DNA from: Atopobiaceae bacterium
GTDB taxonomy: Bacteria > Actinomycetota > Coriobacteriia > Coriobacteriales > Atopobiaceae
Direction: 5' to 3'
DNA: 64,000 nucleotides
Assembly: GCA_022483015.1 (NCBI GenBank)
Contig: JAKVOB010000001.1
Location: forward strand, 558,001 to 622,000
Positions within the stretch are counted from its first letter, which is position 1, and every line of letters begins with the position of its first letter. Both the position numbers and the translations under genes were made by a program. Of the stretch, positions 1-64,000 are shown one piece after another. The notes under the pieces are model-generated. The model saw only the letters and a list, made by a program, of their open reading frames with translations. It made no database searches and was not told where the DNA came from.

Positions 1-1
1 C

Positions 2-331
2 AACAACGACTGGGGTTACGACTACGGCCCGGAGGTCAAGAAGGTCGTACGCTTCTACGTGGACGACCTGCTGTTCTGCGTCGCCCATTACCATGAGTCG
101 ATTGTCGGGCAGGAGTTCGACGTGGGGGTGTGCGGCCACACCCATGACCCGTTCGTGCGCAGGCATCGCGGCGGCACCTATGTCATGAACCCGGGGAGCA
201 CGACCTTCCCACGTGGCGAGATGGGCCCCACCATGGGACGCATCATCATCGTGGGCGGCAAGGTCAGGACGGCAACGATCGTCCCTCTCGACCCAGACTG
301 GGCCACCAGGGAGCGCCACGGCTGGTTCTAG
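2..331 (+). CDS. YfcE/MJ0936-type metallophosphoesterase, C-terminal part only
   Basis: The gene enters from the left edge, so only about 109 C-terminal residues are seen. They carry the GHTH motif followed by a segment reading YVMNPGSTTFPR, the metal-binding C-terminal signature of calcineurin-like phosphodiesterases of the YfcE family, which hydrolyse phosphodiester bonds with two metal ions. The N-terminal DxH and GD motifs would lie outside the window. A second, complete member of the family is at 37375-37947. The reading frame is fixed by codons from base 2. The product is presumably cytosolic, as no membrane segment is visible. Substrate unknown. Confidence 0.8.
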   Translation, partial: NNDWGYDYGPEVKKVVRFYVDDLLFCVAHYHESIVGQEFDVGVCGHTHDPFVRRHRGGTYVMNPGSTTFPRGEMGPTMGRIIIVGGKVRTATIVPLDPDWATRERHGWF

Positions 332-362
332 GGGCCTATGAGAGGCCCGGTGGGCCCTGGCA

Positions 363-388
363 CCAGAGCCTTGCGCGCAAGGCTCTGG
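363..388. terminator. Perfect palindromic hairpin after the phosphodiesterase
   Basis: A 26-base perfect palindrome (13-base half CCAGAGCCTTGCG) lies 31 bases after the phosphodiesterase stop. It would form a strong hairpin but has no T tract on either side, so termination is inferred only from its position. Confidence 0.4.
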
Positions 389-464
389 GGGGCCGGTGAG
401 ATACGCCCATGCACCCGCGCCGACCGAGCCTCCCGTGCGTAGGGGGAGAGGGACGAGAAAAGCA

Positions 465-490
465 GAGGGCCCCGGTTTCCCGGGGCCCTC
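465..490 (-). terminator. Rho-independent terminator of the tRNA-Asp gene
   Basis: An 11-bp GC-rich stem (GAGGGCCCCGG) with a four-base loop lies 10 bases beyond the 3' end of the minus-strand tRNA. Read on the minus strand it is followed by TGCTTTTCTC, a short T tract. Typical intrinsic terminator. Confidence 0.7.
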
Positions 491-500
491 GAACATGCTA

Positions 501-577
<77 letters not shown>

Positions 578-597
578 GAACGTTTGGTGCGGGAGCT

Positions 598-627
598 ATC
601 GTACCTGAGAAGTGGGTCTCCTGTCTA
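598..627 (-). promoter_or_regulatory. Candidate promoter for tRNA-Asp
   Basis: On the minus strand TAGACA (-35-like, 622-627) and TACGAT (-10-like, 598-603) are separated by 18 bases. The -10 box is about 20 bases before the tRNA 5' end, the expected distance for a tRNA transcript. Pattern match only. Confidence 0.45.
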
Positions 628-712
628 GATGGCAGCCAAAAAAAGTCCTGCCAACCCATGCGAGCTGCATATGATGGGCGGAATCTCGACGATGACGTCC
701 TTCCCGTCGCGC

Positions 713-1738
713 CTAGTCGAGGTTGATCGTGGTGACCTTGCCCTCGGAGTCGGTGAGCGCCAGCCTCGAGCCGTCGAGCGTGCAGGAGGCGAGCGAGCCG
801 GAGCCACCCACCGGATTGTTGTCAGATCCCACGAGCTGGGAGGCGACCGACCCGTCACCCATCACGTAGCAGATGACGTCCCATGACCCGTCGAGGTTCT
901 CGCCGATGTAGAAGGTGCCGTTATAGAGGACGAGCGAGACGGGTGTGCCCGTCAGCTGCACGAGCGACACGCTCGTGCCCGATGACTGGCCGGTCGTGGG
1001 CGCGGCCGTGGCGGCTGCGGCGGTCTCGGAGGACGAGCCGCTGCGCACCAGGGCCCATGTGCTGCCGTCGGGCTGGGCGAGCGAGAAGGTGTAGTCGCCA
1101 TAGTTGACCGAGCTGCCCACGGTGACGGCCGCCTGCTGGTCATAGGATCCCTGCGTGATGCCCGTGGTCGACTCTGCGGCATTGCGGACGAGCATGACGA
1201 GAGCGATGACCACCACGAGGGCCGCCAGGCCGAGGGCAGCGATGATGCGCTTGTCCTTGGGGGAGGACTCCTTGGGGCGATCGATCACCGGCCTGCGACG
1301 GCTCGAGAGCCTGACGGAGTCAGAGGACGTGCCGCGGAGGCTCTCGCGTGCGGCGTCAGCTGCCGCGGATGCGGTGTCGCGTGTGGGGATGACCGCCCCC
1401 TCGTCGGCAGAGAGCTTGGTGAAGGCGCCTGTCTCGGCAGGGTCGACGCCGATGGGACGCGGGGCCTCCTCGACCGGGTCGGGACCCACGGCGGAGCGCA
1501 CCTGGCCTGAGCCGAACCCCACGGCCGAGTGTCCCTCGCCGGCCGCGGAGAAGGGCGTGAGCGGGGTGGCAGCGGCACCAGGCTTCCTGGCCGCGGGGGT
1601 CCCTCCCTGCTGGGGGATCCTCGTGACCGGGCGCGGGCGTGCGCTGGGGGAGGAGAAGTGGCCCGCAGGGCGTGCATGCGGCTTGCGTGCGCGTACCTTG
1701 GCGTCCTTGTCGTCTGCGCCCTTGCCTTGCTCGACCAT
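713..1738 (-). CDS. Membrane-anchored protein of unknown function with extracytoplasmic domain
   Basis: I do not recognise the family. The roughly 341-residue product has about 160 residues of low-complexity, Pro/Ala/Arg-rich, presumably cytosolic sequence. One hydrophobic segment follows (residues about 166-186, IIAALGLAALVVVIALVML), then about 150 Ser/Gly/Thr-rich residues predicted outside the cell. This is a type II single-pass layout. The start at 1738 (MVEQGKG) is chosen because GAGGAG lies six bases upstream; a longer in-frame start at 1759 has no such site. The outer domain ends in short beta-like repeats (SRLALTDSEGKVTTINLD). It stands alone between tRNA-Asp and the ABC exporter. Confidence 0.7.
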   Translation of the reverse strand: MVEQGKGADDKDAKVRARKPHARPAGHFSSPSARPRPVTRIPQQGGTPAARKPGAAATPLTPFSAAGEGHSAVGFGSGQVRSAVGPDPVEEAPRPIGVDPAETGAFTKLSADEGAVIPTRDTASAAADAARESLRGTSSDSVRLSSRRRPVIDRPKESSPKDKRIIAALGLAALVVVIALVMLVRNAAESTTGITQGSYDQQAAVTVGSSVNYGDYTFSLAQPDGSTWALVRSGSSSETAAAATAAPTTGQSSGTSVSLVQLTGTPVSLVLYNGTFYIGENLDGSWDVICYVMGDGSVASQLVGSDNNPVGGSGSLASCTLDGSRLALTDSEGKVTTINLD

Positions 1739-1838
1739 GCATGCTCCTCGTCGTGCCACGGATGGTGGTGCCCTCTTGTCTCACGTCATCTTAGCGCAGG
1801 GGAATGGAGGCCCGGGTGAGGGAGGGCGACGCATGGGG

Positions 1839-1873
1839 AAGGCCCCCGGCGCATGGTGGCGACCGGGGGCCTT
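1839..1873 (-). terminator. Hairpin downstream of the ABC exporter operon
   Basis: AAGGCCCCCGG and its exact complement form an 11-bp stem 30 bases after the stop of the last permease gene on the minus strand. No clear T tract follows, so this is a probable but atypical terminator. Confidence 0.5.
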
Positions 1874-1902
1874 GGGGGCGTTCCTGATGGGATGTCGTGG
1901 TC

Positions 1903-3336
1903 CTAGCGTCCTGCCGCGCAGGCCGTGGCGACCCCACGCACGCACTGTCGGCAGGTGATGAGGTAGTAGGCGCCCATCACGGCGACGGTCAGCAGGACCA
2001 CGGGCATGACCGGGACGGCGCCAGACACCCCGAAGGCTCCGGTGAGGTAGGCCACGAACCGCATGCCGAAGACGTCGTGCACGAGCGCCATGGCGAGAGG
2101 GACGGCGAAGTAGGCACCGACCTGGCGCCGGACCGCGCCGGCCAGCATGTGGCGATCGCAGCCGATCTCGTCGAGCATGAGGTAGCTCGCATGCGAGTCC
2201 TCGGTCTGCGAGAGCTGCTGGAGGGCAAGCATCGCCGCGGCCGAGACCATGAAGGTCACCCCATAGAACAACGAGATGAACGCGAACAGGGCGAGCATCT
2301 GCCTGAGGTTGGCGATGTCGTCTGCCGCCTGCTCGGCCGTGACGGTCGGGTCGCCCAGCATCGAGAAGTCGACCTGGCCATGGGCCCCTGCCACGAAGGC
2401 GAAGCCGCCGGCGACCAGGCACACGCCCAGGGCCACGAGCACGCAGACCGACGTGAGCGTGGAGCACGAGCTCACGACCCTGCCCTCGAGCTGGCGGCTT
2501 ACGAAGCAACGGAGGCCGCGGAGGTAGAGCGTGCGGCTCCTGCGCAGGGCGGCGCCAGCGATCGAGGCACCAGCCCGCATGACGGCCTTCGTGCCGAAGT
2601 AGGCAAGCAGGCAGATGGGGAGTATGGCCATGAAGAAGGCGTCAGGGAGGGTCGTGCAGACGAACCAGACCGCACCTATGCAGGCAAGGCCGACGAGGAG
2701 GGTCAGCGTGGTGCGCACGGGTCCGGTGACGTGGTCCCTCTCGCCGGCCTTGTCGGCGTTCACGAGGTCGAGCAGGGGGCGACGCCTGATGTCGACCACG
2801 TTGACGATGGTCGACAGGACCGTCATGCCCACGAAGCATCCCACGGTCCAGCCGAGGGCCGAGGGCGAGACGACGAGCGCGAACCTCCAGGGCACCTCGA
2901 AGACGGCGGCCGTGATGAGGCCGAAGACCGGCGAGAGGAGCACGCCTGCGGCGATTCCCACCGCGAGCGAGACGGCACCCACCATGAGGCACTCGAGGGC
3001 GAGGATGCGCGAGACCTGGCCGGCGCGCATGCCCAGGAGGCCGTAGAGCGCGAACTCCCGCTTGCGGCGGCGCACCAGGAAGCGGTTGGCCGAGACCACG
3101 ATGCTCGCGAAGATGATGACCACCAGGAGCGAGAACACCTGGAGGATGGTGTTGAGCGAGTCCGCGGTCAGGACCGACCTCTGCAGGTCGGTGAGGTCGA
3201 GGGTCTCCAGGAAGGTGCCAGCCGACGTGAACGAGTAGAGCAGTGCCGCACCGAAGGCGAGGGTCGCGAAGTAGACGGCGTAGTCGCCGATGCTGCGACG
3301 CACGTTGCCGTGGGCCAGCCTGAGCGTGAGTGGCAT
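1903..3336 (-). CDS. FtsX-like ABC transporter permease (short partner)
   Basis: This 477-residue membrane protein starts with MPLTLRLAHGNVRRS, closely matching the start of the adjacent 728-residue permease, so the two are paralogues. Several hydrophobic segments are visible, with the FtsX/MacB-type layout of one N-terminal helix, a cluster of three, and a C-terminal group. It lacks the large extracellular domain of its partner. The start at 3336 has GAGGGGG upstream and lies 2 bases from the end of the preceding gene, so the two are translationally coupled. With the ATPase at 5503-6273 it forms one exporter, by family a peptide-antibiotic or lipid-type transporter. Substrate unknown. Confidence 0.85.
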   Translation of the reverse strand: MPLTLRLAHGNVRRSIGDYAVYFATLAFGAALLYSFTSAGTFLETLDLTDLQRSVLTADSLNTILQVFSLLVVIIFASIVVSANRFLVRRRKREFALYGLLGMRAGQVSRILALECLMVGAVSLAVGIAAGVLLSPVFGLITAAVFEVPWRFALVVSPSALGWTVGCFVGMTVLSTIVNVVDIRRRPLLDLVNADKAGERDHVTGPVRTTLTLLVGLACIGAVWFVCTTLPDAFFMAILPICLLAYFGTKAVMRAGASIAGAALRRSRTLYLRGLRCFVSRQLEGRVVSSCSTLTSVCVLVALGVCLVAGGFAFVAGAHGQVDFSMLGDPTVTAEQAADDIANLRQMLALFAFISLFYGVTFMVSAAAMLALQQLSQTEDSHASYLMLDEIGCDRHMLAGAVRRQVGAYFAVPLAMALVHDVFGMRFVAYLTGAFGVSGAVPVMPVVLLTVAVMGAYYLITCRQCVRGVATACAAGR

Positions 3337-3338
3337 GG

Positions 3339-5513
3339 CTACCCCCTCGCCTTGACGATGTGGGCGCTCACGACGCCGCGGGCCACGAGGTAGGTGACCA
3401 CGAGGTAGCTCCCATAGACGATCAGGAACAGCACACCGCAGCTCATGGCCGCACTCGTGATGTCGAGGTGGCCGAAGAGCGAGACCACCTTGGTGACGGA
3501 GCGCAGGGCCACGACGGAGTGGAGCAGGGCCAGGCCCAGGGGGAACAGGAAGTAGAACAACGTCTGGGCCAGCAGCGACCGGTCGGCCGCGGCACGCGAG
3601 CAGCCCAGCTCCGAGAGCGTGCGGTAGCGCGGTGCCGAGTCCGACGCGTCCGAGAGCTGCTGGATGGCCAGGATGGCGGCGCACGATATGACGAGCACGA
3701 ACCCGATGTAGACGGCCATGTACGCGATGGTGCCCGTCACGCCGTAGGCGTTCTTCGTGATCTCGGTCTTGGTGTAGGAGTGGGAGACCACGCCGGTCGA
3801 GGCGGCGCCCTCGTAGGCGCGGAGGCGCCCGTCGTTGGTCGCCGACAGGGCCGTGGCGGTATCGGACTGCGTCCCGCTGCTCGTGTCGTTGATCCTCTGG
3901 ACGTAGGCGTCGCCGTCCTCGGTGCTGCCTGAGTAGCGCAGGTTGAGTGTCGTGCTGTAGGGCGTAAGGCCGGACACCACGCTGTCCGGTACCACGATGG
4001 TGCCGGAGTTGTCGCCGACGTTCGCGATCTCGATCACGGCCGAGGTGCCGGTGACGCAGGTGGACTGGAGGGGGTGCAGGGAGTGGCCGTTCACGGGGAG
4101 GGACTCCCCGCTGGCGCAGACCTTGTCATAGAAGGCCGAGGCCTCGTCGCCGATGTCGGAGGTGATGAGGTAGCCGTCCTGCCCGAGGTCGACCGGTGCC
4201 TCTCCCATGGCGGAGCGCAGGGAGTTGTAGTCCGACTGGCTCATGAGGAAGAGGTACGAGCTGGCGGTGTCGGTGCCCTCCATGATCGAGGGGAGCGAGG
4301 CGCCGCTCTCGTCAGCCAGGGTCTTGAAGCTGACGCCGGCGTCGCCGGTCGGCCAATAGATGGTCACCTGTGCGTGCGAGTTCGAGACGGTGCTGGGGTC
4401 GAGGCCGGCGCTGGCAAGGAGCTGCGCGAGGTCGGCGGGCCTGGTCGCGGCAGCGCGCGCGATCGAGTCGGAACCCTCGAATTCCTGCAGCGACTCCTCG
4501 TCGTAGTAGTTGAGCGTGACGGAGGCGTCGTAGGGGGTGTGCGCCTCGAGGTCCTGGTTCAGCAGCGTGCAGATGCTCATGCCGCCCGTGACCGAGGTGA
4601 TGGCGAGGAACAGGACGAGGCAGATCACGGACATCGAGGCCGAGGCTGACGTGATCCTCGACGAGAGCTGGCGCGTCGTGAACATGGCGAGGCCATGGTA
4701 GTAGTGCGACTTCACCATGCGCGAGAAGGTCACGAGCGCACCCGAGAGGCCGAAGAACAGCAGGAACGTCCCCGCGCAGACGATGCCGGTGGTGATGAGG
4801 AAGGGCTGGTACTGGTCGGGCCCGTAGACGGGGAGCCCCGAGGCCTCGAGGCGTACGTAGGCCCAGATGATGAGCCCCACGCCGGCGGCGAACATCGCGA
4901 GCGAGACGGGCAGGCTGCGCACGCGCACGTGCTCGTTCTCGTGCTCGGCGCCCATGAGGTCCACGAGCTTGACGTGGCTGATGGTGCGGAGGTTGAGCAG
5001 CAGCATGAGGACGAACATCATGCCGAAGCAGCCCAGGGTCACGAAGAAGGCGAACGGCGAGAACATGAAGGTGAACTGTGTGATCGAGTCGTGGAACAGG
5101 CTGGCCGTCACGAAGACGAGCAGCTGGCTCGCCAGCACGCCGACGAGGATCCCGGCGGCGAACGACGCCACGCTCGCCAGCAGGGTCTCGAGCGAGATCA
5201 CGCGCGAGACCTGCCCACGCGTCATGCCGAGCATCTGGTAGAGGCCGAGCTCGCGCTTGCGGCGCTTGATGAGGAAGTTGTTGGCGTAGACCATGAGGAA
5301 GCCCAGCACCATCGCGAGGAAGACCGTGAGCACGGTCATGCTGCCCGAGAGCATCTCGAGGATGGTGTTGGTGCTGTCCGAGAGGAAGGCCGCCTGGTTA
5401 GAGATGGTGTTGAACGCATAGAACACCGCCACGCCCAGGGCTATGGTCACGAAGTAGATGGCATAGTCGCGCAGGCTCCTGCGGACGTTGCCCAGCGCGA
5501 GCCTAAAGAACAT
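3339..5513 (-). CDS. FtsX/BceB-like ABC transporter permease with large extracellular domain
   Basis: About 724 residues. One N-terminal helix (AIYFVTIALGVAVFYAF) is followed by three helices up to residue about 190, further helices near 230-310, a hydrophilic, presumably extracellular domain of about 270 residues (roughly 325-600), and three or four C-terminal helices. This is the arrangement of BceB/VraG-type permeases, where the outer domain senses or binds peptide antibiotics; that role is inferred from the family. The start is uncertain. ATG at 5513 fits the paralogue but has AGGAGG directly abutting it; GTG at 5525 is four codons longer. Either overlaps the ATPase gene by 11-23 bases, implying coupling. 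Confidence 0.85.
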   Translation of the reverse strand: MFFRLALGNVRRSLRDYAIYFVTIALGVAVFYAFNTISNQAAFLSDSTNTILEMLSGSMTVLTVFLAMVLGFLMVYANNFLIKRRKRELGLYQMLGMTRGQVSRVISLETLLASVASFAAGILVGVLASQLLVFVTASLFHDSITQFTFMFSPFAFFVTLGCFGMMFVLMLLLNLRTISHVKLVDLMGAEHENEHVRVRSLPVSLAMFAAGVGLIIWAYVRLEASGLPVYGPDQYQPFLITTGIVCAGTFLLFFGLSGALVTFSRMVKSHYYHGLAMFTTRQLSSRITSASASMSVICLVLFLAITSVTGGMSICTLLNQDLEAHTPYDASVTLNYYDEESLQEFEGSDSIARAAATRPADLAQLLASAGLDPSTVSNSHAQVTIYWPTGDAGVSFKTLADESGASLPSIMEGTDTASSYLFLMSQSDYNSLRSAMGEAPVDLGQDGYLITSDIGDEASAFYDKVCASGESLPVNGHSLHPLQSTCVTGTSAVIEIANVGDNSGTIVVPDSVVSGLTPYSTTLNLRYSGSTEDGDAYVQRINDTSSGTQSDTATALSATNDGRLRAYEGAASTGVVSHSYTKTEITKNAYGVTGTIAYMAVYIGFVLVISCAAILAIQQLSDASDSAPRYRTLSELGCSRAAADRSLLAQTLFYFLFPLGLALLHSVVALRSVTKVVSLFGHLDITSAAMSCGVLFLIVYGSYLVVTYLVARGVVSAHIVKARG

Positions 5514-6273
5514 CCTCCTGCTCACCGCCGATCATGGCGACGACCTGCATGATGCGGTCGAAGAACTGGCGTCGTGGCATGTCGCCGCGGGTAAGCTCGG
5601 TGAAGAGCTTGCCGTCGCGGATGAACAGGACCCGGCGGCAGTAGCTTGCCGCGAAGGAGTCGTGGGTGACCATGAGGATGGTCGCGCCGAGCTTCTCGTT
5701 GAGGTCGTCGAAGCACTCGAGCAGGAGCTTGGCGTTCTTGGAGTCGAGGGCGCCGGTGGGCTCGTCGGCCAGCACCAGCGTGGGGTTGCTCACCATGGCG
5801 CGGCTCGCGGCCACGCGCTGCTTCTGGCCGCCCGAGACCTGGTAGGGGTACTTCTCGAGCACGTCGGCCACGCCGAGCTGGCCGGCGATGGCCTCGACCG
5901 CCGGGTCTATGGAGCGCGCGTGGGCACCGGCGATGGTGAGGGGCAGCGCCACGTTCTCGCGGCAGGTGAGCGTGTCGAGCAGGTTGGAGTCCTGGAAGAT
6001 GAAGCCGAGCTGGTCGCGACGGAACGCCGCGAGCTCGCGCGAGCGCAGGCGGCACACGTCGGCACCGTCGATGAGGATGGTCCCCGACGTGGGGCGGTCG
6101 ATGGTGGCGATGCAGTTGAGCAGCGTCGTCTTCCCGGATCCCGATGGCCCCATGATGGCGACGTAGTCGCCCTTCTCGACGTCGAACGAGACTCCCGCGA
6201 GCGCTTGCGTGGTCGAGCCGCGCCCGCCCCCGTAGAGCTTCTCGACGTTGGATACCTGGAGGACCTTGGACAT
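5503..6273 (-). CDS. ABC transporter ATP-binding protein (MacB/BceA/LolD type)
   Basis: 256 residues with all ABC ATPase motifs: Walker A GPSGSGKT (42-49), Q-loop in FIFQDSNLL (about 91-99), signature VSGGQ (146-150), Walker B LVLADEP (167-172) and H-loop MVTHD (His204). The spacing and the ADEPTGALD sequence put it in the MacB/BceA/LolD branch, which works with FtsX-like permeases. The start at 6273 has AAGGGA at a good distance. It is followed by two overlapping or abutting permease genes, so the unit codes for one ATPase plus two unequal permeases. No two-component system is adjacent, unlike classical bceRS-bceAB loci. Confidence 0.93.
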   Translation of the reverse strand: MSKVLQVSNVEKLYGGGRGSTTQALAGVSFDVEKGDYVAIMGPSGSGKTTLLNCIATIDRPTSGTILIDGADVCRLRSRELAAFRRDQLGFIFQDSNLLDTLTCRENVALPLTIAGAHARSIDPAVEAIAGQLGVADVLEKYPYQVSGGQKQRVAASRAMVSNPTLVLADEPTGALDSKNAKLLLECFDDLNEKLGATILMVTHDSFAASYCRRVLFIRDGKLFTELTRGDMPRRQFFDRIMQVVAMIGGEQEDVL

Positions 6274-6377
6274 GGTGATTCCCTTCGTAGCGTGTTGTGA
6301 CAAGCATGGCAGACCGGCCGGGCGCGACCCATAGGAACCGCGCCGGCCCTCCGCCAACGGACGGTGGGGCCGGGCGG

Positions 6378-6527
6378 CTAGCGCGTGCAGAACCAGAGGG
6401 TGGCGAGCATCATGATGCCGGCGACGGCCATGGTGAGCACCCAGGCCACGCGCCGGCCCTGGCTCATCTCGCCCGCGACCATGGCCTCGTTGGTCTCCCA
6501 GAAGCTTGCGTTTGCCTGACGGAGCAT
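6378..6527 (-). CDS. 49-residue single-pass membrane peptide upstream of the ABC exporter
   Basis: The product begins MLRQANASFWETNEAMVAG and has one hydrophobic stretch, VLTMAVAGIMMLATLWF, reaching the C-terminus. The start at 6527 is supported by GAGGGGAAG upstream; a longer in-frame reading to 6614 has no such site. It lies about 104 bases before the ATPase gene on the same strand and may belong to the same transcript, for example as a small transporter subunit. No family recognised. A GC-rich imperfect hairpin lies between the two genes. Confidence 0.55.
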   Translation of the reverse strand: MLRQANASFWETNEAMVAGEMSQGRRVAWVLTMAVAGIMMLATLWFCTR

Positions 6528-6674
6528 GTCTTCCCCTCTCGTATGGCCGGCCGCTCGCCGGCGCCATCCGTTCCGTACGAGACCATCATCGGGTGCGGCG
6601 GCGGGAGGTGCCATCGAAGTGGCTTACGAGTGGGTGACGCTTCTGTAAGGTTGGGCGATGCCCGCACATATAAG

Positions 6675-6713
6675 GACGACCCGCACGGGCCGGGGTGGTC
6701 GGTGCGGGTCGTC
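6675..6713 (-). terminator. Hairpin downstream of argD
   Basis: A 12-bp perfect stem (GACGACCCGCAC and its complement) with a 15-base loop lies 34 bases after the argD stop. On the minus strand it is followed by CTTATATG, a poor T tract, so it is a likely but weak terminator of the arginine operon. Confidence 0.5.
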
Positions 6714-6746
6714 ATGTCCGAGGTGTCGAGAGGGACGTGCGGGCTG

Positions 6747-7976
<1,230 letters not shown>

Positions 7977-8036
7977 GGGAAACTCCTTGGGTGGAAGTGG
8001 GTTCTGCGGGGTGATGCGGCGGCTGGCCCGCGTCTG

Positions 8037-8930
8037 CTAGCCGGCGTCCTGCTCGGAGGTCACCATGGTGCCGATGCCCTCGTCGGTGAGCATCTCGAGC
8101 AGGAGCGAGTGCGGACGCGTGCCGTTGATGATGTGGCAGCGCGAGACGCCGGCGCGGATGGCCGAGACGCACGAGTCGATCTTGGGGATCATGCCCTTCG
8201 AGAGCGATCCCGTCCCGGCGAGCGCCTCGGCCTCGTCGGCCGTCATGCGGGCGATGAGGCTCCCCTTGTCCGAGAAGTCCTCGTAGACGCCGTCGACATC
8301 GGTGATATAGACGAGCTTGTGGGCTCCTACGGCCTCGGCGACGGCGCCGGCCACCACGTCTGCGTTGACGTTGAGGCAGCCGCCTCGGCCGTCGGAGGCG
8401 ATCGACGAGAGCACGGGGATGTAGTCGGCGTCGAGCAGGCGCATGAGGTAGTCGGCGTTCACGCTGGTGACGCGGCCCACACGGCCGAGCTCGGCCGAGA
8501 TGGGCTCGGCCATGATCACGTTGGCGTCCATCCCCGACAGGCCCACGGCAAGCGCGCCGTGGACGTTCATGGAGGTGACGAGACCCGAGTTGACGGTGCC
8601 CGAGAGGACCTCGCGCACGATGGCCATGGCCTCGGGTGTGGTGACGCGCATCCCGTCCTTGAACTCCACGGGGATGCCAGCCGCCTCCATGGCTGCCGAG
8701 ACGGCCTTGCCGCCCCCGTGCACGAGCAGCGGGCGGACGCCCAGGTACTTGAGGAGGACGATGTCCTCCATGACCTCGCGTCGGAGCTCGTCGTCGACCA
8801 TGGCGGCGCCACCGTACTTGATGACGAGCGTCTTGCCTGCGGCTGACTTGAGCCAGGGGAGCGCCTCGACGAGCGTGCGGGCACGCTCCTGGGCGTAGCG
8901 GGGTGTGCGGATGTCCTGCGTGTACTCCAT
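8037..8930 (-). CDS. argB: Acetylglutamate kinase
   Basis: 297 residues of the amino-acid kinase family; it phosphorylates N-acetylglutamate in arginine synthesis. KYGG (38-41) and HGGGK (71-75) are the ATP and substrate glycine loops. The sequence GMRVTTPEAMAIVREVL is typical of ArgB. The start at 8930 has GGGAGGG seven bases upstream. Members with an N-terminal helix are usually hexameric and arginine-inhibited; a roughly 20-residue N-terminal extension ending in ERARTLVEALPWL is consistent with that, which is inference. Confidence 0.95.
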   Translation of the reverse strand: MEYTQDIRTPRYAQERARTLVEALPWLKSAAGKTLVIKYGGAAMVDDELRREVMEDIVLLKYLGVRPLLVHGGGKAVSAAMEAAGIPVEFKDGMRVTTPEAMAIVREVLSGTVNSGLVTSMNVHGALAVGLSGMDANVIMAEPISAELGRVGRVTSVNADYLMRLLDADYIPVLSSIASDGRGGCLNVNADVVAGAVAEAVGAHKLVYITDVDGVYEDFSDKGSLIARMTADEAEALAGTGSLSKGMIPKIDSCVSAIRAGVSRCHIINGTRPHSLLLEMLTDEGIGTMVTSEQDAG

Positions 8931-8997
8931 GGTCCCTCCCGGGGACGAAGCTTCCTTGCGATGGGGCGCGCATCGGATCTGTGGAAGACGCCTGCCC

Positions 8998-9059
8998 GCC
9001 TCCGGTGTGCCTCGTCCATGTTACGACCATCCGCAACGTGGATGGTGCACACCGGAGGC
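8998..9059. promoter_or_regulatory. Nested hairpin between argJ and argB
   Basis: A 13-bp perfect outer stem (GCCTCCGGTGTGC with its complement at 9047-9059) encloses a smaller hairpin (CCATCC / GGATGG). It fills part of a 152-base gap inside an otherwise compact operon. It could be an RNA processing or attenuation site or an internal terminator. No T tract is seen. Confidence 0.45.
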
Positions 9060-9082
9060 GAACCCGAGGCGTCGTGGCCTGC

Positions 9083-10333
9083 CTACGTGCGGTAGTCGCC
9101 GTTTATGCGGACGTAGTCATAGGTGAGGTCGCACGTCCAGATGGTACACGACGCATCGCCCGCGCCGAGGTCCGCGTCGATCACGATCTCGTCGGACTCG
9201 AATCGTCGCAGGGCCTCGTCCTCGTCGAAGCTCATCGCCATGCCGCCACGGCACACGGGGATGCCCATGATGTCGATGGCGACGTCGTGGACGTCAAAGG
9301 CGGCACCTGACGTGCCCAGGGCAACGGCGATGCGGCCCCAGTTGCAGTCATGGCCGAAGATGGCGGTCTTGACCAGCGTCGAGCTCGCGACCTTGCGCGC
9401 GGCCCGGTCGGCGTCGGCATCGTCGACGGCGCCGCCGACGTTCACGGTGACGAGCTTGGTCGATCCCTCGCCGTCCATGGCGATGAGACGTGCCAGGTAC
9501 TCGCAGACGCGGTCGAGCGCAGCGACGAACTCCTCGAAGGCGGCCGAACCCTCCTGGATGGGTGCGGATGCGGCAAGCCCGCTCGCCAGCAGGAGGCAGG
9601 TGTCGTTGGGGCTGGTGTCGGCATCGACGATGACCTTGTTGAAGCTCTCGTCCACCACGCGGAGAAGGGCATGCTGCAGCGTCTCGTGGTCGAAGGGCGC
9701 GTCGGTGGTCACCACGGCGATCATCGTGGCCATGTTCGGCATGATCATGCCGCTGCCCTTGGTCATGCCGCCCACGGTGAAGCGGGTCCCCTCGTAGCCG
9801 GGGGCCTCGCTCACATAGGAGACCGCGAACTCCTTGGCGAAGGTGTCGGTGGTCAGGATGGCGCTCGCGGCGTAGGTGCCGCCGGCGACCGATGCCATGG
9901 CGTGGGCACGCGGGATGCCGGCCTCGAAGGGGGCCATCTTGAGCGGGACGCCGACCACGCCGGTGGACGAGACGAGCACCTCGTCGGGCGAGCACCCCAG
10001 CTCTGCGGCGGCGAGCTGGCAGGTCTGGCGCGCCACGAGCATGCCGCGGTCGCCGGTGGCGGCGTTGGCGTTGCCCGAGTTCACGACGACGGCCTTGGCG
10101 ATGCCCTTGGCGACATGGTCGCGGCTCACCTGGACGGGCGCCGACGCGAAGGGGTTCTGTGTGAAGGTGCCGGCACAGGGGCAGGGCTCGTCAGCGACGA
10201 CGAGGGCCATGTCGAGGCGTGACGGGTTGCGACGGAACCCGGTGTGGATGCCGGCCGCGGTGAATCCCGGGGCCGAGGTGACCCCTCCACCCAGGATGGG
10301 CTCGATCTGAGGCATGGATGCGGACGCTGTCAT
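9083..10333 (-). CDS. argJ: Bifunctional glutamate N-acetyltransferase / ornithine acetyltransferase
   Basis: 416 residues. ArgJ moves the acetyl group from N-acetylornithine to glutamate, recycling acetate in the cyclic arginine pathway. The self-cleavage site is present as MPNMATMIAVVTTDA, with the nucleophile Thr203 after Ala202; cleavage there gives the two chains of the mature enzyme. The start at 10333 is supported by AAGGA six bases upstream and by alignment of MPQIEPILGGGVTSAPGF with the family start; a longer reading to 10447 runs into the preceding gene. Whether it also makes acetylglutamate from acetyl-CoA cannot be told, but no separate argA is visible nearby. Confidence 0.95.
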   Translation of the reverse strand: MTASASMPQIEPILGGGVTSAPGFTAAGIHTGFRRNPSRLDMALVVADEPCPCAGTFTQNPFASAPVQVSRDHVAKGIAKAVVVNSGNANAATGDRGMLVARQTCQLAAAELGCSPDEVLVSSTGVVGVPLKMAPFEAGIPRAHAMASVAGGTYAASAILTTDTFAKEFAVSYVSEAPGYEGTRFTVGGMTKGSGMIMPNMATMIAVVTTDAPFDHETLQHALLRVVDESFNKVIVDADTSPNDTCLLLASGLAASAPIQEGSAAFEEFVAALDRVCEYLARLIAMDGEGSTKLVTVNVGGAVDDADADRAARKVASSTLVKTAIFGHDCNWGRIAVALGTSGAAFDVHDVAIDIMGIPVCRGGMAMSFDEDEALRRFESDEIVIDADLGAGDASCTIWTCDLTYDYVRINGDYRT

Positions 10334-10380
10334 GAGGGTCCTTCTGACGAGGCGAGAGGAACGGGGGGGGGCGGGGCGCG

Positions 10381-11442
10381 CTAGACGGCGCGCGGGATGG
10401 CCTCGAGCCCTCGTTGCTCGTCGAGCCCGAAGATGATGTTGGCGCACTGCACGGCTTGGCCGGCGGCGCCCTTGCCGAGGTTGTCGATGGCGCAGGTGGC
10501 GACGGCGTGTCCCGTGCGCGCGTCTGCGACGGCAGCGACCTGGGCGCGGTCGGTGCCCACCACCGAGGCGGTGCGTGGCTGGGTCCCGTCGGTGCAGACC
10601 GAGACGAACGAGCAGGCGTCGTAGGCCTCATGGTAGAGGGCCGAGACCTCGTCCTGGCCGACCTCGCGTGAGAGCTGCACGGTGACGGTCGAGAGCAGGC
10701 CCCGCCCGAGCGGTGCCAGGTGCGGCGTGAAGACGACCTGCTGGTCCCCATGGCCGGCACGGCCCAGGTTGTGCTCGATCTCGGGGGTGTGCCGATGGGT
10801 CGTCACGCCATAGGCCTCGAGGTTCTCGTCGGCCGAGCAGAAGTGCGTGCGGGCCGACGGCGTGCGTCCGGCACCGGTCACGCCCGAGATGGCGTCGACG
10901 ACGATGGTGCCCTCCGCGAGGCCTGCGGCGACGAGGGGCCAGGCGGCGAGGGTGCTCGCCGTGGGGTAGCAGCCCGGGCAGGACACGAGGGCGGGCGTAC
11001 CTGCGGCGTGCGCCTCGGCCATGGCGGCCAGGTCGGCGCCGAAGAGCTCGGGAAGGCCATAGACGGCGCGCGCAAGGAGCTCCGGGCAGACATGCTCGAC
11101 GCCGTACCACTGCCGGTAGACGTCCTTGTCGGGGAGGCGGAAGTCGGCCGACAGGTCGAAGACCGAGCAGCCGGCCTCAAGGAGTGCCGGCACGCGAGGC
11201 ATGCTCGCGGTGTGTGGGAGCGCCAGGAACACGGCATCGCAGGCGGCGACCGACGGGTCGTCGTGGCCGACGAAGGCCAGGTCGGTGACACCGGCGAACG
11301 ACGGGTAGACCGCGTCGAGGCGATGTCCCGCGTCGGCGTTGGACGTGATGGCCGCGAGCTCGAGGTCGGGGTGGCCCAGCACGATCCGGGCAAGCTCCAC
11401 GCCCGCATAGCCTGCTGCACCCATGATGGCGACACGTATCAA
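10381..11442 (-). CDS. argC: N-acetyl-gamma-glutamyl-phosphate reductase
   Basis: 353 residues. It reduces N-acetylglutamyl phosphate with NADPH to the semialdehyde. The N-terminus has the Rossmann glycine motif MGAAGYAG (7-14), and the catalytic cysteine is Cys158 in SCPGCYPTA. The start codon is TTG at 11442, preceded by GGGAGG at six bases, so the protein begins MIRVAIMG; no upstream ATG fits. It is first in the minus-strand operon argC-argJ-argB-argD and sits behind a candidate operator at 11516-11531. Confidence 0.95.
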   Translation of the reverse strand: MIRVAIMGAAGYAGVELARIVLGHPDLELAAITSNADAGHRLDAVYPSFAGVTDLAFVGHDDPSVAACDAVFLALPHTASMPRVPALLEAGCSVFDLSADFRLPDKDVYRQWYGVEHVCPELLARAVYGLPELFGADLAAMAEAHAAGTPALVSCPGCYPTASTLAAWPLVAAGLAEGTIVVDAISGVTGAGRTPSARTHFCSADENLEAYGVTTHRHTPEIEHNLGRAGHGDQQVVFTPHLAPLGRGLLSTVTVQLSREVGQDEVSALYHEAYDACSFVSVCTDGTQPRTASVVGTDRAQVAAVADARTGHAVATCAIDNLGKGAAGQAVQCANIIFGLDEQRGLEAIPRAV

Positions 11443-11515
11443 GCGGGGCCTCCCTGCCGATGGCTTACGAATGTGCAGCTAGGTTAGGCCAAGGAGAGGA
11501 ACGGTGCAAGCTTCA

Positions 11516-11531
11516 ATGCGCAGTTATGCAT
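11516..11531. promoter_or_regulatory. Candidate ArgR-type operator upstream of argC
   Basis: The 16-base imperfect palindrome ATGCGCAGTTATGCAT (symmetry ATGCnnAnnTnnGCAT) lies about 74 bases upstream of the argC start, where an ARG box would be expected. The match to any actinobacterial ARG-box consensus is from memory and unverified. Confidence 0.35.
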
Positions 11532-11660
11532 GAAATGACGCAGAAGATGCCATCTGATGCATTGACTACCAGAAGCGCACATACGGCGGGCACGTGGCAG
11601 GGAGGGGTGCACCATGCTTGACGTTTCTGTTACGCCTCGCCACATACCTGCTGATACCTG

Positions 11661-11666
11661 TATAGT
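11661..11666 (+). promoter_or_regulatory. Candidate -10 box for the haemolysin-III-like gene
   Basis: TATAGT lies 34 bases before the ATG at 11700. I see no good -35 hexamer at 16-18 bases. The rest of 11443-11699 shows only the possible argC operator. Confidence 0.3.
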
Positions 11667-11699
11667 GTGGACAACGTACCCATACGAGAGGCAGCACCC

Positions 11700-12407
11700 A
11701 TGAATGACGGCAATCCCCGAAGTACCAACCTCACGCCCCTGGCAGACGCCGCGGGCGCGTCCTCGGCGACCCCGGCCCGCCTCTATACCGTGGGCGAGGA
11801 GATCGCCAACTCGGTGAGCCATGGCGTGGGCGCGCTCCTCGCGATTGCCGCCCTGGTCCTGCTCATCGTGCGTGCCGTCGCTGATGGTGGGGGGATCCTG
11901 CTTGCGGCGGCCATCGTCTTCGGGGGCTCGCTGCTGCTCGAGTACCTCTTCTCGACCCTCTACCACGCCATCCAGCCGCCTGCGGCCAAGCGGGTCTTCC
12001 GCATCCTCGACCACAGCGCCATCTACCTGCTCATCGCGGGGACCTATACCCCGTTCTGCCTCGTCACGCTGGCAGATGCGGGCGGCGTCCAGCTTGCCGT
12101 GGCCGTGTGGGTCATCGCCGCGGCAGGCATCGTCGCCGAGACGTTCCTGCGCGAGCGTCAGCCCAAGTGGCTCTCTGCCGCCATCTACCTGGGCATGGGA
12201 TGGCTCGTCGTGATCGAGCTCCCGGCCTTCCTGGTGCTTCTCCCCGGGACGGCCCTGGCCCTCCTCGTGGCGGGAGGCCTCTGCTACACCGTCGGCACGG
12301 CGTTCTATGTGGCGAAGCGCGTCCGCTACATGCACTTCGTCTGGCACCTCTTTGTGCTCGCCGGCAGCGTCTGCCACTTCCTGGCCGTGCTGCTCTTCGT
12401 CATCTAG
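11700..12407 (+). CDS. Haemolysin III / TrhA family seven-helix membrane protein (PAQR superfamily)
   Basis: 235 residues with seven hydrophobic segments. It carries the PAQR family signatures: EIANSVSHGVGALL in helix 1, a STLYHA segment, LDHSAIYLLIAGTYTPF, and a final HFVWHLFVLAGSVCHF whose histidines, with the Ser and Asp of earlier helices, form the presumed zinc site. Members act in membrane-fluidity or lipid homeostasis; true haemolytic activity is doubtful. The start at 11700 has GAGAGG eight bases upstream; a GTG 33 bases earlier would be a longer alternative. Confidence 0.92.
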   Translation: MNDGNPRSTNLTPLADAAGASSATPARLYTVGEEIANSVSHGVGALLAIAALVLLIVRAVADGGGILLAAAIVFGGSLLLEYLFSTLYHAIQPPAAKRVFRILDHSAIYLLIAGTYTPFCLVTLADAGGVQLAVAVWVIAAAGIVAETFLRERQPKWLSAAIYLGMGWLVVIELPAFLVLLPGTALALLVAGGLCYTVGTAFYVAKRVRYMHFVWHLFVLAGSVCHFLAVLLFVI

Positions 12408-12515
12408 GGTGCCCTGGGCTACCGTCCGCGTCTGGCGAGGCATCATCCGAGACCCGGTTACCCCTGCATCCGCTATCATTTTCGCAAGAGACCAAGGAGG
12501 TCTGGGCGCCACCTC

Positions 12516-13877
12516 ATGGAAATCGCCATCAGCATACTCGTGACCATCCTGCTCACGATCGCGAACGGGCTCTTCTCCTGCTCGGAGACGGCGCTCGTCA
12601 CCGCCAAGCGCGCGATCCTCGAGCCCGAGGCCGACGAGGGGGACAGGAAGGCGCAGCGCGCCATCGACCTCGCGAGCGACTCGACCGAGTTCCTGGCTGC
12701 CATCCAGGTGGCCATCACCCTCGTGGGGTTCTTCTCGTCCGCCTTTGCGGCGACGAGCCTGTCGGCCCCCTTCAGCGAGTGGATGCAGTCGCTGGGCATG
12801 GTGGGCGGCCTTGCCAACGTGCTCGCGCCCATCATCATCACCCTGCTGGTCTCATACCTCTCGATCGTGGTGGGCGAGCTGGTGCCCAAGAGGATCGCGC
12901 TGGCCGACGCCGAGGGCGTGGCCAAGGGGGTGTCGGGCTTCCTGACCGGCTTCGCAAAGGCCGTGAAGCCGCTGGTGTGGCTCACGTCCACCTCTGCGGA
13001 CGGGCTTGCCAACCTCTTGGGCATCGCAAGTGCCGACGACCGGCAGAACGCCTCCGAGGACGAGATCAAGTACATGGTCACCGACGCCGACGACCTCTCC
13101 GACGAGGAGAAGTCCATGATCCACGAGATCTTCGACCTCGGCGACGCCATCGCGCGCGAGGTCATGGTGCCGCGTGTGGACATGACGGCCGTCGAGGACA
13201 CCGAGACCTGCGGAGACGTGCTCGCGCTCATGCGGCGCACCGGCTACTCGCGCATCCCCGTCTTCCACGAGGACGTGGACCGCATCGTGGGCGTGGCGCA
13301 CATCAAGGACATCATCGGCCCCATCGTCGACGACCAGGCCTCGAGCGAGTCGATCCTGCGACACGTGCGCGAGCCTGACTTCGTGCCCGACACCAAGGAC
13401 ATCATCCCGCTGCTCTCGGAGATGCAGACCGCGCACGACCAGATGGTCATCGTGGTCGACGAGTATGGCGGCACGGCCGGCGTCATCACGATCGAGGACA
13501 TCGTCGAGGAGGTCGTGGGCGAGATCGAGGACGAGTTCGACCCCGACAACAAGTACCTCACCCAGCTGTCCGAGCGCGAGTGGCTGGTCGACGGGCGCTT
13601 CTCGATCGACGACGCCATCGAGCTCGGGTGGCCCATCGAGGACTCGGACGAGTACGAGACCGTGGCCGGCTTCGTGCTCGAGCAGGCTGATGCCTTGCCC
13701 GAGCCGGGCGACGTCTTCACCAAGGATGGCTACCTCTTCCGGGTGCAGTCCATGCGCGGCCGCAGGGTCGCGCTGCTCCGCGTGACGGCTCCCGAGCCCG
13801 AGGCCGAGACGTGCGATTCTGTCGAGGATGGCCCCACTGGCGGCGACGAGCGCGCAGATGAGGGCGACAAGCACTAG
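12516..13877 (+). CDS. CNNM/CorC-type membrane protein with CBS pair and transporter-associated domain
   Basis: 453 residues. The N-terminal DUF21/CNNM membrane domain (residues 1-190, about four helices, including ANGLFSCSETALVTAKR) is followed by a CBS pair (about 210-335, with MVPRVDMTAVE, YSRIPVF and DEYGGTAGVITIEDIVEEV) and a C-terminal CorC_HlyC domain (about 350-435). CNNM/CorC proteins export Mg2+, or support its transport, in an ATP-sensitive way. AAGGAGG lies 14 bases before the ATG, rather far. Older names are haemolysin C or TlyC. With the genes at 16687-19852 it adds a second likely magnesium function to this region. Confidence 0.92.
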   Translation: MEIAISILVTILLTIANGLFSCSETALVTAKRAILEPEADEGDRKAQRAIDLASDSTEFLAAIQVAITLVGFFSSAFAATSLSAPFSEWMQSLGMVGGLANVLAPIIITLLVSYLSIVVGELVPKRIALADAEGVAKGVSGFLTGFAKAVKPLVWLTSTSADGLANLLGIASADDRQNASEDEIKYMVTDADDLSDEEKSMIHEIFDLGDAIAREVMVPRVDMTAVEDTETCGDVLALMRRTGYSRIPVFHEDVDRIVGVAHIKDIIGPIVDDQASSESILRHVREPDFVPDTKDIIPLLSEMQTAHDQMVIVVDEYGGTAGVITIEDIVEEVVGEIEDEFDPDNKYLTQLSEREWLVDGRFSIDDAIELGWPIEDSDEYETVAGFVLEQADALPEPGDVFTKDGYLFRVQSMRGRRVALLRVTAPEPEAETCDSVEDGPTGGDERADEGDKH

Positions 13878-13946
13878 TATTGTCGATATCGGTGTGGGGC
13901 CCGTCGGGGTCCCACCAGTCCACGCGAGGCGCCAGGGGGCAGACGA

Positions 13947-14921
13947 ATGGCACAGCTCATCGACATCCATAAGGTGGCCATCGGCCCCAACACGATGACG
14001 GCACGCGTACGGGTCGCCGAGGGAGGTCCCCTCACCACCGGTGAGGACCTCGTCGGCACGACGCTCGTCTACCGTCTCATGCCCGAGATCTGCGACCATG
14101 CCTGCCTGGGGGATGCCGGGTCGACGTTCAAGGACGCGCTCCCCTCCACCGAGCTTGCCCATCTGCTCGAGCATGTGACCATCGAGATCATGGCGCGCAC
14201 CGGACGTGCCGATGACATCTCATGCGGTCGTACCTGGCCCGCGGGTGACGACGACCGCACGTTCGACGTGCAGGTGGCATGTCCCGACGATGTACTGGCG
14301 ACCCTCGCGATGTCGAGTGCCGCCTGGATCCTGCAGTGGGCCTATGCGGGTGGCGGCGAGCCCGCCCCTGACGTCGATGCCATAGTGAGTGGCATCTGTG
14401 CCAAGCTCGACGAGGTCGTCGACGTCGAGGACGGTGCCGGACCTGCCGGTCCCACCGATCCCATCGAGGCCTACGAGCCGTCTCCCGAGGGCGAGGAGCC
14501 CGAGGAAGGGTCCGAGCCCGAGGCGGGTCCCGACGAGCAGTACGACGAGGACGAGGCCACGGTTGACGAGGACGTCGACCAGCCCGAGGCCGAGCAGTAT
14601 GACGGGGCTGCGGCCGACGAGCAGTACGAGGAGGACGAGACCGCCGACGAGGCGGAGATGGCCGAGCAGTACGACGAGACCGCGGCGGGCGACGAGTCCG
14701 AGGTCCCCTTCGAGGAGGACCCCGAGCCTGCGGCAGAGCCAGAGCCAGAGCCAGAGCCAGAGCCCGAGCCCGAACCCGAGCCCGAACCCGAGCCCGAACC
14801 CGAGCCCGAGCCCGAACCCGAGCCCGAACCCGAGCCCGAACCCGAGCCCGAACCCGAGCCCGCGCCGGTCATCACGGCACCTCCCTCGCTCGGTCTCGAC
14901 CCCGGCGAAGTGGACATGTGA
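13947..14921 (+). CDS. Protein with cyanophycin-synthetase-like N-terminal domain and acidic Glu-Pro tail
   Basis: 324 residues. Residues 1-150 resemble the N-terminal domain of cyanophycin synthetase: a [14 protein letters not shown] segment followed by [15 protein letters not shown], matching the LPDL...HxC...HLLEHxxIE pattern of that domain. The ATP-grasp and Mur-ligase-like catalytic domains are absent. The remainder is extremely acidic, with repeated EQYDE blocks and about 21 Glu-Pro dipeptides. It has no signal peptide or membrane helix, so it is probably cytosolic. The start at 13947 has GGGGG about 7 bases upstream. The domain match is from memory; function unknown. Confidence 0.65.
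14735..14861 (+). repeat. Hexanucleotide tandem repeat coding for Glu-Pro
   Basis: About 21 copies of a six-base unit (GAGCCA, then GAGCCC/GAACCC alternating) code for an uninterrupted Glu-Pro tail. It is prone to slippage in multiples of six, so the tail length may vary between strains without breaking the frame. Confidence 0.9.
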
Positions 14922-15024
14922 TCGCGGTACGACGCTGAGTCTCCACCTGGAATCAGTGGGTATAAAGAAGCAAGTTATCGAGCGGTCGGGGCTGGCCCGG
15001 CCTGGTCGTCACAAGGAGGATCTC

Positions 15025-15501
15025 ATGAGCGAAGGCAATGGCACGCTTCATTTTGTCCTGGGCACTCTGTTTGGTGCGGCCGTCGGAGCCGTCGCCGGTA
15101 TGATGTTCGCCCCTCGCGCCGGTGCCGAGAGCAGGGCCATGGCGGCTGACGCCATGAACGATGCCTGGGACACCGCGGTCGACACCTACGAGACCGGCAC
15201 ACGCTCGGTCGGCGAGCAGTTCAACAACGTCCGCCCCTCGGTCGATGCCAAGACCGACGAGCTCCGCGCGAAGGTCGACCTCGCCCGTGAGCGCATGGAC
15301 CAGCTTCGCGACTCCCTGTCTGACACCGTGGCCACCACGTCGGCCGGCATGCAGGATGCCATGAACTCAGTGGCCGACAAGGTCAGTGCCGCGACGGCCC
15401 AGGCCCAGGGCACGACCCCTGCCGAGGGCGTCCACATCGACGTCGTCGAGGACATTCCCTCCGAGCCGGCGGAGGCCACCGACTCCGACGAGGCCGAGTG
15501 A
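15025..15501 (+). CDS. YtxH domain protein
   Basis: 158 residues. The N-terminus has a Gly/Ala-rich hydrophobic segment, LGTLFGAAVGAVAGMMFAPR, followed by AG: the YtxH signature (a membrane-associated helix ending in FAPxxG). The rest is a long amphipathic, probably coiled, helical region (TDELRAKVDLARERMDQL) with an acidic tail. AAGGAGG is eight bases before the ATG. YtxH proteins are linked to general stress in Bacillus; molecular role unknown. It lies between the Glu-Pro protein and a PRC-barrel protein, both on the same strand. Confidence 0.85.
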   Translation: MSEGNGTLHFVLGTLFGAAVGAVAGMMFAPRAGAESRAMAADAMNDAWDTAVDTYETGTRSVGEQFNNVRPSVDAKTDELRAKVDLARERMDQLRDSLSDTVATTSAGMQDAMNSVADKVSAATAQAQGTTPAEGVHIDVVEDIPSEPAEATDSDEAE

Positions 15502-15565
15502 CGTTCGTCCCTCTCCTCCGTCCGAGCGCCTCGGCGGTTCTTCTCCGCAATTGGTAACAGCGTCC

Positions 15566-15596
15566 AGGGGCGTCACCGTGATACGGCGACGCCCCT
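15566..15596 (+). terminator. Hairpin after the YtxH gene
   Basis: AGGGGCGTC pairs with GACGCCCCT, and an inner CCGT/ACGG extends the stem around a GAT loop. It is 65 bases after the YtxH stop. No T tract follows, so termination is probable rather than certain. Confidence 0.55.
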
Positions 15597-15627
15597 CTCA
15601 TGAATGGTGGTGTGGGACGTGCTTCGC

Positions 15628-16653
15628 ATGGATCAGCTCACGGGGTGCAAGGTCTACAAGCCTCGTGACGAGAAGCATCAGCATAAGAAGGACGGCACCT
15701 TGCGTAAGCCCATCAAGCTGGGCAAGGTGCACGCCGTGGTCTTCTCGCCCTCTGGCGACCGCTTCGTGGGCCTCATGGTGGCCCGGCCCGATGTGGCCGG
15801 CATGGTCAAGCGCGAGGACCTCTTCGTGGGATACGACTCGTTCGCCACCAACGACTTCGGCCTCGAGATCACCCGTGGGGACGACTCGTTCGACGACGCC
15901 GCCCGCAAGCGCCTCCACCTCGATTGGGACGCCTGCATCATCTGGGGCGGCATGGACGTCCGCACCAAGGGCGGGCGCGAGCTCGGCTACGTCGCGGACA
16001 TCGCGTTCGATGCCGGCACCGGCAAGGTCGAGACCATCTATGTGACGGACGGCTCCGTCTCGACGGCGCTGGTGGGGGCCCTTGAGGTCTCGATGGCCCA
16101 GGTCAAGGGCTACCATGACGGCTATATGGTGGTCGATGACTCAGTGAGCGACCAGCAGCTCGCAGGCGGTCTCGCCGGCAAGGCTGGCGAGGGGTACGCC
16201 AACGCGAAGGTCCAGGCCAAGGAGGCCGGTACCAAGGCCGGTGCCGCAGCGTCGGACGCGCTCGACAAGGGCAGCTTCGCCTTAGGCCAGGCGCTCGGCA
16301 AGGCCAAGCGCGCCGTCGACGAGGTCAAGGAGGCCCGCGACGACGAGGTCTCGCAGCGCGAGTATGACGAGAACGGTGCTCCCACGACCCCGCTCACGGA
16401 CGTGCGTGTCGAGAAGGTCAACGAGGTCCCCGCTGCAGGCAAGACCACGGCCTCTGCCGCCGCCTCGACCACCTCTCAGAAGAAGGTGACCTATGCCCCC
16501 GCCAAGCCGGGCTCGAAGGCCTCGGCCACCAAGGCCGTCGAGACCAAGAGGCCGACGGGCGACGACATGGCTCGTGCGGTCGGCCAACAGCTCGGACGTA
16601 CCAAGGGCATGTTCGCGGCCTTCAAGAAGGAGTTCGACGAGAACAGCAAGTAG
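15628..16653 (+). CDS. PRC-barrel domain protein with helical C-terminal region
   Basis: 341 residues from MDQLTGCKVYKPR. Two PRC-barrel-like halves are visible: residues about 1-80, and about 95-180 with GRELGYVADIAFDAGTGKVE. A long Ala/Lys-rich helical segment (about 195-265) and a disordered tail follow. PRC barrels act as ligand- or protein-binding adaptors; one also heads the MgtE-related protein at 17990-19852. No membrane segment is clear. Start choice: ATG 15604 is only 8 bases after a hairpin and lacks a ribosome site; ATG 15628 has a weak GGGAC/GGTGG upstream. Neither is strong. Role unknown. Confidence 0.75.
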   Translation: MDQLTGCKVYKPRDEKHQHKKDGTLRKPIKLGKVHAVVFSPSGDRFVGLMVARPDVAGMVKREDLFVGYDSFATNDFGLEITRGDDSFDDAARKRLHLDWDACIIWGGMDVRTKGGRELGYVADIAFDAGTGKVETIYVTDGSVSTALVGALEVSMAQVKGYHDGYMVVDDSVSDQQLAGGLAGKAGEGYANAKVQAKEAGTKAGAAASDALDKGSFALGQALGKAKRAVDEVKEARDDEVSQREYDENGAPTTPLTDVRVEKVNEVPAAGKTTASAAASTTSQKKVTYAPAKPGSKASATKAVETKRPTGDDMARAVGQQLGRTKGMFAAFKKEFDENSK

Positions 16654-16686
16654 CTGACGAGCCGAAGAGCCAGCACACGGGGCCGT

Positions 16687-17988
16687 CTAATACCCCATGG
16701 CCTGCAGGGCGAACATCACCACGGTGAGCACGACCACCATGATCACCGTGAACCAGGTGAGCCCGCTCCAGACGCGCCCGTTGGCATGGCTTCCCATGAT
16801 GTGATGGTCGCTCGCGATGATGACCATGAACACGAGAAGCACGGGCAGCAGCAGGCCGTTGATGACCTGTGCAGCCATCATGATGCCGAAGAGGTTGATG
16901 TCGGGGATGAGCACGATCACGGCCGACAGGGCGATGATCGCCGTGATGATCCCACGGTAGACAGGTGCCTCCCCCCAGCTGCGGTCGGCCCCGCGCTCCC
17001 AGCCGAAGGCCTCGCACACGGCGCTCGACGTGATGCCGGGAAGCACGCAGGCTGCGAGGAACGAGGCCCCCACAAGCCCGGCACCAAAGAGGACCTTGGC
17101 ATAGCTGCCCGCGAGCGGCTCGAGGGCCAGGGCGGCGTCCTCGGCCCCGTTCACGGTGACGCCTGCAGGGTAAAGGACCGCGCCCGTGGCCAGGATGATG
17201 AACCACGAGATGGCGCTCGCCACGACGGCCCCGGTGACGGTGTCGATGCGCTGGTAGGGGATGTCGTCGGCGTCGGCTTCCTTGTCGACGACGTTGCTCT
17301 GGGCGAGGAAGACCATCCACGGCGCGATGGTGGTGCCCACGTTGGCCACGAGCAGCGAGAAGTACTCCGGGTCGCTCTCGAACCGGGGGACCAGCGTGCA
17401 TGAGATCGCCTGCCCCCAGTCGGGGCCGACCATGATGCCCGCGATGACGTACGTCACGAAGACGCAGCTCACGGCCAGCAGGATCTTCTCGATGCGTCGG
17501 TAGGACCCGCTCATGGTGAGCAACCAGATGACCAGGGCCGACACTGGCACCGACACGTAGGTGGGCACGCCGAACAGTGACAGGCCGCTCGCGATTCCGG
17601 CGAACTCCGAGAGCGTCACGGTGGTGTTCGAGATGAGAAGGGCAAGCATGGCCAGCGAGCTCAGGCGCACGCCGAACCGCTCGCGGATGAGGCTCGCGAA
17701 GCCCTTGCCCGTGACGCAGCCCATCCGCGCCGCCGTCTCCTGGACCACGATGAGCAGGAAGCACATCACCGGCACGGTCCAGAGCTGCTCGAAGCCATAC
17801 ATGGCACCTGCGTTGGAGTAGGTGGCGACGCCGCCGGCATCGGCGCCGGCGAGGGCGGCGAGCATGCCGGGCCCCATGGCGGCGAGCACGCGATGCCGGT
17901 CGAGGTGCTGGTGTCGGGCGTGCGGTGCTGGCGTGGACGCCCGCTGGGGCGTGCTGGTGGTGGGGAGCTCTCGCTTGAGGCGCGCCAT
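16687..17988 (-). CDS. NRAMP-related magnesium transporter (NRMT-like)
   Basis: 433 residues and about 11 hydrophobic segments in the SLC11/NRAMP pattern. The helix 1 motif is altered from DPGN to Asp50-Ala-Gly-Gly (GADAGGVATYS). The helix 6 motif, normally MPHN, reads Ala222-Pro-Trp-Met (VGTTIAPWMVFLAQS). Loss of the Asn and of the soft-metal-binding Met is, as I recall, the hallmark of the NRMT clade, shown to carry Mg2+ in Eggerthella lenta. The gene starts 1 base after the stop of the MgtE-related gene and has no strong ribosome site of its own, implying coupled translation. A role in Mg2+ uptake is inferred from motif plus context; Mn2+ transport is less likely. Confidence 0.85.
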   Translation of the reverse strand: MARLKRELPTTSTPQRASTPAPHARHQHLDRHRVLAAMGPGMLAALAGADAGGVATYSNAGAMYGFEQLWTVPVMCFLLIVVQETAARMGCVTGKGFASLIRERFGVRLSSLAMLALLISNTTVTLSEFAGIASGLSLFGVPTYVSVPVSALVIWLLTMSGSYRRIEKILLAVSCVFVTYVIAGIMVGPDWGQAISCTLVPRFESDPEYFSLLVANVGTTIAPWMVFLAQSNVVDKEADADDIPYQRIDTVTGAVVASAISWFIILATGAVLYPAGVTVNGAEDAALALEPLAGSYAKVLFGAGLVGASFLAACVLPGITSSAVCEAFGWERGADRSWGEAPVYRGIITAIIALSAVIVLIPDINLFGIMMAAQVINGLLLPVLLVFMVIIASDHHIMGSHANGRVWSGLTWFTVIMVVVLTVVMFALQAMGY

Positions 17989-17989
17989 G

Positions 17990-19852
17990 CTAGACCAGGG
18001 TCCCGACGAGGAGCGCGCAGGCGATCACGATGAAGAGCAGCAGGGCCACCACCTGTGCGATGGCATGGAGGGCGAGCCCCGAGGTGTCCTTGCCGGCGTC
18101 GTCGCGTCGGCGCAGGCAGGTGAGGTAGATGGGTGCCGTGGCGAAGCCGATGACGGTCGTCGCCGCGGAGGCGACGAAGCCCACAGAGATGGCCGAGAAG
18201 GTCACGGCGCTCGCGGACCCTGCGGGGAGCAGTCCCGCCACCGTCGACGACGCGCCGATGCCGACCAGCAGGACCAGCACCGCGTAGAAGATGCCGACCC
18301 CGAGGCCCTTGAAGGTGAAGCCCGCGAGGGAGGGCGCATCGTCGTCATCCTCGTCGAACTCGAGGAAGAAGTTGGTGATGTAGCGGACCATGTCGTCGGC
18401 GCCGTTGAGGCAGACCGGCAGGGCGAAGGCGACGGCCAGGCCGACCATGGACGAGCCGTTGACGAAGGTGCTGGTGATGGCGCCGAGAAGGGCGAATCCC
18501 AGCACCCAGAAGAAGAACCACATCTCATGGGAGAGCATGCGCCGCAGGACGTGCCCCGACTCGTCGGACGAGGTGTCATCGTGCGAGCCGCCGGCGATCT
18601 TGAGGTCCTCCTCGTGCTCCTCCTCCATGACGTCGAGGGCGTCGTCGACGGTCACGATGCCCAGGAGGTGGCGCTCCTCGTCGGTCACGGGCATGGCGAG
18701 CAGGTTGTACTTGGCGACGTCGTCTGCCACGTCCTCCTGGTCGTCGTCGGGGTTGGCGGTGATGACGTCGGTCTCCGCGAGGTCCGTCAGGTCGGTGTCG
18801 GGCGTGCTCACGAGCAGCTGCTGGAGCGTCACCACGCCGGAGAGGCCCTTGTCCTCGTCGAGGAGGTAGACGTAGTGGACGGTCTCGAAGTCCTCGTCGA
18901 GGCCCTTGATGGTGTCGATGGCGTCGGACACGGTCCCGTCGTCGCTCACCGAGACGAACTCGCTCGTCATGATGCGGCCGGCCGTGTCGTCCTTGTAGCC
19001 AAGGAGCTGGCGGATGGCCTGCTGCTCCTTCACGCCCATGAGGCGGAGGAGCTTCTCGGCACGCTCGTAGTCGAGCTCGCTCACGAGCTCGGCGGCATCG
19101 TCCGGGTCCATCTCGGAGAGCATCTTGGACGCGTCGACGTCCTCCATGCCGTCCATGATCCTGGCGGCCATCTCGTCGTCGTCGAGCTCGGCCATGGCAT
19201 CGGCTGCCTGCTCGTCGTCGAGCTGGGCGAAGACCTGGCTGCGCAGGCGCGGGTCGAGCTGCTCGATGATGTCGGCCACGTCGGCGGGGTGCAGCTCGTC
19301 CAGGGTCTTGTGCGAGACGGACAGCTTCACGTCGGAGAGGTCGCGGTCGAGAAGGTCCATGTAGTTCCACGCGATGATCTTCTCGGGCATCTCGCGGCCG
19401 AAGGCATGGGCGACGCGCAGGGAGAGGCGCTCCAGGGCAGGGGAGAGCGAGCGCAGGATGCCGCGGGCCCCCACCTCGGCCCCGAGGAGGCGGAGCTGGG
19501 CGGAACCGGAGTCCGAGAGCTTGAGGTCGTTGACGCGCACGACGCGCATGCCACGGGTGTCCACGATCTGCTTGTTGAGCAGGTCGCGCGCCACGAGCAC
19601 CTCGTCAGGCTGCAGGTATGAGAACCGGATGTCGGTGCTGGCGACCTTGAGGCGGACCTCGTCGTCGTCGAACGAGTCGACGTACTTGCGCCAGCTGATC
19701 ATGAAGGGGGTCTTGCCGGGGCCCTTGAAGGCGAGGCTCGTCACGCGGGGGAAGACCTCGCCGGTGGCGATACCCAGGTCGTTCACGGTACCGATTCGCT
19801 CGCCCTCGCTGTCAAGGACGGGGTTGCCCAGCATCTGGGACAGGTAGATCAT
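17990..19852 (-). CDS. MgtE-related protein: PRC barrel, MgtE N domain, CBS pair, atypical membrane domain
   Basis: 620 residues. Order: PRC-barrel-like domain (1-75); linker; MgtE_N superhelical domain (about 185-290, with LHPADVADIIEQLD and MDPDDAAELVSELD); a CBS pair (about 295-420, starting TAGRIMTSEFVSV and including MPVTDEERHLLGIVTVDDAL); then four hydrophobic segments (about 445-620). In MgtE the N and CBS domains sense cytosolic Mg2+ and gate the pore. Here the membrane part does not show the glycine-rich pore sequence I expect of MgtE, so this may regulate or partner the NRMT-like carrier encoded next to it. The start at 19852 has GAGGAG six bases upstream. Confidence 0.85.
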   Translation of the reverse strand: MIYLSQMLGNPVLDSEGERIGTVNDLGIATGEVFPRVTSLAFKGPGKTPFMISWRKYVDSFDDDEVRLKVASTDIRFSYLQPDEVLVARDLLNKQIVDTRGMRVVRVNDLKLSDSGSAQLRLLGAEVGARGILRSLSPALERLSLRVAHAFGREMPEKIIAWNYMDLLDRDLSDVKLSVSHKTLDELHPADVADIIEQLDPRLRSQVFAQLDDEQAADAMAELDDDEMAARIMDGMEDVDASKMLSEMDPDDAAELVSELDYERAEKLLRLMGVKEQQAIRQLLGYKDDTAGRIMTSEFVSVSDDGTVSDAIDTIKGLDEDFETVHYVYLLDEDKGLSGVVTLQQLLVSTPDTDLTDLAETDVITANPDDDQEDVADDVAKYNLLAMPVTDEERHLLGIVTVDDALDVMEEEHEEDLKIAGGSHDDTSSDESGHVLRRMLSHEMWFFFWVLGFALLGAITSTFVNGSSMVGLAVAFALPVCLNGADDMVRYITNFFLEFDEDDDDAPSLAGFTFKGLGVGIFYAVLVLLVGIGASSTVAGLLPAGSASAVTFSAISVGFVASAATTVIGFATAPIYLTCLRRRDDAGKDTSGLALHAIAQVVALLLFIVIACALLVGTLV

Positions 19853-19871
19853 GCGTGCTCCTCACGATTGC

Positions 19872-20000
19872 GCACGCAGGCCGAGCAGGCCGTGCGTGCC
19901 ATGTGCGCCTCGTCGGCGCCGGTCACACCCCTCGCGGCGTGACCAAAGGGAGCACACCGTTGGGGTCATCGACTGTGAGGTCGAGGTTTCATCGATGACC
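19872..20000 (-). promoter_or_regulatory. Structured leader upstream of the MgtE-related gene
   Basis: The 331-base gap 19853-20183 holds three successive inverted repeats before the start codon: GGTCATCGA/TCGATGACC (19964-19972 and 19992-20000, 9 bp), GGTCAC/GTGACC (19921-19926 and 19939-19944), and GCACGCA/TGCGTGC (19872-19878 and 19893-19899). I do not recognise an M-box riboswitch. A -10-like TACAAT lies further upstream on the minus strand. A regulatory leader is an inference; the rest of the gap shows nothing clear. Confidence 0.4.
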
Positions 20001-20183
20001 TTTCTCCTGGACTATAGGGAGGACGGGGTCGAGAGGACCGAGGTTCCCGGGATGTCGAGGCCGGGGGCGCCGTCGCGTTGCCATTGTACACGCGATGCGC
20101 GTGCGTGGGGTGGCAAAGGTTGGCGCATGACGTAAGGGTTTGGTCAGGGGCCGCAGATACGCGGCTGCTCTCGGCGGCTGGTG

Positions 20184-21065
20184 CTACTGGCGTGCGAAGG
20201 GCCCCTTCTCGTCGAGGAGGGCCGCACGTGCGCGCTCCCATCCGGGGCATCCCGAGGCTATGAGGCGCGTGCGCTCGTCGGGGTCGGCACCCTCGCCGAG
20301 CACGAGGTCCGCGGCGGCGGCCATGGTCGCGTACGCGAGGCAGTCTATGGGATAGGGGATGAGGCGGTCTGACACCCAGGTGGCGTGGCGCTGCTCGTCG
20401 ATGATGACGCGCGGCCTGCGCGCGGGTCGCGTCTGGATCATGCCGGCGGAGATCGGGTGCTCGCGCTCGGCGGCCGCCTCGCTCAGCACCTTGCCGGCCA
20501 GGAGCTGGGGGATGAGCCCGCGGGCGTTCTTGAGCAGGATGGTGCCCGCATAGCTGTTGAAGGCGTTGCGACGCTGGTCGTAGTCGCCGGTCTTGATGAC
20601 GTTGAGCTCCACGAGGGAGAGGTCGTTGTGGAGGCGCGCCGTGATGGTGGTGCGCCCGCGCATGGCCTTGGCGTGGCCGCGGGGCTGCTCGGACAGGGCG
20701 TTGACCTCGATGACAAAGGGCCTACCCAGGAGGTAGGCGATGTCCCCGGAGCGATACCGGCACGTGTGCGTGGGGGAGTCGCCATAGCTGTCGAGCACGA
20801 GATCCCTGAGCTGGCGTATCGAGGTGAGCCGCTGCTCGACGAACAGGCGGACGTCCTCGGGCCTCATCTCGGGCGGGGCCACGATGAACGGGCGGGCGCC
20901 CTCGGGCTCGAAGGCTATCCAGCAGGCGTCCGTGCGCATGCGTCGGATGGGTGCCTGGATCCCGTCGAAGCCGATCTGCTCCACGGCACCGGGGGGAAGC
21001 GGCGCTCCCTCCTCCGGTGCCGTGGGCGCCGGCTGGTCCTGAGGGTTCTCGTCCTCGTCGGCCAT
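20184..21065 (-). CDS. YgjP/DUF45-like protein lacking the HExxH zinc site
   Basis: 293 residues. The central part follows the YgjP-like metallopeptidase layout: a strand-rich start (RRMRTDACWIAFEPEG), a VAPPEMRPEDVRLFVEQRL segment like the family PxxxxxExVxxFLxxR, a YLLGRPFVIEV strand, and a terminal DRLIPYPIDCLAYATMAAA. In active members the last segment ends in HELxH; here it reads ATMAA, so the zinc ligands are missing. This suggests a non-catalytic relative. It ends with SGCPGWERARAALLDEKG. It follows lemA by 6 bases on the same strand and is cotranscribed. The family assignment is moderate and made by eye. Confidence 0.6.
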   Translation of the reverse strand: MADEDENPQDQPAPTAPEEGAPLPPGAVEQIGFDGIQAPIRRMRTDACWIAFEPEGARPFIVAPPEMRPEDVRLFVEQRLTSIRQLRDLVLDSYGDSPTHTCRYRSGDIAYLLGRPFVIEVNALSEQPRGHAKAMRGRTTITARLHNDLSLVELNVIKTGDYDQRRNAFNSYAGTILLKNARGLIPQLLAGKVLSEAAAEREHPISAGMIQTRPARRPRVIIDEQRHATWVSDRLIPYPIDCLAYATMAAAADLVLGEGADPDERTRLIASGCPGWERARAALLDEKGPFARQ

Positions 21066-21071
21066 GGGGTC

Positions 21072-21704
21072 CTAGGCCTGGGGCTTCGTGTCGTCAGCGG
21101 GCGCGGTGGGGGCAGGGGCCGAGGGCTGCTGCGGCGCAGGCGCGGCCGCGCCGAAGTCGACCTTGGGGGCCTTGCGCGCGACCTCGTCCTCCACCTGGAA
21201 GCCCTGGCGCGGCTCGAAGTGGAACATGCCGGCGATGATGTTGCCAGGGAAGGTCTGGATCGAGTTGTTGTACATGAGCACGACGTCGTTGAAGCTCTGG
21301 CGCGCGTAGACGATCTTGTTCTCGGTGTCGGTGAGGTCGGTCTGGAGCTGCTGGAAGTTGGTGTTGGCCTTGAGGTCGGGGTAGGCCTCTGCCACGGCGA
21401 ACAGCTGGCGGAGCGCGCCGGTGAGCACGTTGTCCGCAGCCATCTTGTCCTGCGGCGTGGTGGCTGCGGTGCAGGCGGCGCGCGCGTTGGTCACGGCCTC
21501 GAGCGTGCCCTTCTCGTGGGCGGCATAGCCCTTCACCGTCTCGACCAGGTTGGGGATGAGGTCGTTGCGGCGCTGGAGCTGGGCATCGATGGTCTGCCAG
21601 GCGTTGTCGCACTTGTTGCGGTTGCCGACCATGCCGTTGTAGAGCCCTCCGATGGCGACGGCGATGACCGCGACCACGAGGACGATGATGACGACGGGGC
21701 TCAT
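21072..21704 (-). CDS. lemA: LemA family protein
   Basis: 210 residues. One N-terminal membrane helix (SPVVIIVLVVAVIAVAIGGLY) is followed by the conserved LemA helical domain: NKCDNAWQTIDAQLQRRNDL, IPNLVETVKGYAAHE and YPDLKANTNFQQLQ, with YNNSIQTFPGNIIA near the end. The tail is Pro/Ala-rich. The start at 21704 has GAAGGAGAG upstream. LemA proteins sit in the membrane with a helical bundle exposed; function is not well defined, and they are often encoded beside peptidases, which fits the YgjP-like gene immediately downstream. A -10-like TATACT lies on the minus strand near 21768-21773. Confidence 0.93.
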   Translation of the reverse strand: MSPVVIIVLVVAVIAVAIGGLYNGMVGNRNKCDNAWQTIDAQLQRRNDLIPNLVETVKGYAAHEKGTLEAVTNARAACTAATTPQDKMAADNVLTGALRQLFAVAEAYPDLKANTNFQQLQTDLTDTENKIVYARQSFNDVVLMYNNSIQTFPGNIIAGMFHFEPRQGFQVEDEVARKAPKVDFGAAAPAPQQPSAPAPTAPADDTKPQA

Positions 21705-21848
21705 AAGGCTCTCCTTCCGGGCGGCAGTGCCGCACCTAGGTCATGAACGAGCATGTTGCCCGAAGTATACCCTGAACGCCCAGGCGGCTACCCGTCGTGG
21801 CGAGCGGTCCGCGAGCCGGGGGCGACCGTCCGGGCCAGCCATGAAAGA

Positions 21849-21884
21849 GGCCGGCCGCACGGGCTTTGCGCCATGCGACCGGCC
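21849..21884 (-). terminator. Terminator after tRNA-Ser
   Basis: The stem GGCCGG-C-CGCA pairs with TGCG-A-CCGGCC (10 bp plus one mismatch). On the minus strand it lies 12 bases past the tRNA and is followed by TCTTTC. Confidence 0.55.
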
Positions 21885-21895
21885 GAGACGTCGGG

Positions 21896-21982
21896 CGGAG
21901 GGGGAGAGATTCGAACTCTCGAGACGGCAAGCCGCCTAACGGTTTTCAAGACCGCCGCATTCAACCGCTCTGCCACCCCTCC
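21896..21982 (-). tRNA. tRNA-Ser (anticodon TGA)
   Basis: An 87-base class II tRNA. The acceptor stem GGAGGGG pairs with CCCCTCC. The anticodon arm reads CGGTCTTGAAAACCG (anticodon TGA), followed by a long variable arm and the T arm GAGAGTTCGAATCTCTC. The discriminator is G and the next bases are CCC, so CCA is not encoded, unlike tRNA-Asp at 501-577. Confidence 0.95.
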
Positions 21983-22053
21983 AGGGGGCTTCATCTTACT
22001 ACAGCGGCCCCTCCGGGCAAGGACGGGGCGTCGCCGTGGGGTGGTGAGCCAGC

Positions 22054-22818
22054 CTACAGGACGTCCACGCCCTCGCGGCGGCAGGCGTCCAGGAAGCTCG
22101 CCGGCAGGTGGCCGTCTGACACGACGACGTCCACCACCGACAGCCCGCAGATCGAGAAGGTCCCATGGCAGTCGACCTTGGCGGAGTCCATGAGGGCGAT
22201 GACCTGGGCCGACTGATGCACGCAGGTGCGCTTGAGGGTGACCTCCTCGTCGGTGGTGCAGGTGAGTCCCAGCTCAGGCCGATAGCCCGAGACCCCGAGG
22301 AACATCTGGTCGAAGGCAAGGCCGCGGACGGCCTCCACGGCCGAGGACCCGTTGAGGCTCATGCTGCGTCGGTTGAGGTTGCCCCCCGGCACGATGAGGC
22401 GGAGCCGTTCGAGGCGCGAGAGGGTCACGATGGTGGCGATCGAGTTCGAGAACACGAGGTAGTCCTCGTCGGGGAGGTACGAGGCGAGCATGGCCGTGGT
22501 GCTGCCCGAGTCGACGAAGACGGTGGTGCCCGGGCGCACCAGCTTGGCCGCCTTCTGGGCGATGAGGTGCTTGGCCTCGACGTTCTTGCCGGCACGTGCG
22601 ATCGGCGAGTCGCCGCTGCCGATGCCCACGGCCACCTCGACCGAGCGTGCGCCGTCATGGACGCGGACGAGGCGGTGCTCCTCGTCGAGGGACTTGAGGT
22701 CGGTCCGGAGCGTCATCTCGCTCACGTCCGAGAAGCGCGCCTTGAGCTGCGAGAAGGTGATGCTTCCTTGCACGTTGACGTAGCGTACGATGGCGTCACG
22801 CCGTTCTGCGAGTGCCAT
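22054..22818 (-). CDS. DeoR family transcriptional regulator
   Basis: 254 residues. The N-terminal winged HTH (residues 1-58, RRDAIVRYVNVQGSITFSQL then SEMTLRTDLKSLDE) matches the DeoR signature. The DeoRC effector domain follows, with FVDSGSTTAMLASYLP and the late FLGVSGYRPELGLT. DeoR regulators usually sense phosphorylated sugars. The start at 22818 is supported by GGAG about 5 bases upstream; an upstream reading to 22944 is unlikely. No sugar-metabolism genes are adjacent, so the target is unknown. A perfect inverted repeat at 22986-23005 in the divergent gap is a possible operator. Confidence 0.9.
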   Translation of the reverse strand: MALAERRDAIVRYVNVQGSITFSQLKARFSDVSEMTLRTDLKSLDEEHRLVRVHDGARSVEVAVGIGSGDSPIARAGKNVEAKHLIAQKAAKLVRPGTTVFVDSGSTTAMLASYLPDEDYLVFSNSIATIVTLSRLERLRLIVPGGNLNRRSMSLNGSSAVEAVRGLAFDQMFLGVSGYRPELGLTCTTDEEVTLKRTCVHQSAQVIALMDSAKVDCHGTFSICGLSVVDVVVSDGHLPASFLDACRREGVDVL

Positions 22819-22985
22819 GGTCGCTCCAGTCTCCCGTGTTGTGATGCCCCCATTTTGACAGAAGCCCATGCAGGCGCGGTGCGCGATGCCGGCGTCGCCG
22901 TATCGGCCGCGTCGCGCGTGGCATCGATGCTCGCATCGCGGCACCTTCTCGTCTGTCGATGCATATCCTCGCGTATCCGACTATT

Positions 22986-23005
22986 TAGCGGATGATAATC
23001 CGCTA
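22986..23005. promoter_or_regulatory. Inverted repeat between the DeoR gene and tadA
   Basis: TAGCGGAT-GATA-ATCCGCTA has perfect 8-bp arms in the 315-base divergent gap. Next to it AATGCATTGAC and AAATGCAT form a short direct repeat around a TTGACA. The size suits a regulator operator. The rest of the gap shows nothing clear. Confidence 0.4.
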
Positions 23006-23133
23006 GGAAATGCATTGACAAATGCATGGGGAGGGGTGAGACGGCGCGAGTGCATCCACGAATCGGAGGCGAGGATGGTCCCGAGCGACCTGGCGACTAA
23101 GATGAGAGGAACGGACGAGCCGGGGAGGCGACC

Positions 23134-23619
23134 ATGACCGAGGGATGCGACGGAGCTGCGACGCGGGACGAGGACGAGCGGTGGATGCGGCTGGCACTTG
23201 CCGAGGCCGCGGCCGCAGCCGACGAGGACGAGGTGCCGATAGGTGCCGTGGTGGTGTGCGACGGTGTGGTCGTCTCGCGCGCACACAACCGTCGCGAGCT
23301 TGACGTCGACCCGGCGGCCCATGCGGAGTTCCGTGCGATGGAGGCCGCGGCGGCGGCCCTCGGCCGCTGGCGGCTCACGGGATGCACGGTCTACGTCACG
23401 CTGGAGCCCTGCCTGATGTGTGCCGGCCTCATGCTGAACGCCCGGGTCGATGCCTGCGTCTGTGGTGCGCCGGACCCCAAGGCGGGCGCGCTCGGCTCCC
23501 TCTATGACGTGAGCCATGACCCAAGGCTCAACCATGAGTTCGAGGTCAGGGACGGTGTGCTCGCCGACGAGTCGGCCGCGGCGCTCAAGGCCTTCTTCCG
23601 AGCCAAGCGCGCGAGGTAG
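23134..23619 (+). CDS. tadA: tRNA-specific adenosine deaminase
   Basis: 161 residues. Zinc-dependent deaminase that converts A34 of tRNA-Arg(ACG) to inosine. Zinc and catalytic residues are His63-Ala-Glu65 and the PCLMC pair (Cys93, Cys96). PIGAVVV and the later GALGSLYDVSHDPRLNH are typical of TadA rather than guanine deaminase. The start at 23134 has GGAGG six bases upstream. Single gene, divergent from the DeoR regulator and convergent with the methyltransferase gene. Confidence 0.95.
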   Translation: MTEGCDGAATRDEDERWMRLALAEAAAAADEDEVPIGAVVVCDGVVVSRAHNRRELDVDPAAHAEFRAMEAAAAALGRWRLTGCTVYVTLEPCLMCAGLMLNARVDACVCGAPDPKAGALGSLYDVSHDPRLNHEFEVRDGVLADESAAALKAFFRAKRAR

Positions 23620-23683
23620 CGGAAGGGCGGGCTCGTCTCGCACGCCTGGCGCAAGCGGCGGTGTGCCAGCCTGCGCAGATGCC

Positions 23684-24988
23684 CTATACCACCTGGAAGA
23701 TGAAGAACTTGAGGTAGTCCGTCTCGGGCACACCGAGCAGGATGGGGTGGTCAGGGGCCTGCTGGCGCTCCTCGACCTGCTTGAGCTGGACGTTCGCGTC
23801 ATGGGCGGCCTCGGCCACCACCTGGGCCAGGCGGCTTGCCGGCATGAAGTGCGAGCAGCTGCAGGTGGCCAGGTAGCCACCGCGGGGAAGCAGCCTCAGC
23901 GCGGCATAGTTGACCTCGCGGTACCCCTTGGCTGCGTGGTCGGCGGTGCCCCGGCTCTTGGTGAAGGCCGGCGGGTCGAGCACGATGAGGTCGAACGGGC
24001 CGCCCTCCTCGGCGAGGCGGGCCTTGTCGGCGCGGAGCTCGGGGAGGTACTCGAGGACGTTCGCGCACGAGAATCCCATGCGGTCGTCGAGGCCGTTGAT
24101 GCGTGCGTTCTCGGTCGCGAGGTCGCAGGCACCCTGGCTCACGTCGACGCCCCGCACGAAGGTGGCCCCTCCGGCGGCGGCGTTGAGGCCGAACGGCCCC
24201 ACATGGCAGAAGCAGTCGAGCACGCGCCTCCCGCCTGCGATGTCGCGCACGGCACGGCGGTTGTACTTCTGGTCGAGGAAGAAGCCGGTCTTCTGGCTGT
24301 GCTCGAGGTCGAGGTCGTAGGCGATGCCGTTCTCGCGCACCACGCGCCGGGCCGAGGGCGGTGCGGCGATGTCGGCGGTGGGCATGCCCTCCTCGGGCCA
24401 CCAGCCCACGCGGCGGGGCAGACCCTCGAGGTCACGCGACGGGGTGTCGCAGCGCTCGTAGATGCCGGAGACGTCCTGCCCGTCACGACGCAGCATGTCG
24501 AGCATCAGCGGGTAGATGGTGGGGCGCAGGCGCTCCATGCCCACGGTGCCGACCTGGCTCACGAGCACGTCCTCATACCGGTCGACCACGAGGCCGGCGA
24601 ATCCGTCCGCCTCCGAGAAGAGCAGCCGGCAGCAGTTGGTGTCGGGCTCGCAGCCGGGGAGGGCCCGGGCGCCCATGACGCAGGTCCGGTACTCCCAGGC
24701 CCAGGCGAGCTTCCTGGCCCAGAAGGCATCGTCGAAGCGGTCGTTCGCGTTGCGGCTCAGCACGCGCACGCGGATCTTGCTCTGCTCGGAGATGAGGCCG
24801 GTTCCCTGGTAGGTGCCGTTCTCCTCGCGTACGTCCACGATGTCGCCGTTGGCGCAGGCGCGACCGTCGGACGGCGCCGGCTCCACGCGGAGCACCTCGC
24901 CGGCGAAGACCCATGGATGGCCGCCCGCGAGCGAGCGGGCCGCCTTGTGTGTGACGATGACCTGAGGATACGGGCGCTTCTGGTGCAT
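23684..24988 (-). CDS. Class I rRNA large-subunit methyltransferase (RlmI/YwbD type)
   Basis: 434 residues. An N-terminal PUA-like domain (about 1-80, GGHPWVFAGEVLRVE) is followed by the EEHEE-like middle part and a SAM-dependent Rossmann methyltransferase domain with LDCFCHVGPFGLNAA (SAM loop) and the catalytic LDPPAF. RlmI enzymes make m5C in 23S rRNA. The start at 24988 (MHQKRPYPQVIV) matches the family start; a reading to 25180 would overlap the helicase gene. No strong ribosome site is seen, and the stop of the helicase gene is 7 bases upstream, so translation may be coupled. Confidence 0.9.
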   Translation of the reverse strand: MHQKRPYPQVIVTHKAARSLAGGHPWVFAGEVLRVEPAPSDGRACANGDIVDVREENGTYQGTGLISEQSKIRVRVLSRNANDRFDDAFWARKLAWAWEYRTCVMGARALPGCEPDTNCCRLLFSEADGFAGLVVDRYEDVLVSQVGTVGMERLRPTIYPLMLDMLRRDGQDVSGIYERCDTPSRDLEGLPRRVGWWPEEGMPTADIAAPPSARRVVRENGIAYDLDLEHSQKTGFFLDQKYNRRAVRDIAGGRRVLDCFCHVGPFGLNAAAGGATFVRGVDVSQGACDLATENARINGLDDRMGFSCANVLEYLPELRADKARLAEEGGPFDLIVLDPPAFTKSRGTADHAAKGYREVNYAALRLLPRGGYLATCSCSHFMPASRLAQVVAEAAHDANVQLKQVEERQQAPDHPILLGVPETDYLKFFIFQVV

Positions 24989-24995
24989 GGCCGGC

Positions 24996-26250
<1,255 letters not shown>

Positions 26251-26375
26251 GGCTCAAGTATGCGGCAAAGGCGGTGCCATTGAAAGGGGTGGGTTTGGGG
26301 CCCTGTGCGCGCGGTCATGTCCCTGCGGTCGCACGGCCTTCTGCGCGAGAGGTGGGCGAGGTGGCTGCCGGGTGC

Positions 26376-27056
26376 CTACTCCCCTGTCTCCCGCAGCCAG
26401 GCATCCAACGCCGCGAGGCCATCACGCAGGCGTTCGTCGACGTGCTGCAGATGGGAGCCCGGTCCTATGGAGAGGCACACCTCCGCGCCGCGGGCCTCGA
26501 GCATCCGTGCCGTCTCGCGTGTGTCGTCCTCCACGACATGGAGGCGCCTCGGCATCGCGTGCCGCTCCCTCGAGCCGAGCGAGAGGTAGGCGAAGCGTCC
26601 CGACCCCTCGTAGGCGGCCGCCTCGAGGTAGTCGAGCCATCCGTCATACCAGGTCGACCCGGACATGCTGGCCACGGCAGAGATCCCCGGCATGCGCGTG
26701 AACGCATAGAGCGAGAAGAGCCCGCCCAACGAGTAGCCGGCGAGCGCGCGTGCATGAGGGGTGATGCCGCAAGCGGCCTCGATGCCGGGGATGATGCGGG
26801 AGCCGATGTCCTCGATGGTGGCGTCGGCCTGTCCACCGAAGTCGGCATCCCCTGCGTAGAGGCCAGGGGCGGGCCAGGGCGTCAGCGCGTCGTCCCAACC
26901 ATGGATGGGGAACCTCGCCACCGAGCAGGACAGGCCGTCTGCCGCCGGGGCCACGTCGAAGGGGTGCTCCGGCAGGTCGACGAAGTAGATGCAGGGGGCG
27001 GACGTGCCGCCGGCACCCAGGTGGAACGTGGAGCCCTCGGGCATCCTGTCGCTCAT
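26376..27056 (-). CDS. Alpha/beta hydrolase, enterochelin-esterase-like
   Basis: 226 residues. The nucleophile elbow GYSLGG and a late His in GPGSHLQHVDERL fit a Ser-Asp-His esterase of the YbbA/Fes-like putative esterase family (GWDDALTPWPAP near the start, SMSGSTWYDGWLDYLE after the elbow). No signal peptide, so probably cytosolic. The start at 27056 overlaps the GNAT stop (ATGA) and has GGAGG upstream. It is last in a four-gene minus-strand operon with nitroreductase, adenylation enzyme and GNAT genes. Substrate unknown; in context it could release an acyl or aminoacyl ester made by its neighbours, which is speculation. Confidence 0.8.
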   Translation of the reverse strand: MSDRMPEGSTFHLGAGGTSAPCIYFVDLPEHPFDVAPAADGLSCSVARFPIHGWDDALTPWPAPGLYAGDADFGGQADATIEDIGSRIIPGIEAACGITPHARALAGYSLGGLFSLYAFTRMPGISAVASMSGSTWYDGWLDYLEAAAYEGSGRFAYLSLGSRERHAMPRRLHVVEDDTRETARMLEARGAEVCLSIGPGSHLQHVDERLRDGLAALDAWLRETGE

Positions 27057-27553
27057 CGTCCGGCCTCCCTCGGGAGGGCCATCATGTCGGGGAGGTCGCG
27101 GAAGCCCGCGCCCTCGTAGACGGGTCTCCCCACAGGTGTCGCCTCGAGGAAGACCTTCTCGGCGCCGGACGCGCGTGCCTGTCCCACCAGCCATGCCACC
27201 ATCGCCCGCGCCACGCCGTGCCCGCGCTCGGCGGGTGTGGTGTAGACGTTCATGAGGTAGGCGTTGCGGCCGCTCGGGTTCTCGGGGGAGGGCATCTCGC
27301 GCTGCAGGCAGATCCCGCCGCAGCCGACCGCCCTGCCATCGAGGCATGCCAGGCCGGCGACGTGCGTGCCGGCGGCAAGGGCCTCCTCGTAGTACGTGCG
27401 GTTCTCGCGCATGATCGCGGAGAGGTCCGTGCCCTCGGGGACCTCGAAGACCTCCCGGATGACCGTCTCGCGCCATTCGACGAGAAGGTCGAGATCGTCG
27501 AGTCCCATGCGCCGGACCGTGACCTGGCCCTGCGACCCCGTTCGTCCGCTCAT
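27053..27553 (-). CDS. GNAT family N-acetyltransferase
   Basis: 166 residues. The GNAT core is seen in VTVRRMGLDDLDLLVEWRE, the strand AYLMNVYTTPAERGHGVARA (motif A: acetyl-CoA pyrophosphate loop, RGHGVA) and VYEGAGFRD near the end. It acetylates an amine of unknown identity. Its ATG overlaps the stop of the adenylation gene (ATGA) and its own stop overlaps the start of the esterase gene, so translation is tightly coupled. That coupling suggests all three act on the same compound. Confidence 0.88.
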   Translation of the reverse strand: MSGRTGSQGQVTVRRMGLDDLDLLVEWRETVIREVFEVPEGTDLSAIMRENRTYYEEALAAGTHVAGLACLDGRAVGCGGICLQREMPSPENPSGRNAYLMNVYTTPAERGHGVARAMVAWLVGQARASGAEKVFLEATPVGRPVYEGAGFRDLPDMMALPREAGR

Positions 27554-29040
27554 CGTCGCACCTCCGCATCAGTCGTCTTGAGCACCGTCGGGAGGCGGTC
27601 CGTGTCGGGCTTGCCGTTGGCGTTCCTCGGCAGGTGGTCGAGCTGCACGAAGAACTCCGGGATCATGAACGGCGTGAGGTAGCGCGCCATCTCGCGTCGC
27701 GCCCGGGCGAGGTCGAACCCGTCGGCGTCTGGGACCACGTAGGCCGTGAGGTAGGTGAGTCCCTGGTCGTCCACGTCAGCGCGGACGACCCCTGCCCGCA
27801 CGCCGTCACAGCGGTTGAGCACGCTCTCGACCTCGTTCGTCTCGACGCGCTTGCCTCCGACCATCACCTGGGAGTCCGCCCGGCGCACGAAGGCGATGTC
27901 GCCCTGGGGCAGCAGGTAGCCGAGGTCGCCGCTGCGATAGAGGCGGGTCCCGTCGGCGCGCGTCACGAACGGGGCGTCCTTGCTCGCGTCCACGTAGCCG
28001 CGGCAGACCCCTCCGCCCGAGATGCAGATCTCGCCGAGCTCGCCGGGCCCTGTCGGTGCGAGGTCGGCGTCGAGCACCTCGACCGTGGCACCCTGCACCG
28101 CCGTCCCCACCGGGTAGCTGCCGTCGTCGAGCGGCTCGCTGCCGTTGCAGCGAAAGTAGGTGCAGCAGACCGTGGTCTCCGAGGGACCGTAGGTGTTGTA
28201 GACCTGGGCCTGGCCGATGAGCCGATCGACGTAGCGTGCGCGCAGGACGTCCCCGCCGCTGATGAGCAGGCGGACGCATCCGGGCAGGTCGTCGTGCTCG
28301 TTGATGTCGGCGAGCAGGTAGGGGAAGCCGCTCACGATGGTGACGCCGGCCTCCTCGACGAAGCGCATCAGCGCCGGCTCGTCGTCGTGGACGTCTGCGG
28401 GCGGGATGGCCAGCGTGGCTCCCGCGAGCAGGGTCGCGAAGACCTCCTCGACGAAGATGTCGAAGGAGCAGACCGAGTGCTGGAGCATGACGTCGCCAGG
28501 GCCGTTGTGGAACTCGTGCGTGAACGCCCGCGCATAGTGGCAGACGTTGCGGTGCTCGACCACCACGCCCTTGGGCGTCCCGGTGGTACCTGACGTGTAG
28601 AGCACGTAGGCGGCGGACTCGGGTGAGGCAGGGCAGGCGAGAGGAACGTCCCTCTCGGGAGGCCCTTCGAGAAGGTCCTCGACCACGAGGATGCGCGTCC
28701 CCTGCGCGGCGTCGGCATGGGCGCGGTCTGTGACCACATAGTCGACCTGGCACTCGTCGAACATGAAGCGGATGCGCTCGACGGGGAAGTCGGGCTCGGC
28801 GGGTACGTAGGCGGCACCGGTCCTCAGGATGGCCAGGATGGTCGCGACCTGCATGGTGCCATGGCCCATGATGACGCCGACATACGACGATTCCTGCGGC
28901 AGGCGCGCCGCCATGCGTGCGGCCAGGGCGTCAAGCTCGGCATAGGTGAGCGTGCCTGTCACGTCGCGCACGGCGCACGCCGATGGATGGCGTGCCACCT
29001 GCGAGGCGAAGGCCTGGCAGATCGTGTCTTGCTGGTGCAT
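27550..29040 (-). CDS. Stand-alone amino-acid adenylation enzyme (NRPS A-domain like)
   Basis: 496 residues, one adenylation domain with no condensation or carrier domain. Core motifs: A3 LYTSGTTGTPKG (148-158), A4 SFDIFVEEVF with Asp194 in the position that binds the amino group of alpha-amino acids, A5 NTYGPSETT, A7 YRSGDL, and A10 with the catalytic Lys in NANGKPD. It should form an aminoacyl-AMP. AGGAGG stands eight bases before the ATG at 29040. DltA-like D-Ala activation is an alternative given the length, but no dltBCD genes are near. It lies 51 bases after the nitroreductase gene and overlaps the GNAT gene. Confidence 0.88.
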   Translation of the reverse strand: MHQQDTICQAFASQVARHPSACAVRDVTGTLTYAELDALAARMAARLPQESSYVGVIMGHGTMQVATILAILRTGAAYVPAEPDFPVERIRFMFDECQVDYVVTDRAHADAAQGTRILVVEDLLEGPPERDVPLACPASPESAAYVLYTSGTTGTPKGVVVEHRNVCHYARAFTHEFHNGPGDVMLQHSVCSFDIFVEEVFATLLAGATLAIPPADVHDDEPALMRFVEEAGVTIVSGFPYLLADINEHDDLPGCVRLLISGGDVLRARYVDRLIGQAQVYNTYGPSETTVCCTYFRCNGSEPLDDGSYPVGTAVQGATVEVLDADLAPTGPGELGEICISGGGVCRGYVDASKDAPFVTRADGTRLYRSGDLGYLLPQGDIAFVRRADSQVMVGGKRVETNEVESVLNRCDGVRAGVVRADVDDQGLTYLTAYVVPDADGFDLARARREMARYLTPFMIPEFFVQLDHLPRNANGKPDTDRLPTVLKTTDAEVRR

Positions 29041-29091
29041 GGGACATTCCTCCTACAGGCGCCTCGGGCCGGGCGTCAGGTCCTCCGCGCC

Positions 29092-29625
29092 CTATCGCAC
29101 GTAGGTGACCGAGTCCCCCTTGCGCGGCGCCGGGGTCTTCTCGCCATGCTCGGCGGCATAGCCGAGCAGGCAGTGGCCCACGCCGCGCCAGTCGCCTTCG
29201 ACACCCCACTCCTTGAGCAGGGCCTTGCCCTCGGCGGAGTCGAACTCCTCGTGGGCGCGATGGATCCAGCATGAGCCGAGTCCGAGGTTGTGGGCCTCGA
29301 GCATCATGGAGCCCAAGGCGAGCGAACCGTCCTCGACGCAGGTGGGCACGCTCGGGTCGACGAGCACGACCACCACGGTGGGCGCGCCATAGAAGGGGTC
29401 CCCGGTGCTGCCCATGATCTTGGCGTTCATGGCCGAGAGGCGCTTGATCTGGTCTGGGTCCTGCAGCACCACGAAGTGGCAGGGCTGCCTGCCCATGCCC
29501 GACGGTGCCCAGGTGCCCGCTGCGATGACATCCTCGACCTTGTCGAACTCGACCTGGCGCCCCTCGTAGGCGCGGCAGCTGCGCCGCGTCTCGATCGCGT
29601 CCATGACCTCGCTCCTTGGCTCCAT
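29092..29625 (-). CDS. Nitroreductase family FMN-dependent oxidoreductase
   Basis: 177 residues. Family signatures are TRRSCRAYEGRQVE (FMN phosphate binding near the N-terminus), GTWAPSGMGRQPCHFVVL, and a late GLGSCWIHRA with LGYAAE. It reduces nitro groups, quinones or flavin-linked substrates with NAD(P)H. The start at 29625 has AAGGAGG six bases upstream; a longer reading to 30066 would cross the metA promoter region and is rejected. It is first gene of the operon with the adenylation, GNAT and esterase genes and is divergent from metA. Confidence 0.9.
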   Translation of the reverse strand: MEPRSEVMDAIETRRSCRAYEGRQVEFDKVEDVIAAGTWAPSGMGRQPCHFVVLQDPDQIKRLSAMNAKIMGSTGDPFYGAPTVVVVLVDPSVPTCVEDGSLALGSMMLEAHNLGLGSCWIHRAHEEFDSAEGKALLKEWGVEGDWRGVGHCLLGYAAEHGEKTPAPRKGDSVTYVR

Positions 29626-29735
29626 GCCAACCTCCTTGCGACCTGCGTGGGACCTCTTCGCCACGCGTACTCTGTGTTCTACCCATCTGGGTCCGTGGCA
29701 ACTGGTTCGGAATGTCCGTGCCAGCAAATGCCGGG

Positions 29736-29763
29736 CTGACGTGCGGCCGTCCATACCTATACT
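29736..29763 (+). promoter_or_regulatory. Candidate metA promoter
   Basis: CTGACG (29736-29741) and TATACT (29758-29763) are 16 bases apart, about 77 bases before the metA ATG. I see no SAM riboswitch in the leader. Confidence 0.5.
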
Positions 29764-29839
29764 TGTGCGGTGTGTCATAGTCACCGTCAGGCCGTGCGGC
29801 ATGCTGCCGTCGTCGACCCGTCGCCCGCGAGGAGCATCC

Positions 29840-30823
29840 ATGCCCATCAACATCCCCGACGGCCTGCCCGCCAAGAAGGTCCTGCACCAGGAGCGCATCT
29901 TCGCGCTCGAGGAGGAGACTGCCGCAGGGCAGATGATCCGCCCGCTCCACGTGGCGATCCTGAACCTCATGCCCACCAAGGTCGAGACGGAGACCCAGAT
30001 CCTGCGGCTCATCTCGAAGAGCCCCCTGCAGGTGAGCGTGGACTTCATGCGGGTCTGCTCGCACAAGGCGACTCATGTCTCGGCCGACCACCTGGTCAAG
30101 TTCTACGAGACCTTCGACCACTTCGCCGGGCAGAACTACGACGGCCTCATCATCACCGGTGCCCCCGTCGAGCAGATGCCCTTCGAGGACGTCGACTACT
30201 GGCCCGAGCTCTGCCGCATCATCGACTGGAGCCAGGAGCACGTCTTCAGCACCATGTACCTGTGCTGGGGCGCCATGGCCGGCCTCTACCACAACTACGG
30301 CATCCGCAAGCGCACGCGCGGCGCCAAGCTCTTCGGCGTCTTCCCCCAGCGCCTGTGCGACGAGTACAGCTTCCTCACCAACGGCTTCGACGAGATCCAT
30401 AACATGCCGCACTCGCGCCACGCCGCCATCAACACGGGCGACCTCGCCAAGCATCCTGAGCTCGCGGTGCTCTCGGAGGGGCTCGAGAGCGGTCCTGCCA
30501 TCATCGCCACGCGAGACTTCCATGAGATCTACGTCACCGGCCACTTCGAGTACGGCCGCGACACGCTCGCCCAGGAGTACTGGCGCGACTTCCATGCAGG
30601 TAAGAAGATCCAGCTTCCGCAGAACTACTTCCCCGACGACAACCCCGAGCGCCAGCCCATCTTCACCTGGCGCGCGCACGCCAACCTGCTCTATCGCAAC
30701 TGGCTGCACTACGTCTACCAGGAGACCCCGTTCGACATGAGGGAGATCCCCCAGACCATCAAGGCGCTCTCGGCGCGTGCCGAGGCGGCGACCGAGCGCG
30801 ACGGCACCCCCGAGAAGTTCTAG
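29840..30823 (+). CDS. metA: Homoserine O-acyltransferase (MetA fold), predicted acetyl-CoA specific
   Basis: 327 residues, full length. It activates homoserine for methionine synthesis. Visible: LNLMPTKVETETQ, the catalytic Cys142 in YLCWGAMAG, and the later HFEYGR carrying a conserved His/Glu pair. Residue 111 is Glu (TGAPVEQMPF). Published work on the Bacillus cereus enzyme links Glu111 to acetyl-CoA use and Gly111 to succinyl-CoA use, so this is probably an O-acetyltransferase despite the usual succinyl name. The start at 29840 has GAGGAG six bases upstream. Confidence 0.95.
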   Translation: MPINIPDGLPAKKVLHQERIFALEEETAAGQMIRPLHVAILNLMPTKVETETQILRLISKSPLQVSVDFMRVCSHKATHVSADHLVKFYETFDHFAGQNYDGLIITGAPVEQMPFEDVDYWPELCRIIDWSQEHVFSTMYLCWGAMAGLYHNYGIRKRTRGAKLFGVFPQRLCDEYSFLTNGFDEIHNMPHSRHAAINTGDLAKHPELAVLSEGLESGPAIIATRDFHEIYVTGHFEYGRDTLAQEYWRDFHAGKKIQLPQNYFPDDNPERQPIFTWRAHANLLYRNWLHYVYQETPFDMREIPQTIKALSARAEAATERDGTPEKF

Positions 30824-30923
30824 CCGAGAGGGACGGTCGGGCCAGGGCCTGTGAGGATGGCGTGCGGGCGGGCCTCGCGGCCTTGCGCTAGGATGTGCTC
30901 ACCCGACCCAGAAGGAGCTCCCC

Positions 30924-32291
30924 ATGTCGCTTCCCATGCCCGCAGATGCCGCCCCAGACCGGCTCCGTGCCGCTGACCTCTCGGCCTGCCTGCCAGCCAC
31001 GGCCGAGGTCGTGGGTGGGCGCCTTCTGGTGGGCGGCGTCGACCTGGCGCGCCTTGCCGAGCGCGAGGGGACGCCACTCTACGTCTACGACGAGGCCGAC
31101 CTGCGTGGCCGCATGCGCGCCTACCGGGAGTCCTTCTCGGCATGCTCCGACCGGCTGCCCGCAGGCGCCGACGTGGTCTATGCCGGCAAGGCCTTCCTCG
31201 ACAAGGCCATGGTGCGCCTCGTGGACGAGGAGGGTCTCTGCCTCGACGTCTCGGGTGGCGGCGAGCTCGCCATCGCGCTGGCCGCCGGCTTCGACGCCGC
31301 GCGTGTGGTGGTGCACGGCAACAACAAGACGCCCGTCGAGATCGCCGAGGCCATCGCCGCCGGGGTGGGCCGCATCGTGGTCGACAACCTCGCCGAGCTG
31401 GCGCGCGTCTCGGCGGCTTCCGTGAAGGCCGGCGTCACGCAGGACATCCTGCTCCGCATCACCCCGGGCATCCACGTGGACACCAACGACTACGTGGTCA
31501 CGGGCTGCGAGGACTCCAAGTTCGGCTTCACCCTGCTCGACGACGTGGCCTTCCGCGCAGTGGGCACGGCGCTCGACACGCCCGGCGTCCGTCTGGTGGG
31601 GGTGCACATGCACGTGGGCTCGCAGGTGCTCGACGTGCGTCCCTATCGCCAGGCCATCGACGTGATGTGCGACCTGCTCGCCCGCGTGCGTGATGCCTAT
31701 GGCGTCGAGCTCGCGCAGTTCGACCTGGGCGGCGGCCTGGGCGTGGCCTACGATGCCGCCGAGCGACCCACCTCGGTCGCCGACTTCGTTGCCTTCCTGG
31801 TGGACGGGGTGCACGAGGCCTGCGCCGAGCGCGGGCTGGCCGTACCGCACCTGGCCGTCGAGCCGGGCCGTTCCATCGCGGCCGTCGCGGGCGTGGCGCT
31901 CTATAGGGTGGGGGCCGTGAAGCCGCTGCCGGGCATCCGCACCTACGTGGCCGTGGACGGCGGCATGTCCGACGACATCCGCTGCGCGCTCTATGGGTCG
32001 ACCTACGAGTGCCTGCTCCCCGAGCGCGCCGACGAGCCGCGCGACTGCGTGGTCACCGTGTGCGGGAAGCACTGCGAGAGCGGTGACGTGATCGTGCGCG
32101 ACGCGAGCCTGCCCGAGCCTCACGAGGGCGACGTGCTGGCGGTCCTCGGCACGGGCGCCTACTGCTGCTCGATGGCCTCCAACTACAACGGGCAGCCTCG
32201 GCCGGCCGTCGTGTTCGTGGCGGACGGCGAGGCGCGCGTGGTCACGCGTCGCGAGACCTATGAGGACCTGCTCCGCCGCGACGTGGGGTAG
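30924..32291 (+). CDS. lysA: Diaminopimelate decarboxylase
   Basis: 455 residues, fold III PLP enzyme that makes lysine from meso-diaminopimelate. The PLP lysine is Lys89 in VVYAGKAF. HMHVGSQ, EPGRSIAA (phosphate loop), CGKHCESGDVI (catalytic Cys) and the final GAYCCSMASNYNGQPRP are all present. AAGGAG stands seven bases before the ATG at 30924. It lies upstream of, not behind, the lysine riboswitch, so it may escape that control. A GGGACG/CGTCCC hairpin at about 32292-32328 may end its transcript. Confidence 0.95.
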   Translation: MSLPMPADAAPDRLRAADLSACLPATAEVVGGRLLVGGVDLARLAEREGTPLYVYDEADLRGRMRAYRESFSACSDRLPAGADVVYAGKAFLDKAMVRLVDEEGLCLDVSGGGELAIALAAGFDAARVVVHGNNKTPVEIAEAIAAGVGRIVVDNLAELARVSAASVKAGVTQDILLRITPGIHVDTNDYVVTGCEDSKFGFTLLDDVAFRAVGTALDTPGVRLVGVHMHVGSQVLDVRPYRQAIDVMCDLLARVRDAYGVELAQFDLGGGLGVAYDAAERPTSVADFVAFLVDGVHEACAERGLAVPHLAVEPGRSIAAVAGVALYRVGAVKPLPGIRTYVAVDGGMSDDIRCALYGSTYECLLPERADEPRDCVVTVCGKHCESGDVIVRDASLPEPHEGDVLAVLGTGAYCCSMASNYNGQPRPAVVFVADGEARVVTRRETYEDLLRRDVG

Positions 32292-32375
32292 GGACGCAGG
32301 TCGGCAGGCGCACGCCTTGCGCCGTCCCCGCGTTTACATCCCGCGGCAAGAGGCGTAGAGTTCGTTCCAATCGAA

Positions 32376-32550
32376 GATTGAGCAAGAGGCGCGGCGCGTC
32401 AGAGTATCGGCAGGAGGGGGCACCCTTCGAATGCCGTGAAAGGTAATCGCCGCCGAACGCGTGGGCGGGGCACCGTCCGCACGTGATGTCGGGCGAGAAC
32501 ATCCCTGGCATTCCTGCTGGAAACCAGCAGAGGCGCTTGTCACGGATGAC
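32376..32550 (+). promoter_or_regulatory. Lysine riboswitch (L box)
   Basis: The leader of the DAP operon carries the conserved lysine-aptamer blocks in order: AAGAGGCGCGGC, CAGAGTAT, ATGCCGTGAAAGG, and GCCGCCGAA. These match the Bacillus lysC leader (AGAGGTGCGAA, AGAGTA, GCTGAAAGG, CGCCGAAG). A P1-like pairing of GCAAG near 32383 with CTTGT near 32536-32540 closes the element. An intrinsic terminator follows at 32565-32591, so lysine binding should cause early termination. The boundaries are approximate. Confidence 0.85.
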
Positions 32551-32564
32551 TCCTCATCATGTCG

Positions 32565-32591
32565 GCGCCCCCGCTAGAAGGGCGCTTTTTT
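32565..32591 (+). terminator. Riboswitch-controlled terminator
   Basis: GCGCCC pairs with GGGCGC around a nine-base loop, followed directly by six T residues. It lies just after the lysine aptamer and about 100 bases before the first gene of the DAP operon. Confidence 0.85.
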
Positions 32592-32688
32592 GATGGCGAT
32601 GGATGCTCAGGCACGAGGCATGGCACGCGAGGCCGACGGTCAGGGGGCCGCGTCGCGGCCGTCCGATGCCGCCGAGGGGAACGCTCCT

Positions 32689-33957
32689 ATGGCAGGCGGG
32701 GCGGAACCTGTGGGCCCCTCTTCCGTGGCTGACGACGCTGCCATGCTCGCCCGGCTCACCGCCGACCGCCGGGCCCTCCACCGGGCGCCCGAGATCGGCC
32801 TCGACCTGCCCCATACCTGCGCCTATGTGGAAGGACGGCTCGCGGGCCTGGGGGCCGTGGTCGAGCACCCGCTGCCCTCCTGCGTCACGGCCCTCTTCGA
32901 CGTCGGTGCGCCTGCCACGGTCGCCTTCCGCTGCGACATGGATGCCCTGCCTGTGACCGAGGCCACGGGCCGCGACTTCGCGAGCGCCACGCCCGGCGTC
33001 ATGCACGCGTGCGGCCACGATGGCCACACCGCCACGATGCTCGAGCTTGCACGGCAGGTCTCGGCGGCGCGAGCGGCAGGGGGGCGCCTGCCCCACAACG
33101 TGCTCCTCGTCTTCCAGCCGGGTGAGGAGCATCCCGGCGGCGCGCGCCTCGTCTGCGAGACCGGCCTGCTCGAGCGCCATCACGTTGGCTGCGTCTTCGG
33201 CCTCCACCTGTGGCCCGACCTCGCGGCCGGCGAGGTCCGCACGCGCCCGGGCGCCTTCCTTGCCCGAGCCAGCGAGATGAACGTCGAGGTCGAGGGCGTC
33301 TCGGCCCATGCGGCGCACCAGGAGGCCGGCGTGGACGCCCTGGCCCCGGCCGCGCGGCTGGCGCTCGCCATCGGCGAGGTCGCCCCTGCCGAGCGCTCCC
33401 TCGGCAACCCCTGCGTGGTCAACATGGGGCGCATGGAGGCCGGCACGGTGCGCAACGCCGTGGCCGGCTCGGCCCGCATCGAGGGGACCGTGCGCACCTT
33501 CGAGCCTGCCTCCTGGGAGCGCGTGCGCACCAAGATCGGCGCCATCGTGGCAGCAGAGGCAGAGACGTCGCAGGCCAAGGCCACCGTCGACTTCGACGAG
33601 GGCTATCCTGCCGTCATCAACGACCAGGCGCTCACCGGTCGTGTCCTGGCCGACGTCACCGGCGTGGGCCTCGAGCCCGAGCCATCCATGATCGCCGACG
33701 ACTTCTCCTTCTACGAGCAGCGTGTGCCAGGGACCTACTTCTTCCTCGGCACAGGCAATCCCGCGCACGGCCTCCATTCCGACGGGTTCGACTTCGACGA
33801 GCATGTGCTTCTCGCGGGCGTGGGCCTGTTCCGCCAGCTGGCTACCATGGACTGGACGGCCCAGATGCGCGTCGCAGGGTCCGTCGACGCCGCAGGTCTC
33901 GACGCCACCCCGGCCACACCTGGCGCGCCCGTCCCGACACCTCACAAGGAGGCATGA
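32689..33957 (+). CDS. M20 family amidohydrolase, probable N-acetyl-diaminopimelate deacetylase
   Basis: 422 residues. M20D metallopeptidase motifs: RRALHRAPEIGLDLP near the start, CDMDALP, the metal-binding HACGHDGH, and FQPGEEHPGG. A lid/dimerisation domain is inserted in the middle, and DDFSFYEQRVPGTYFFLG lies near the end. Its place at the head of the riboswitch operon with dapH (acetylase branch) makes N-acetyl-LL-DAP the likely substrate. The start at 32689 is chosen because GAGGGGA lies upstream; earlier in-frame starts (32590-32626) fall in or just after the terminator tail and lack a ribosome site, though they cannot be excluded. Confidence 0.88.
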   Translation: MAGGAEPVGPSSVADDAAMLARLTADRRALHRAPEIGLDLPHTCAYVEGRLAGLGAVVEHPLPSCVTALFDVGAPATVAFRCDMDALPVTEATGRDFASATPGVMHACGHDGHTATMLELARQVSAARAAGGRLPHNVLLVFQPGEEHPGGARLVCETGLLERHHVGCVFGLHLWPDLAAGEVRTRPGAFLARASEMNVEVEGVSAHAAHQEAGVDALAPAARLALAIGEVAPAERSLGNPCVVNMGRMEAGTVRNAVAGSARIEGTVRTFEPASWERVRTKIGAIVAAEAETSQAKATVDFDEGYPAVINDQALTGRVLADVTGVGLEPEPSMIADDFSFYEQRVPGTYFFLGTGNPAHGLHSDGFDFDEHVLLAGVGLFRQLATMDWTAQMRVAGSVDAAGLDATPATPGAPVPTPHKEA

Positions 33958-33958
33958 C

Positions 33959-34816
33959 ATGCCTATCATCCCAATCTCCAAATACCATGGCTGCGGCAAC
34001 GACTTCGTGCTCGCACGCGAGTCCGACGTGACCGCCACCGGCCTCGACGCCGCCGACTTCACCCGCGCCGTCTGCGACCGGCACCTCGGCATCGGTGCCG
34101 ACGGCACCATCCTCGCGGGCGGGGAGGCCGCAGGCGGCAGCGGTCCCCTCTGGATGCGCTACCGCAACGCCGACGGCTCCGTGGCGCCCATGTGCGGCAA
34201 CGGCATCCGTTGCCTCGCTGCCTACTGCGCCGACGAGGGCATCTGCGCCGAGGGCTCGTATCCCATAGAGACCCTGGCCGGCACCAAGGTCGTGACCCGC
34301 GTCTCGGCCGACGGCGACCCGTACGTCTTCAAGGTCGACATGGGCACGCCGGACTGGTCGCCCGCCTCCCTTGGCGTGACGGCCACGACGACCCCCATCC
34401 GCGACTACGCCCTCGACCTCCCGAGCGGGGCCTGCGTGCAGGTCTGGGCCCTCTTCATGGCCACCGACCATGCCGTCATCCTCACCGACGATGCGATGGC
34501 CGAGAAGAACATGGCCCTGGGCCGCGAGGTCTGTCACCACCCGCTCTTCCCCCGCCAGATCAACGCGAACTTCGTGCAGGTCACCGGCGAGGGCTCCATC
34601 ATCATGCGCACCTACGAGCGGGGCTGCGGCCCCACGCTCGCCTGCGGCACCGGCGTCTGCGCGAGCGTCGTCGTGGCCCACGAGGCGGGACTGGTGGGTG
34701 CGGACGTCGATGTGACCGTCCCTGGCGGCCACATACATATACAGGTAAACGAGGACGGTCATGTCCTCATGAGCGGCGGGGCGACCCGCATCATGCGAGG
34801 GGAGTGCTTCCTATGA
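33959..34816 (+). CDS. dapF: Diaminopimelate epimerase
   Basis: 285 residues, PLP-independent racemase that converts LL-DAP to meso-DAP. The two catalytic cysteines are Cys79 in MCGNGIRC and the one in LACGTGVCAS near residue 225; KYHGCGNDF is the family start. The ATG at 33959 follows the M20 stop by one base and uses AAGGAGG inside the end of that gene. Its own stop overlaps the dapA ATG. Confidence 0.96.
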   Translation: MPIIPISKYHGCGNDFVLARESDVTATGLDAADFTRAVCDRHLGIGADGTILAGGEAAGGSGPLWMRYRNADGSVAPMCGNGIRCLAAYCADEGICAEGSYPIETLAGTKVVTRVSADGDPYVFKVDMGTPDWSPASLGVTATTTPIRDYALDLPSGACVQVWALFMATDHAVILTDDAMAEKNMALGREVCHHPLFPRQINANFVQVTGEGSIIMRTYERGCGPTLACGTGVCASVVVAHEAGLVGADVDVTVPGGHIHIQVNEDGHVLMSGGATRIMRGECFL

Positions 34817-35712
34817 GCAGGAACGCGATGGTACGAGGCTCGATCGTGGCGCTGGTCACGCCGTTCGACGACGCCGGTGACGTGAACTTCGACATGCTGG
34901 GCCAGCTGCTCGACTTCCACATCGAGCACAAGACCGACGGCATCCTCATCCTCGGGACCACGGGTGAGAGCTCCACGCTGTCGCATGACGTCGACGACGA
35001 CGTGGTGCGCTTCTGCGTGAGCCACGTGGACGGCAGGTGCCCGCTGATCTTCTCGGCAGGCTCGAACTGTACGAAGGAGTCGGCCGACAAGTGCCGGCGC
35101 TACGAGGCCGAGGGCGCCACGACGGCCCTCGTCATCACGCCGTACTACAACAAGGCGTCCGACGCCGGCATGCAGGCCCACTTCGAGACGATCGCCGAGG
35201 CCTCCGACCTCGACCTCATCCTCTACAACGTGCCCAGCCGCACGGGCTGTGCCATCTCGCCGGCCGTGGCCGAGCGCCTGTCGCAGGTGCCCACCATCCG
35301 CGGCATGAAGGAGGCGTCGGGCAACATGGGCTACATGTCCGACATCGCCCACCTGGCCGGTCCCGACTTCTCGATCTACTCCGGCAACGACGACATCGTG
35401 GTCCCGATGCTGTCCATGGGCGCCACCGGTGTCATCTCCGTGGCGGCCAACATCATCCCCGACCAGATGCACGAGATGGTGGCAAGCTATCTGGCAGGGG
35501 ACGTCGCGCTCGCGCGCGACCTGCAGGTCCGCTATCTCGACCTGATCCACGCCCTCTTCTGCGAGGTGAACCCCATCCCCGTGAAGGAGGCCATGCGCCA
35601 GCTGGGCATGGACGTGGGCGGCTACCATCTGCCCATGTGCGACCCCACGCCCGAGCACAAGGCCCGGATCGCGGCCGCCCTGGCTGCGGCGGGACTCACC
35701 AAGGAGGACTAG
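34813..35712 (+). CDS. dapA: 4-hydroxy-tetrahydrodipicolinate synthase
   Basis: 299 residues, class I aldolase that condenses pyruvate with aspartate semialdehyde. The Schiff-base lysine is Lys166 in GMKEASG, with the TTGE motif (49-52) and Tyr138 in LYNVPSRTG. The start at 34813 overlaps the dapF stop (ATGA) and has GGGGAG upstream. The far longer upstream reading in the same frame runs through dapF and is not real. Confidence 0.96.
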   Translation: MSRNAMVRGSIVALVTPFDDAGDVNFDMLGQLLDFHIEHKTDGILILGTTGESSTLSHDVDDDVVRFCVSHVDGRCPLIFSAGSNCTKESADKCRRYEAEGATTALVITPYYNKASDAGMQAHFETIAEASDLDLILYNVPSRTGCAISPAVAERLSQVPTIRGMKEASGNMGYMSDIAHLAGPDFSIYSGNDDIVVPMLSMGATGVISVAANIIPDQMHEMVASYLAGDVALARDLQVRYLDLIHALFCEVNPIPVKEAMRQLGMDVGGYHLPMCDPTPEHKARIAAALAAAGLTKED

Positions 35713-36519
35713 ATGCCTGACGAGAGGAACGACGGTATGAGGCGCCTGCTCGTGACGGGAGCCGGACGGATGGCCAACCTCGTCGCCGAGACGGCGGCCT
35801 CCGCTGGCTGGGGGGTCGTGGGCTGCTTCGGCCTGGGCCAGGAGGACGAGGGCATGACGGCCGCCCATGAGGCCGCCTCCGCGGGCGGGCTCGACGCCAT
35901 CGTGGACTTCTCGGCCCCGACCGCGATGTCCTGGGTGGCCCCGCTCGCCTCCGAGTGCGGCGCGGCCCTCGTGAGCGGCACCACCGGCCTGGGCGATGCC
36001 GAGCGCGCCCTGCTCGACGAGGCCGCACGGACCGTGCCGGTCTGCTGGAGCTCGAACTACTCGGTGGGCGTGGCCGTGGCGGCGCACGTGGTGCGCGAGA
36101 TGGCGCAGGTGCTCTCGGGCGACTGGGCGGACGACGCGCTCGACGACGCCTGGGAGTGCGAGATCGTGGAGCGCCACCACGACGCCAAGGTCGACGCCCC
36201 CAGCGGGACGGCCCTCTCGCTTGCCGACGCGGTCGACCCCGAGGGGCGCCTGCGCCGCGTCTGCGGCCGCAGCGGCATGTGCCCGCGCCAGCACGACGAG
36301 CTGGGGATCTGCTCCGTGCGCGGCGGCACCATGGCGGGCACGCACGAGGTGGGATTCTATGGTAGCCACGAGCAGCTGCTCGTGACGCATGTGGCAGAGG
36401 ACCGCAGCATCTTCGCGGTGGGGGCGGTCCATGCGGCCGACCTGCTCGCGGGGTGCGCGGCCGGACGATACGAGTTCGCCGACCTGCTGTTCGGGTCGGC
36501 CGAGGGGAGCAAGGCATGA
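35713..36519 (+). CDS. dapB: 4-hydroxy-tetrahydrodipicolinate reductase
   Basis: 268 residues. NAD(P)H-dependent reduction to tetrahydrodipicolinate. The conserved catalytic stretch [15 protein letters not shown] is complete. The N-terminal nucleotide loop is GAGRMA, slightly reduced against the usual GxxGRMG. SGTTG and SSNYSVGV match the family. The ATG follows the dapA stop directly, with AAGGAGG seven bases upstream in dapA. Its stop overlaps the dapH start. Confidence 0.95.
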
Positions 36520-37274
36520 GCCAGGACGCAAACATGGACGCCCAGCAGATCATCGACTTCATCGCGACCGCGCCCAAGAAGACGCCGGTGCGCGTGCTGG
36601 TGGCGAAGCGCGACGCCGACACGTGCTTCTCGGCTGCGGGCGTGGCGGCGGCCGAGGAGGCCGTGGCCGCTGGCGACCTGCACGTCTTCGACTGCGGGGC
36701 CTCGGCCATCGTGACGGGCAACTGGACGGCGGCCAAGGCGCTGCTCGACGCGCGCGCCGACGACATCGCCGACACCGTGGTCGAGACCGTCGGCCGCAAC
36801 ACCGGCGTGCCCATGCTCGACGTGCGTGACATCCACGCCCGCATCGAGCCGGGTGCCTACATCCGCGACCACGTCTCGATCGGCGACGGGGCCGTCATCA
36901 TGATGGGCGCCGTGATCAACGTGGGTGCCGAGATCGGCGACGGCACCATGATCGACATGGGTGCCATCCTGGGCGGTCGTGCCATCGTGGGCAAGAACTG
37001 CCACATCGGCGCAGGTACCGTGCTTGCCGGCGTGGTCGAGCCCGCCAGCGCCACACCCGTGCGCGTGGACGACGGCGTGCTCATCGGCGCCAACGCCGTG
37101 GTGCTCGAGGGCGTGCACGTGGGCGAGGGTGCCGTGGTGGCGGCGGGTGCCGTGGTCGTCGACGACGTCGCGGCGGGTGCCGTGGTCGCCGGTGTGCCCG
37201 CGCGCGTCATCAAGCAGGCGAGCGAGGTCGCGGCGGGCAAGGTCTCGCTGGTGGACGCGCTCCGGTCGCTCTAG
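36516..37274 (+). CDS. dapH: 2,3,4,5-tetrahydropyridine-2,6-dicarboxylate N-acetyltransferase
   Basis: 252 residues. The N-terminal DapH domain (1-85, [21 protein letters not shown]) is followed by left-handed beta-helix hexapeptide repeats ([54 protein letters not shown]). The sequence follows Bacillus DapH nearly throughout, including the pre-helix [16 protein letters not shown], so it uses acetyl-CoA rather than succinyl-CoA. It is last in the riboswitch operon and overlaps dapB by four bases. The matching DAP aminotransferase is not in the operon. Confidence 0.95.
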
Positions 37275-37300
37275 CCGCGCAAGCCTGGCCGTCCTTCTCG

Positions 37301-37360
37301 TCGAGGTAGCGCATCCGGCACCTTCTGAGGGTCAGAAAGGTGCCGGATGCGCTACCTCGA
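37301..37360. terminator. Very long inverted repeat between dapH and the phosphodiesterase gene
   Basis: Two 28-base arms (starting TCGAGGTAGCGCATCC) pair with a single bulged A around a GGG loop. It separates convergent genes (dapH stop at 37274, phosphodiesterase stop at 37375) and would serve as a bidirectional terminator, though it has no T tract. Confidence 0.6.
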
Positions 37361-37374
37361 TGCATGTGCGCTGG

Positions 37375-37947
37375 TCATCCCAGCTCGACCAGGCGGAAGC
37401 GGCCGTCCTCGTAGAGGCCGTAGCTATGGCTGCCATCCTTGGGGATCGAGACGCTGCCAGGATTGAGGACGTGCACCATGCTGCCGTCGACCCCGAGCGG
37501 TCGTTCCTCGTCCACCTTGATGTGGGTGTGGCCGTAGAGCAGGGCGCTGCCGGCCGGCAGGGGCGGCATGCGGTCGACCGAGTTGTCGATGCCGGGGCCC
37601 CACACATGGCCGTGCGTGCAGAACAGCTCGCGCGGGCCGCCCGCCGCATCGGTCGCGTCGCCGTCGAGCACCACCGCGTAGTCGGCGAGGCACGGGAAGT
37701 CGAGTACCATCTGGTCGACCTCCGCCTCGCAGTTGCCGCGGACGGCGACGACCCTCGAGGCGATGCCATTGAGCATCGGGATCACCTGCTTGGGGGCATA
37801 GCCCTCGGGCAGGTCGTTGCGGGGACCGTGGTAGAGCAGGTCGCCCAGCAGGATGACGCGGGCCGGGTCCTCGGCCTCGATGGCGTCCATGAGCCTGGCG
37901 CACCAGGTGGCCGAGCCGTGGATGTCGGATGCGACGAGCAGCTTCAT
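37375..37947 (-). CDS. YfcE family metallophosphodiesterase
   Basis: 190 residues with the full calcineurin-like metal set: SDIHG (8-12), GDLLYHGPRND, GNCE, THGH, and GHTHIKVDEE. YfcE-type enzymes hydrolyse simple phosphodiesters; physiological substrate unknown. The start at 37947 has AAGGGAG upstream. It is divergent from the HTH-kinase module, with a shared gap holding the self-complementary AGTATACT, and is a relative of the truncated gene at the left edge of the window. Confidence 0.92.
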   Translation of the reverse strand: MKLLVASDIHGSATWCARLMDAIEAEDPARVILLGDLLYHGPRNDLPEGYAPKQVIPMLNGIASRVVAVRGNCEAEVDQMVLDFPCLADYAVVLDGDATDAAGGPRELFCTHGHVWGPGIDNSVDRMPPLPAGSALLYGHTHIKVDEERPLGVDGSMVHVLNPGSVSIPKDGSHSYGLYEDGRFRLVELG

Positions 37948-37976
37948 GATGGTCTCCCTTGATGTCCGATGGCCAC

Positions 37977-37984
37977 AGTATACT
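37977..37984. promoter_or_regulatory. Palindromic -10 shared by divergent genes
   Basis: AGTATACT reads TATACT on both strands in the 128-base gap between the phosphodiesterase and HTH genes, so it could serve as a -10 box in both directions. No good -35 is seen. Confidence 0.3.
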
Positions 37985-38075
37985 TGCAGCGATTGGCCGA
38001 AGGCTGGTCTTGGGCCCTTGGTGCCCACGCTCGCGCCAAGAGGAACGGTCGAGAGGAACAGGGAGGGGAGGCGGC

Positions 38076-38588
38076 ATGGCATCTGAGAAGGACGGTCCCT
38101 GTGCGGTTCGCGCCACGTCCGGTCCTGCCGCGGAGGATGCCTCTGCCGCACATGTCACCGACGAGCTCCTCGACCGGCTCCTTGCCAGCACCAGTCCTGA
38201 GCAGTACCTCTCGGGACTTGCTTCCTCCGATGCCGTGAGTTCGGCAGACCCGTTGCCTGCCTACCTCGCAGACCTCCTCGCCGAGAAGGGCCTCACGCGT
38301 GCTGAGGTCATCCGTGCGTCAGGCCTCAATGCCACCTACTGCTACCAGGTCTTCCAAGGCGACCGCCATCCCGGGCGCGACCATGCCCTCATGCTGGCCT
38401 TCGGCCTCGGCTGCTCGCTTCACGAGACCCAGCGGCTCCTCACGCGGGCTGGCGTCGCCGAGCTGTGGTGCCGCGTGCGTCGCGATGCCATCATCATCTT
38501 CTGCATCGACCACGGCATGACGCGCGTCGCGTGCGATGACGAGCTATGGCGTCTTGGGGAGCCGACGCTGCTCGACGCGGGCGTATGA
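38076..38588 (+). CDS. HTH protein encoded next to a Hanks-type kinase
   Basis: 170 residues. Residues about 1-60 are poorly conserved. Residues about 65-110 form a Cro/XRE-like HTH: LADLLAEKGLTRAEVIRASG then NATYCYQVFQGDRHPGRDHA. A conserved C-terminal half follows (FGLGCSLHETQRLLTRAG, RDAIIIFCIDHG, DDELWRLGEPTLLD). The same architecture recurs in the protein at 39955-40362. GGGAGGGGAGG lies before the ATG at 38076. The stop overlaps the kinase start (ATGA), so the two are made together and probably act together, for instance with the kinase modifying the DNA-binding protein. Family not named. Confidence 0.8.
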   Translation: MASEKDGPCAVRATSGPAAEDASAAHVTDELLDRLLASTSPEQYLSGLASSDAVSSADPLPAYLADLLAEKGLTRAEVIRASGLNATYCYQVFQGDRHPGRDHALMLAFGLGCSLHETQRLLTRAGVAELWCRVRRDAIIIFCIDHGMTRVACDDELWRLGEPTLLDAGV

Positions 38589-39775
38589 CGGTGGACCGAT
38601 CGGACGCCGACCTGCTGCATGCGCTCGAGCTCGACGATGCCTATCGGGTGGAGCGCGTCCTGGGAGAGGGGCCATCTGCCCGGACCGAGCTGGTCACGCT
38701 CGAGGGCTCGGGCCCCTTCGTGCGCAAGAGGATCCCCCTCGAACTCGCCAACCCGGCGGCCTGGGCGCGACTCATGACGGTCGACGAGCCCCTGCTTCCC
38801 AAGGTCGAGCGCACGTACACCTTGCCCGACGCCTTCGTCGTGGTGAGCGACTACGTCGACGGCATGAGCCTCGACGAGCGTGTCCGCAGGGAAGGACCGC
38901 TCGTGCCGAACGAGGCCATCCGCATCCTTGAAGACGTGGCCCACGCTGCGGGCGTGCTTCATGCCCATGGGATCATTCATCGCGACATCACTCCTGCCAA
39001 TGTGGTGCTTGCCGCTGACGGTGCCCACCTCATCGACCTCGGCATCGCGCGTGTCCACTCGCAAGAGGAGAAAAAGGACACAACACGCATGGGTACCTGG
39101 GGATTCGCTGCGCCTGAGCAGTTCGGGTTCGCTCAGACCGACGCCCGGTCAGACGTCTATTCCCTCGGCCGCCTGCTTGCCTATATGCTCGTGGGCGTTC
39201 GTCCTGACGCGGTCGGCTTCGAGGCGTCGCTGGCCGATCCCGCCCGTGTGTCCGCTACGCTTGCTCATGTCGTCGCTCACGCCTGCGCCTTCGAGCCGAG
39301 TGCGCGTCCCCAGACCGCCGACGAGCTTGTGCGCGAGGCGGATGCCGCGCTCGCTGGCGAGGTCGTCGCGGACAAGGCCTCGTCGTCGCAGACGCGATTG
39401 GCCCTTGCCACCCCGCGCCGCGTCCTTGCGATGTTCACCACCTGGCGGCCCTGGGTGGCTGTCGCGATCGTCCTGGCTGCGGCTACCTTCGGGCTCGGGT
39501 TCTTCGAGAGCGAGGTCGTCGAGGCGCAACGGGCGTCCACCATCGTGATGCGCGTCTACTCCATCTATTTTGGAGCTGTCCTCGTCATGTCGATGACGGT
39601 GGTCCCCGCATGGGAGCTGTCCCGTGCGGTCCTGTGCGCGGGTCCCTACAAGGAGAAGGAGGGCCGCTGGAAGCATGCCGTCTGGCGGGTCGCCCGCTCC
39701 GTCCTCGTCGGTGTCGCCCTCATCACGGTGGTCGCCGTGGTCATCGCCCTCGTCAAGAGGGCAATGGGAGTCTGA
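38585..39775 (+). CDS. Membrane-anchored Hanks-type serine/threonine protein kinase
   Basis: 396 residues. Kinase domain in residues about 20-280: ATP lysine probably Lys48 (FVRKRIP), catalytic loop HRDITPANV (Asp134, Asn139), metal site DLG (151-153, in place of DFG), TRMGTWGFAAPEQ (APE 176-178) and SDVYSLGRLL. The glycine-rich loop is degenerate (VLGEGPSARTE). Three hydrophobic segments follow near 289-310, 328-350 and 376-396, with no PASTA or other large outer domain. It is translationally coupled to the HTH gene upstream and lies upstream of a second HTH gene. Targets unknown. Confidence 0.9.
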   Translation: MTVDRSDADLLHALELDDAYRVERVLGEGPSARTELVTLEGSGPFVRKRIPLELANPAAWARLMTVDEPLLPKVERTYTLPDAFVVVSDYVDGMSLDERVRREGPLVPNEAIRILEDVAHAAGVLHAHGIIHRDITPANVVLAADGAHLIDLGIARVHSQEEKKDTTRMGTWGFAAPEQFGFAQTDARSDVYSLGRLLAYMLVGVRPDAVGFEASLADPARVSATLAHVVAHACAFEPSARPQTADELVREADAALAGEVVADKASSSQTRLALATPRRVLAMFTTWRPWVAVAIVLAAATFGLGFFESEVVEAQRASTIVMRVYSIYFGAVLVMSMTVVPAWELSRAVLCAGPYKEKEGRWKHAVWRVARSVLVGVALITVVAVVIALVKRAMGV

Positions 39776-39820
39776 CCTCGCGTCGTCCTCGTCGTGACAC
39801 GTACCCTCGAATCGCGCTTT

Positions 39821-39862
39821 CAGCTCCGAGCTAATGTAAAGGGCGGTACGTTCGACCATCAT
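39821..39862 (+). promoter_or_regulatory. Conserved promoter-like element, copy 1
   Basis: CAGCTCCGAGCTAATG (39821-39836), containing the palindrome AGCTC-C-GAGCT, is followed after exactly 20 bases by CATCAT (39857-39862). The same arrangement recurs at 40404-40445. It lies about 90 bases before the second HTH gene. The box overlaps where a -35 would sit, so it may be an activator or repressor site. Confidence 0.55.
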
Positions 39863-39954
39863 CTCCTCTGTAAGAAGGGGACGGATGCCAGTGCGGGAGG
39901 CGCAACGACCTCTTCGCCCTATGCGGCGTCCTCTCTCGCGGGAGAGGGGGATGG

Positions 39955-40362
39955 ATGCCAGGTACCTGGAACTTCGTGCGGAACAGGAGCCTTGCGGACA
40001 TCCTCGGTGGCATGGTCGCCGACGGGCGCGACCTTCCTGCGTGGATTGCCGACACGCTTGACGCGCGTACCCTCACCCGCAGCCAAGTGATCCGTGACTC
40101 GCATCTCAACCCGACGTTCGCCTACCAGATCATGGCGGGTGCCAGGCACGCCTCTCGGGACAAGCTCATCCAGCTCGCGTTCGGGCTTCGCCTCGACCCA
40201 GATGACGCGGACGCGATGCTCGAGCGCGGTGGCATGAGCGCCCTCCGGGCCTACGACCGGCGTGACGTCGTCGTCGCATATTGTCTTGCGAGAAGCACCG
40301 GCCTCGCTGCCTGTGACGACCTTCTCTGGAGTCTTGGCGAGGACACGATCGTGGGCAGCTAG
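39955..40362 (+). CDS. Second HTH protein of the kinase module
   Basis: 135 residues. The HTH region, IADTLDARTLTRSQVIRDS then NPTFAYQIMAGARHASRDK, and the C-terminal half (FGLRLDPDDADAMLERGG, RRDVVVAYCLARS, DDLLWSLGEDTI) align along their length with the HTH protein at 38076-38588, so the two flank the kinase gene as paralogues. It lacks the long N-terminal part of its relative. GAGGGGG lies a few bases before the ATG at 39955; a nearby ATG at 39951 is out of frame. It is probably transcribed from the element at 39821-39862. Confidence 0.8.
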   Translation: MPGTWNFVRNRSLADILGGMVADGRDLPAWIADTLDARTLTRSQVIRDSHLNPTFAYQIMAGARHASRDKLIQLAFGLRLDPDDADAMLERGGMSALRAYDRRDVVVAYCLARSTGLAACDDLLWSLGEDTIVGS

Positions 40363-40403
40363 GTCTCCCCTTCGCGTCAATGACGTCGCCGTTCGCCAGA
40401 ATT

Positions 40404-40445
40404 CAGCTCCCAGCTAATGAGTCGACACTTTCAGTTTTCTATCAT
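40404..40445 (+). promoter_or_regulatory. Conserved promoter-like element, copy 2
   Basis: CAGCTCCCAGCTAATG (40404-40419) differs from copy 1 at one base and is followed after 20 bases by TATCAT (40440-40445), a fair -10. It lies about 48 bases before the first lipoprotein gene. Confidence 0.6.
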
Positions 40446-40492
40446 CTGCCTCATAGCCGGCCCGAGGGGCGGGCAACGAGGGAGGGAGCTCC

Positions 40493-41077
40493 ATGGACGA
40501 GAGAAAGGCTCACGGTGGCCCAAGGTCCGTCGGCGTCAGGGGACGCATCGTGATGGGTGTCGTTACGGGGACGCTCTGTCTGTCGGTGATGGGTTGCGGT
40601 TCCTCTGCGGGCGGCTCGGCGCAGGCAGCGGCCTCTTCTGCGGCTGCCACGACGACGTCTGCTGCCGATACGGCTGCTACGACAACGCCCGCTGCCACGA
40701 CGACGCCTGCTGCCAGCACGTCAGCCGCCAGCGCGGCAGCAGGGCAGGCGGGTGCAAGTGACGAGTCGACCTACCAGGGTATTCTCGACGAGTACACGGC
40801 AAAGCTCCAAGAGGCGACCCCTGCCCTCATTGACGAGTACAACACCGAGGCCGCCACGAACACGGACGGCGTCCAGGGACTTGCGACAATCTGCCAGGCA
40901 AAGGTCACGAAGCTTGCTGGGATATCCACCGAGGGAACCACCAAGATGGCGCAGCTCCTCTATACGGCCGGGAGCGGATCGACCTCCGAATACCAGGAGT
41001 GGGCCGGCAAGCTGAGCGACGTGTACACGGAGGAGGCGCAGAAGATCACGGACGCCTACATGGCCTCCGCGATGTGA
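40493..41077 (+). CDS. Lipoprotein of unknown function (Ala/Thr-rich linker)
   Basis: 194 residues. A lipoprotein signal peptide ends in the lipobox LSVMGC (Cys at about residue 35). A low-complexity Ala/Thr/Ser linker (about 40-85) and a helical domain (TYQGILDEYTAKLQEATPAL onward) follow. GGGAGGGAG lies before the ATG at 40493. It should be anchored to the outer face of the membrane. It is the first gene after the conserved element at 40404-40445, linking it to the HTH-kinase module. No family recognised. Confidence 0.8.
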   Translation: MDERKAHGGPRSVGVRGRIVMGVVTGTLCLSVMGCGSSAGGSAQAAASSAAATTTSAADTAATTTPAATTTPAASTSAASAAAGQAGASDESTYQGILDEYTAKLQEATPALIDEYNTEAATNTDGVQGLATICQAKVTKLAGISTEGTTKMAQLLYTAGSGSTSEYQEWAGKLSDVYTEEAQKITDAYMASAM

Positions 41078-41152
41078 TGCGCACCCTGCAGGATCAGCAG
41101 ACGGGTGCATGCCGTGTAATGCCAGGCACCCTCAACGAGAGGTGGAACAACC

Positions 41153-42001
41153 ATGGGACCATACGAATGCGCTCATGCAAGGAGAAGGGCCCGACGGACT
41201 GCGGGCATATGCTCGGTCGCGGTGCTCCTGCTTGCAGCCGTCATGCTCGTGCTGCCCGGATGTGGGGGTAGTGCCAGCGGTGGGACGACGGCCAACACCG
41301 CATCCCTCTCAGATGACGAGATCGCAGACCTCTACAACGGTTCGACATCATATAAGGGACGCACCATAACGGTGTCAGGCAAGGTCTTCAACGTGGACGG
41401 CAGCGACGGATTCCAGCTCTGGCACGACCCGGCCAACAATGCCGGCAACACCCTGGTCAAGGGCACGGGGTGTGCCTCGGGCCTTGCGAGCGGCGATTAC
41501 GTCATCGTGACGGGCACAGTTGATGACCCATATACGGGCACCAACGCGGTGGGCGGGAGCGTCACGGCAGTTTCCATTGCCGAGACCTCTGTGGAGAAGT
41601 CCTCCTACAAGGACGTGATGGCCCCCACGCTCAAGGAGGTCGCCGTCGGCCAGACCGTCGACCAAGGCGGCTGCCAGGTCACGCTGGACAAGATTGAGTT
41701 CGCAGCCAACGAGACGCGCGTCTACGTCACGGCGACCAACAACGGCACCGCGCAGTTCACGCCCTACGGATACTCGGCCCACCTCATCCAAGGCGGGAAG
41801 CAGATCGAGGTCGACCAGACCAACAGCTACCAGCAAGGGTACGACCAGCTCAGCTATACCGGAATCGTCTCGGGGGCGAGCTCGAGCGGCGTCATCGTGT
41901 TCCCGGCCGTCGACCAGGCGAGCCTGCAGTTCGTGATCGGTGGCTACTGCAGCGACTACACCAACCAGCTTGGGGACTTCACGTTCGATGTGACCATCTA
42001 G
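41153..42001 (+). CDS. Lipoprotein with OB-fold-like and DUF4352-like domains
   Basis: 282 residues. The signal peptide ends in the lipobox VLPGC (Cys at about residue 37). Residues about 50-145 look like an OB-fold (YKGRTITVSGKVFNV, then GDYVIVTGTVDDPYTGTN). Residues about 155-282 form an immunoglobulin-like beta domain resembling DUF4352 (VGQTVDQGGCQVTLDKIEF, NNGTAQFTPYGYSAHL). Domain calls are by eye. GAGAGGTGG precedes the ATG at 41153. It follows the first lipoprotein gene by 75 bases and is probably cotranscribed. The role is likely at the cell surface. Confidence 0.8.
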   Translation: MGPYECAHARRRARRTAGICSVAVLLLAAVMLVLPGCGGSASGGTTANTASLSDDEIADLYNGSTSYKGRTITVSGKVFNVDGSDGFQLWHDPANNAGNTLVKGTGCASGLASGDYVIVTGTVDDPYTGTNAVGGSVTAVSIAETSVEKSSYKDVMAPTLKEVAVGQTVDQGGCQVTLDKIEFAANETRVYVTATNNGTAQFTPYGYSAHLIQGGKQIEVDQTNSYQQGYDQLSYTGIVSGASSSGVIVFPAVDQASLQFVIGGYCSDYTNQLGDFTFDVTI

Positions 42002-42019
42002 GCGGAGAAGAGTGGGAGA

Positions 42020-42060
42020 ACGGGTCGGTGTCCTTGCCTGCCGCAGGGGCACCGACCCGT
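42020..42060 (+). terminator. Hairpin after the lipoprotein genes
   Basis: ACGGGTCGGTG pairs with CACCGACCCGT (11 bp) 18 bases after the lipoprotein stop. No T tract follows. Confidence 0.5.
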
Positions 42061-42089
42061 CAGGCGATAAGACCTTGCGTTGGTACAGA

Positions 42090-42122
42090 AGAGGGGAGGG
42101 GGCACATGGCCCCCTCCCCTCT
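42090..42122 (-). terminator. Terminator of the ferredoxin gene, possibly bidirectional
   Basis: AGAGGGGAGGGGGC pairs perfectly with its complement at 42109-42122 around a five-base loop. On the minus strand it is 26 bases past the ferredoxin stop and is followed by TTCTG. Confidence 0.65.
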
Positions 42123-42148
42123 GCCTTATGTCATGGAGTCGCGAGGAG

Positions 42149-42337
42149 CTAGTCCTCGGCGATCTCGGTGATGGCACCTGCAGGGCAGGCGTCCATGCAG
42201 GCGCCGCAAGCGACGCAGGAGTCGGCGTCGGCGACCTGGGCGGCGGAGTCGCCGAGCTCGAGGACGTCAGCCGGGCAGGTGTCTACGCAGACGCCGCAGG
42301 CGATGCACTCATCGGTATCGATAACGGGGTGTGACAT
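42149..42337 (-). CDS. 2[4Fe-4S] ferredoxin
   Basis: 62 residues with two CxxCxxCxxxCP clusters (CIACGVCVDTCP and CVACGACMDACP), the classical clostridial-type low-potential ferredoxin. It carries electrons for anaerobic redox enzymes, for example pyruvate:ferredoxin oxidoreductase, none of which is in the window. The start at 42337 (MSHPVIDTDECIACG) has AAGGAG upstream; the upstream extension to 42391 is not credible. Single-gene unit on the minus strand between the lipoproteins and the surface island. Confidence 0.95.
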   Translation of the reverse strand: MSHPVIDTDECIACGVCVDTCPADVLELGDSAAQVADADSCVACGACMDACPAGAITEIAED

Positions 42338-42655
42338 GGTGGTCTCCTTCTCCTTGGGCCGTGAGGCCGGTCTCGGACGCCATTGTGGCATCCATCTGGG
42401 CTTTGGGGCAGAGGACCACGAGGCCCGAGCCCTCCCTATGGCGGGAGTTTAGCATCCAACCCTCCCGATGCAAGCGCAATCGGTGAGCGTCCATGACAAA
42501 TGGGTCAGACGGGCGATGGCAGTCGATCCGCCGGACCCAAGGCGAAACCTCGCATCTGTCCACCCTCCCTTGCTGGCACAAATCGTGATCAGGCATTATG
42601 TCGCGTGCCCGACAGCAGTATCACAGACATGCAATAGATACGACACATGATGCTA

Positions 42656-42699
42656 ATACGTTTCAAGTGGTTCTAAATGCTAGACCACTTGAAACGTAT
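42656..42699. promoter_or_regulatory. 16-bp-arm inverted repeat upstream of the surface-protein genes
   Basis: ATACGTTTCAAGTGGT and its exact complement are separated by 12 bases, ending 20 bases before an extended -10 box (42720-42728). The position over the -35 region suggests an operator; a transcript starting upstream would also form a strong hairpin. The rest of 42338-42830 shows nothing else I can name. Confidence 0.55.
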
Positions 42700-42719
42700 G
42701 GCGAGAAGTCTTGTAAAGT

Positions 42720-42728
42720 TGCTATACT
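42720..42728 (+). promoter_or_regulatory. Extended -10 promoter element of the surface-protein genes
   Basis: TGCTATACT (TGn plus TATACT) stands about 100 bases before the first surface-protein ATG. No recognisable -35 is present, as is usual for extended -10 promoters. It lies just downstream of the inverted repeat at 42656-42699. Confidence 0.5.
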
Positions 42729-42830
42729 CCGTTCGAAAGTAGCAGGTAGATGGCTAAAAAGTATGTCTGGTCAGGAGTAAGGTATACCTTTTTTACGCTG
42801 CTCTGACTGCCGCGGAAGGACGCAACAAAT

Positions 42831-44834
42831 ATGAAGAGCCCAAAGCATGTTATAGTCCTCCTCACGACACTTGCCCTCGTCCTCGGATGGGTCCTTGTCC
42901 CGCAGGCTGCCCATGCGGCGGAGGCTCCCGATGTCACGGGTGCCGACTTCTACGTCACCGATGCCGCGCAGGCCTCCGACGTCGACGTCCTCACGGTCAC
43001 GGGAGCTGCCGGTGACGACCTCTACATCGAGGTCACGCAGGATGGCGGTCGCGTCGCGAGCCACCTCCACTATGCGCTCGGCTCCGACAATGCCTCCTCC
43101 TCCGTCACAGGCCAGCTCGTCGGTGTCGTGAGCCTCAAGATGAGCCAGTTCGACCCCACCTCCACCTACGATGTCAAGGCCTACTCCGACCGCGCCTACA
43201 CCAACCAGCTCTATGCGGGCACGCTCACGGCGGTGCGCGCCACCTTGGGCGGCACGCAGGACGTCATCATCGGCTATACCACCAGGGCGGCTGGCGAGGG
43301 CCAGTCCTTCTCGGCGCCCGCCACGTTCACCAAGGACGGCGTCACCTACAGCAATCCCACCACGGCCGCCGACGGCACCATCTCGTATACGGTCGATACC
43401 TCCACCGCGCCGTCCCTCACGGGATCCATCAACTATGTCGACGAGGATGGCACGTCCCTCAGTAAGCTCGACATCGAGGGCATCACGTCCGACCAGCCTC
43501 AGACCGTTTCCGTCGAGAAGGTCATCGCCGTCGGGTCCGGATCGAGCGCGAGGTTCTACCGTACCTTGAGCCTCTCCGACACGGTCACGGCGACCTATGG
43601 CGGCACCAAGGACTTCACCATCACGTGCCGTCCCATCAGCCTCGGCAACGATGGCGTGAACCAGTTCTACAGCGCCACGATCAACCTCGTCGACCAGGAC
43701 GGCGCCACGCTTGCCACGGACTCGCTCAACGTGACGGGTCGCTACCGCTGGACGGCCCCCTCCACGATGTACCTCACCAAGGACGGCACGTCGCATACCT
43801 ATGAGCTGGTGGGAAGCGACGTGAGCCAGTACGCCGCAGGCATCCTCACGCTCGATCCCAGCAAGGATGGCGTGACCTCGGGCGCCAGGACGTACACCAT
43901 CTCGTACAAGGACGTCACGCCTCCGACGGCCGAGGCCACCTGGACGGTCCGTGTCACGAACGGATCCGTCGACCCCCATGCGTCGAACCGTACGATATCG
44001 ACCGAGAAGGTCAAGGTGTCGGCTTCCTATGTCCCCGAGCAGTCCATCGACGTCGATGGCACCACCTACGTACCGGTCAAGTCCACCAAGGCCTCGTACT
44101 CCTATGACGACGCCCTCGCGCAGAACGCCAACGACCCTGTGCTCTACGTCTACTACGTGCCGGCCGACTACGTGGCCCCCGGCGACCGCACGGTCACGGT
44201 GAACTACGTCAACATCACCGGTGGCGCCACCATCGACTCCAAGACCTACACGCTCACCCCCGACGACACCGAGGACCTCTCCATCACGTCGCCCACGAGC
44301 TTCGTATCAGGCGCGACCACCTACGTGCGCCTGGACGGCCAGGACTCGCCGATCGTCTGCGGCTACTACACCAAGTACGACACCTACACCGTCTACTACC
44401 GTGACGTCAACGACGACATCGCGGCCAACACGGTGATCACCCACTTCCGCGTGGACTACGTCGACAACGGTACCACGGACAATGGGACGACGAATAGCGG
44501 GACGGGCACCAACGGGACGGCAGGAACCGGTACCACGGCCAACGGCACTGCGACTGACGCCGACGGCCAGACCGTGGGCCTTCCCACCGACGGTGACCTC
44601 AACACGGTCAGCAACGGCGGCGACACGGCCACGGTCGTGAACGGTGACGGCGTCGACTCCAACACCGCGCGCATCGACGACAACGAGACACCTCTGGCCT
44701 CGGGCCAGGAGGGCGGCATCCCTGTGGGTGTCATCGCCGGCAGCGTCTGTGCTGCCGCGGCGCTCGCGATCCTTGTCATCCTCCTCGTCATGAGGCGCAA
44801 GAAGCATGCCGACACCACGGCCGACGGCCAGTAG
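42831..44834 (+). CDS. Secreted, membrane-anchored surface protein
   Basis: 667 residues. A signal peptide (KHVIVLLTTLALVLGWVLV, cleavage near AHA-AEA at about residue 30) precedes about 550 residues of Thr/Ser/Val-rich beta domains. Several short units have MucBP-like character (INYVDEDGTSLSKLDIEG, INLVDQDGATLATDSLNV, VNYVNITGGATIDSKTYT). A Gly/Thr/Asn-rich linker follows, then one C-terminal helix (VGVIAGSVCAAAALAILVIL) with an RRKKH tail. There is no LPXTG, so it is membrane-anchored. AAGGA precedes the ATG. The next gene follows after 16 bases, so the two are cotranscribed. Likely adhesin or pilus-associated protein; inferred. Confidence 0.85.
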   Translation: MKSPKHVIVLLTTLALVLGWVLVPQAAHAAEAPDVTGADFYVTDAAQASDVDVLTVTGAAGDDLYIEVTQDGGRVASHLHYALGSDNASSSVTGQLVGVVSLKMSQFDPTSTYDVKAYSDRAYTNQLYAGTLTAVRATLGGTQDVIIGYTTRAAGEGQSFSAPATFTKDGVTYSNPTTAADGTISYTVDTSTAPSLTGSINYVDEDGTSLSKLDIEGITSDQPQTVSVEKVIAVGSGSSARFYRTLSLSDTVTATYGGTKDFTITCRPISLGNDGVNQFYSATINLVDQDGATLATDSLNVTGRYRWTAPSTMYLTKDGTSHTYELVGSDVSQYAAGILTLDPSKDGVTSGARTYTISYKDVTPPTAEATWTVRVTNGSVDPHASNRTISTEKVKVSASYVPEQSIDVDGTTYVPVKSTKASYSYDDALAQNANDPVLYVYYVPADYVAPGDRTVTVNYVNITGGATIDSKTYTLTPDDTEDLSITSPTSFVSGATTYVRLDGQDSPIVCGYYTKYDTYTVYYRDVNDDIAANTVITHFRVDYVDNGTTDNGTTNSGTGTNGTAGTGTTANGTATDADGQTVGLPTDGDLNTVSNGGDTATVVNGDGVDSNTARIDDNETPLASGQEGGIPVGVIAGSVCAAAALAILVILLVMRRKKHADTTADGQ

Positions 44835-44850
44835 GACGGGGGAGCGAACG

Positions 44851-47800
44851 ATGAAGAACACCAAGAAGGGTTCACTCATGGGCAAGCATTCGTACCACAA
44901 GGGTGCCAGGACCTTCCTCACCATCCTGCTCTCCGTCGCGATGGTCACCACGTCGGTGCCGAGCAATGCCTTCGCGGCCGCGGCGCAGGCGGCGACCACT
45001 GCGGCGAGCACGGCTGCCACCACGGCCGCGGCGACGCTGTCCACGTCTGACGAGAAGGCTGCTTCGGGCTCCACCTCCACGGAGACCTCGACTGCGACGA
45101 CCGCCACCTCGGGCACGACCACCACGCCTGCCGCGACGACCGCGACCGAGGTCGACCTTGCCCTCGCGCTCGACCACGCCTACATCGTGGTAGCCGGCCA
45201 GGACGTCGTGGCACCAGCGACCAAGGTCACCGTCACCGCAGCCAAGGACCTCAAGTTCACGGCCGTACCGGACAACGGCTATCGCCTCGACACGGTCACC
45301 TACACGCAGGCGGGCGTCACGCAGGCCGACGGCTCCCTGGCCAAGACCGAGCTCACGGCAGACGCGAACGGCATCTATACGCTGCCGGCTGACGTCGTGC
45401 GCGCAGGATGCGCCCTCCAGGTCTCGAGCGTCGAGAAGGACGACTCCACGGCCGAGGCCACCGCTGCCGCGACGTTGCTGGGCGACGGCTCCCAGACGGT
45501 CGCGGCGGGCGCTGCGACGACCGACGGCATCTCGGCCGCGACTGCCACGGCCACCCAATCCACGATCACCACGAGCGACGCCGCCGCTGCCGCAGTCGCC
45601 GCTGCGGTGGCCACCGCGACCCCCGTCGCGACCCAGGCCGCCTCCGGTCCCGTCGCGATCACCGGCAGCATCGCGGACGTGACGCTCAAGCTCACCGATG
45701 CCAGCGGTGCCACGATCGATCCCACCGTGCCCGTCTCGCGTGACCAGAGCATCCACGGCGCGCTCAGCATCGACTACCATCCCGAGACCTGCCCGAACCA
45801 GAGCAGCCTCGAGTACACCTACGCCTTCCCGTCCGGCATCAGCGTGGACACCGTTGCCACGTCCACCCTGTACGACGAGAACCATGCAGTCGCCGGCACC
45901 TACGAGATCAAGGACGGCGTTGCCCACATCACCTACGACAAGACCTGGATCAGCGACCACGCGGGAAGCGTGAAGACGTTCTTCTCGTTCGACTTCAAGG
46001 TCGAAGACGATGCCGTCGACGAGAGCGGCTCCACGACCATCACGTTCCCCGGTACGGGGGACACCACCATAAAGACCTACAAGGACGGAAACGTCACTGG
46101 TGAGAAGGGCTATGTGCTCAACTCCGATGGCAGCGTCGACTTCACCGTCACCTTCGTCGCCGACCAGGACGTCACAAACTTCAGCTTCGTGGACACCATG
46201 GGCAAGAACCTCTCGTTCGTGGACGGCTCGTTCAAGCTCGATGGCAAGACGATCGCCGTGACGGTCGACGGTCAGACGGTCACGAGTGACGTGCTTCCGA
46301 CGCTTGCTGCCGGCTCGCATACGCTCACCTATCAGGCGGTCCTCTCCCAGGCGGGCAAGGACCGCATCGAGAGCGGCAAGAAGCTCTCTGGTAAGAACGA
46401 CACGGATGACTCGACCAACACGATCGGGTGGAAGTGGGGTCACGACGGAACGGGAACCGACAACACCGTCGTGGAGAGCACCAACGTCCTCATCGACAAG
46501 TCGGACGGCTGGTTGAACGCCGACGGTACCATCCACTGGCATGTCCGCCTCAACCAGGGGTCCCCAAAGGCGGACTTGGGCGACTACCTCTTCACGGACA
46601 CCCTGACCGCTGGCGAGCAGTCCTATGTGGGAACCTACGTCGTGAAGGCGATCGAGCGGGATGCCGACGGCAAGGTCGTCTCCGAGACGCCGGTGACCAC
46701 CGGGGACATCGACCCCGCGAAGGGCTCCTTCACCTACGCGTTCCCTCATGATGCCGGCTCGAAGGAATACACCATCGAGTATTCCACCAAGATGGCCAAC
46801 CCCAGCCTGACGCAGACCTACAAGAACACGGCGGCGGTCAACAAGGAGGGCGTCGGAGGAGCGAAGGACACCGGTCAGTACGCGAACTCCGTCGGTGTCG
46901 ATGGCGACTACATCGAGAAGGCCATCGTCAAGAACGACGCCTCTGCCACAGGCCTGGTCTCATGGAGGTCGACGATCCATGGCGCCGCGATCGGCACGTC
47001 TGACTTCACCTTCTGGGATGACACGGACCAGTGGGCGGACAACATCTGGTTCGCCGAGGACGAGAACGGCAACACCCTCGCACCCGTCGTCTCCTACGGT
47101 GGCGAGGGCAAGGTGCTCGAGGAGGGTGTCGACTACACGCTCGAGTTCCATAAGGACAAGGCAGGGCTGCACACCACAAGTGACCTCCACAACTGGAGGT
47201 TCAGCCTCAAGTTCCACGATACCGAGGCCGTGCGTCAGGCGATGACGGGTGACATCTTCGTCAGCTATGACACGATGTGCGACGGCAGCGCGGACACGTA
47301 CAACAATTACTCCTATTACTACATCGGCACCGTGAAGCAGCATGTGGCCAAGGCGAGTTACCAACTCGAGGGCACGCCGACCGTCACGAAGTCGGGGTCG
47401 ACCCCCGTGTGGGATGCCGACCTGGGCGCCTACGTCACCACGTGGACCATCGTCGCCAACAAGAGCGCGCTCGACGGGAACCGCGGCAATGCCGACCTCC
47501 AGGGGACGCCCATCACGGTGACGGATTCGCTCCCGGTCGGGATGCACTACATCGCCGGCTCGGCCTCCTATGTCGCGCAGACAGCAAAGAACAAGACTTC
47601 GGGGGCGGTCAAGCTCGATCCCGTCGAGACCACGGCGGACACGGGCGACACCCTGGTCTTCTCGGCCCCGTCAGCCGAGGTGCTGCAGGCGATCCAACAG
47701 GCCGATGGGTCCCAGAGGGCACTCGTCACGATCACCTTCAAGGCTGCGATCGACAGTTCCGTGCTCACGGTGGGCGGCACGACGTCGTTCACCAACAACG

Positions 47801-50800
47801 CGACTGCCGGCATCGGTGGCTACAGCCCCTCGACCACGGGTACGGTGACTGTCGAGGACGACAAGGTCCTCGACAAGACCAGCCAGAAGAACGACGCGAC
47901 GGCGCTCATCGACTACACCGTCAAGGTCAACGAGCATGCCTATGACCTGTCCGACGAGGAAACGCTGACGCTCACGGACGACCTCGACGCCGGAACCAAG
48001 GTGGTCCGTTCGACCATCAAGGTCATGAGCGGGGATACCGACATAACGAACGACTGTGTCGTTCAGGTCGATGATGCGACGAACGTGATGACGCTCATCC
48101 TCCCCGACTCGACCTCCCTCGTCGTCACCTATGGCGTGAGGATGACCGGTGACCTGGGCAGCACGTCGGATGTCTCCAACTCGGCGACCCTCTCTGGCAA
48201 GGGGAGCTGGTCGTCGACTGACGAGCATCCGTATACGGTCACCGAGGCCACTGCTGGTGCCTCTGGCGTGACCGACACGGTCACCCTCTACAAGACCGAC
48301 AGCCTGCACGCGAACAGGGCCCTCCCGGGTGCCGCATTCTCGCTCTATCGCGTCTCGATGGACGGCCATAAGGCGGACTCGTCTGTCGAGGACGACGCAA
48401 GTGTGGTGGACGAGAACAAGACGACGTCCGGTACGGCTGGTGCCCTCAGGTTTGCCGACAAGAACACCGGTGGCGAGGCAATGCTCCCGAACGTGCTCTA
48501 CTACTACGTCGAGACCGCAGCGCCCGCGGGCTACGAGCTGGATGCCACGAAGCACTATGTCATGCTCGGGGACACGAGCTCCGACGAATACAAGGCACAG
48601 GCCCAGAGGGCGAAGGACTACTACGGGATAACCCTTGGTGAGGTCGCGGCCGACCCCACGCAGAACGTCAAGGATGCAAGGCTCACCACATCCGTGTCCC
48701 TCTCGGCAAAGAAGGCCCTCAACAACGAGGTCCCTGCCAAGGACGCATACTCCTTCACCCTCGCGCAGACCTCAGCCAAGGACTCATCCGGTAACGACCT
48801 AGACACGGGATTCAAGACCCGGACGGTGGGCAACGATGCCGACGGAGGCGTGCCATTTGGCGAGATCACCTATGACACGGCAGGTACCTATACCTACACC
48901 ATCACCGAGGTCGTGCCTGCTGGCGTGACCGCTGACAATCCCACAAAGGATGGCGTGACCTACGACCTGACGTCGCACGAGGTCACAGTGACGGTCACCG
49001 AGACGGCTGGTGAGTCCCTCACGGCGACCGTAGCCTACGATGCCTCCACCGACGTGCCCGTCTTCGCCAACAGCTATGCGGCTACGGGCTCGGCGTCCTT
49101 CTCGGCGACCAAGTCCTTGGACGGTGCCACGCTCGCGGCAGACCAGTTCTCGTTCGCGCTCGAGCAGACCGACGAGAAGGGCACGGTCCTTACTGATGGC
49201 TACAGGCAGACCGTGAGGAACGGCGAGAACGGGGCCGTCACGGCCGCCGACGTCAGGTTCTCGGACATCGGCTACACCCAGGCAGACGCCGGAAGGACCT
49301 TCTACTACACGATCTCCGAGGTCGTCCCCGAGGGGGCCAAGGATGCCGGCAACGGCACCTGGACCAACGCCGGCTACACCTATGACGGACATCGCGTGAG
49401 CGTCAAGGTCGAGGTCACCGACAAGGGCGACGGCACGTTGGGCATCACCAGGACCTACGGCGGCTCCGCGACCGCACCGTCGTTCTCGAACAGGTACGTC
49501 GCCTCCGGTGGCGTGACCCTCACCGCGAGCAAGACGCTGGCGGGCCATGCCCTCGCGAACGGCCAGTTCGAGTTCGAGCTCAAGGACGCCAACGGCGGCG
49601 CCGACGACGGCACGGTCCTCCAGACCAAGACGAACACTGACCAGGGCCTCGTGTCGTTCGACAAGATCACCTACGACAAGGCCGGCACGTACCACTACAC
49701 CATCTCCGAGAAGGCCGGCGAGCTCGGCAAGGGCTACACCTACAGCAGCAAGGTCTCGAACGTCACCGTGACCGTCAAGGACAACGGCAAGGGCCAGCTC
49801 GTGGCCGTGCCCTCCTATGACGTGGACGCCGAGGGAGTGGGCACCGCGACGGCGCCGACGTTCGCCAATACCTACACAGCGACCGGATCTGCCGAGCTCA
49901 AGGCCACCAAGACCCTGACCGGCGACGGGGCGACGCTTGCGGCAAACCAGTTCGACTTCCAGGTCAAGGACTCCAGCAACACGGTCGTGGCGACCGGCAC
50001 CAACGACGCCGACGGCGACGTGACCTTCTCGGCCATCAAGTACACGCAGGCAGATGCCGGCAAGACCTACACCTACACGGTCTCGGAGGTCGCTGGTGCC
50101 GCTGCGGGCATGAGGTACGACAAGACCATCTACACCGCCACGGTCAAGGTGTCTGACAACGACGACGGCACGCTCTCCACGGCGGTCACCTATGCCAAGG
50201 TCGACGGCACCGAGGGCGGCACGGCGCTTGCCGATGGAGGGGCGCCCGCGTTCGCCAACACCTACGCGCCCACTTCCACGTCGGTCCAGCTCGCCGCCTC
50301 GAAGGCGCTCGCGAACGCGACGGACAAGACCACGCTTGCGGCTGGCGAGTTCAGCTTCCAGGTCACGGACGCCGACGGGAAGTCCGTCGCCACCGGCACG
50401 AACGATGCCTCCGGCAACGTGACCTTCTCCAGGATCGACCTCAACAAGGCAGGCACCTACACCTACGCCATCTCCGAGGTCGTGCCTGGCGAGGCCGCCG
50501 AGGCCGGCAACGTGGCCAACGGCATCACCTATGACACGACGACCTACAAGGCCACCGTGGTCGTGAGCGACCAGGGTGGGGCGCTCAAGGTCGACTCCGT
50601 CACGTATACGAAGGCCGACGGCTCGGCCCTCGACGACGGCGTGACGCTGCCCAGCTTCGTGAACACCTACAACGCCACGGGTTCCGTGACGCTCGGTGCC
50701 ACGAAGTCCTTCTCGGGCGCGGATGCCAAGCTCACGGCTGACAAGTTCGCCTTCAAGCTCACCAGCGACGCCGAAGGCACCATGGTCATCTCGACGGCGA

Positions 50801-53073
50801 AGAATGACATCGACGGCAACGTGACCTTCTCGGCCATCGACTACACCCAGGCAGACGTGGGCAAGACCTTCACCTACTACATCTCAGAGGTGCTCCCCGA
50901 CGGCGTCACTGCCGAGAGTCCCACCAAGGATGGCATCACCTATGACACGGTCGCCCGCGTGGTCCCCGTCACGGTGACCGATGCCGGCAACGGCAGGATC
51001 ACGGCGACCCCGACCTACGGCACGACCGACAACGTCGCCCCGGTCTTCACGAACGGCTATGCGGCCACGGGCTCGATCGCGCTTGCGGCCACCAAGACGC
51101 TGAGCGGCGCCACCCTCGCCGCAGGCCAGTTCACCTTCGAGCTCGATCAGGTCTCGGCCACGGATACGAAGGGCAAGCCCATGACGACGGGCTTCGCTCC
51201 CATCACGGCCACGAACGACGCGGACGGCACGGTCTCCTTCGCAGACGTCTCCTATGCGCAGGCTGGCACATACAAGTACACCATCTCCGAGGTCGTCCCC
51301 GAGGGTGCGAAGGACAACGGCGACGGCACCTATGTGCTCGCCGGTGTCACCTACGACAAGACTACGGCCAACGTCACGGTGGGCGTCGTCGACAACGGGA
51401 ACGGCACGCTCGTCGCATCGGCGGCCTATGACGGCAACGAGGGCACCTTCTCCAACGCCTATAAGGCCACAGGCACGACCGCATCCCTCTCGGCCACCAA
51501 GGTCGTCGAGAACCACGGCAACGCAGACGCCAAGACGCTGACCGGTGGGGACTACAGCTTCGCCCTCACGCAGACCTCCGCAAAGGATGCCGCTGGCAAG
51601 GACATCACGACGGGCTTCTCCACCAAGACCGTCTCCAACGCGGCCGACGGCAGCGTGGCCTTCGGAGGTCTCACCTACGACGTGGCCGGCACCTACACCT
51701 ATGCCATCAATGAGGTGCTTCCCGATGGCGTCACGGCCGAGAGTCCCACCAAGGACGGCATCACCTACGATACCTCCACCCATACCGCCACGGTCGCCGT
51801 GACCGATGACGGCCAGGGCCAGCTGCACGCGACCGTCGCCTATGACGTCGATGCTGCTGGGGCCGGCACCGAGATGGCGCCGACGTTCACGAACTCCTAC
51901 CTGAGCTCGTCGGTCGACCTCGAGGCCACGAAGTACCTCTTCGGCAGCAGCGACACGGGTGCCTCATACAGCTTCGTGCTCACGGGCACGGACGAGGGCT
52001 TCGTCCCACGCGCGACCGCGGCAGCCGCAGGCTATACGGCCGACAGTACCATCGTCGACGACGGACAGGCCCTCACGGTCACCGTGCAGAACGGGGCCTT
52101 CTCTGACAACCAGGCAGCAGTGACGTTGCCGACGATCACCTATCACAAGGCCGGCACCTACTGCTATACGCTCGCCGAGGTCCCGAACGATGACGGCACG
52201 CAGTATGACGATGCCGTCTACCGCATCACGGTCGTCGTCGGTGCTGACGGCGCCCCCACCGTCACCCAGGAGCTCGTGTCGGGCGGCGAGCAGACGGCCG
52301 TCGACTCCATCGAGTTCTACAACAACGGCAGCCTGGTGCTGAGCGCCCGTAGCATGGCGTACTCCGCGATGGGCTCGCAGGCCGCGGCCGCGACCGTCAG
52401 CCCGCAGGTGAGCAAGGTCCTCGAGGGCGGCACGCTCACGGACGGCGAGTTCTCGTTCGAGCTCCGCGACTCCGACGGCAGGCTCATCTTCGAGGGTACC
52501 AATGACGCGCGGGGCAACGTCGCCTTCGAGGGGGCGGGCGAGGAGGCCGGCACCGACCAGGGGCTGCTCAAGTTCTACGAGGAGGGTACCTATACCTACA
52601 CCATCGACGAGGTCGCAGGGGCCGACCAGATGGTCACGTACGATGACGCCACCATCACCATGGTCGTGAAGGTCACCACCGGCGAGGACGGCGCGCTTGT
52701 CGCCACCACGACCTATCAGCGCTCCGGTGAGGACAAGGTCACCAGCGAGGGCATCTTCTCCAACAAGGTCAAGAGCATCGACATCACCGTCCGCAAGACG
52801 AGCAAGTCCGGCGGCGAGGGGCTCGCGAACGCGACCTACGGCCTCTGGATGGCGACCGATGACGGCAACGACGTCTACATGGGCCATGCCAAGTCCGATG
52901 CCGACGGGTACATCACCTTCGAGGACGTCAAGCTCCAGAACGGCTCCAGGTACTACTTCAAGGAGGAGGCTGCCCCTGAAGGCCACCTCGTCGACCCGTA
53001 TCGCAGCGGGTACTACACGTATCGCTCGGGAGCGGACGGCGGGTCTCCGTCGTTCGCCCTGGACGCGCAGTAG
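44851..53073 (+). CDS. Giant secreted protein with about ten FctA/Spy0128-like pilin domains, no cell-wall anchor
   Basis: 2740 residues. The N-terminus is a long signal peptide (FLTILLSVAMVTTSVPSNAFA) and an Ala/Thr/Ser linker. About 100 residues follow that resemble the start of the giant protein at 54188. Residues about 290-1140 hold adhesin-like beta domains, and one SpaA/Cna-B-like domain lies near 1143-1250 (LYKTDSLHANRALPGAAFSL). About ten consecutive pilin isopeptide domains span about 1280-2640, each with a K-L start, F-F/S-F-E-L, a GNVTFS-like turn and a YTYTISEV E-box. A Cna-B domain ends the protein in FALDAQ. No LPXTG or membrane helix. GGGGGAG precedes the ATG at 44851. The next gene supplies an LPKTG protein 18 bases on. 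Confidence 0.88.
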   Translation: MKNTKKGSLMGKHSYHKGARTFLTILLSVAMVTTSVPSNAFAAAAQAATTAASTAATTAAATLSTSDEKAASGSTSTETSTATTATSGTTTTPAATTATEVDLALALDHAYIVVAGQDVVAPATKVTVTAAKDLKFTAVPDNGYRLDTVTYTQAGVTQADGSLAKTELTADANGIYTLPADVVRAGCALQVSSVEKDDSTAEATAAATLLGDGSQTVAAGAATTDGISAATATATQSTITTSDAAAAAVAAAVATATPVATQAASGPVAITGSIADVTLKLTDASGATIDPTVPVSRDQSIHGALSIDYHPETCPNQSSLEYTYAFPSGISVDTVATSTLYDENHAVAGTYEIKDGVAHITYDKTWISDHAGSVKTFFSFDFKVEDDAVDESGSTTITFPGTGDTTIKTYKDGNVTGEKGYVLNSDGSVDFTVTFVADQDVTNFSFVDTMGKNLSFVDGSFKLDGKTIAVTVDGQTVTSDVLPTLAAGSHTLTYQAVLSQAGKDRIESGKKLSGKNDTDDSTNTIGWKWGHDGTGTDNTVVESTNVLIDKSDGWLNADGTIHWHVRLNQGSPKADLGDYLFTDTLTAGEQSYVGTYVVKAIERDADGKVVSETPVTTGDIDPAKGSFTYAFPHDAGSKEYTIEYSTKMANPSLTQTYKNTAAVNKEGVGGAKDTGQYANSVGVDGDYIEKAIVKNDASATGLVSWRSTIHGAAIGTSDFTFWDDTDQWADNIWFAEDENGNTLAPVVSYGGEGKVLEEGVDYTLEFHKDKAGLHTTSDLHNWRFSLKFHDTEAVRQAMTGDIFVSYDTMCDGSADTYNNYSYYYIGTVKQHVAKASYQLEGTPTVTKSGSTPVWDADLGAYVTTWTIVANKSALDGNRGNADLQGTPITVTDSLPVGMHYIAGSASYVAQTAKNKTSGAVKLDPVETTADTGDTLVFSAPSAEVLQAIQQADGSQRALVTITFKAAIDSSVLTVGGTTSFTNNATAGIGGYSPSTTGTVTVEDDKVLDKTSQKNDATALIDYTVKVNEHAYDLSDEETLTLTDDLDAGTKVVRSTIKVMSGDTDITNDCVVQVDDATNVMTLILPDSTSLVVTYGVRMTGDLGSTSDVSNSATLSGKGSWSSTDEHPYTVTEATAGASGVTDTVTLYKTDSLHANRALPGAAFSLYRVSMDGHKADSSVEDDASVVDENKTTSGTAGALRFADKNTGGEAMLPNVLYYYVETAAPAGYELDATKHYVMLGDTSSDEYKAQAQRAKDYYGITLGEVAADPTQNVKDARLTTSVSLSAKKALNNEVPAKDAYSFTLAQTSAKDSSGNDLDTGFKTRTVGNDADGGVPFGEITYDTAGTYTYTITEVVPAGVTADNPTKDGVTYDLTSHEVTVTVTETAGESLTATVAYDASTDVPVFANSYAATGSASFSATKSLDGATLAADQFSFALEQTDEKGTVLTDGYRQTVRNGENGAVTAADVRFSDIGYTQADAGRTFYYTISEVVPEGAKDAGNGTWTNAGYTYDGHRVSVKVEVTDKGDGTLGITRTYGGSATAPSFSNRYVASGGVTLTASKTLAGHALANGQFEFELKDANGGADDGTVLQTKTNTDQGLVSFDKITYDKAGTYHYTISEKAGELGKGYTYSSKVSNVTVTVKDNGKGQLVAVPSYDVDAEGVGTATAPTFANTYTATGSAELKATKTLTGDGATLAANQFDFQVKDSSNTVVATGTNDADGDVTFSAIKYTQADAGKTYTYTVSEVAGAAAGMRYDKTIYTATVKVSDNDDGTLSTAVTYAKVDGTEGGTALADGGAPAFANTYAPTSTSVQLAASKALANATDKTTLAAGEFSFQVTDADGKSVATGTNDASGNVTFSRIDLNKAGTYTYAISEVVPGEAAEAGNVANGITYDTTTYKATVVVSDQGGALKVDSVTYTKADGSALDDGVTLPSFVNTYNATGSVTLGATKSFSGADAKLTADKFAFKLTSDAEGTMVISTAKNDIDGNVTFSAIDYTQADVGKTFTYYISEVLPDGVTAESPTKDGITYDTVARVVPVTVTDAGNGRITATPTYGTTDNVAPVFTNGYAATGSIALAATKTLSGATLAAGQFTFELDQVSATDTKGKPMTTGFAPITATNDADGTVSFADVSYAQAGTYKYTISEVVPEGAKDNGDGTYVLAGVTYDKTTANVTVGVVDNGNGTLVASAAYDGNEGTFSNAYKATGTTASLSATKVVENHGNADAKTLTGGDYSFALTQTSAKDAAGKDITTGFSTKTVSNAADGSVAFGGLTYDVAGTYTYAINEVLPDGVTAESPTKDGITYDTSTHTATVAVTDDGQGQLHATVAYDVDAAGAGTEMAPTFTNSYLSSSVDLEATKYLFGSSDTGASYSFVLTGTDEGFVPRATAAAAGYTADSTIVDDGQALTVTVQNGAFSDNQAAVTLPTITYHKAGTYCYTLAEVPNDDGTQYDDAVYRITVVVGADGAPTVTQELVSGGEQTAVDSIEFYNNGSLVLSARSMAYSAMGSQAAAATVSPQVSKVLEGGTLTDGEFSFELRDSDGRLIFEGTNDARGNVAFEGAGEEAGTDQGLLKFYEEGTYTYTIDEVAGADQMVTYDDATITMVVKVTTGEDGALVATTTYQRSGEDKVTSEGIFSNKVKSIDITVRKTSKSGGEGLANATYGLWMATDDGNDVYMGHAKSDADGYITFEDVKLQNGSRYYFKEEAAPEGHLVDPYRSGYYTYRSGADGGSPSFALDAQ

Positions 53074-53091
53074 GAGACGGAGGGAAGCAGG

Positions 53092-53754
53092 ATGTCGCTC
53101 CCCAGACATGGAAGGCTCGCAGCCATGCTCGCGACCCTGGCGCTCATCGCGCTCGCGGTCGTGGCGCTGGTGCCCACGCCTGCGAGGGCCGATGACACCG
53201 TCACCCTCACGGCGGATGGTGGGGTCTCCGACTTCACGACCGACGTGAGGGTGCAGAAGCTTGCCGCGGACACCCACGAGGCCGTGACAGGCGCGCACCT
53301 CCAGATCATCGATGCCTCCTCGGGCACCGTCGTGGAGGACTGGACGACCGACGGCTTCACCAAGGAGTTCGCCAAGGAGCTGAACGTCGACACCACCTAT
53401 ACGCTGCATGAGGTCTCGGCGCCTGATGGTTACGAGGTCGCTCCGGACGTGCGGTTCACCATCAACGCCACTGACGGCGAGGTCACCCTGGTGGGCTCCG
53501 TCAGCAGCAGCGACTCCGAGGTCGTGGACAAGCGGACGCTGAACCTCTATGACGCGAAGGTCGTGGCCGAGACCACGGTGGTCACGCAGCAGGAGGTCGG
53601 GGCAGCGACCAGCGCCACGACGGGAGGCTCCCAGGCCGGCTTCACTCTGCCCAAGACAGGCGATGCCACGTCGTACACCCTACTTGGGATGCTTGCGATG
53701 GTTGGTGTTGGCGTGGCCGCGCTGGGGCTCAGGGCGAGGTACAGGCAGGGGTAG
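53092..53754 (+). CDS. LPXTG-anchored single Cna-B domain protein
   Basis: 220 residues. The signal peptide ends near VPTPARA (about residue 33). A SpaA/Cna-B domain (about 45-155) has a likely isopeptide lysine in VQKLAAD and the E-box YTLHEVSAPDGYEV. A short linker is followed by the sortase signal LPKTGD (186-191), a hydrophobic helix and an RARYRQG tail. GGAGG precedes the ATG at 53092. It follows the giant pilin-like gene by 18 bases and may act as its wall anchor, like a base pilin. No sortase gene lies in the window. Confidence 0.9.
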   Translation: MSLPRHGRLAAMLATLALIALAVVALVPTPARADDTVTLTADGGVSDFTTDVRVQKLAADTHEAVTGAHLQIIDASSGTVVEDWTTDGFTKEFAKELNVDTTYTLHEVSAPDGYEVAPDVRFTINATDGEVTLVGSVSSSDSEVVDKRTLNLYDAKVVAETTVVTQQEVGAATSATTGGSQAGFTLPKTGDATSYTLLGMLAMVGVGVAALGLRARYRQG

Positions 53755-53799
53755 GTAGGGCCGATTGGTAGGCTCGGTCTATTAAAATGGAACCAGTTG

Positions 53800-53835
53800 A
53801 AGCGAGAGAGGAGCAGAGGTGCTCCTCTCTCGCTT
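53800..53835 (+). terminator. Terminator of the surface-protein operon
   Basis: AAGCGAGAGAGGAGC pairs perfectly with its complement (15 bp, six-base loop) 45 bases after the LPKTG gene, followed by GCGTTTCAG. Confidence 0.75.
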
Positions 53836-53969
53836 GCGTTTCAGACGCTGGTCTGGTGGTAGTGATACTTCATGCAAAGGAGAGCCAAATTGATGCGAGA
53901 GAAGCAGATTGATTCCCATGGGTTGGCCTCTCTAGAGGGCCTGTTTGCTTAGTAAATCGGTTCACTGGG

Positions 53970-54000
53970 TTGTGAATCTGATACCAGTTGTGAATATACT
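53970..54000 (+). promoter_or_regulatory. Candidate promoter with direct repeats before the second giant gene
   Basis: The 433-base gap 53755-54187 is A/T-richer than its surroundings. GTTGTGAAT occurs at 53969-53977 and again at 53987-53995, 18 bases apart; the second copy runs into TATACT (53995-54000), a -10 candidate. A further TATACT (54064-54069) sits inside the inverted repeat GCAAGT/ACTTGC (54055-54072). I cannot decide which is used. Confidence 0.35.
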
Positions 54001-54187
54001 CTGAATGTTCTTCGAAAGGCGGAAAACCATTGCCAGGCGGAACTAAACGTGGTCGCAAGTGTTTATACTTGCATCAGGCTAAAGGTATGTCTTATAGATG
54101 GCATCCCGATGGCACGACGAAGTGTTCCTGTCGTCACGTGGGAGCGGTCGACAGGGTCATATACGGGTACTACGGCTGAGATTGGTG

Positions 54188-57100
54188 ATGCAAGTGCTGA
54201 AGCGAACGGGAAGCAACTCAAGTTGGTTCGGGTCTGGTCACGAGGGTCTGAAGAAGGCCTTGACCGTGCTTGTCACGGTGACCATGGTCTCCTCCTCGGT
54301 CCCGACCGAGGCATTCAGCGCGGTCGCGTCTGCGACGACGGCAGCGACAAGCGCCGCGACGACGACAGCCACCACCACGGCGGCGTCGTCCGAGGACACG
54401 ACGAAGTCTGACTCCGCTGCCACTTCGTCCTCAAGCTCAAGCTCAAGCTCTTCCGCGGAGGGGACGACGGATGCCGCCGGCTCCTCGACCTCTGCTGACG
54501 TGGACACCCAGATCGAACTCAGCCTCGATCTTGGGAATGCCTACATCACCTATCTCAATCAGAATATCTCGCTCCCGACCGATTCTGTGACCGTCCCGAC
54601 CTCCAAGGCCTTCGACTTCTCCGTTACGGCGGACTCGGGCTATGAGGTCACGGCCGTGGAGACCGTCCTCGACGGTACGACCACCAAGCTCGTCCAGAAG
54701 GATGACGGCACCTACGAGGTCGACACCTCCGCCCTCGTCAAGGGGACGCAGATCAAGATCGAGACGGCTGCGGTTGCGAGCGACGAGGTCGACTCCTCCG
54801 CTGTTGCAATCACGGATTCCGCGTCGACGACGGATCAGGCATCGGAGGTCGGCACCGAAAGCCGTCCGGCCGTCGAGCTCTACGGCGAGGCCAACGGAAC
54901 TACCGTGAAGGTAACTGCTCCTGAGGGCGCGCTCCCCGAGGGAGTGCAGCTTTCGGTAAGCCCCGCAAGTAGCCAGGCTGTTGAGAGCGCGATTACCAAT
55001 ACGGTCGAAGCGGAGGGAAAGACCCTTCAGGATTCGAATGCCCTTAATGTCACGCTTTTCGACAAGGACGGCAATGAGATTGAGCCTTCGGGCGACGTGA
55101 ACGTCACCTTCTTCAATAGCAATGTCAATGGTGACGAGGTAAGCGTTTATCGTGTGGCCGATGATGCCTCGAGTGTCCAGGCTATCGGTACGCTCCAGGC
55201 TGACAACAGCATCCAGAGTTTCCAGACTGACCACTTCACAATATATGTCGTGACCGCAGAGGGCACGCCGCGCATCGCGACGTACAACTTCCTTGACGCC
55301 AGCGGCAGCACCCTGAGTTCACAGATGGTCAAGACCGGCGACACGCTGTATGAGCCAGAGGCTCCGGTCGTATCGGGAGAGGTCTTCAAGGGATGGTCCT
55401 CAGACGGGGGAAAGACCCTCTTCACCAACTTTGGCGTGCAGACCATTGATTCCACGGACACCATTAATCTCACTGCTGTCTATGACGAGACCTACTACGT
55501 ATTCTTCAAGGACGGTACCGGCGATGACGCGCGTGTTGTCGCGACGCGCGAGGCTGTGGATGGCCAGACCGTAGACACCACGGGTGTCACGTTCCCTCTG
55601 GACCTTAACAAGGCGATCACTGGCTGGTATACGGATGCGGCTCTTACCAACAAGGTCGACTCTGTGACGATCGACAAGGCCAATGTCACGCTGTATCCCA
55701 AGGTCGAGACAGGCAATTGGGTTACCTATGAGTCCAACGGCGGCACGTTCATCTCGCCCCAGTTCATCCAGCCGGGCAGCACGGTATCGGAGCCTACGGC
55801 ACCGGCGCGTTCCGGTTATACGTTCGATGGCTGGTACGACAACGAAGCCTGCACGGGTAGCGCGTACTCCTTTGGTTCTGAGCCGACGAGCGCCGTCACC
55901 CTTTATGCCAAGTGGACGCCGAAGGACGATACGAGTTACACCATCATCTATTGGACCGAGAACGCGAACGACGACGGCTACACCTATGAATCGTCGAGTA
56001 CTGCGACAGGACAGACGGGCAGCACGGTCGCGCTGAGTGACGATCAGACGTCAACGAGCCATATCAACTCGTCCTACAACGCGTACTTCACGTACAAGAG
56101 CTGCGACAGTGGGGTTGTCATTAATGGTGATGGCTCGAGTGTCGTCAATGTCTACTTCTCAAGAAATGCGTATACGGTCACCTTCAATCTCGCGCAACAA
56201 GGGGGTTGGGGCAACAGCAATACGATGACCATCGGTGGTACTTCCTATTCCACCTGGGGCACGAGCTATTCGTTCACTGCCAAGTACGATTCCGATATCA
56301 GTGAGCTCTGGCCCACCGCCTCGAATTTCCAGTCCGGTAACCAGTTCTATGGATGGTCGATTCCGAACCAGAGCAGCACGGCCGTATCCAAGCGCCTGAC
56401 CATGACGAGCGACCTCTGCTCGGCGAGTGGGCTGGACGTTACGGCAAACTATGGGACCACTTGCCTCGACCACCTGTATTACATGATTGAGAGCCTAGAC
56501 CAGTCGAGCCCGGCAAACGGGAACAGCCGTATTCTCTACAGCGGTAAGTACTATGACAAGAGCACTGCTTACTCACAGGATGCAAATTCCCAGGGCCGCA
56601 ATTGGGGACAGAAGGCAATCAGCGGGACGACTGCTGTCGGGACGACGCAGACCGTGCTTCAGAGCAGTGGAGGAGGATTTGGTGGGAGCACTCCTACCGA
56701 GAGGAACGTTTTCCTCTACTACAACCGTGACTCATATACGATTGACTTTCATAACAACGACGAGCTTGAGGAAAGCAAGACGCTCGTCTATGGTTCCGAT
56801 ATCTCGAATTTGAATCACACACCGGCAAAGCCTGCTGCCTACGGCGATTTGCCATACGAGTTCGAAGGTTGGTATACGACTGCCGACCTAGTTCAGAAGT
56901 ATGACTGGACTGGGGCGACGATGCCCTCCAGCAACCTGGCTCTTTATGCCAAGTGGGTACTTCCTACCTATACTGTCACCTATTACACCGATATGAGCGG
57001 GGCAAATGGTGCTCAGACCATAAGTGATTTGCCTTATGGCTCAACTGTGAGCAAGGACTCACTCCCTGCTATTACTGTTCCCGATGGATATGAGTGGGTC

Positions 57101-60100
57101 GGGTGGGCCACGCGCTCTGGGAGCGAAGGGCACTATACCTATTCCCTCTATAGCTTCGATACGCAGCTGCAGTCCGACGAGACGCTCTATCCGTACTACA
57201 TCCGTACTGGCCAGGTCGGAATCACTTACATGGCAAATGGCGGCTCAGGTACTACGACCGATTCCATGGGATATGCAGAGGGGAGTAGTGCCGAGGTCCT
57301 CGCCAACGGCTTCGCGGCTCCCGAGGGTAAGGTGTTCCTTGGCTGGAACACCGCTGCCGATGGTACGGGTACCACGTATTATCCTGGGTATGCCATTGAG
57401 ATGGCGGACACGTCAATAACCCTTTATGCGCAGTGGGGAGATACGCCTCAGTCGACGACCCTGACTTATAACGCCAATGGTGGAACTGGCTCGAACGTAA
57501 CCGTTGACCTTGCCAACAATGGTGCGGCGACCGTCACGGGCTGCTCGTTCGAGGCTCCCAAGAGCATGACGTTCCTTGGCTGGAACACTGCTTCCGATGG
57601 TTCTGGAACTAGCTATAAGGCCGGCGATGTCGTTCGCGTTGACGTGCTTACGCCGAACACGAATACGCTATATGCCCAGTGGGCAAAGCTAGATGCGTCT
57701 GACTACAACGCTACCTATGATGGCTTTGCTCATTCCGAGACCGCTTCGGTCGAGGCCAACAGCGCACTGGTTGCTGCTGGTTATTCCGTTGTATATAGCA
57801 CTGACAATGTCAACTGGTCGAGTGAGGCCCCGAGTATCACTGATGTCGGGACAAAGACTATCTATGCAAAGGCGACGCAGACTGGTTACGCGGACATCAC
57901 TACCAGTTATAAGCTCACGGTCACCGCGGCCCCGCTCAAGGTGACGACGCCCAGCACCAGCAAGGTCTACGACGGCTCCGCCCTCACGGCGGACGGCAAG
58001 CTCGAGGGCCTCGTCGCCCACGAGACGGCGACCTTCGCCACCACCGGCACGCAGACCGAGGTCGGCAAGTCGACCAACGCCTACACGCTCGCGTGGGACG
58101 GCACGGCCAAGCAGTCCAACTACCAGCTCACCGAGGACCTCGGCACCCTCGAGGTCACCACGGCCGACATCACCGACACGACCCGCTTCACGGTCTCGCA
58201 GCCGGCCGACGTCACCTACGACGGCGCCGAGCAGAAGCAGGCCGTCACGGTGGCCGACGCCACCACGGGCAAGGGCCTCGTGGAGGGCACCGACTACACG
58301 CTCTCCTACACCGAGGACGTGACCAACGTCGGCACCGTCACGGTGACCGTCACCGGCACCGGCGACTACGCCGGCACCACGGACCGCTCCTACAAGATCA
58401 CCGCGGCCCCGCTCAAGGTGACGACGCCCAGCACCAGCAAGGTCTACGACGGCTCCGCCCTCACGGCGGACGGCAAGCTCGAGGGCCTCGTCGCCCACGA
58501 GACGGCGACCTTCGCCACCACCGGCACGCAGACCGAGGTCGGCAAGTCGACCAACGCCTACACGCTCGCGTGGGACGGCACGGCCAAGCAGTCCAACTAC
58601 CAGCTCACCGAGGACCTCGGCACCCTCGAGGTCACCACGGCCGACATCACCGACACGACCCGCTTCACGGTCTCGCAGCCGGCCGACGTCACCTACGACG
58701 GCGCCGAGCAGAAGCAGGCCGTCACGGTGGCCGACGCCACCACGGGCAAGGGCCTCGTGGAGGGCACCGACTACACGCTCTCCTACACCGAGGACGTGAC
58801 CAACGTCGGCACCGTCACGGTGACCGTCACCGGCACCGGCGACTACGCCGGCACCACGGACCGCTCCTACAAGATCACCGCGGCCCCGCTCAAGGTGACG
58901 ACGCCCAGCACCAGCAAGGTCTACGACGGCTCCGCCCTCACGGCGGACGGCAAGCTCGAGGGCCTCGTCGCCCACGAGACGGCGACCTTCGCCACCACCG
59001 GCACGCAGACCGAGGTCGGCAAGTCGACCAACGCCTACACGCTCGCGTGGGACGGCACGGCCAAGCAGTCCAACTACCAGCTCACCGAGGACCTCGGCAC
59101 CCTCGAGGTCACCACGGCCGACATCACCGACACGACCCGCTTCACGGTCTCGCAGCCGGCCGACGTCACCTACGACGGCGCCGAGCAGAAGCAGGCCGTC
59201 ACGGTGGCCGACGCCACCACGGGCAAGGGCCTCGTGGAGGGCACCGACTACACGCTCTCCTACACCGAGGACGTGACCAACGTCGGCACCGTCACGGTGA
59301 CCGTCACCGGCACCGGCGACTACGCCGGCACCACGGATCGCTCCTACAAGATCACCGCGGCCCCGCTCAAGGTGACGACGCCCAGCACCAGCAAGGTCTA
59401 CGACGGCTCCGCCCTCACGGCGGACGGCAAGCTCGAGGGCCTCGTCGCCCACGAGACGGCGACCTTCGCCACCACCGGCACGCAGACCGAGGTCGGCAAG
59501 TCGACCAACGCCTACACGCTCGCGTGGGACGGCACGGCCAAGCAGTCCAACTACCAGCTCACCGAGGACCTCGGCACCCTCGAGGTCACCACGGCCGACA
59601 TCACCGACACGACCCGCTTCACGGTCTCGCAGCCGGCCGACGTCACCTACGACGGCGCCGAGCAGAAGCAGGCCGTCACGGTGGCCGACGCCACCACGGG
59701 CAAGGGCCTCGTGGAGGGCACCGACTACACGCTCTCCTACACCGAGGACGTGACCAACGTCGGCACCGTCACGGTGACCGTCACCGGCACCGGCGACTAC
59801 GCCGGCACCACGGACCGCTCCTACAAGATCACCGCGGCCCCGCTCAAGGTGACGACGCCCAGCACCAGCAAGGTCTACGACGGCTCCGCCCTCACGGCGG
59901 ACGGCAAGCTCGAGGGCCTCGTCGCCCACGAGACGGCGACCTTCGCCACCACCGGCACGCAGACCGAGGTCGGCAAGTCGACCAACGCCTACACGCTCGC
60001 GTGGGACGGCACGGCCAAGCAGTCCAACTACCAGCTCACCGAGGACCTCGGCACCCTCGAGGTCACCACGGCCGACATCACCGACACGACCCGCTTCACG

Positions 60101-63100
60101 GTCTCGCAGCCGGCCGACGTCACCTACGACGGCGCCGAGCAGAAGCAGGCCGTCACGGTGGCCGACGCCACCACGGGCAAGGGCCTCGTGGAGGGCACCG
60201 ACTACACGCTCTCCTACACCGAGGACGTGACCAACGTCGGCACCGTCACGGTGACCGTCACCGGCACCGGCGACTACGCCGGCACCACGGACCGCTCCTA
60301 CAAGATCACCGCGGCCCCGCTCAAGGTGACGACGCCCAGCACCAGCAAGGTCTACGACGGCTCCGCCCTCACGGCGGACGGCAAGCTCGAGGGCCTCGTC
60401 GCCCACGAGACGGCGACCTTCGCCACCACCGGCACGCAGACCGAGGTCGGCAAGTCGACCAACGCCTACACGCTCGCGTGGGACGGCACGGCCAAGCAGT
60501 CCAACTACCAGCTCACCGAGGACCTCGGCACCCTCGAGGTCACCACGGCCGACATCACCGACACGACCCGCTTCACGGTCTCGCAGCCGGCCGACGTCAC
60601 CTACGACGGCGCCGAGCAGAAGCAGGCCGTCACGGTGGCCGACGCCACCACGGGCAAGGGCCTCGTGGAGGGCACCGACTACACGCTCTCCTACACCGAG
60701 GACGTGACCAACGTCGGCACCGTCACGGTGACCGTCACCGGCACCGGCGACTACGCCGGCACCACGGACCGCTCCTACAAGATCACCGCGGCCCCGCTCA
60801 AGGTGACGACGCCCAGCACCAGCAAGGTCTACGACGGCTCCGCCCTCACGGCGGACGGCAAGCTCGAGGGCCTCGTCGCCCACGAGACGGCGACCTTCGC
60901 CACCACCGGCACGCAGACCGAGGTCGGCAAGTCGACCAACGCCTACACGCTCGCGTGGGACGGCACGGCCAAGCAGTCCAACTACCAGCTCACCGAGGAC
61001 CTCGGCACCCTCGAGGTCACCACGGCTACGCTTACTATTTCTGCTAATAGCAGCGGCAAGATGCTTGGACAAGATGATCCTGCGCTTACATATTCATATA
61101 CGGGTGCAGTCGACGGTGAGACTCCCGGTTTCACGGGCAATATTGAACGGGTGGCAGGCGAGGCTGCCGGGGATTATGCCATTAATGAAGGCACGCTCGG
61201 TGTTGTAGACAACGGTGCGTTCATTGCCTCTAACTATTCTGTGGTCTATGTCCCCGCGATGTTCTCCATTACTTCAGATGCGGGAGCTCTCGGCATAACG
61301 AAGCTGCTTACCAATCAAGGTACTGGTGCTGACGGCGCCTTTAAGGTCGGCGAGACTGCAACCTTTGTCATCACTGTCACCAATAACAGCGATTTCGACA
61401 TTGTCGGCGCTGTAGTTAACGACGTTATTAGTAATGCCACTGGAACGGTTATGGTAAATCCGGGTAACGGTTACACGGTTTCTGGAACGGCTGCCACTGT
61501 CGCTGACCTCGCGCCAAAGGAGAGCATCGCCATTACTGCTTCCTACGAGGTTACCCAAGCAGACGTCGATGCTAATGCCGGTATTACTAACATTGCCACT
61601 GCGGAAGTCCCCGGCGGAGAGAATCCAACGCCAACTGATCCCGTACCAGTTCCGACCGACAAGCAACACCCCTCCTACACCACGGCCAAGACCGTCACCA
61701 ACAAGGGCACCGGCGAGGACGGCGCCTTCAAGGCCGGCGAGACCGTCGACTTCGACATCACCGTCAAGAACACCGGCAACACGACCCTCACCGACACGCT
61801 CGTCTCCGACGACCTCGCCGGCGCGACGGTCGTCGCGGGTGACGGCTACGCCGTGAACGCCGACGGCACCGCCACGGTCTCCTCGATCGCGCCGAACACG
61901 TCCGCCATTGTCAAGGCCACCTACACGGTCACCCAGGCCGACATCGACGCGGGCACCGTCACCAACGCCGCCACCGTCACGCCGTCCGACCCCAAGGTCG
62001 ACCCCGAGAAGCCGGACGTCGTCGTCCCGGTCGCCAAGCTGACCACCACCAAGGCGGTCACCTCCACCGGCACCGGCGAGGACGGCACCTACAAGGCCGG
62101 TGACGTCGTCACCTACGACATCACCGTCACCAACACCGGCAACACCGACCTCGCGGGCATCACCGTCTCCGACGAGATGTCCGACGGCGGCACCGCCGCG
62201 CTCTCCGACTCGGCCGCCTTCGACCTGGCCGCCGGCCAGACCAAGACCATCACGGCCACCTACACGGTGACCCAGGCCGACGTCGACGCCGGCACGACCG
62301 TCACCAACGTGGCCACCGCCACGTCCAAGGGCGGCACGACCGACCCGTCCGACCCCGCGCCCTTCACGCCCGAGGCCCAGAACAAGGCCTACACCACGGC
62401 CAAGACCGTCACCAACAAGGGCACCGGCGAGGACGGCGCCTTCAAGGCCGGCGAGACCGTCGACTTCGACATCACCGTCAAGAACACCGGCAACACGACC
62501 CTCACCGACACGCTCGTCTCCGACGACCTCGCCGGCGCGACGGTCGTCGCGGGTGACGGCTACGCCGTGAACGCCGACGGCACCGCCACGGTCTCCTCGA
62601 TCGCGCCGAACACCTCCGCCATTGTCAAGGCCACCTACACGGTCACCCAGGCCGACATCGACGCGGGCACCGTCACCAACGCCGCCACCGTCACGCCGTC
62701 CGACCCCAAGGTCGACCCCGAGAAGCCGGACGTCGTCGTCCCGGTCGCCAAGCTGACCACCACCAAGGCGGTCACCTCCACCGGCACCGGCGAGGACGGC
62801 ACCTACAAGGCCGGTGACGTCGTCACCTACGACATCACCGTCACCAACACCGGCAACACCGACCTCGCGGGCATCACCGTCTCCGACGAGATGTCCGACG
62901 GCGGCACCGCCGCGCTCTCCGACTCGGCCGCCTTCGACCTGGCCGCCGGCCAGACCAAGACCATCACGGCCACCTACACGGTGACCCAGGCCGACGTCGA
63001 CGCCGGCACGACCGTCACCAACGTGGCCACCGCCACGTCCAAGGGCGGCACGACCGACCCGTCCGACCCCGCGCCCTTCACGCCCGAGGCCCAGAACAAG

Positions 63101-64000
63101 GCCTACACCACGGCCAAGACCGTCACCAACAAGGGCACCGGCGAGGACGGCGCCTTCAAGGCCGGCGAGACCGTCGACTTCGACATCACCGTCAAGAACA
63201 CCGGCAACACGACCCTCACCGACACGCTCGTCTCCGACGACCTCGCCGGCGCGACGGTCGTCGCGGGTGACGGCTACGCCGTGAACGCCGACGGCACCGC
63301 CACGGTCTCCTCGATCGCGCCGAACACCTCCGCCGCCGTCAAGGCCACCTACACGGTCACCCAGGCCGACATCGACGCGGGCACCGTCACCAACGCCGCC
63401 ACCGTCACGCCGTCCGACCCCAAGGTCGACCCCGAGAAGCCGGACGTCGTCGTCCCGGTCGCCAAGCTGACCACCACCAAGGCGGTCACCTCCACCGGCA
63501 CCGGCGAGGACGGCACCTACAAGGCCGGTGACGTCGTCACCTACGACATCACCGTCACCAACACCGGCAACACCGACCTCGCGGGCATCACCGTCTCCGA
63601 CGAGATGTCCGACGGCGGCACCGCCGCGCTCCCCGACTCGGCCGCCTTCGACCTGGCCGCCGGCCAGACCAAGACCATCACGGCCACCTACACGGTGACC
63701 CAGGCCGACGTCGACGCCGGCACGACCGTCACCAACGTGGCCACCGCCACGTCCAAGGGCGGCACGACCGACCCGTCCGACCCCGCGCCCTTCACGCCCG
63801 AGGCCCAGAACAAGGCCTACACCACGGCCAAGACCGTCACCAACAAGGGCACCGGCGAGGACGGCGCCTTCAAGGCCGGCGAGACCGTCGACTTCGACAT
63901 CACCGTCAAGAACACCGGCAACACGACCCTCACCGACACGCTCGTCTCCGACGACCTCGCCGGCGCGACGGTCGTCGCGGGTGACGGCTACGCCGTGAAC
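54188..64000 (+). CDS. Giant mosaic repeat surface protein, C-terminus outside the window
   Basis: An open frame runs to the window end (over 3270 residues). The signal-peptide-like start (GLKKALTVLVTVTMVSSSVP) and the next 100 residues resemble the protein at 44851. Then come InlB/Listeria-Bacteroides-type repeats (55260-57680; SGYTFDGWYDNEACTGS, VTLYAKW), the 477-bp array of MBG/YDG-like domains (57921-61026), a unique A/T-richer DUF11-like domain, and the 714-bp array of DUF11-like domain pairs (from 61674). Start: ATG 54188 gives a signal peptide like that of its paralogue; ATG 54098 is also in frame, and a stop at 54095 closes the frame upstream. Neither has a good ribosome site. A C-terminal LPXTG is expected but not seen. 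Confidence 0.85.
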   Translation, partial: MQVLKRTGSNSSWFGSGHEGLKKALTVLVTVTMVSSSVPTEAFSAVASATTAATSAATTTATTTAASSEDTTKSDSAATSSSSSSSSSSAEGTTDAAGSSTSADVDTQIELSLDLGNAYITYLNQNISLPTDSVTVPTSKAFDFSVTADSGYEVTAVETVLDGTTTKLVQKDDGTYEVDTSALVKGTQIKIETAAVASDEVDSSAVAITDSASTTDQASEVGTESRPAVELYGEANGTTVKVTAPEGALPEGVQLSVSPASSQAVESAITNTVEAEGKTLQDSNALNVTLFDKDGNEIEPSGDVNVTFFNSNVNGDEVSVYRVADDASSVQAIGTLQADNSIQSFQTDHFTIYVVTAEGTPRIATYNFLDASGSTLSSQMVKTGDTLYEPEAPVVSGEVFKGWSSDGGKTLFTNFGVQTIDSTDTINLTAVYDETYYVFFKDGTGDDARVVATREAVDGQTVDTTGVTFPLDLNKAITGWYTDAALTNKVDSVTIDKANVTLYPKVETGNWVTYESNGGTFISPQFIQPGSTVSEPTAPARSGYTFDGWYDNEACTGSAYSFGSEPTSAVTLYAKWTPKDDTSYTIIYWTENANDDGYTYESSSTATGQTGSTVALSDDQTSTSHINSSYNAYFTYKSCDSGVVINGDGSSVVNVYFSRNAYTVTFNLAQQGGWGNSNTMTIGGTSYSTWGTSYSFTAKYDSDISELWPTASNFQSGNQFYGWSIPNQSSTAVSKRLTMTSDLCSASGLDVTANYGTTCLDHLYYMIESLDQSSPANGNSRILYSGKYYDKSTAYSQDANSQGRNWGQKAISGTTAVGTTQTVLQSSGGGFGGSTPTERNVFLYYNRDSYTIDFHNNDELEESKTLVYGSDISNLNHTPAKPAAYGDLPYEFEGWYTTADLVQKYDWTGATMPSSNLALYAKWVLPTYTVTYYTDMSGANGAQTISDLPYGSTVSKDSLPAITVPDGYEWVGWATRSGSEGHYTYSLYSFDTQLQSDETLYPYYIRTGQVGITYMANGGSGTTTDSMGYAEGSSAEVLANGFAAPEGKVFLGWNTAADGTGTTYYPGYAIEMADTSITLYAQWGDTPQSTTLTYNANGGTGSNVTVDLANNGAATVTGCSFEAPKSMTFLGWNTASDGSGTSYKAGDVVRVDVLTPNTNTLYAQWAKLDASDYNATYDGFAHSETASVEANSALVAAGYSVVYSTDNVNWSSEAPSITDVGTKTIYAKATQTGYADITTSYKLTVTAAPLKVTTPSTSKVYDGSALTADGKLEGLVAHETATFATTGTQTEVGKSTNAYTLAWDGTAKQSNYQLTEDLGTLEVTTADITDTTRFTVSQPADVTYDGAEQKQAVTVADATTGKGLVEGTDYTLSYTEDVTNVGTVTVTVTGTGDYAGTTDRSYKITAAPLKVTTPSTSKVYDGSALTADGKLEGLVAHETATFATTGTQTEVGKSTNAYTLAWDGTAKQSNYQLTEDLGTLEVTTADITDTTRFTVSQPADVTYDGAEQKQAVTVADATTGKGLVEGTDYTLSYTEDVTNVGTVTVTVTGTGDYAGTTDRSYKITAAPLKVTTPSTSKVYDGSALTADGKLEGLVAHETATFATTGTQTEVGKSTNAYTLAWDGTAKQSNYQLTEDLGTLEVTTADITDTTRFTVSQPADVTYDGAEQKQAVTVADATTGKGLVEGTDYTLSYTEDVTNVGTVTVTVTGTGDYAGTTDRSYKITAAPLKVTTPSTSKVYDGSALTADGKLEGLVAHETATFATTGTQTEVGKSTNAYTLAWDGTAKQSNYQLTEDLGTLEVTTADITDTTRFTVSQPADVTYDGAEQKQAVTVADATTGKGLVEGTDYTLSYTEDVTNVGTVTVTVTGTGDYAGTTDRSYKITAAPLKVTTPSTSKVYDGSALTADGKLEGLVAHETATFATTGTQTEVGKSTNAYTLAWDGTAKQSNYQLTEDLGTLEVTTADITDTTRFTVSQPADVTYDGAEQKQAVTVADATTGKGLVEGTDYTLSYTEDVTNVGTVTVTVTGTGDYAGTTDRSYKITAAPLKVTTPSTSKVYDGSALTADGKLEGLVAHETATFATTGTQTEVGKSTNAYTLAWDGTAKQSNYQLTEDLGTLEVTTADITDTTRFTVSQPADVTYDGAEQKQAVTVADATTGKGLVEGTDYTLSYTEDVTNVGTVTVTVTGTGDYAGTTDRSYKITAAPLKVTTPSTSKVYDGSALTADGKLEGLVAHETATFATTGTQTEVGKSTNAYTLAWDGTAKQSNYQLTEDLGTLEVTTATLTISANSSGKMLGQDDPALTYSYTGAVDGETPGFTGNIERVAGEAAGDYAINEGTLGVVDNGAFIASNYSVVYVPAMFSITSDAGALGITKLLTNQGTGADGAFKVGETATFVITVTNNSDFDIVGAVVNDVISNATGTVMVNPGNGYTVSGTAATVADLAPKESIAITASYEVTQADVDANAGITNIATAEVPGGENPTPTDPVPVPTDKQHPSYTTAKTVTNKGTGEDGAFKAGETVDFDITVKNTGNTTLTDTLVSDDLAGATVVAGDGYAVNADGTATVSSIAPNTSAIVKATYTVTQADIDAGTVTNAATVTPSDPKVDPEKPDVVVPVAKLTTTKAVTSTGTGEDGTYKAGDVVTYDITVTNTGNTDLAGITVSDEMSDGGTAALSDSAAFDLAAGQTKTITATYTVTQADVDAGTTVTNVATATSKGGTTDPSDPAPFTPEAQNKAYTTAKTVTNKGTGEDGAFKAGETVDFDITVKNTGNTTLTDTLVSDDLAGATVVAGDGYAVNADGTATVSSIAPNTSAIVKATYTVTQADIDAGTVTNAATVTPSDPKVDPEKPDVVVPVAKLTTTKAVTSTGTGEDGTYKAGDVVTYDITVTNTGNTDLAGITVSDEMSDGGTAALSDSAAFDLAAGQTKTITATYTVTQADVDAGTTVTNVATATSKGGTTDPSDPAPFTPEAQNKAYTTAKTVTNKGTGEDGAFKAGETVDFDITVKNTGNTTLTDTLVSDDLAGATVVAGDGYAVNADGTATVSSIAPNTSAAVKATYTVTQADIDAGTVTNAATVTPSDPKVDPEKPDVVVPVAKLTTTKAVTSTGTGEDGTYKAGDVVTYDITVTNTGNTDLAGITVSDEMSDGGTAALPDSAAFDLAAGQTKTITATYTVTQADVDAGTTVTNVATATSKGGTTDPSDPAPFTPEAQNKAYTTAKTVTNKGTGEDGAFKAGETVDFDITVKNTGNTTLTDTLVSDDLAGATVVAGDGYAVN
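57921..61026 (+). repeat. Tandem array of a 477-bp unit, 6.5 copies, in frame
   Basis: Units begin at about 57924, 58401, 58878, 59355, 59832, 60309 and 60786 (last one partial). Each is 477 bases, that is 159 residues with two YDG-containing domains (SKVYDGSALTADG and DVTYDGAEQKQ). Copies are almost identical; one visible difference is GATCGC for GACCGC near 59336. The near-identity shows recent amplification or continuing gene conversion. Confidence 0.97.
61674..64000 (+). repeat. Tandem array of a 714-bp unit, at least 3.2 copies, running off the window
   Basis: Anchor positions are 61687, 62401, 63115 and 63829, exactly 714 bases (238 residues) apart. Each unit holds two DUF11-like domains (TVTNKGTGEDGAFKAGETVD and AVTSTGTGEDGTYKAGDVVT). 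Only a few substitutions are seen, for example GCCATTGTC to GCCGCCGTC near 63332 and CTCTCC to CTCCCC near 63631. Confidence 0.97.

Follow-up and report, generated by a model that had tools for sequence, protein, structure and literature searches.

A membrane Hanks-type kinase paired with a small XRE-like regulator as a predicted surface-to-DNA signalling circuit in Coriobacteriia

The locus probably encodes an apparently undescribed, compact cell-surface-to-DNA signalling circuit, in which a Hanks-type kinase would tune an HTH activator and so switch on a very small envelope regulon that is mostly local. We give this reading a probability of roughly two thirds. No description of the system was found in the literature searched on the kinase–HTH pairing, DUF5067, and lmo0618. 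The genes lie in a 64,000-nucleotide stretch of an Atopobiaceae genome, which is referred to as the window (Table 1).

Table 1. Features of the kinase–HTH locus, in window coordinates
Feature	Position	Strand	Evidence
HTH1, XRE-like DNA-binding protein, 170 aa, with two-helix C-terminal extension	38076..38588	+	ORF, paralogue comparison, structure model, Foldseek
Membrane Hanks-type Ser/Thr kinase, 396 aa; N-terminal kinase domain, three C-terminal hydrophobic segments	38585..39775	+	
Operator palindrome TCAGCTCCGAGCTAA, HTH2 promoter; 17-bp box with TG extends to 39836	39820..39834	+	
Predicted -10 hexamer CATCAT, 22 nt after the 15-bp palindrome (HTH2 promoter)	39857..39862	+	
HTH2, 135-aa paralogue of HTH1, predicted to be box-controlled	39955..40362	+	
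Operator palindrome TCAGCTCCCAGCTAA, LP1–LP2 promoter; 17-bp box with TG extends to 40419	40403..40417	+	
Predicted -10 hexamer TATCAT, 22 nt after the 15-bp palindrome (LP1–LP2 promoter)	40440..40445	+	
LP1, predicted lipoprotein, 194 aa	40493..41077	+	Signal-like sequence, weak phrog_8545 similarity
LP2, predicted lipoprotein, 282 aa	41153..42001	+	Signal-like sequence, weak DUF4352 similarity

Results

Organization and conservation of the locus

An earlier note on this DNA had described two paralogous HTH genes flanking a three-helix Hanks kinase gene, and this layout holds. HTH1 and HTH2 share 42% identity over 113 aa (E 8e-30) and are the only two members of their family in the source genome. 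The HTH1 and kinase genes overlap by the ATGA at 38585-38588, as had been noted, and are co-transcribed. The two downstream genes were likewise read correctly as lipoprotein genes: both products have a signal-like start and a lipobox-like Cys by sequence reading, ending in VMGC for LP1 and LPGC for LP2. The LP1-to-LP2 gap is 75 nt, and LP2 is probably on the LP1 transcript. The promoter-like element said to be shared by HTH2 and the lipoprotein genes is present before HTH2 and LP1 (16/17 identical), but LP2 has no box of its own.

Of 300 Coriobacteriia genomes, 183 carry the HTH family. A Hanks kinase adjoins the HTH gene in 39/40 fetched loci and in 75/80 named loci, the two sets overlapping, and the pairing is nearly invariant while the other neighbours vary. 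It also occurs in Listeria monocytogenes and in a gut contig. Hence the pairing, whose conservation in relatives the earlier note had put forward as a check, is kept class-wide in Coriobacteriia and beyond. Neighbours were analysed by targeted searches, because general clustering of conserved neighbours was swamped by shadow reading frames. A search of viral contigs for relatives of the HTH proteins found none, so the cassette is not evidently phage-borne.

The kinase

A Hanks-type kinase was defined as having a Pkinase domain scoring over the cut-off together with the catalytic motifs HRDxxPxN, D[FL]G, and APE. By this definition the window encodes a predicted Hanks-type kinase, which matches Pfam Pkinase with 87.1 bits (cut-off 31.7, E 1.7e-24) and carries HRDITPANVVL and DLG. 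The HRDxxPxN-type motif is kept in 105 of 114 relatives. The three hydrophobic segments span residues 280-298, 324-342, and 372-390. A structure model of the kinase made without an alignment was unusable (pLDDT 39). The kinase domain is homologous to those of the PASTA kinases PrkC/PknB (E 1.8e-32). Unlike these kinases with their extracellular PASTA repeats, the window kinase has no PASTA match in Pfam, scores 113 bits against the PASTA-kinase model NF033483 (cut-off 450), and has a fixed HTH neighbour.

The HTH proteins

HTH1 stays below the cut-offs of the Pfam HTH models (HTH_31, 19.6 bits versus 27; HTH_3, 17.4 versus 23), and HTH2 matches no Pfam HTH model. The structure model of HTH1 has a pLDDT of about 97 over residues 61-160. 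Foldseek matched its DNA-binding domain to 434 Cro, DdrO, ClgR, C.AhdI, and C.Esp1396I, with a probability of 1.00 and a target TM of 0.7 to 434 Cro, DdrO, and C.AhdI, the best E being only 0.04. In the model, the agreement with an XRE/lambda-repressor-like fold looks convincing to us, but its significance is modest. The two-helix C-terminal extension matched no structure confidently in Foldseek, every E being above 0.001. HTH2 lacks the N-terminal TEELL...TPExYL motif. When the family was inspected for a candidate phosphosite, no conserved Ser/Thr stood out; T28, within the N-terminal motif, is absent from HTH2 and from the Listeria HTH.

Operator code and promoter geometry

The two box copies, TCAGCTCCGAGCTAATG (39820-39836) and TCAGCTCCCAGCTAATG (40403-40419), are the only window matches at up to 3 mismatches, where 0.15 would be expected by chance, and no other exact match exists in the 2.28-Mb source genome. 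A third near-match in the genome, at 47442, lies within a long reading frame, has no fitting -10, and was taken as chance. No box was found upstream of HTH1-kinase in the window. Across relatives, the consensus is the palindrome TTAGCTnnnAGCTAA (TTAGCTnnnAGCTAATG) with a 6-3-6 architecture. In 91 fetched loci TTAGCTnnnAGCTAATG has 193 matches, compared with 4 in a reversed control.

One HTH clade, the D class, has the operator TCAGTTnnnAACTGA, and its recognition helix carries Asp in place of Gln. Among Q-class loci, 89 have a Q-box and 0 a D-box; among D-class loci, 0 have a Q-box and 15 a D-box. The operator switch is a single event on the tree, so this covariation is unreplicated. Both codes were found within the same genomes.

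A -10-like hexamer, [TC]ANNNT, lies exactly 22 nt downstream of 107 of 122 distinct boxes, with 0-11 such hexamers at other offsets. The fixed distance places the box near -42, which is where class II activators bind. The geometry, with the centre near -42 and a fixed -10 spacing, fits a class II-type activator promoter.

Genes behind the boxes

Genome-wide, 39 of 49 Q-box sites are within 3.5 kb of an HTH-family gene. The gene context of the 10 distal sites, all in other genomes, is mostly chance-like. One distal Q-box, before a zinc-ribbon gene (L241), is a convincing exception. Most box targets are surface or membrane-anchored proteins: lipoproteins or membrane proteins, among them DUF5067, Ltp, and DUF6591, in addition to the cassette's own HTH (HTH2) or kinase. 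The small envelope regulon that the earlier note had proposed is thus well supported at the level of sequence, the conserved operator tracking the recognition helix and preceding genes for envelope proteins. That note did not anticipate the activator-type geometry, a second operator code, the link to DUF5067, or a regulon of near-local size.

DUF5067 genes occur near the HTH family in 54 of 94 places against 0.33 expected; judged by gene neighbourhood, a DUF5067 lipoprotein is the usual partner of the HTH-kinase pair. PF16729 (DUF5067) matched neither LP1 nor LP2, nor any other protein of the source genome. LP2 as a DUF5067 protein is not supported, the profile comparison showing the lipobox only; it weakly matches DUF4352 (E 0.007, below the cut-off). 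LP1 was rejected as a conserved partner, having few and weak relatives within the class.

The Listeria locus

The L. monocytogenes locus EL207_RS02235-02245 combines a kinase, an HTH, and an adjacent DUF5067 gene as in Coriobacteriia. Its kinase, of 380 aa, also has C-terminal hydrophobic helices, and its HTH shares 52% identity over 109 aa with the Adlercreutzia homologue. The locus differs in its divergent arrangement and single HTH, and a recognisable TTAGCTnnnAGCTAA box was not found there at 2 mismatches. The length and annotation of the kinase fit Lmo0618. A clean lmo0618 deletion was among the mutants whose intracellular replication was 5-10-fold lower (PMC3091722); passages dealing with lmo0618 in two papers make no mention of the neighbouring HTH.

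Discussion

The DNA logic of the circuit, comprising the pairing, the operator and its match to the helix, the -10 spacing, and the local envelope targets, is well supported by sequence comparison. We infer DNA binding, activation over repression, phosphorylation of HTH1 or HTH2 and its direction, and the signal. The kinase would be anchored by its three C-terminal helices. On the basis of the gene pairing, its membrane topology, and the kind of proteins targeted, it may sense an envelope condition, perhaps together with the surface lipoproteins, and would phosphorylate HTH1, with which it is co-transcribed, and possibly HTH2. HTH dimers may then bind the palindrome TYAGCTnnnAGCTAA centred near -42 and recruit RNA polymerase, as class II activators, to promoters with a -10 at fixed distance and no convincing -35. 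In the source genome the output would be three genes, HTH2, LP1, and LP2, by which HTH2 would be amplified or auto-activated.

The operator would overlap the -35 region, most known small XRE proteins are repressors, and about a third of Q-class promoters have 4/6 matches to TTGACA at suitable spacing. The HTH proteins could accordingly block polymerase over the -35, with the kinase relieving or strengthening repression. We consider this rather unlikely, as repression does not need the base-exact -10 spacing, which is seen with both codes, and most sites, particularly those of the D class, lack a good -35. A fixed -10 distance would also suit a recognition element of a sigma factor, and the box might belong to such an alternative sigma factor or to a global regulator, the HTHs binding elsewhere. 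That the box is palindromic, as expected for dimer binding, occurs almost only beside HTH-family genes, and changes with the recognition helix, both codes coexisting in one genome, makes this very improbable.

The link from kinase to regulator is a separate matter. Hanks kinases usually have many substrates, and the box of D-class loci often precedes the kinase gene, which fits simple autoregulation; the kinase might act on other envelope or division proteins while the HTH just controls expression of the locus. The persistence of the pair among changing neighbours, including the divergent Listeria arrangement, argues against this, and we regard it as unlikely, if deserving of some weight. The cassette could also be an anti-phage surface system, the kinase sensing phage attack and the lipoproteins blocking entry. 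Among the box targets examined, one is a Lipoprotein_Ltp protein (E 7.4e-50), a family that includes known superinfection-exclusion members (PMC3952083). LP1 weakly resembles the Sie-type surface lipoprotein family phrog_8545 (E 9.5e-5), and the best PADLOC matches of the kinase domain are to PD-T4-6 (E 7.8e-38). This model has no curated cut-off, however; many kinase models match, and hits to other kinase families are comparable in score. Most of the targets, being DUF5067 or other lipoproteins, have no link to phages, and the pair is kept across families, with no relative in viral contigs. A defence role is thus highly unlikely.

The proposed activation by the HTH proteins would have parallels in known systems. 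Lambda cI at PRM and the C proteins of restriction-modification systems are class II-type XRE activators sited next to the -35; they share a palindromic operator and the probable XRE fold with the HTH proteins, but the latter have a fixed kinase partner and the C-terminal extension without a confident structural match. In PknH-EmbR of Mycobacterium tuberculosis, a membrane Hanks kinase likewise neighbours a DNA-binding activator. EmbR is larger and has an FHA domain, whereas the cassette regulator is a small XRE-type protein without one, and the operator code and promoter geometry of the cassette are common to a whole class. Tentatively, at a little short of even odds, the pair may represent a general Ser/Thr counterpart of two-component systems in Actinomycetota and Bacillota, a Hanks kinase with a dedicated XRE-type activator. 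Its sensory end would be exchangeable, consisting either of three bare helices accompanied by a separate surface lipoprotein or of a single helix fused to an ectodomain. Orthogonal operator codes would let two copies work in parallel in a cell.

With many bacterial Hanks kinases, the path by which the kinase reaches gene expression is diffuse and difficult to probe. In this cassette the predicted kinase, regulator, operator, and targets span only a few kilobases, and the operator is resolved to single bases and comes in two natural specificity variants. A complete circuit from Ser/Thr kinase to promoter would thereby become experimentally tractable, and DUF5067 and related surface proteins of gut Coriobacteriia and of Listeria would gain a lead to their function.

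Architecture of the module

The layout described in the earlier note is confirmed (see the table of features). HTH1 and HTH2, paralogous small XRE-like DNA-binding proteins, are encoded on either side of a Hanks kinase, and two predicted lipoprotein genes, LP1 and LP2, follow. HTH1 and HTH2 share 42% identity over 113 compared residues, and the 2.28-Mb genome encodes no further member of their family; its Pkinase genes number three. No Pfam or NCBIfam model reaches its cut-off on either HTH protein. The kinase has the catalytic motifs and three hydrophobic segments at its C-terminal end, and Pfam and NCBIfam models found no PASTA domain in it. The HTH1 structure model is helical throughout, with residues 61-160 well predicted. 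Its DNA-binding part is similar to 434 Cro, DdrO, ClgR, and C proteins at modest significance (Foldseek, best E 0.04), and Foldseek gave no confident structural match for the final two helices, which bear the RRDAII...CDDELWRLGE motif.

The module is preceded by frames resembling a lysine/diaminopimelate cluster. About 130 bp upstream of a surface-protein gene, two perfectly complementary 16-bp arms (ATACGTTTCAAGTGGT/ACCACTTGAAACGTAT) enclose a 12-nt loop; this inverted repeat is possibly an operator for another regulator. Directly after that gene comes a single long frame whose product resembles a repetitive adhesin of the cell wall, its repeats being Cna-B-like.

Features of the module and its surroundings (window positions)
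Feature	Position	Strand	Remark
dapF-dapA-dapB-dapD-like frames	33842-37274		upstream of module
HTH1	38076-38588	+	small HTH gene upstream of kinase
Hanks kinase	38585-39775	+	start overlaps HTH1 end by ATGA
-10-like CATCAT	39857	+	22-nt rule, box before HTH2
HTH2	39955-40362	+	paralogue of HTH1, downstream of kinase
-10-like TATCAT	40440	+	22-nt rule, box before LP1
LP1	40493-41077	+	lipoprotein gene after HTH2
LP2	41153-42001	+	lipoprotein gene after LP1
Inverted repeat	42656-42699		possible operator
Surface-protein gene	42831-44834		667 aa
Adhesin-like frame	44806-53073		2755 aa

Conservation of the pairing and its partners

The earlier note had made conservation of the HTH-kinase pairing in relatives a check on its proposal, and the pairing is conserved. 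The two-HTH profile matches 183 of 300 Coriobacteriia genomes. The kinase adjoins the HTH gene, downstream on the same strand, in 39/40 fetched neighbourhoods from several families, and is a neighbour at 75 of the 80 loci of a GTDB contig scan, every one from Coriobacteriia; the two sets share species, so that their counts are not additive and the loci are not independent samples, and the five loci lacking a kinase neighbour include one masked by Ns (L079). The order HTH1-kinase-HTH2 recurs exactly in four genomes (G178, G256, G183, and G294), with equal two-HTH spacing also in G158, G219, and G237. A second, diverged set of HTH relatives (G002:C12:1182469, G028:C3:4839, G031:C1:1891352, and similar; E about 1e-9 to 1e-14), encoded by longer frames (about 350-500 aa), occurs in many Coriobacteriia genomes.

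DUF5067 is the recurrent surface-protein partner. Among 80 genomes with a Pfam DUF5067 match, 54 of 94 DUF5067 places have an HTH-family gene no more than 3.5 kb away, compared with 0.33 expected under uniform placement. In type A loci (Eggerthellaceae and Coriobacteriaceae), the DUF5067 gene is usually immediately upstream of HTH-kinase; in type B, that of the window's own family, it is downstream of the kinase or HTH2, the position that LP1 and LP2 occupy in the window. Neither LP1 nor LP2 matched DUF5067 in protein and genome searches, nor did LP2 by profile comparison. In most type A and type B kinases, three helices follow the kinase domain. D-class kinases, those of an HTH clade with Asp in the recognition helix, have a single helix and a long C-terminal part, extracytoplasmic in appearance, in which no named Pfam domain was found.

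Beyond Coriobacteriia, in Listeria monocytogenes, a 52% identical HTH is divergent from a 380-aa kinase with an adjoining DUF5067 gene, and one human-gut contig also has a divergent pair. The Listeria kinase matches Lmo0618 in length and annotation; a clean lmo0618 deletion is reported among mutants with 5-10-fold reduced intracellular replication (PMC3091722). Searches of open-access papers yielded no account of an HTH-kinase pairing of this kind, of DUF5067 with kinases, or of such an operator; on that coverage we call the system provisionally undescribed. Kinase-plus-regulator pairs such as PknH-EmbR are already known. The pairing is common to both, whereas the HTH family, operator code, and promoter geometry here appear new.

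A conserved predicted operator and its code

The promoter-like element reported in the earlier note, TCAGCTCC(G/C)AGCTAATG, found upstream of HTH2 and LP1, proves to be a conserved predicted operator. In relatives, the form ahead of HTH2 and DUF5067 genes is TTAGCTnnnAGCTAATG, which consists of a perfect 6-3-6 palindrome followed by TG. At ≤2 mismatches it occurs in 91 of the fetched loci, with 193 matches versus 4 in a reversed control, each palindrome being able to match both strands. In 36 whole genomes, 39 of 49 distinct sites (≤1 mismatch) are ≤3.5 kb from an HTH-family gene, so the predicted regulon is mostly local, each genome having roughly one to three sites. All five three-gene-module genomes examined (G178, G256, G183, G294, and G237) have two boxes, one before HTH2 and the other before a lipoprotein or membrane-protein gene, 2 of the 10 sites being weaker (2-3 mismatches). 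Downstream genes encode DUF5067 lipoproteins, DUF4190+DUF5067 membrane proteins, Lipoprotein_Ltp, DUF6591, other lipoproteins, a few zinc-ribbon proteins, HTH2 or the HTH itself, and, often in the D class, the kinase; as these gene starts were assigned simply, from a start codon with a ribosome-site motif, individual calls may be wrong.

Two further sites were observed. A well-formed TTAGCTnnnAGCTAATG-type box with a correctly spaced -10 TAGAAT precedes the gene of a zinc-ribbon protein at a site distant from the HTH-kinase locus (L241 3805; G215:C1:1019304), so the regulon sometimes has a non-local site. An exact TTAGCTnnnAGCTAATG-type box lies about 290 bp from a Cas9-like frame (L240 1-3567; G189:C163).

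At the loci of one HTH clade, no TTAGCTnnnAGCTAATG-type box was found; an unbiased palindrome count gave TCAGTTnnnAACTGA, again 6-3-6. In this clade, position 91 (HTH1 numbering) of the recognition helix, residues 86-94 in the HTH1 model, is Asp, elsewhere Gln. Of the Asp-clade loci, 15 have a TCAGTTnnnAACTGA box (D-box), none a TTAGCTnnnAGCTAATG box (Q-box), and 3 neither; of the other loci, 89 have a Q-box, none a D-box, and 13 neither, several of these 13 being truncated at contig ends. Gln33 of 434 repressor contacts bases, and by eye we take position 91 to be its counterpart. In the tree, the window's HTH1 and other Q-box HTH1s join the D clade, not type A (support 99/97), so the box tracks the recognition helix rather than overall relatedness. 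As the operator switch arose once, this sequence covariation is strong but not replicated.

Promoter geometry and a proposed mechanism

[TC]ANNNT begins exactly 22 nt after the 15-bp palindrome in 107 of 122 distinct boxes of both codes, compared with 0-11 boxes at each other offset tested. The operator centre is thereby near -42, and a TTGACA-like -35 is weak or absent at most sites. Class II activators, for example lambda cI at PRM, show this layout; the geometry favours, without proving, activation by the HTH over repression.

We propose that the kinase would sense envelope state and modify the HTH, whose dimer would activate a few surface-protein genes along with the system itself. The type B HTH1-kinase unit, which has no box, would be the standing sensor. 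HTH2 has a box upstream and lacks the N-terminal TEELL...TPExYL motif, and so may be an amplifier less reliant on the kinase. Given the apparent ectodomain of D-class kinases, our guess is that the lipoproteins might feed back on the kinase.
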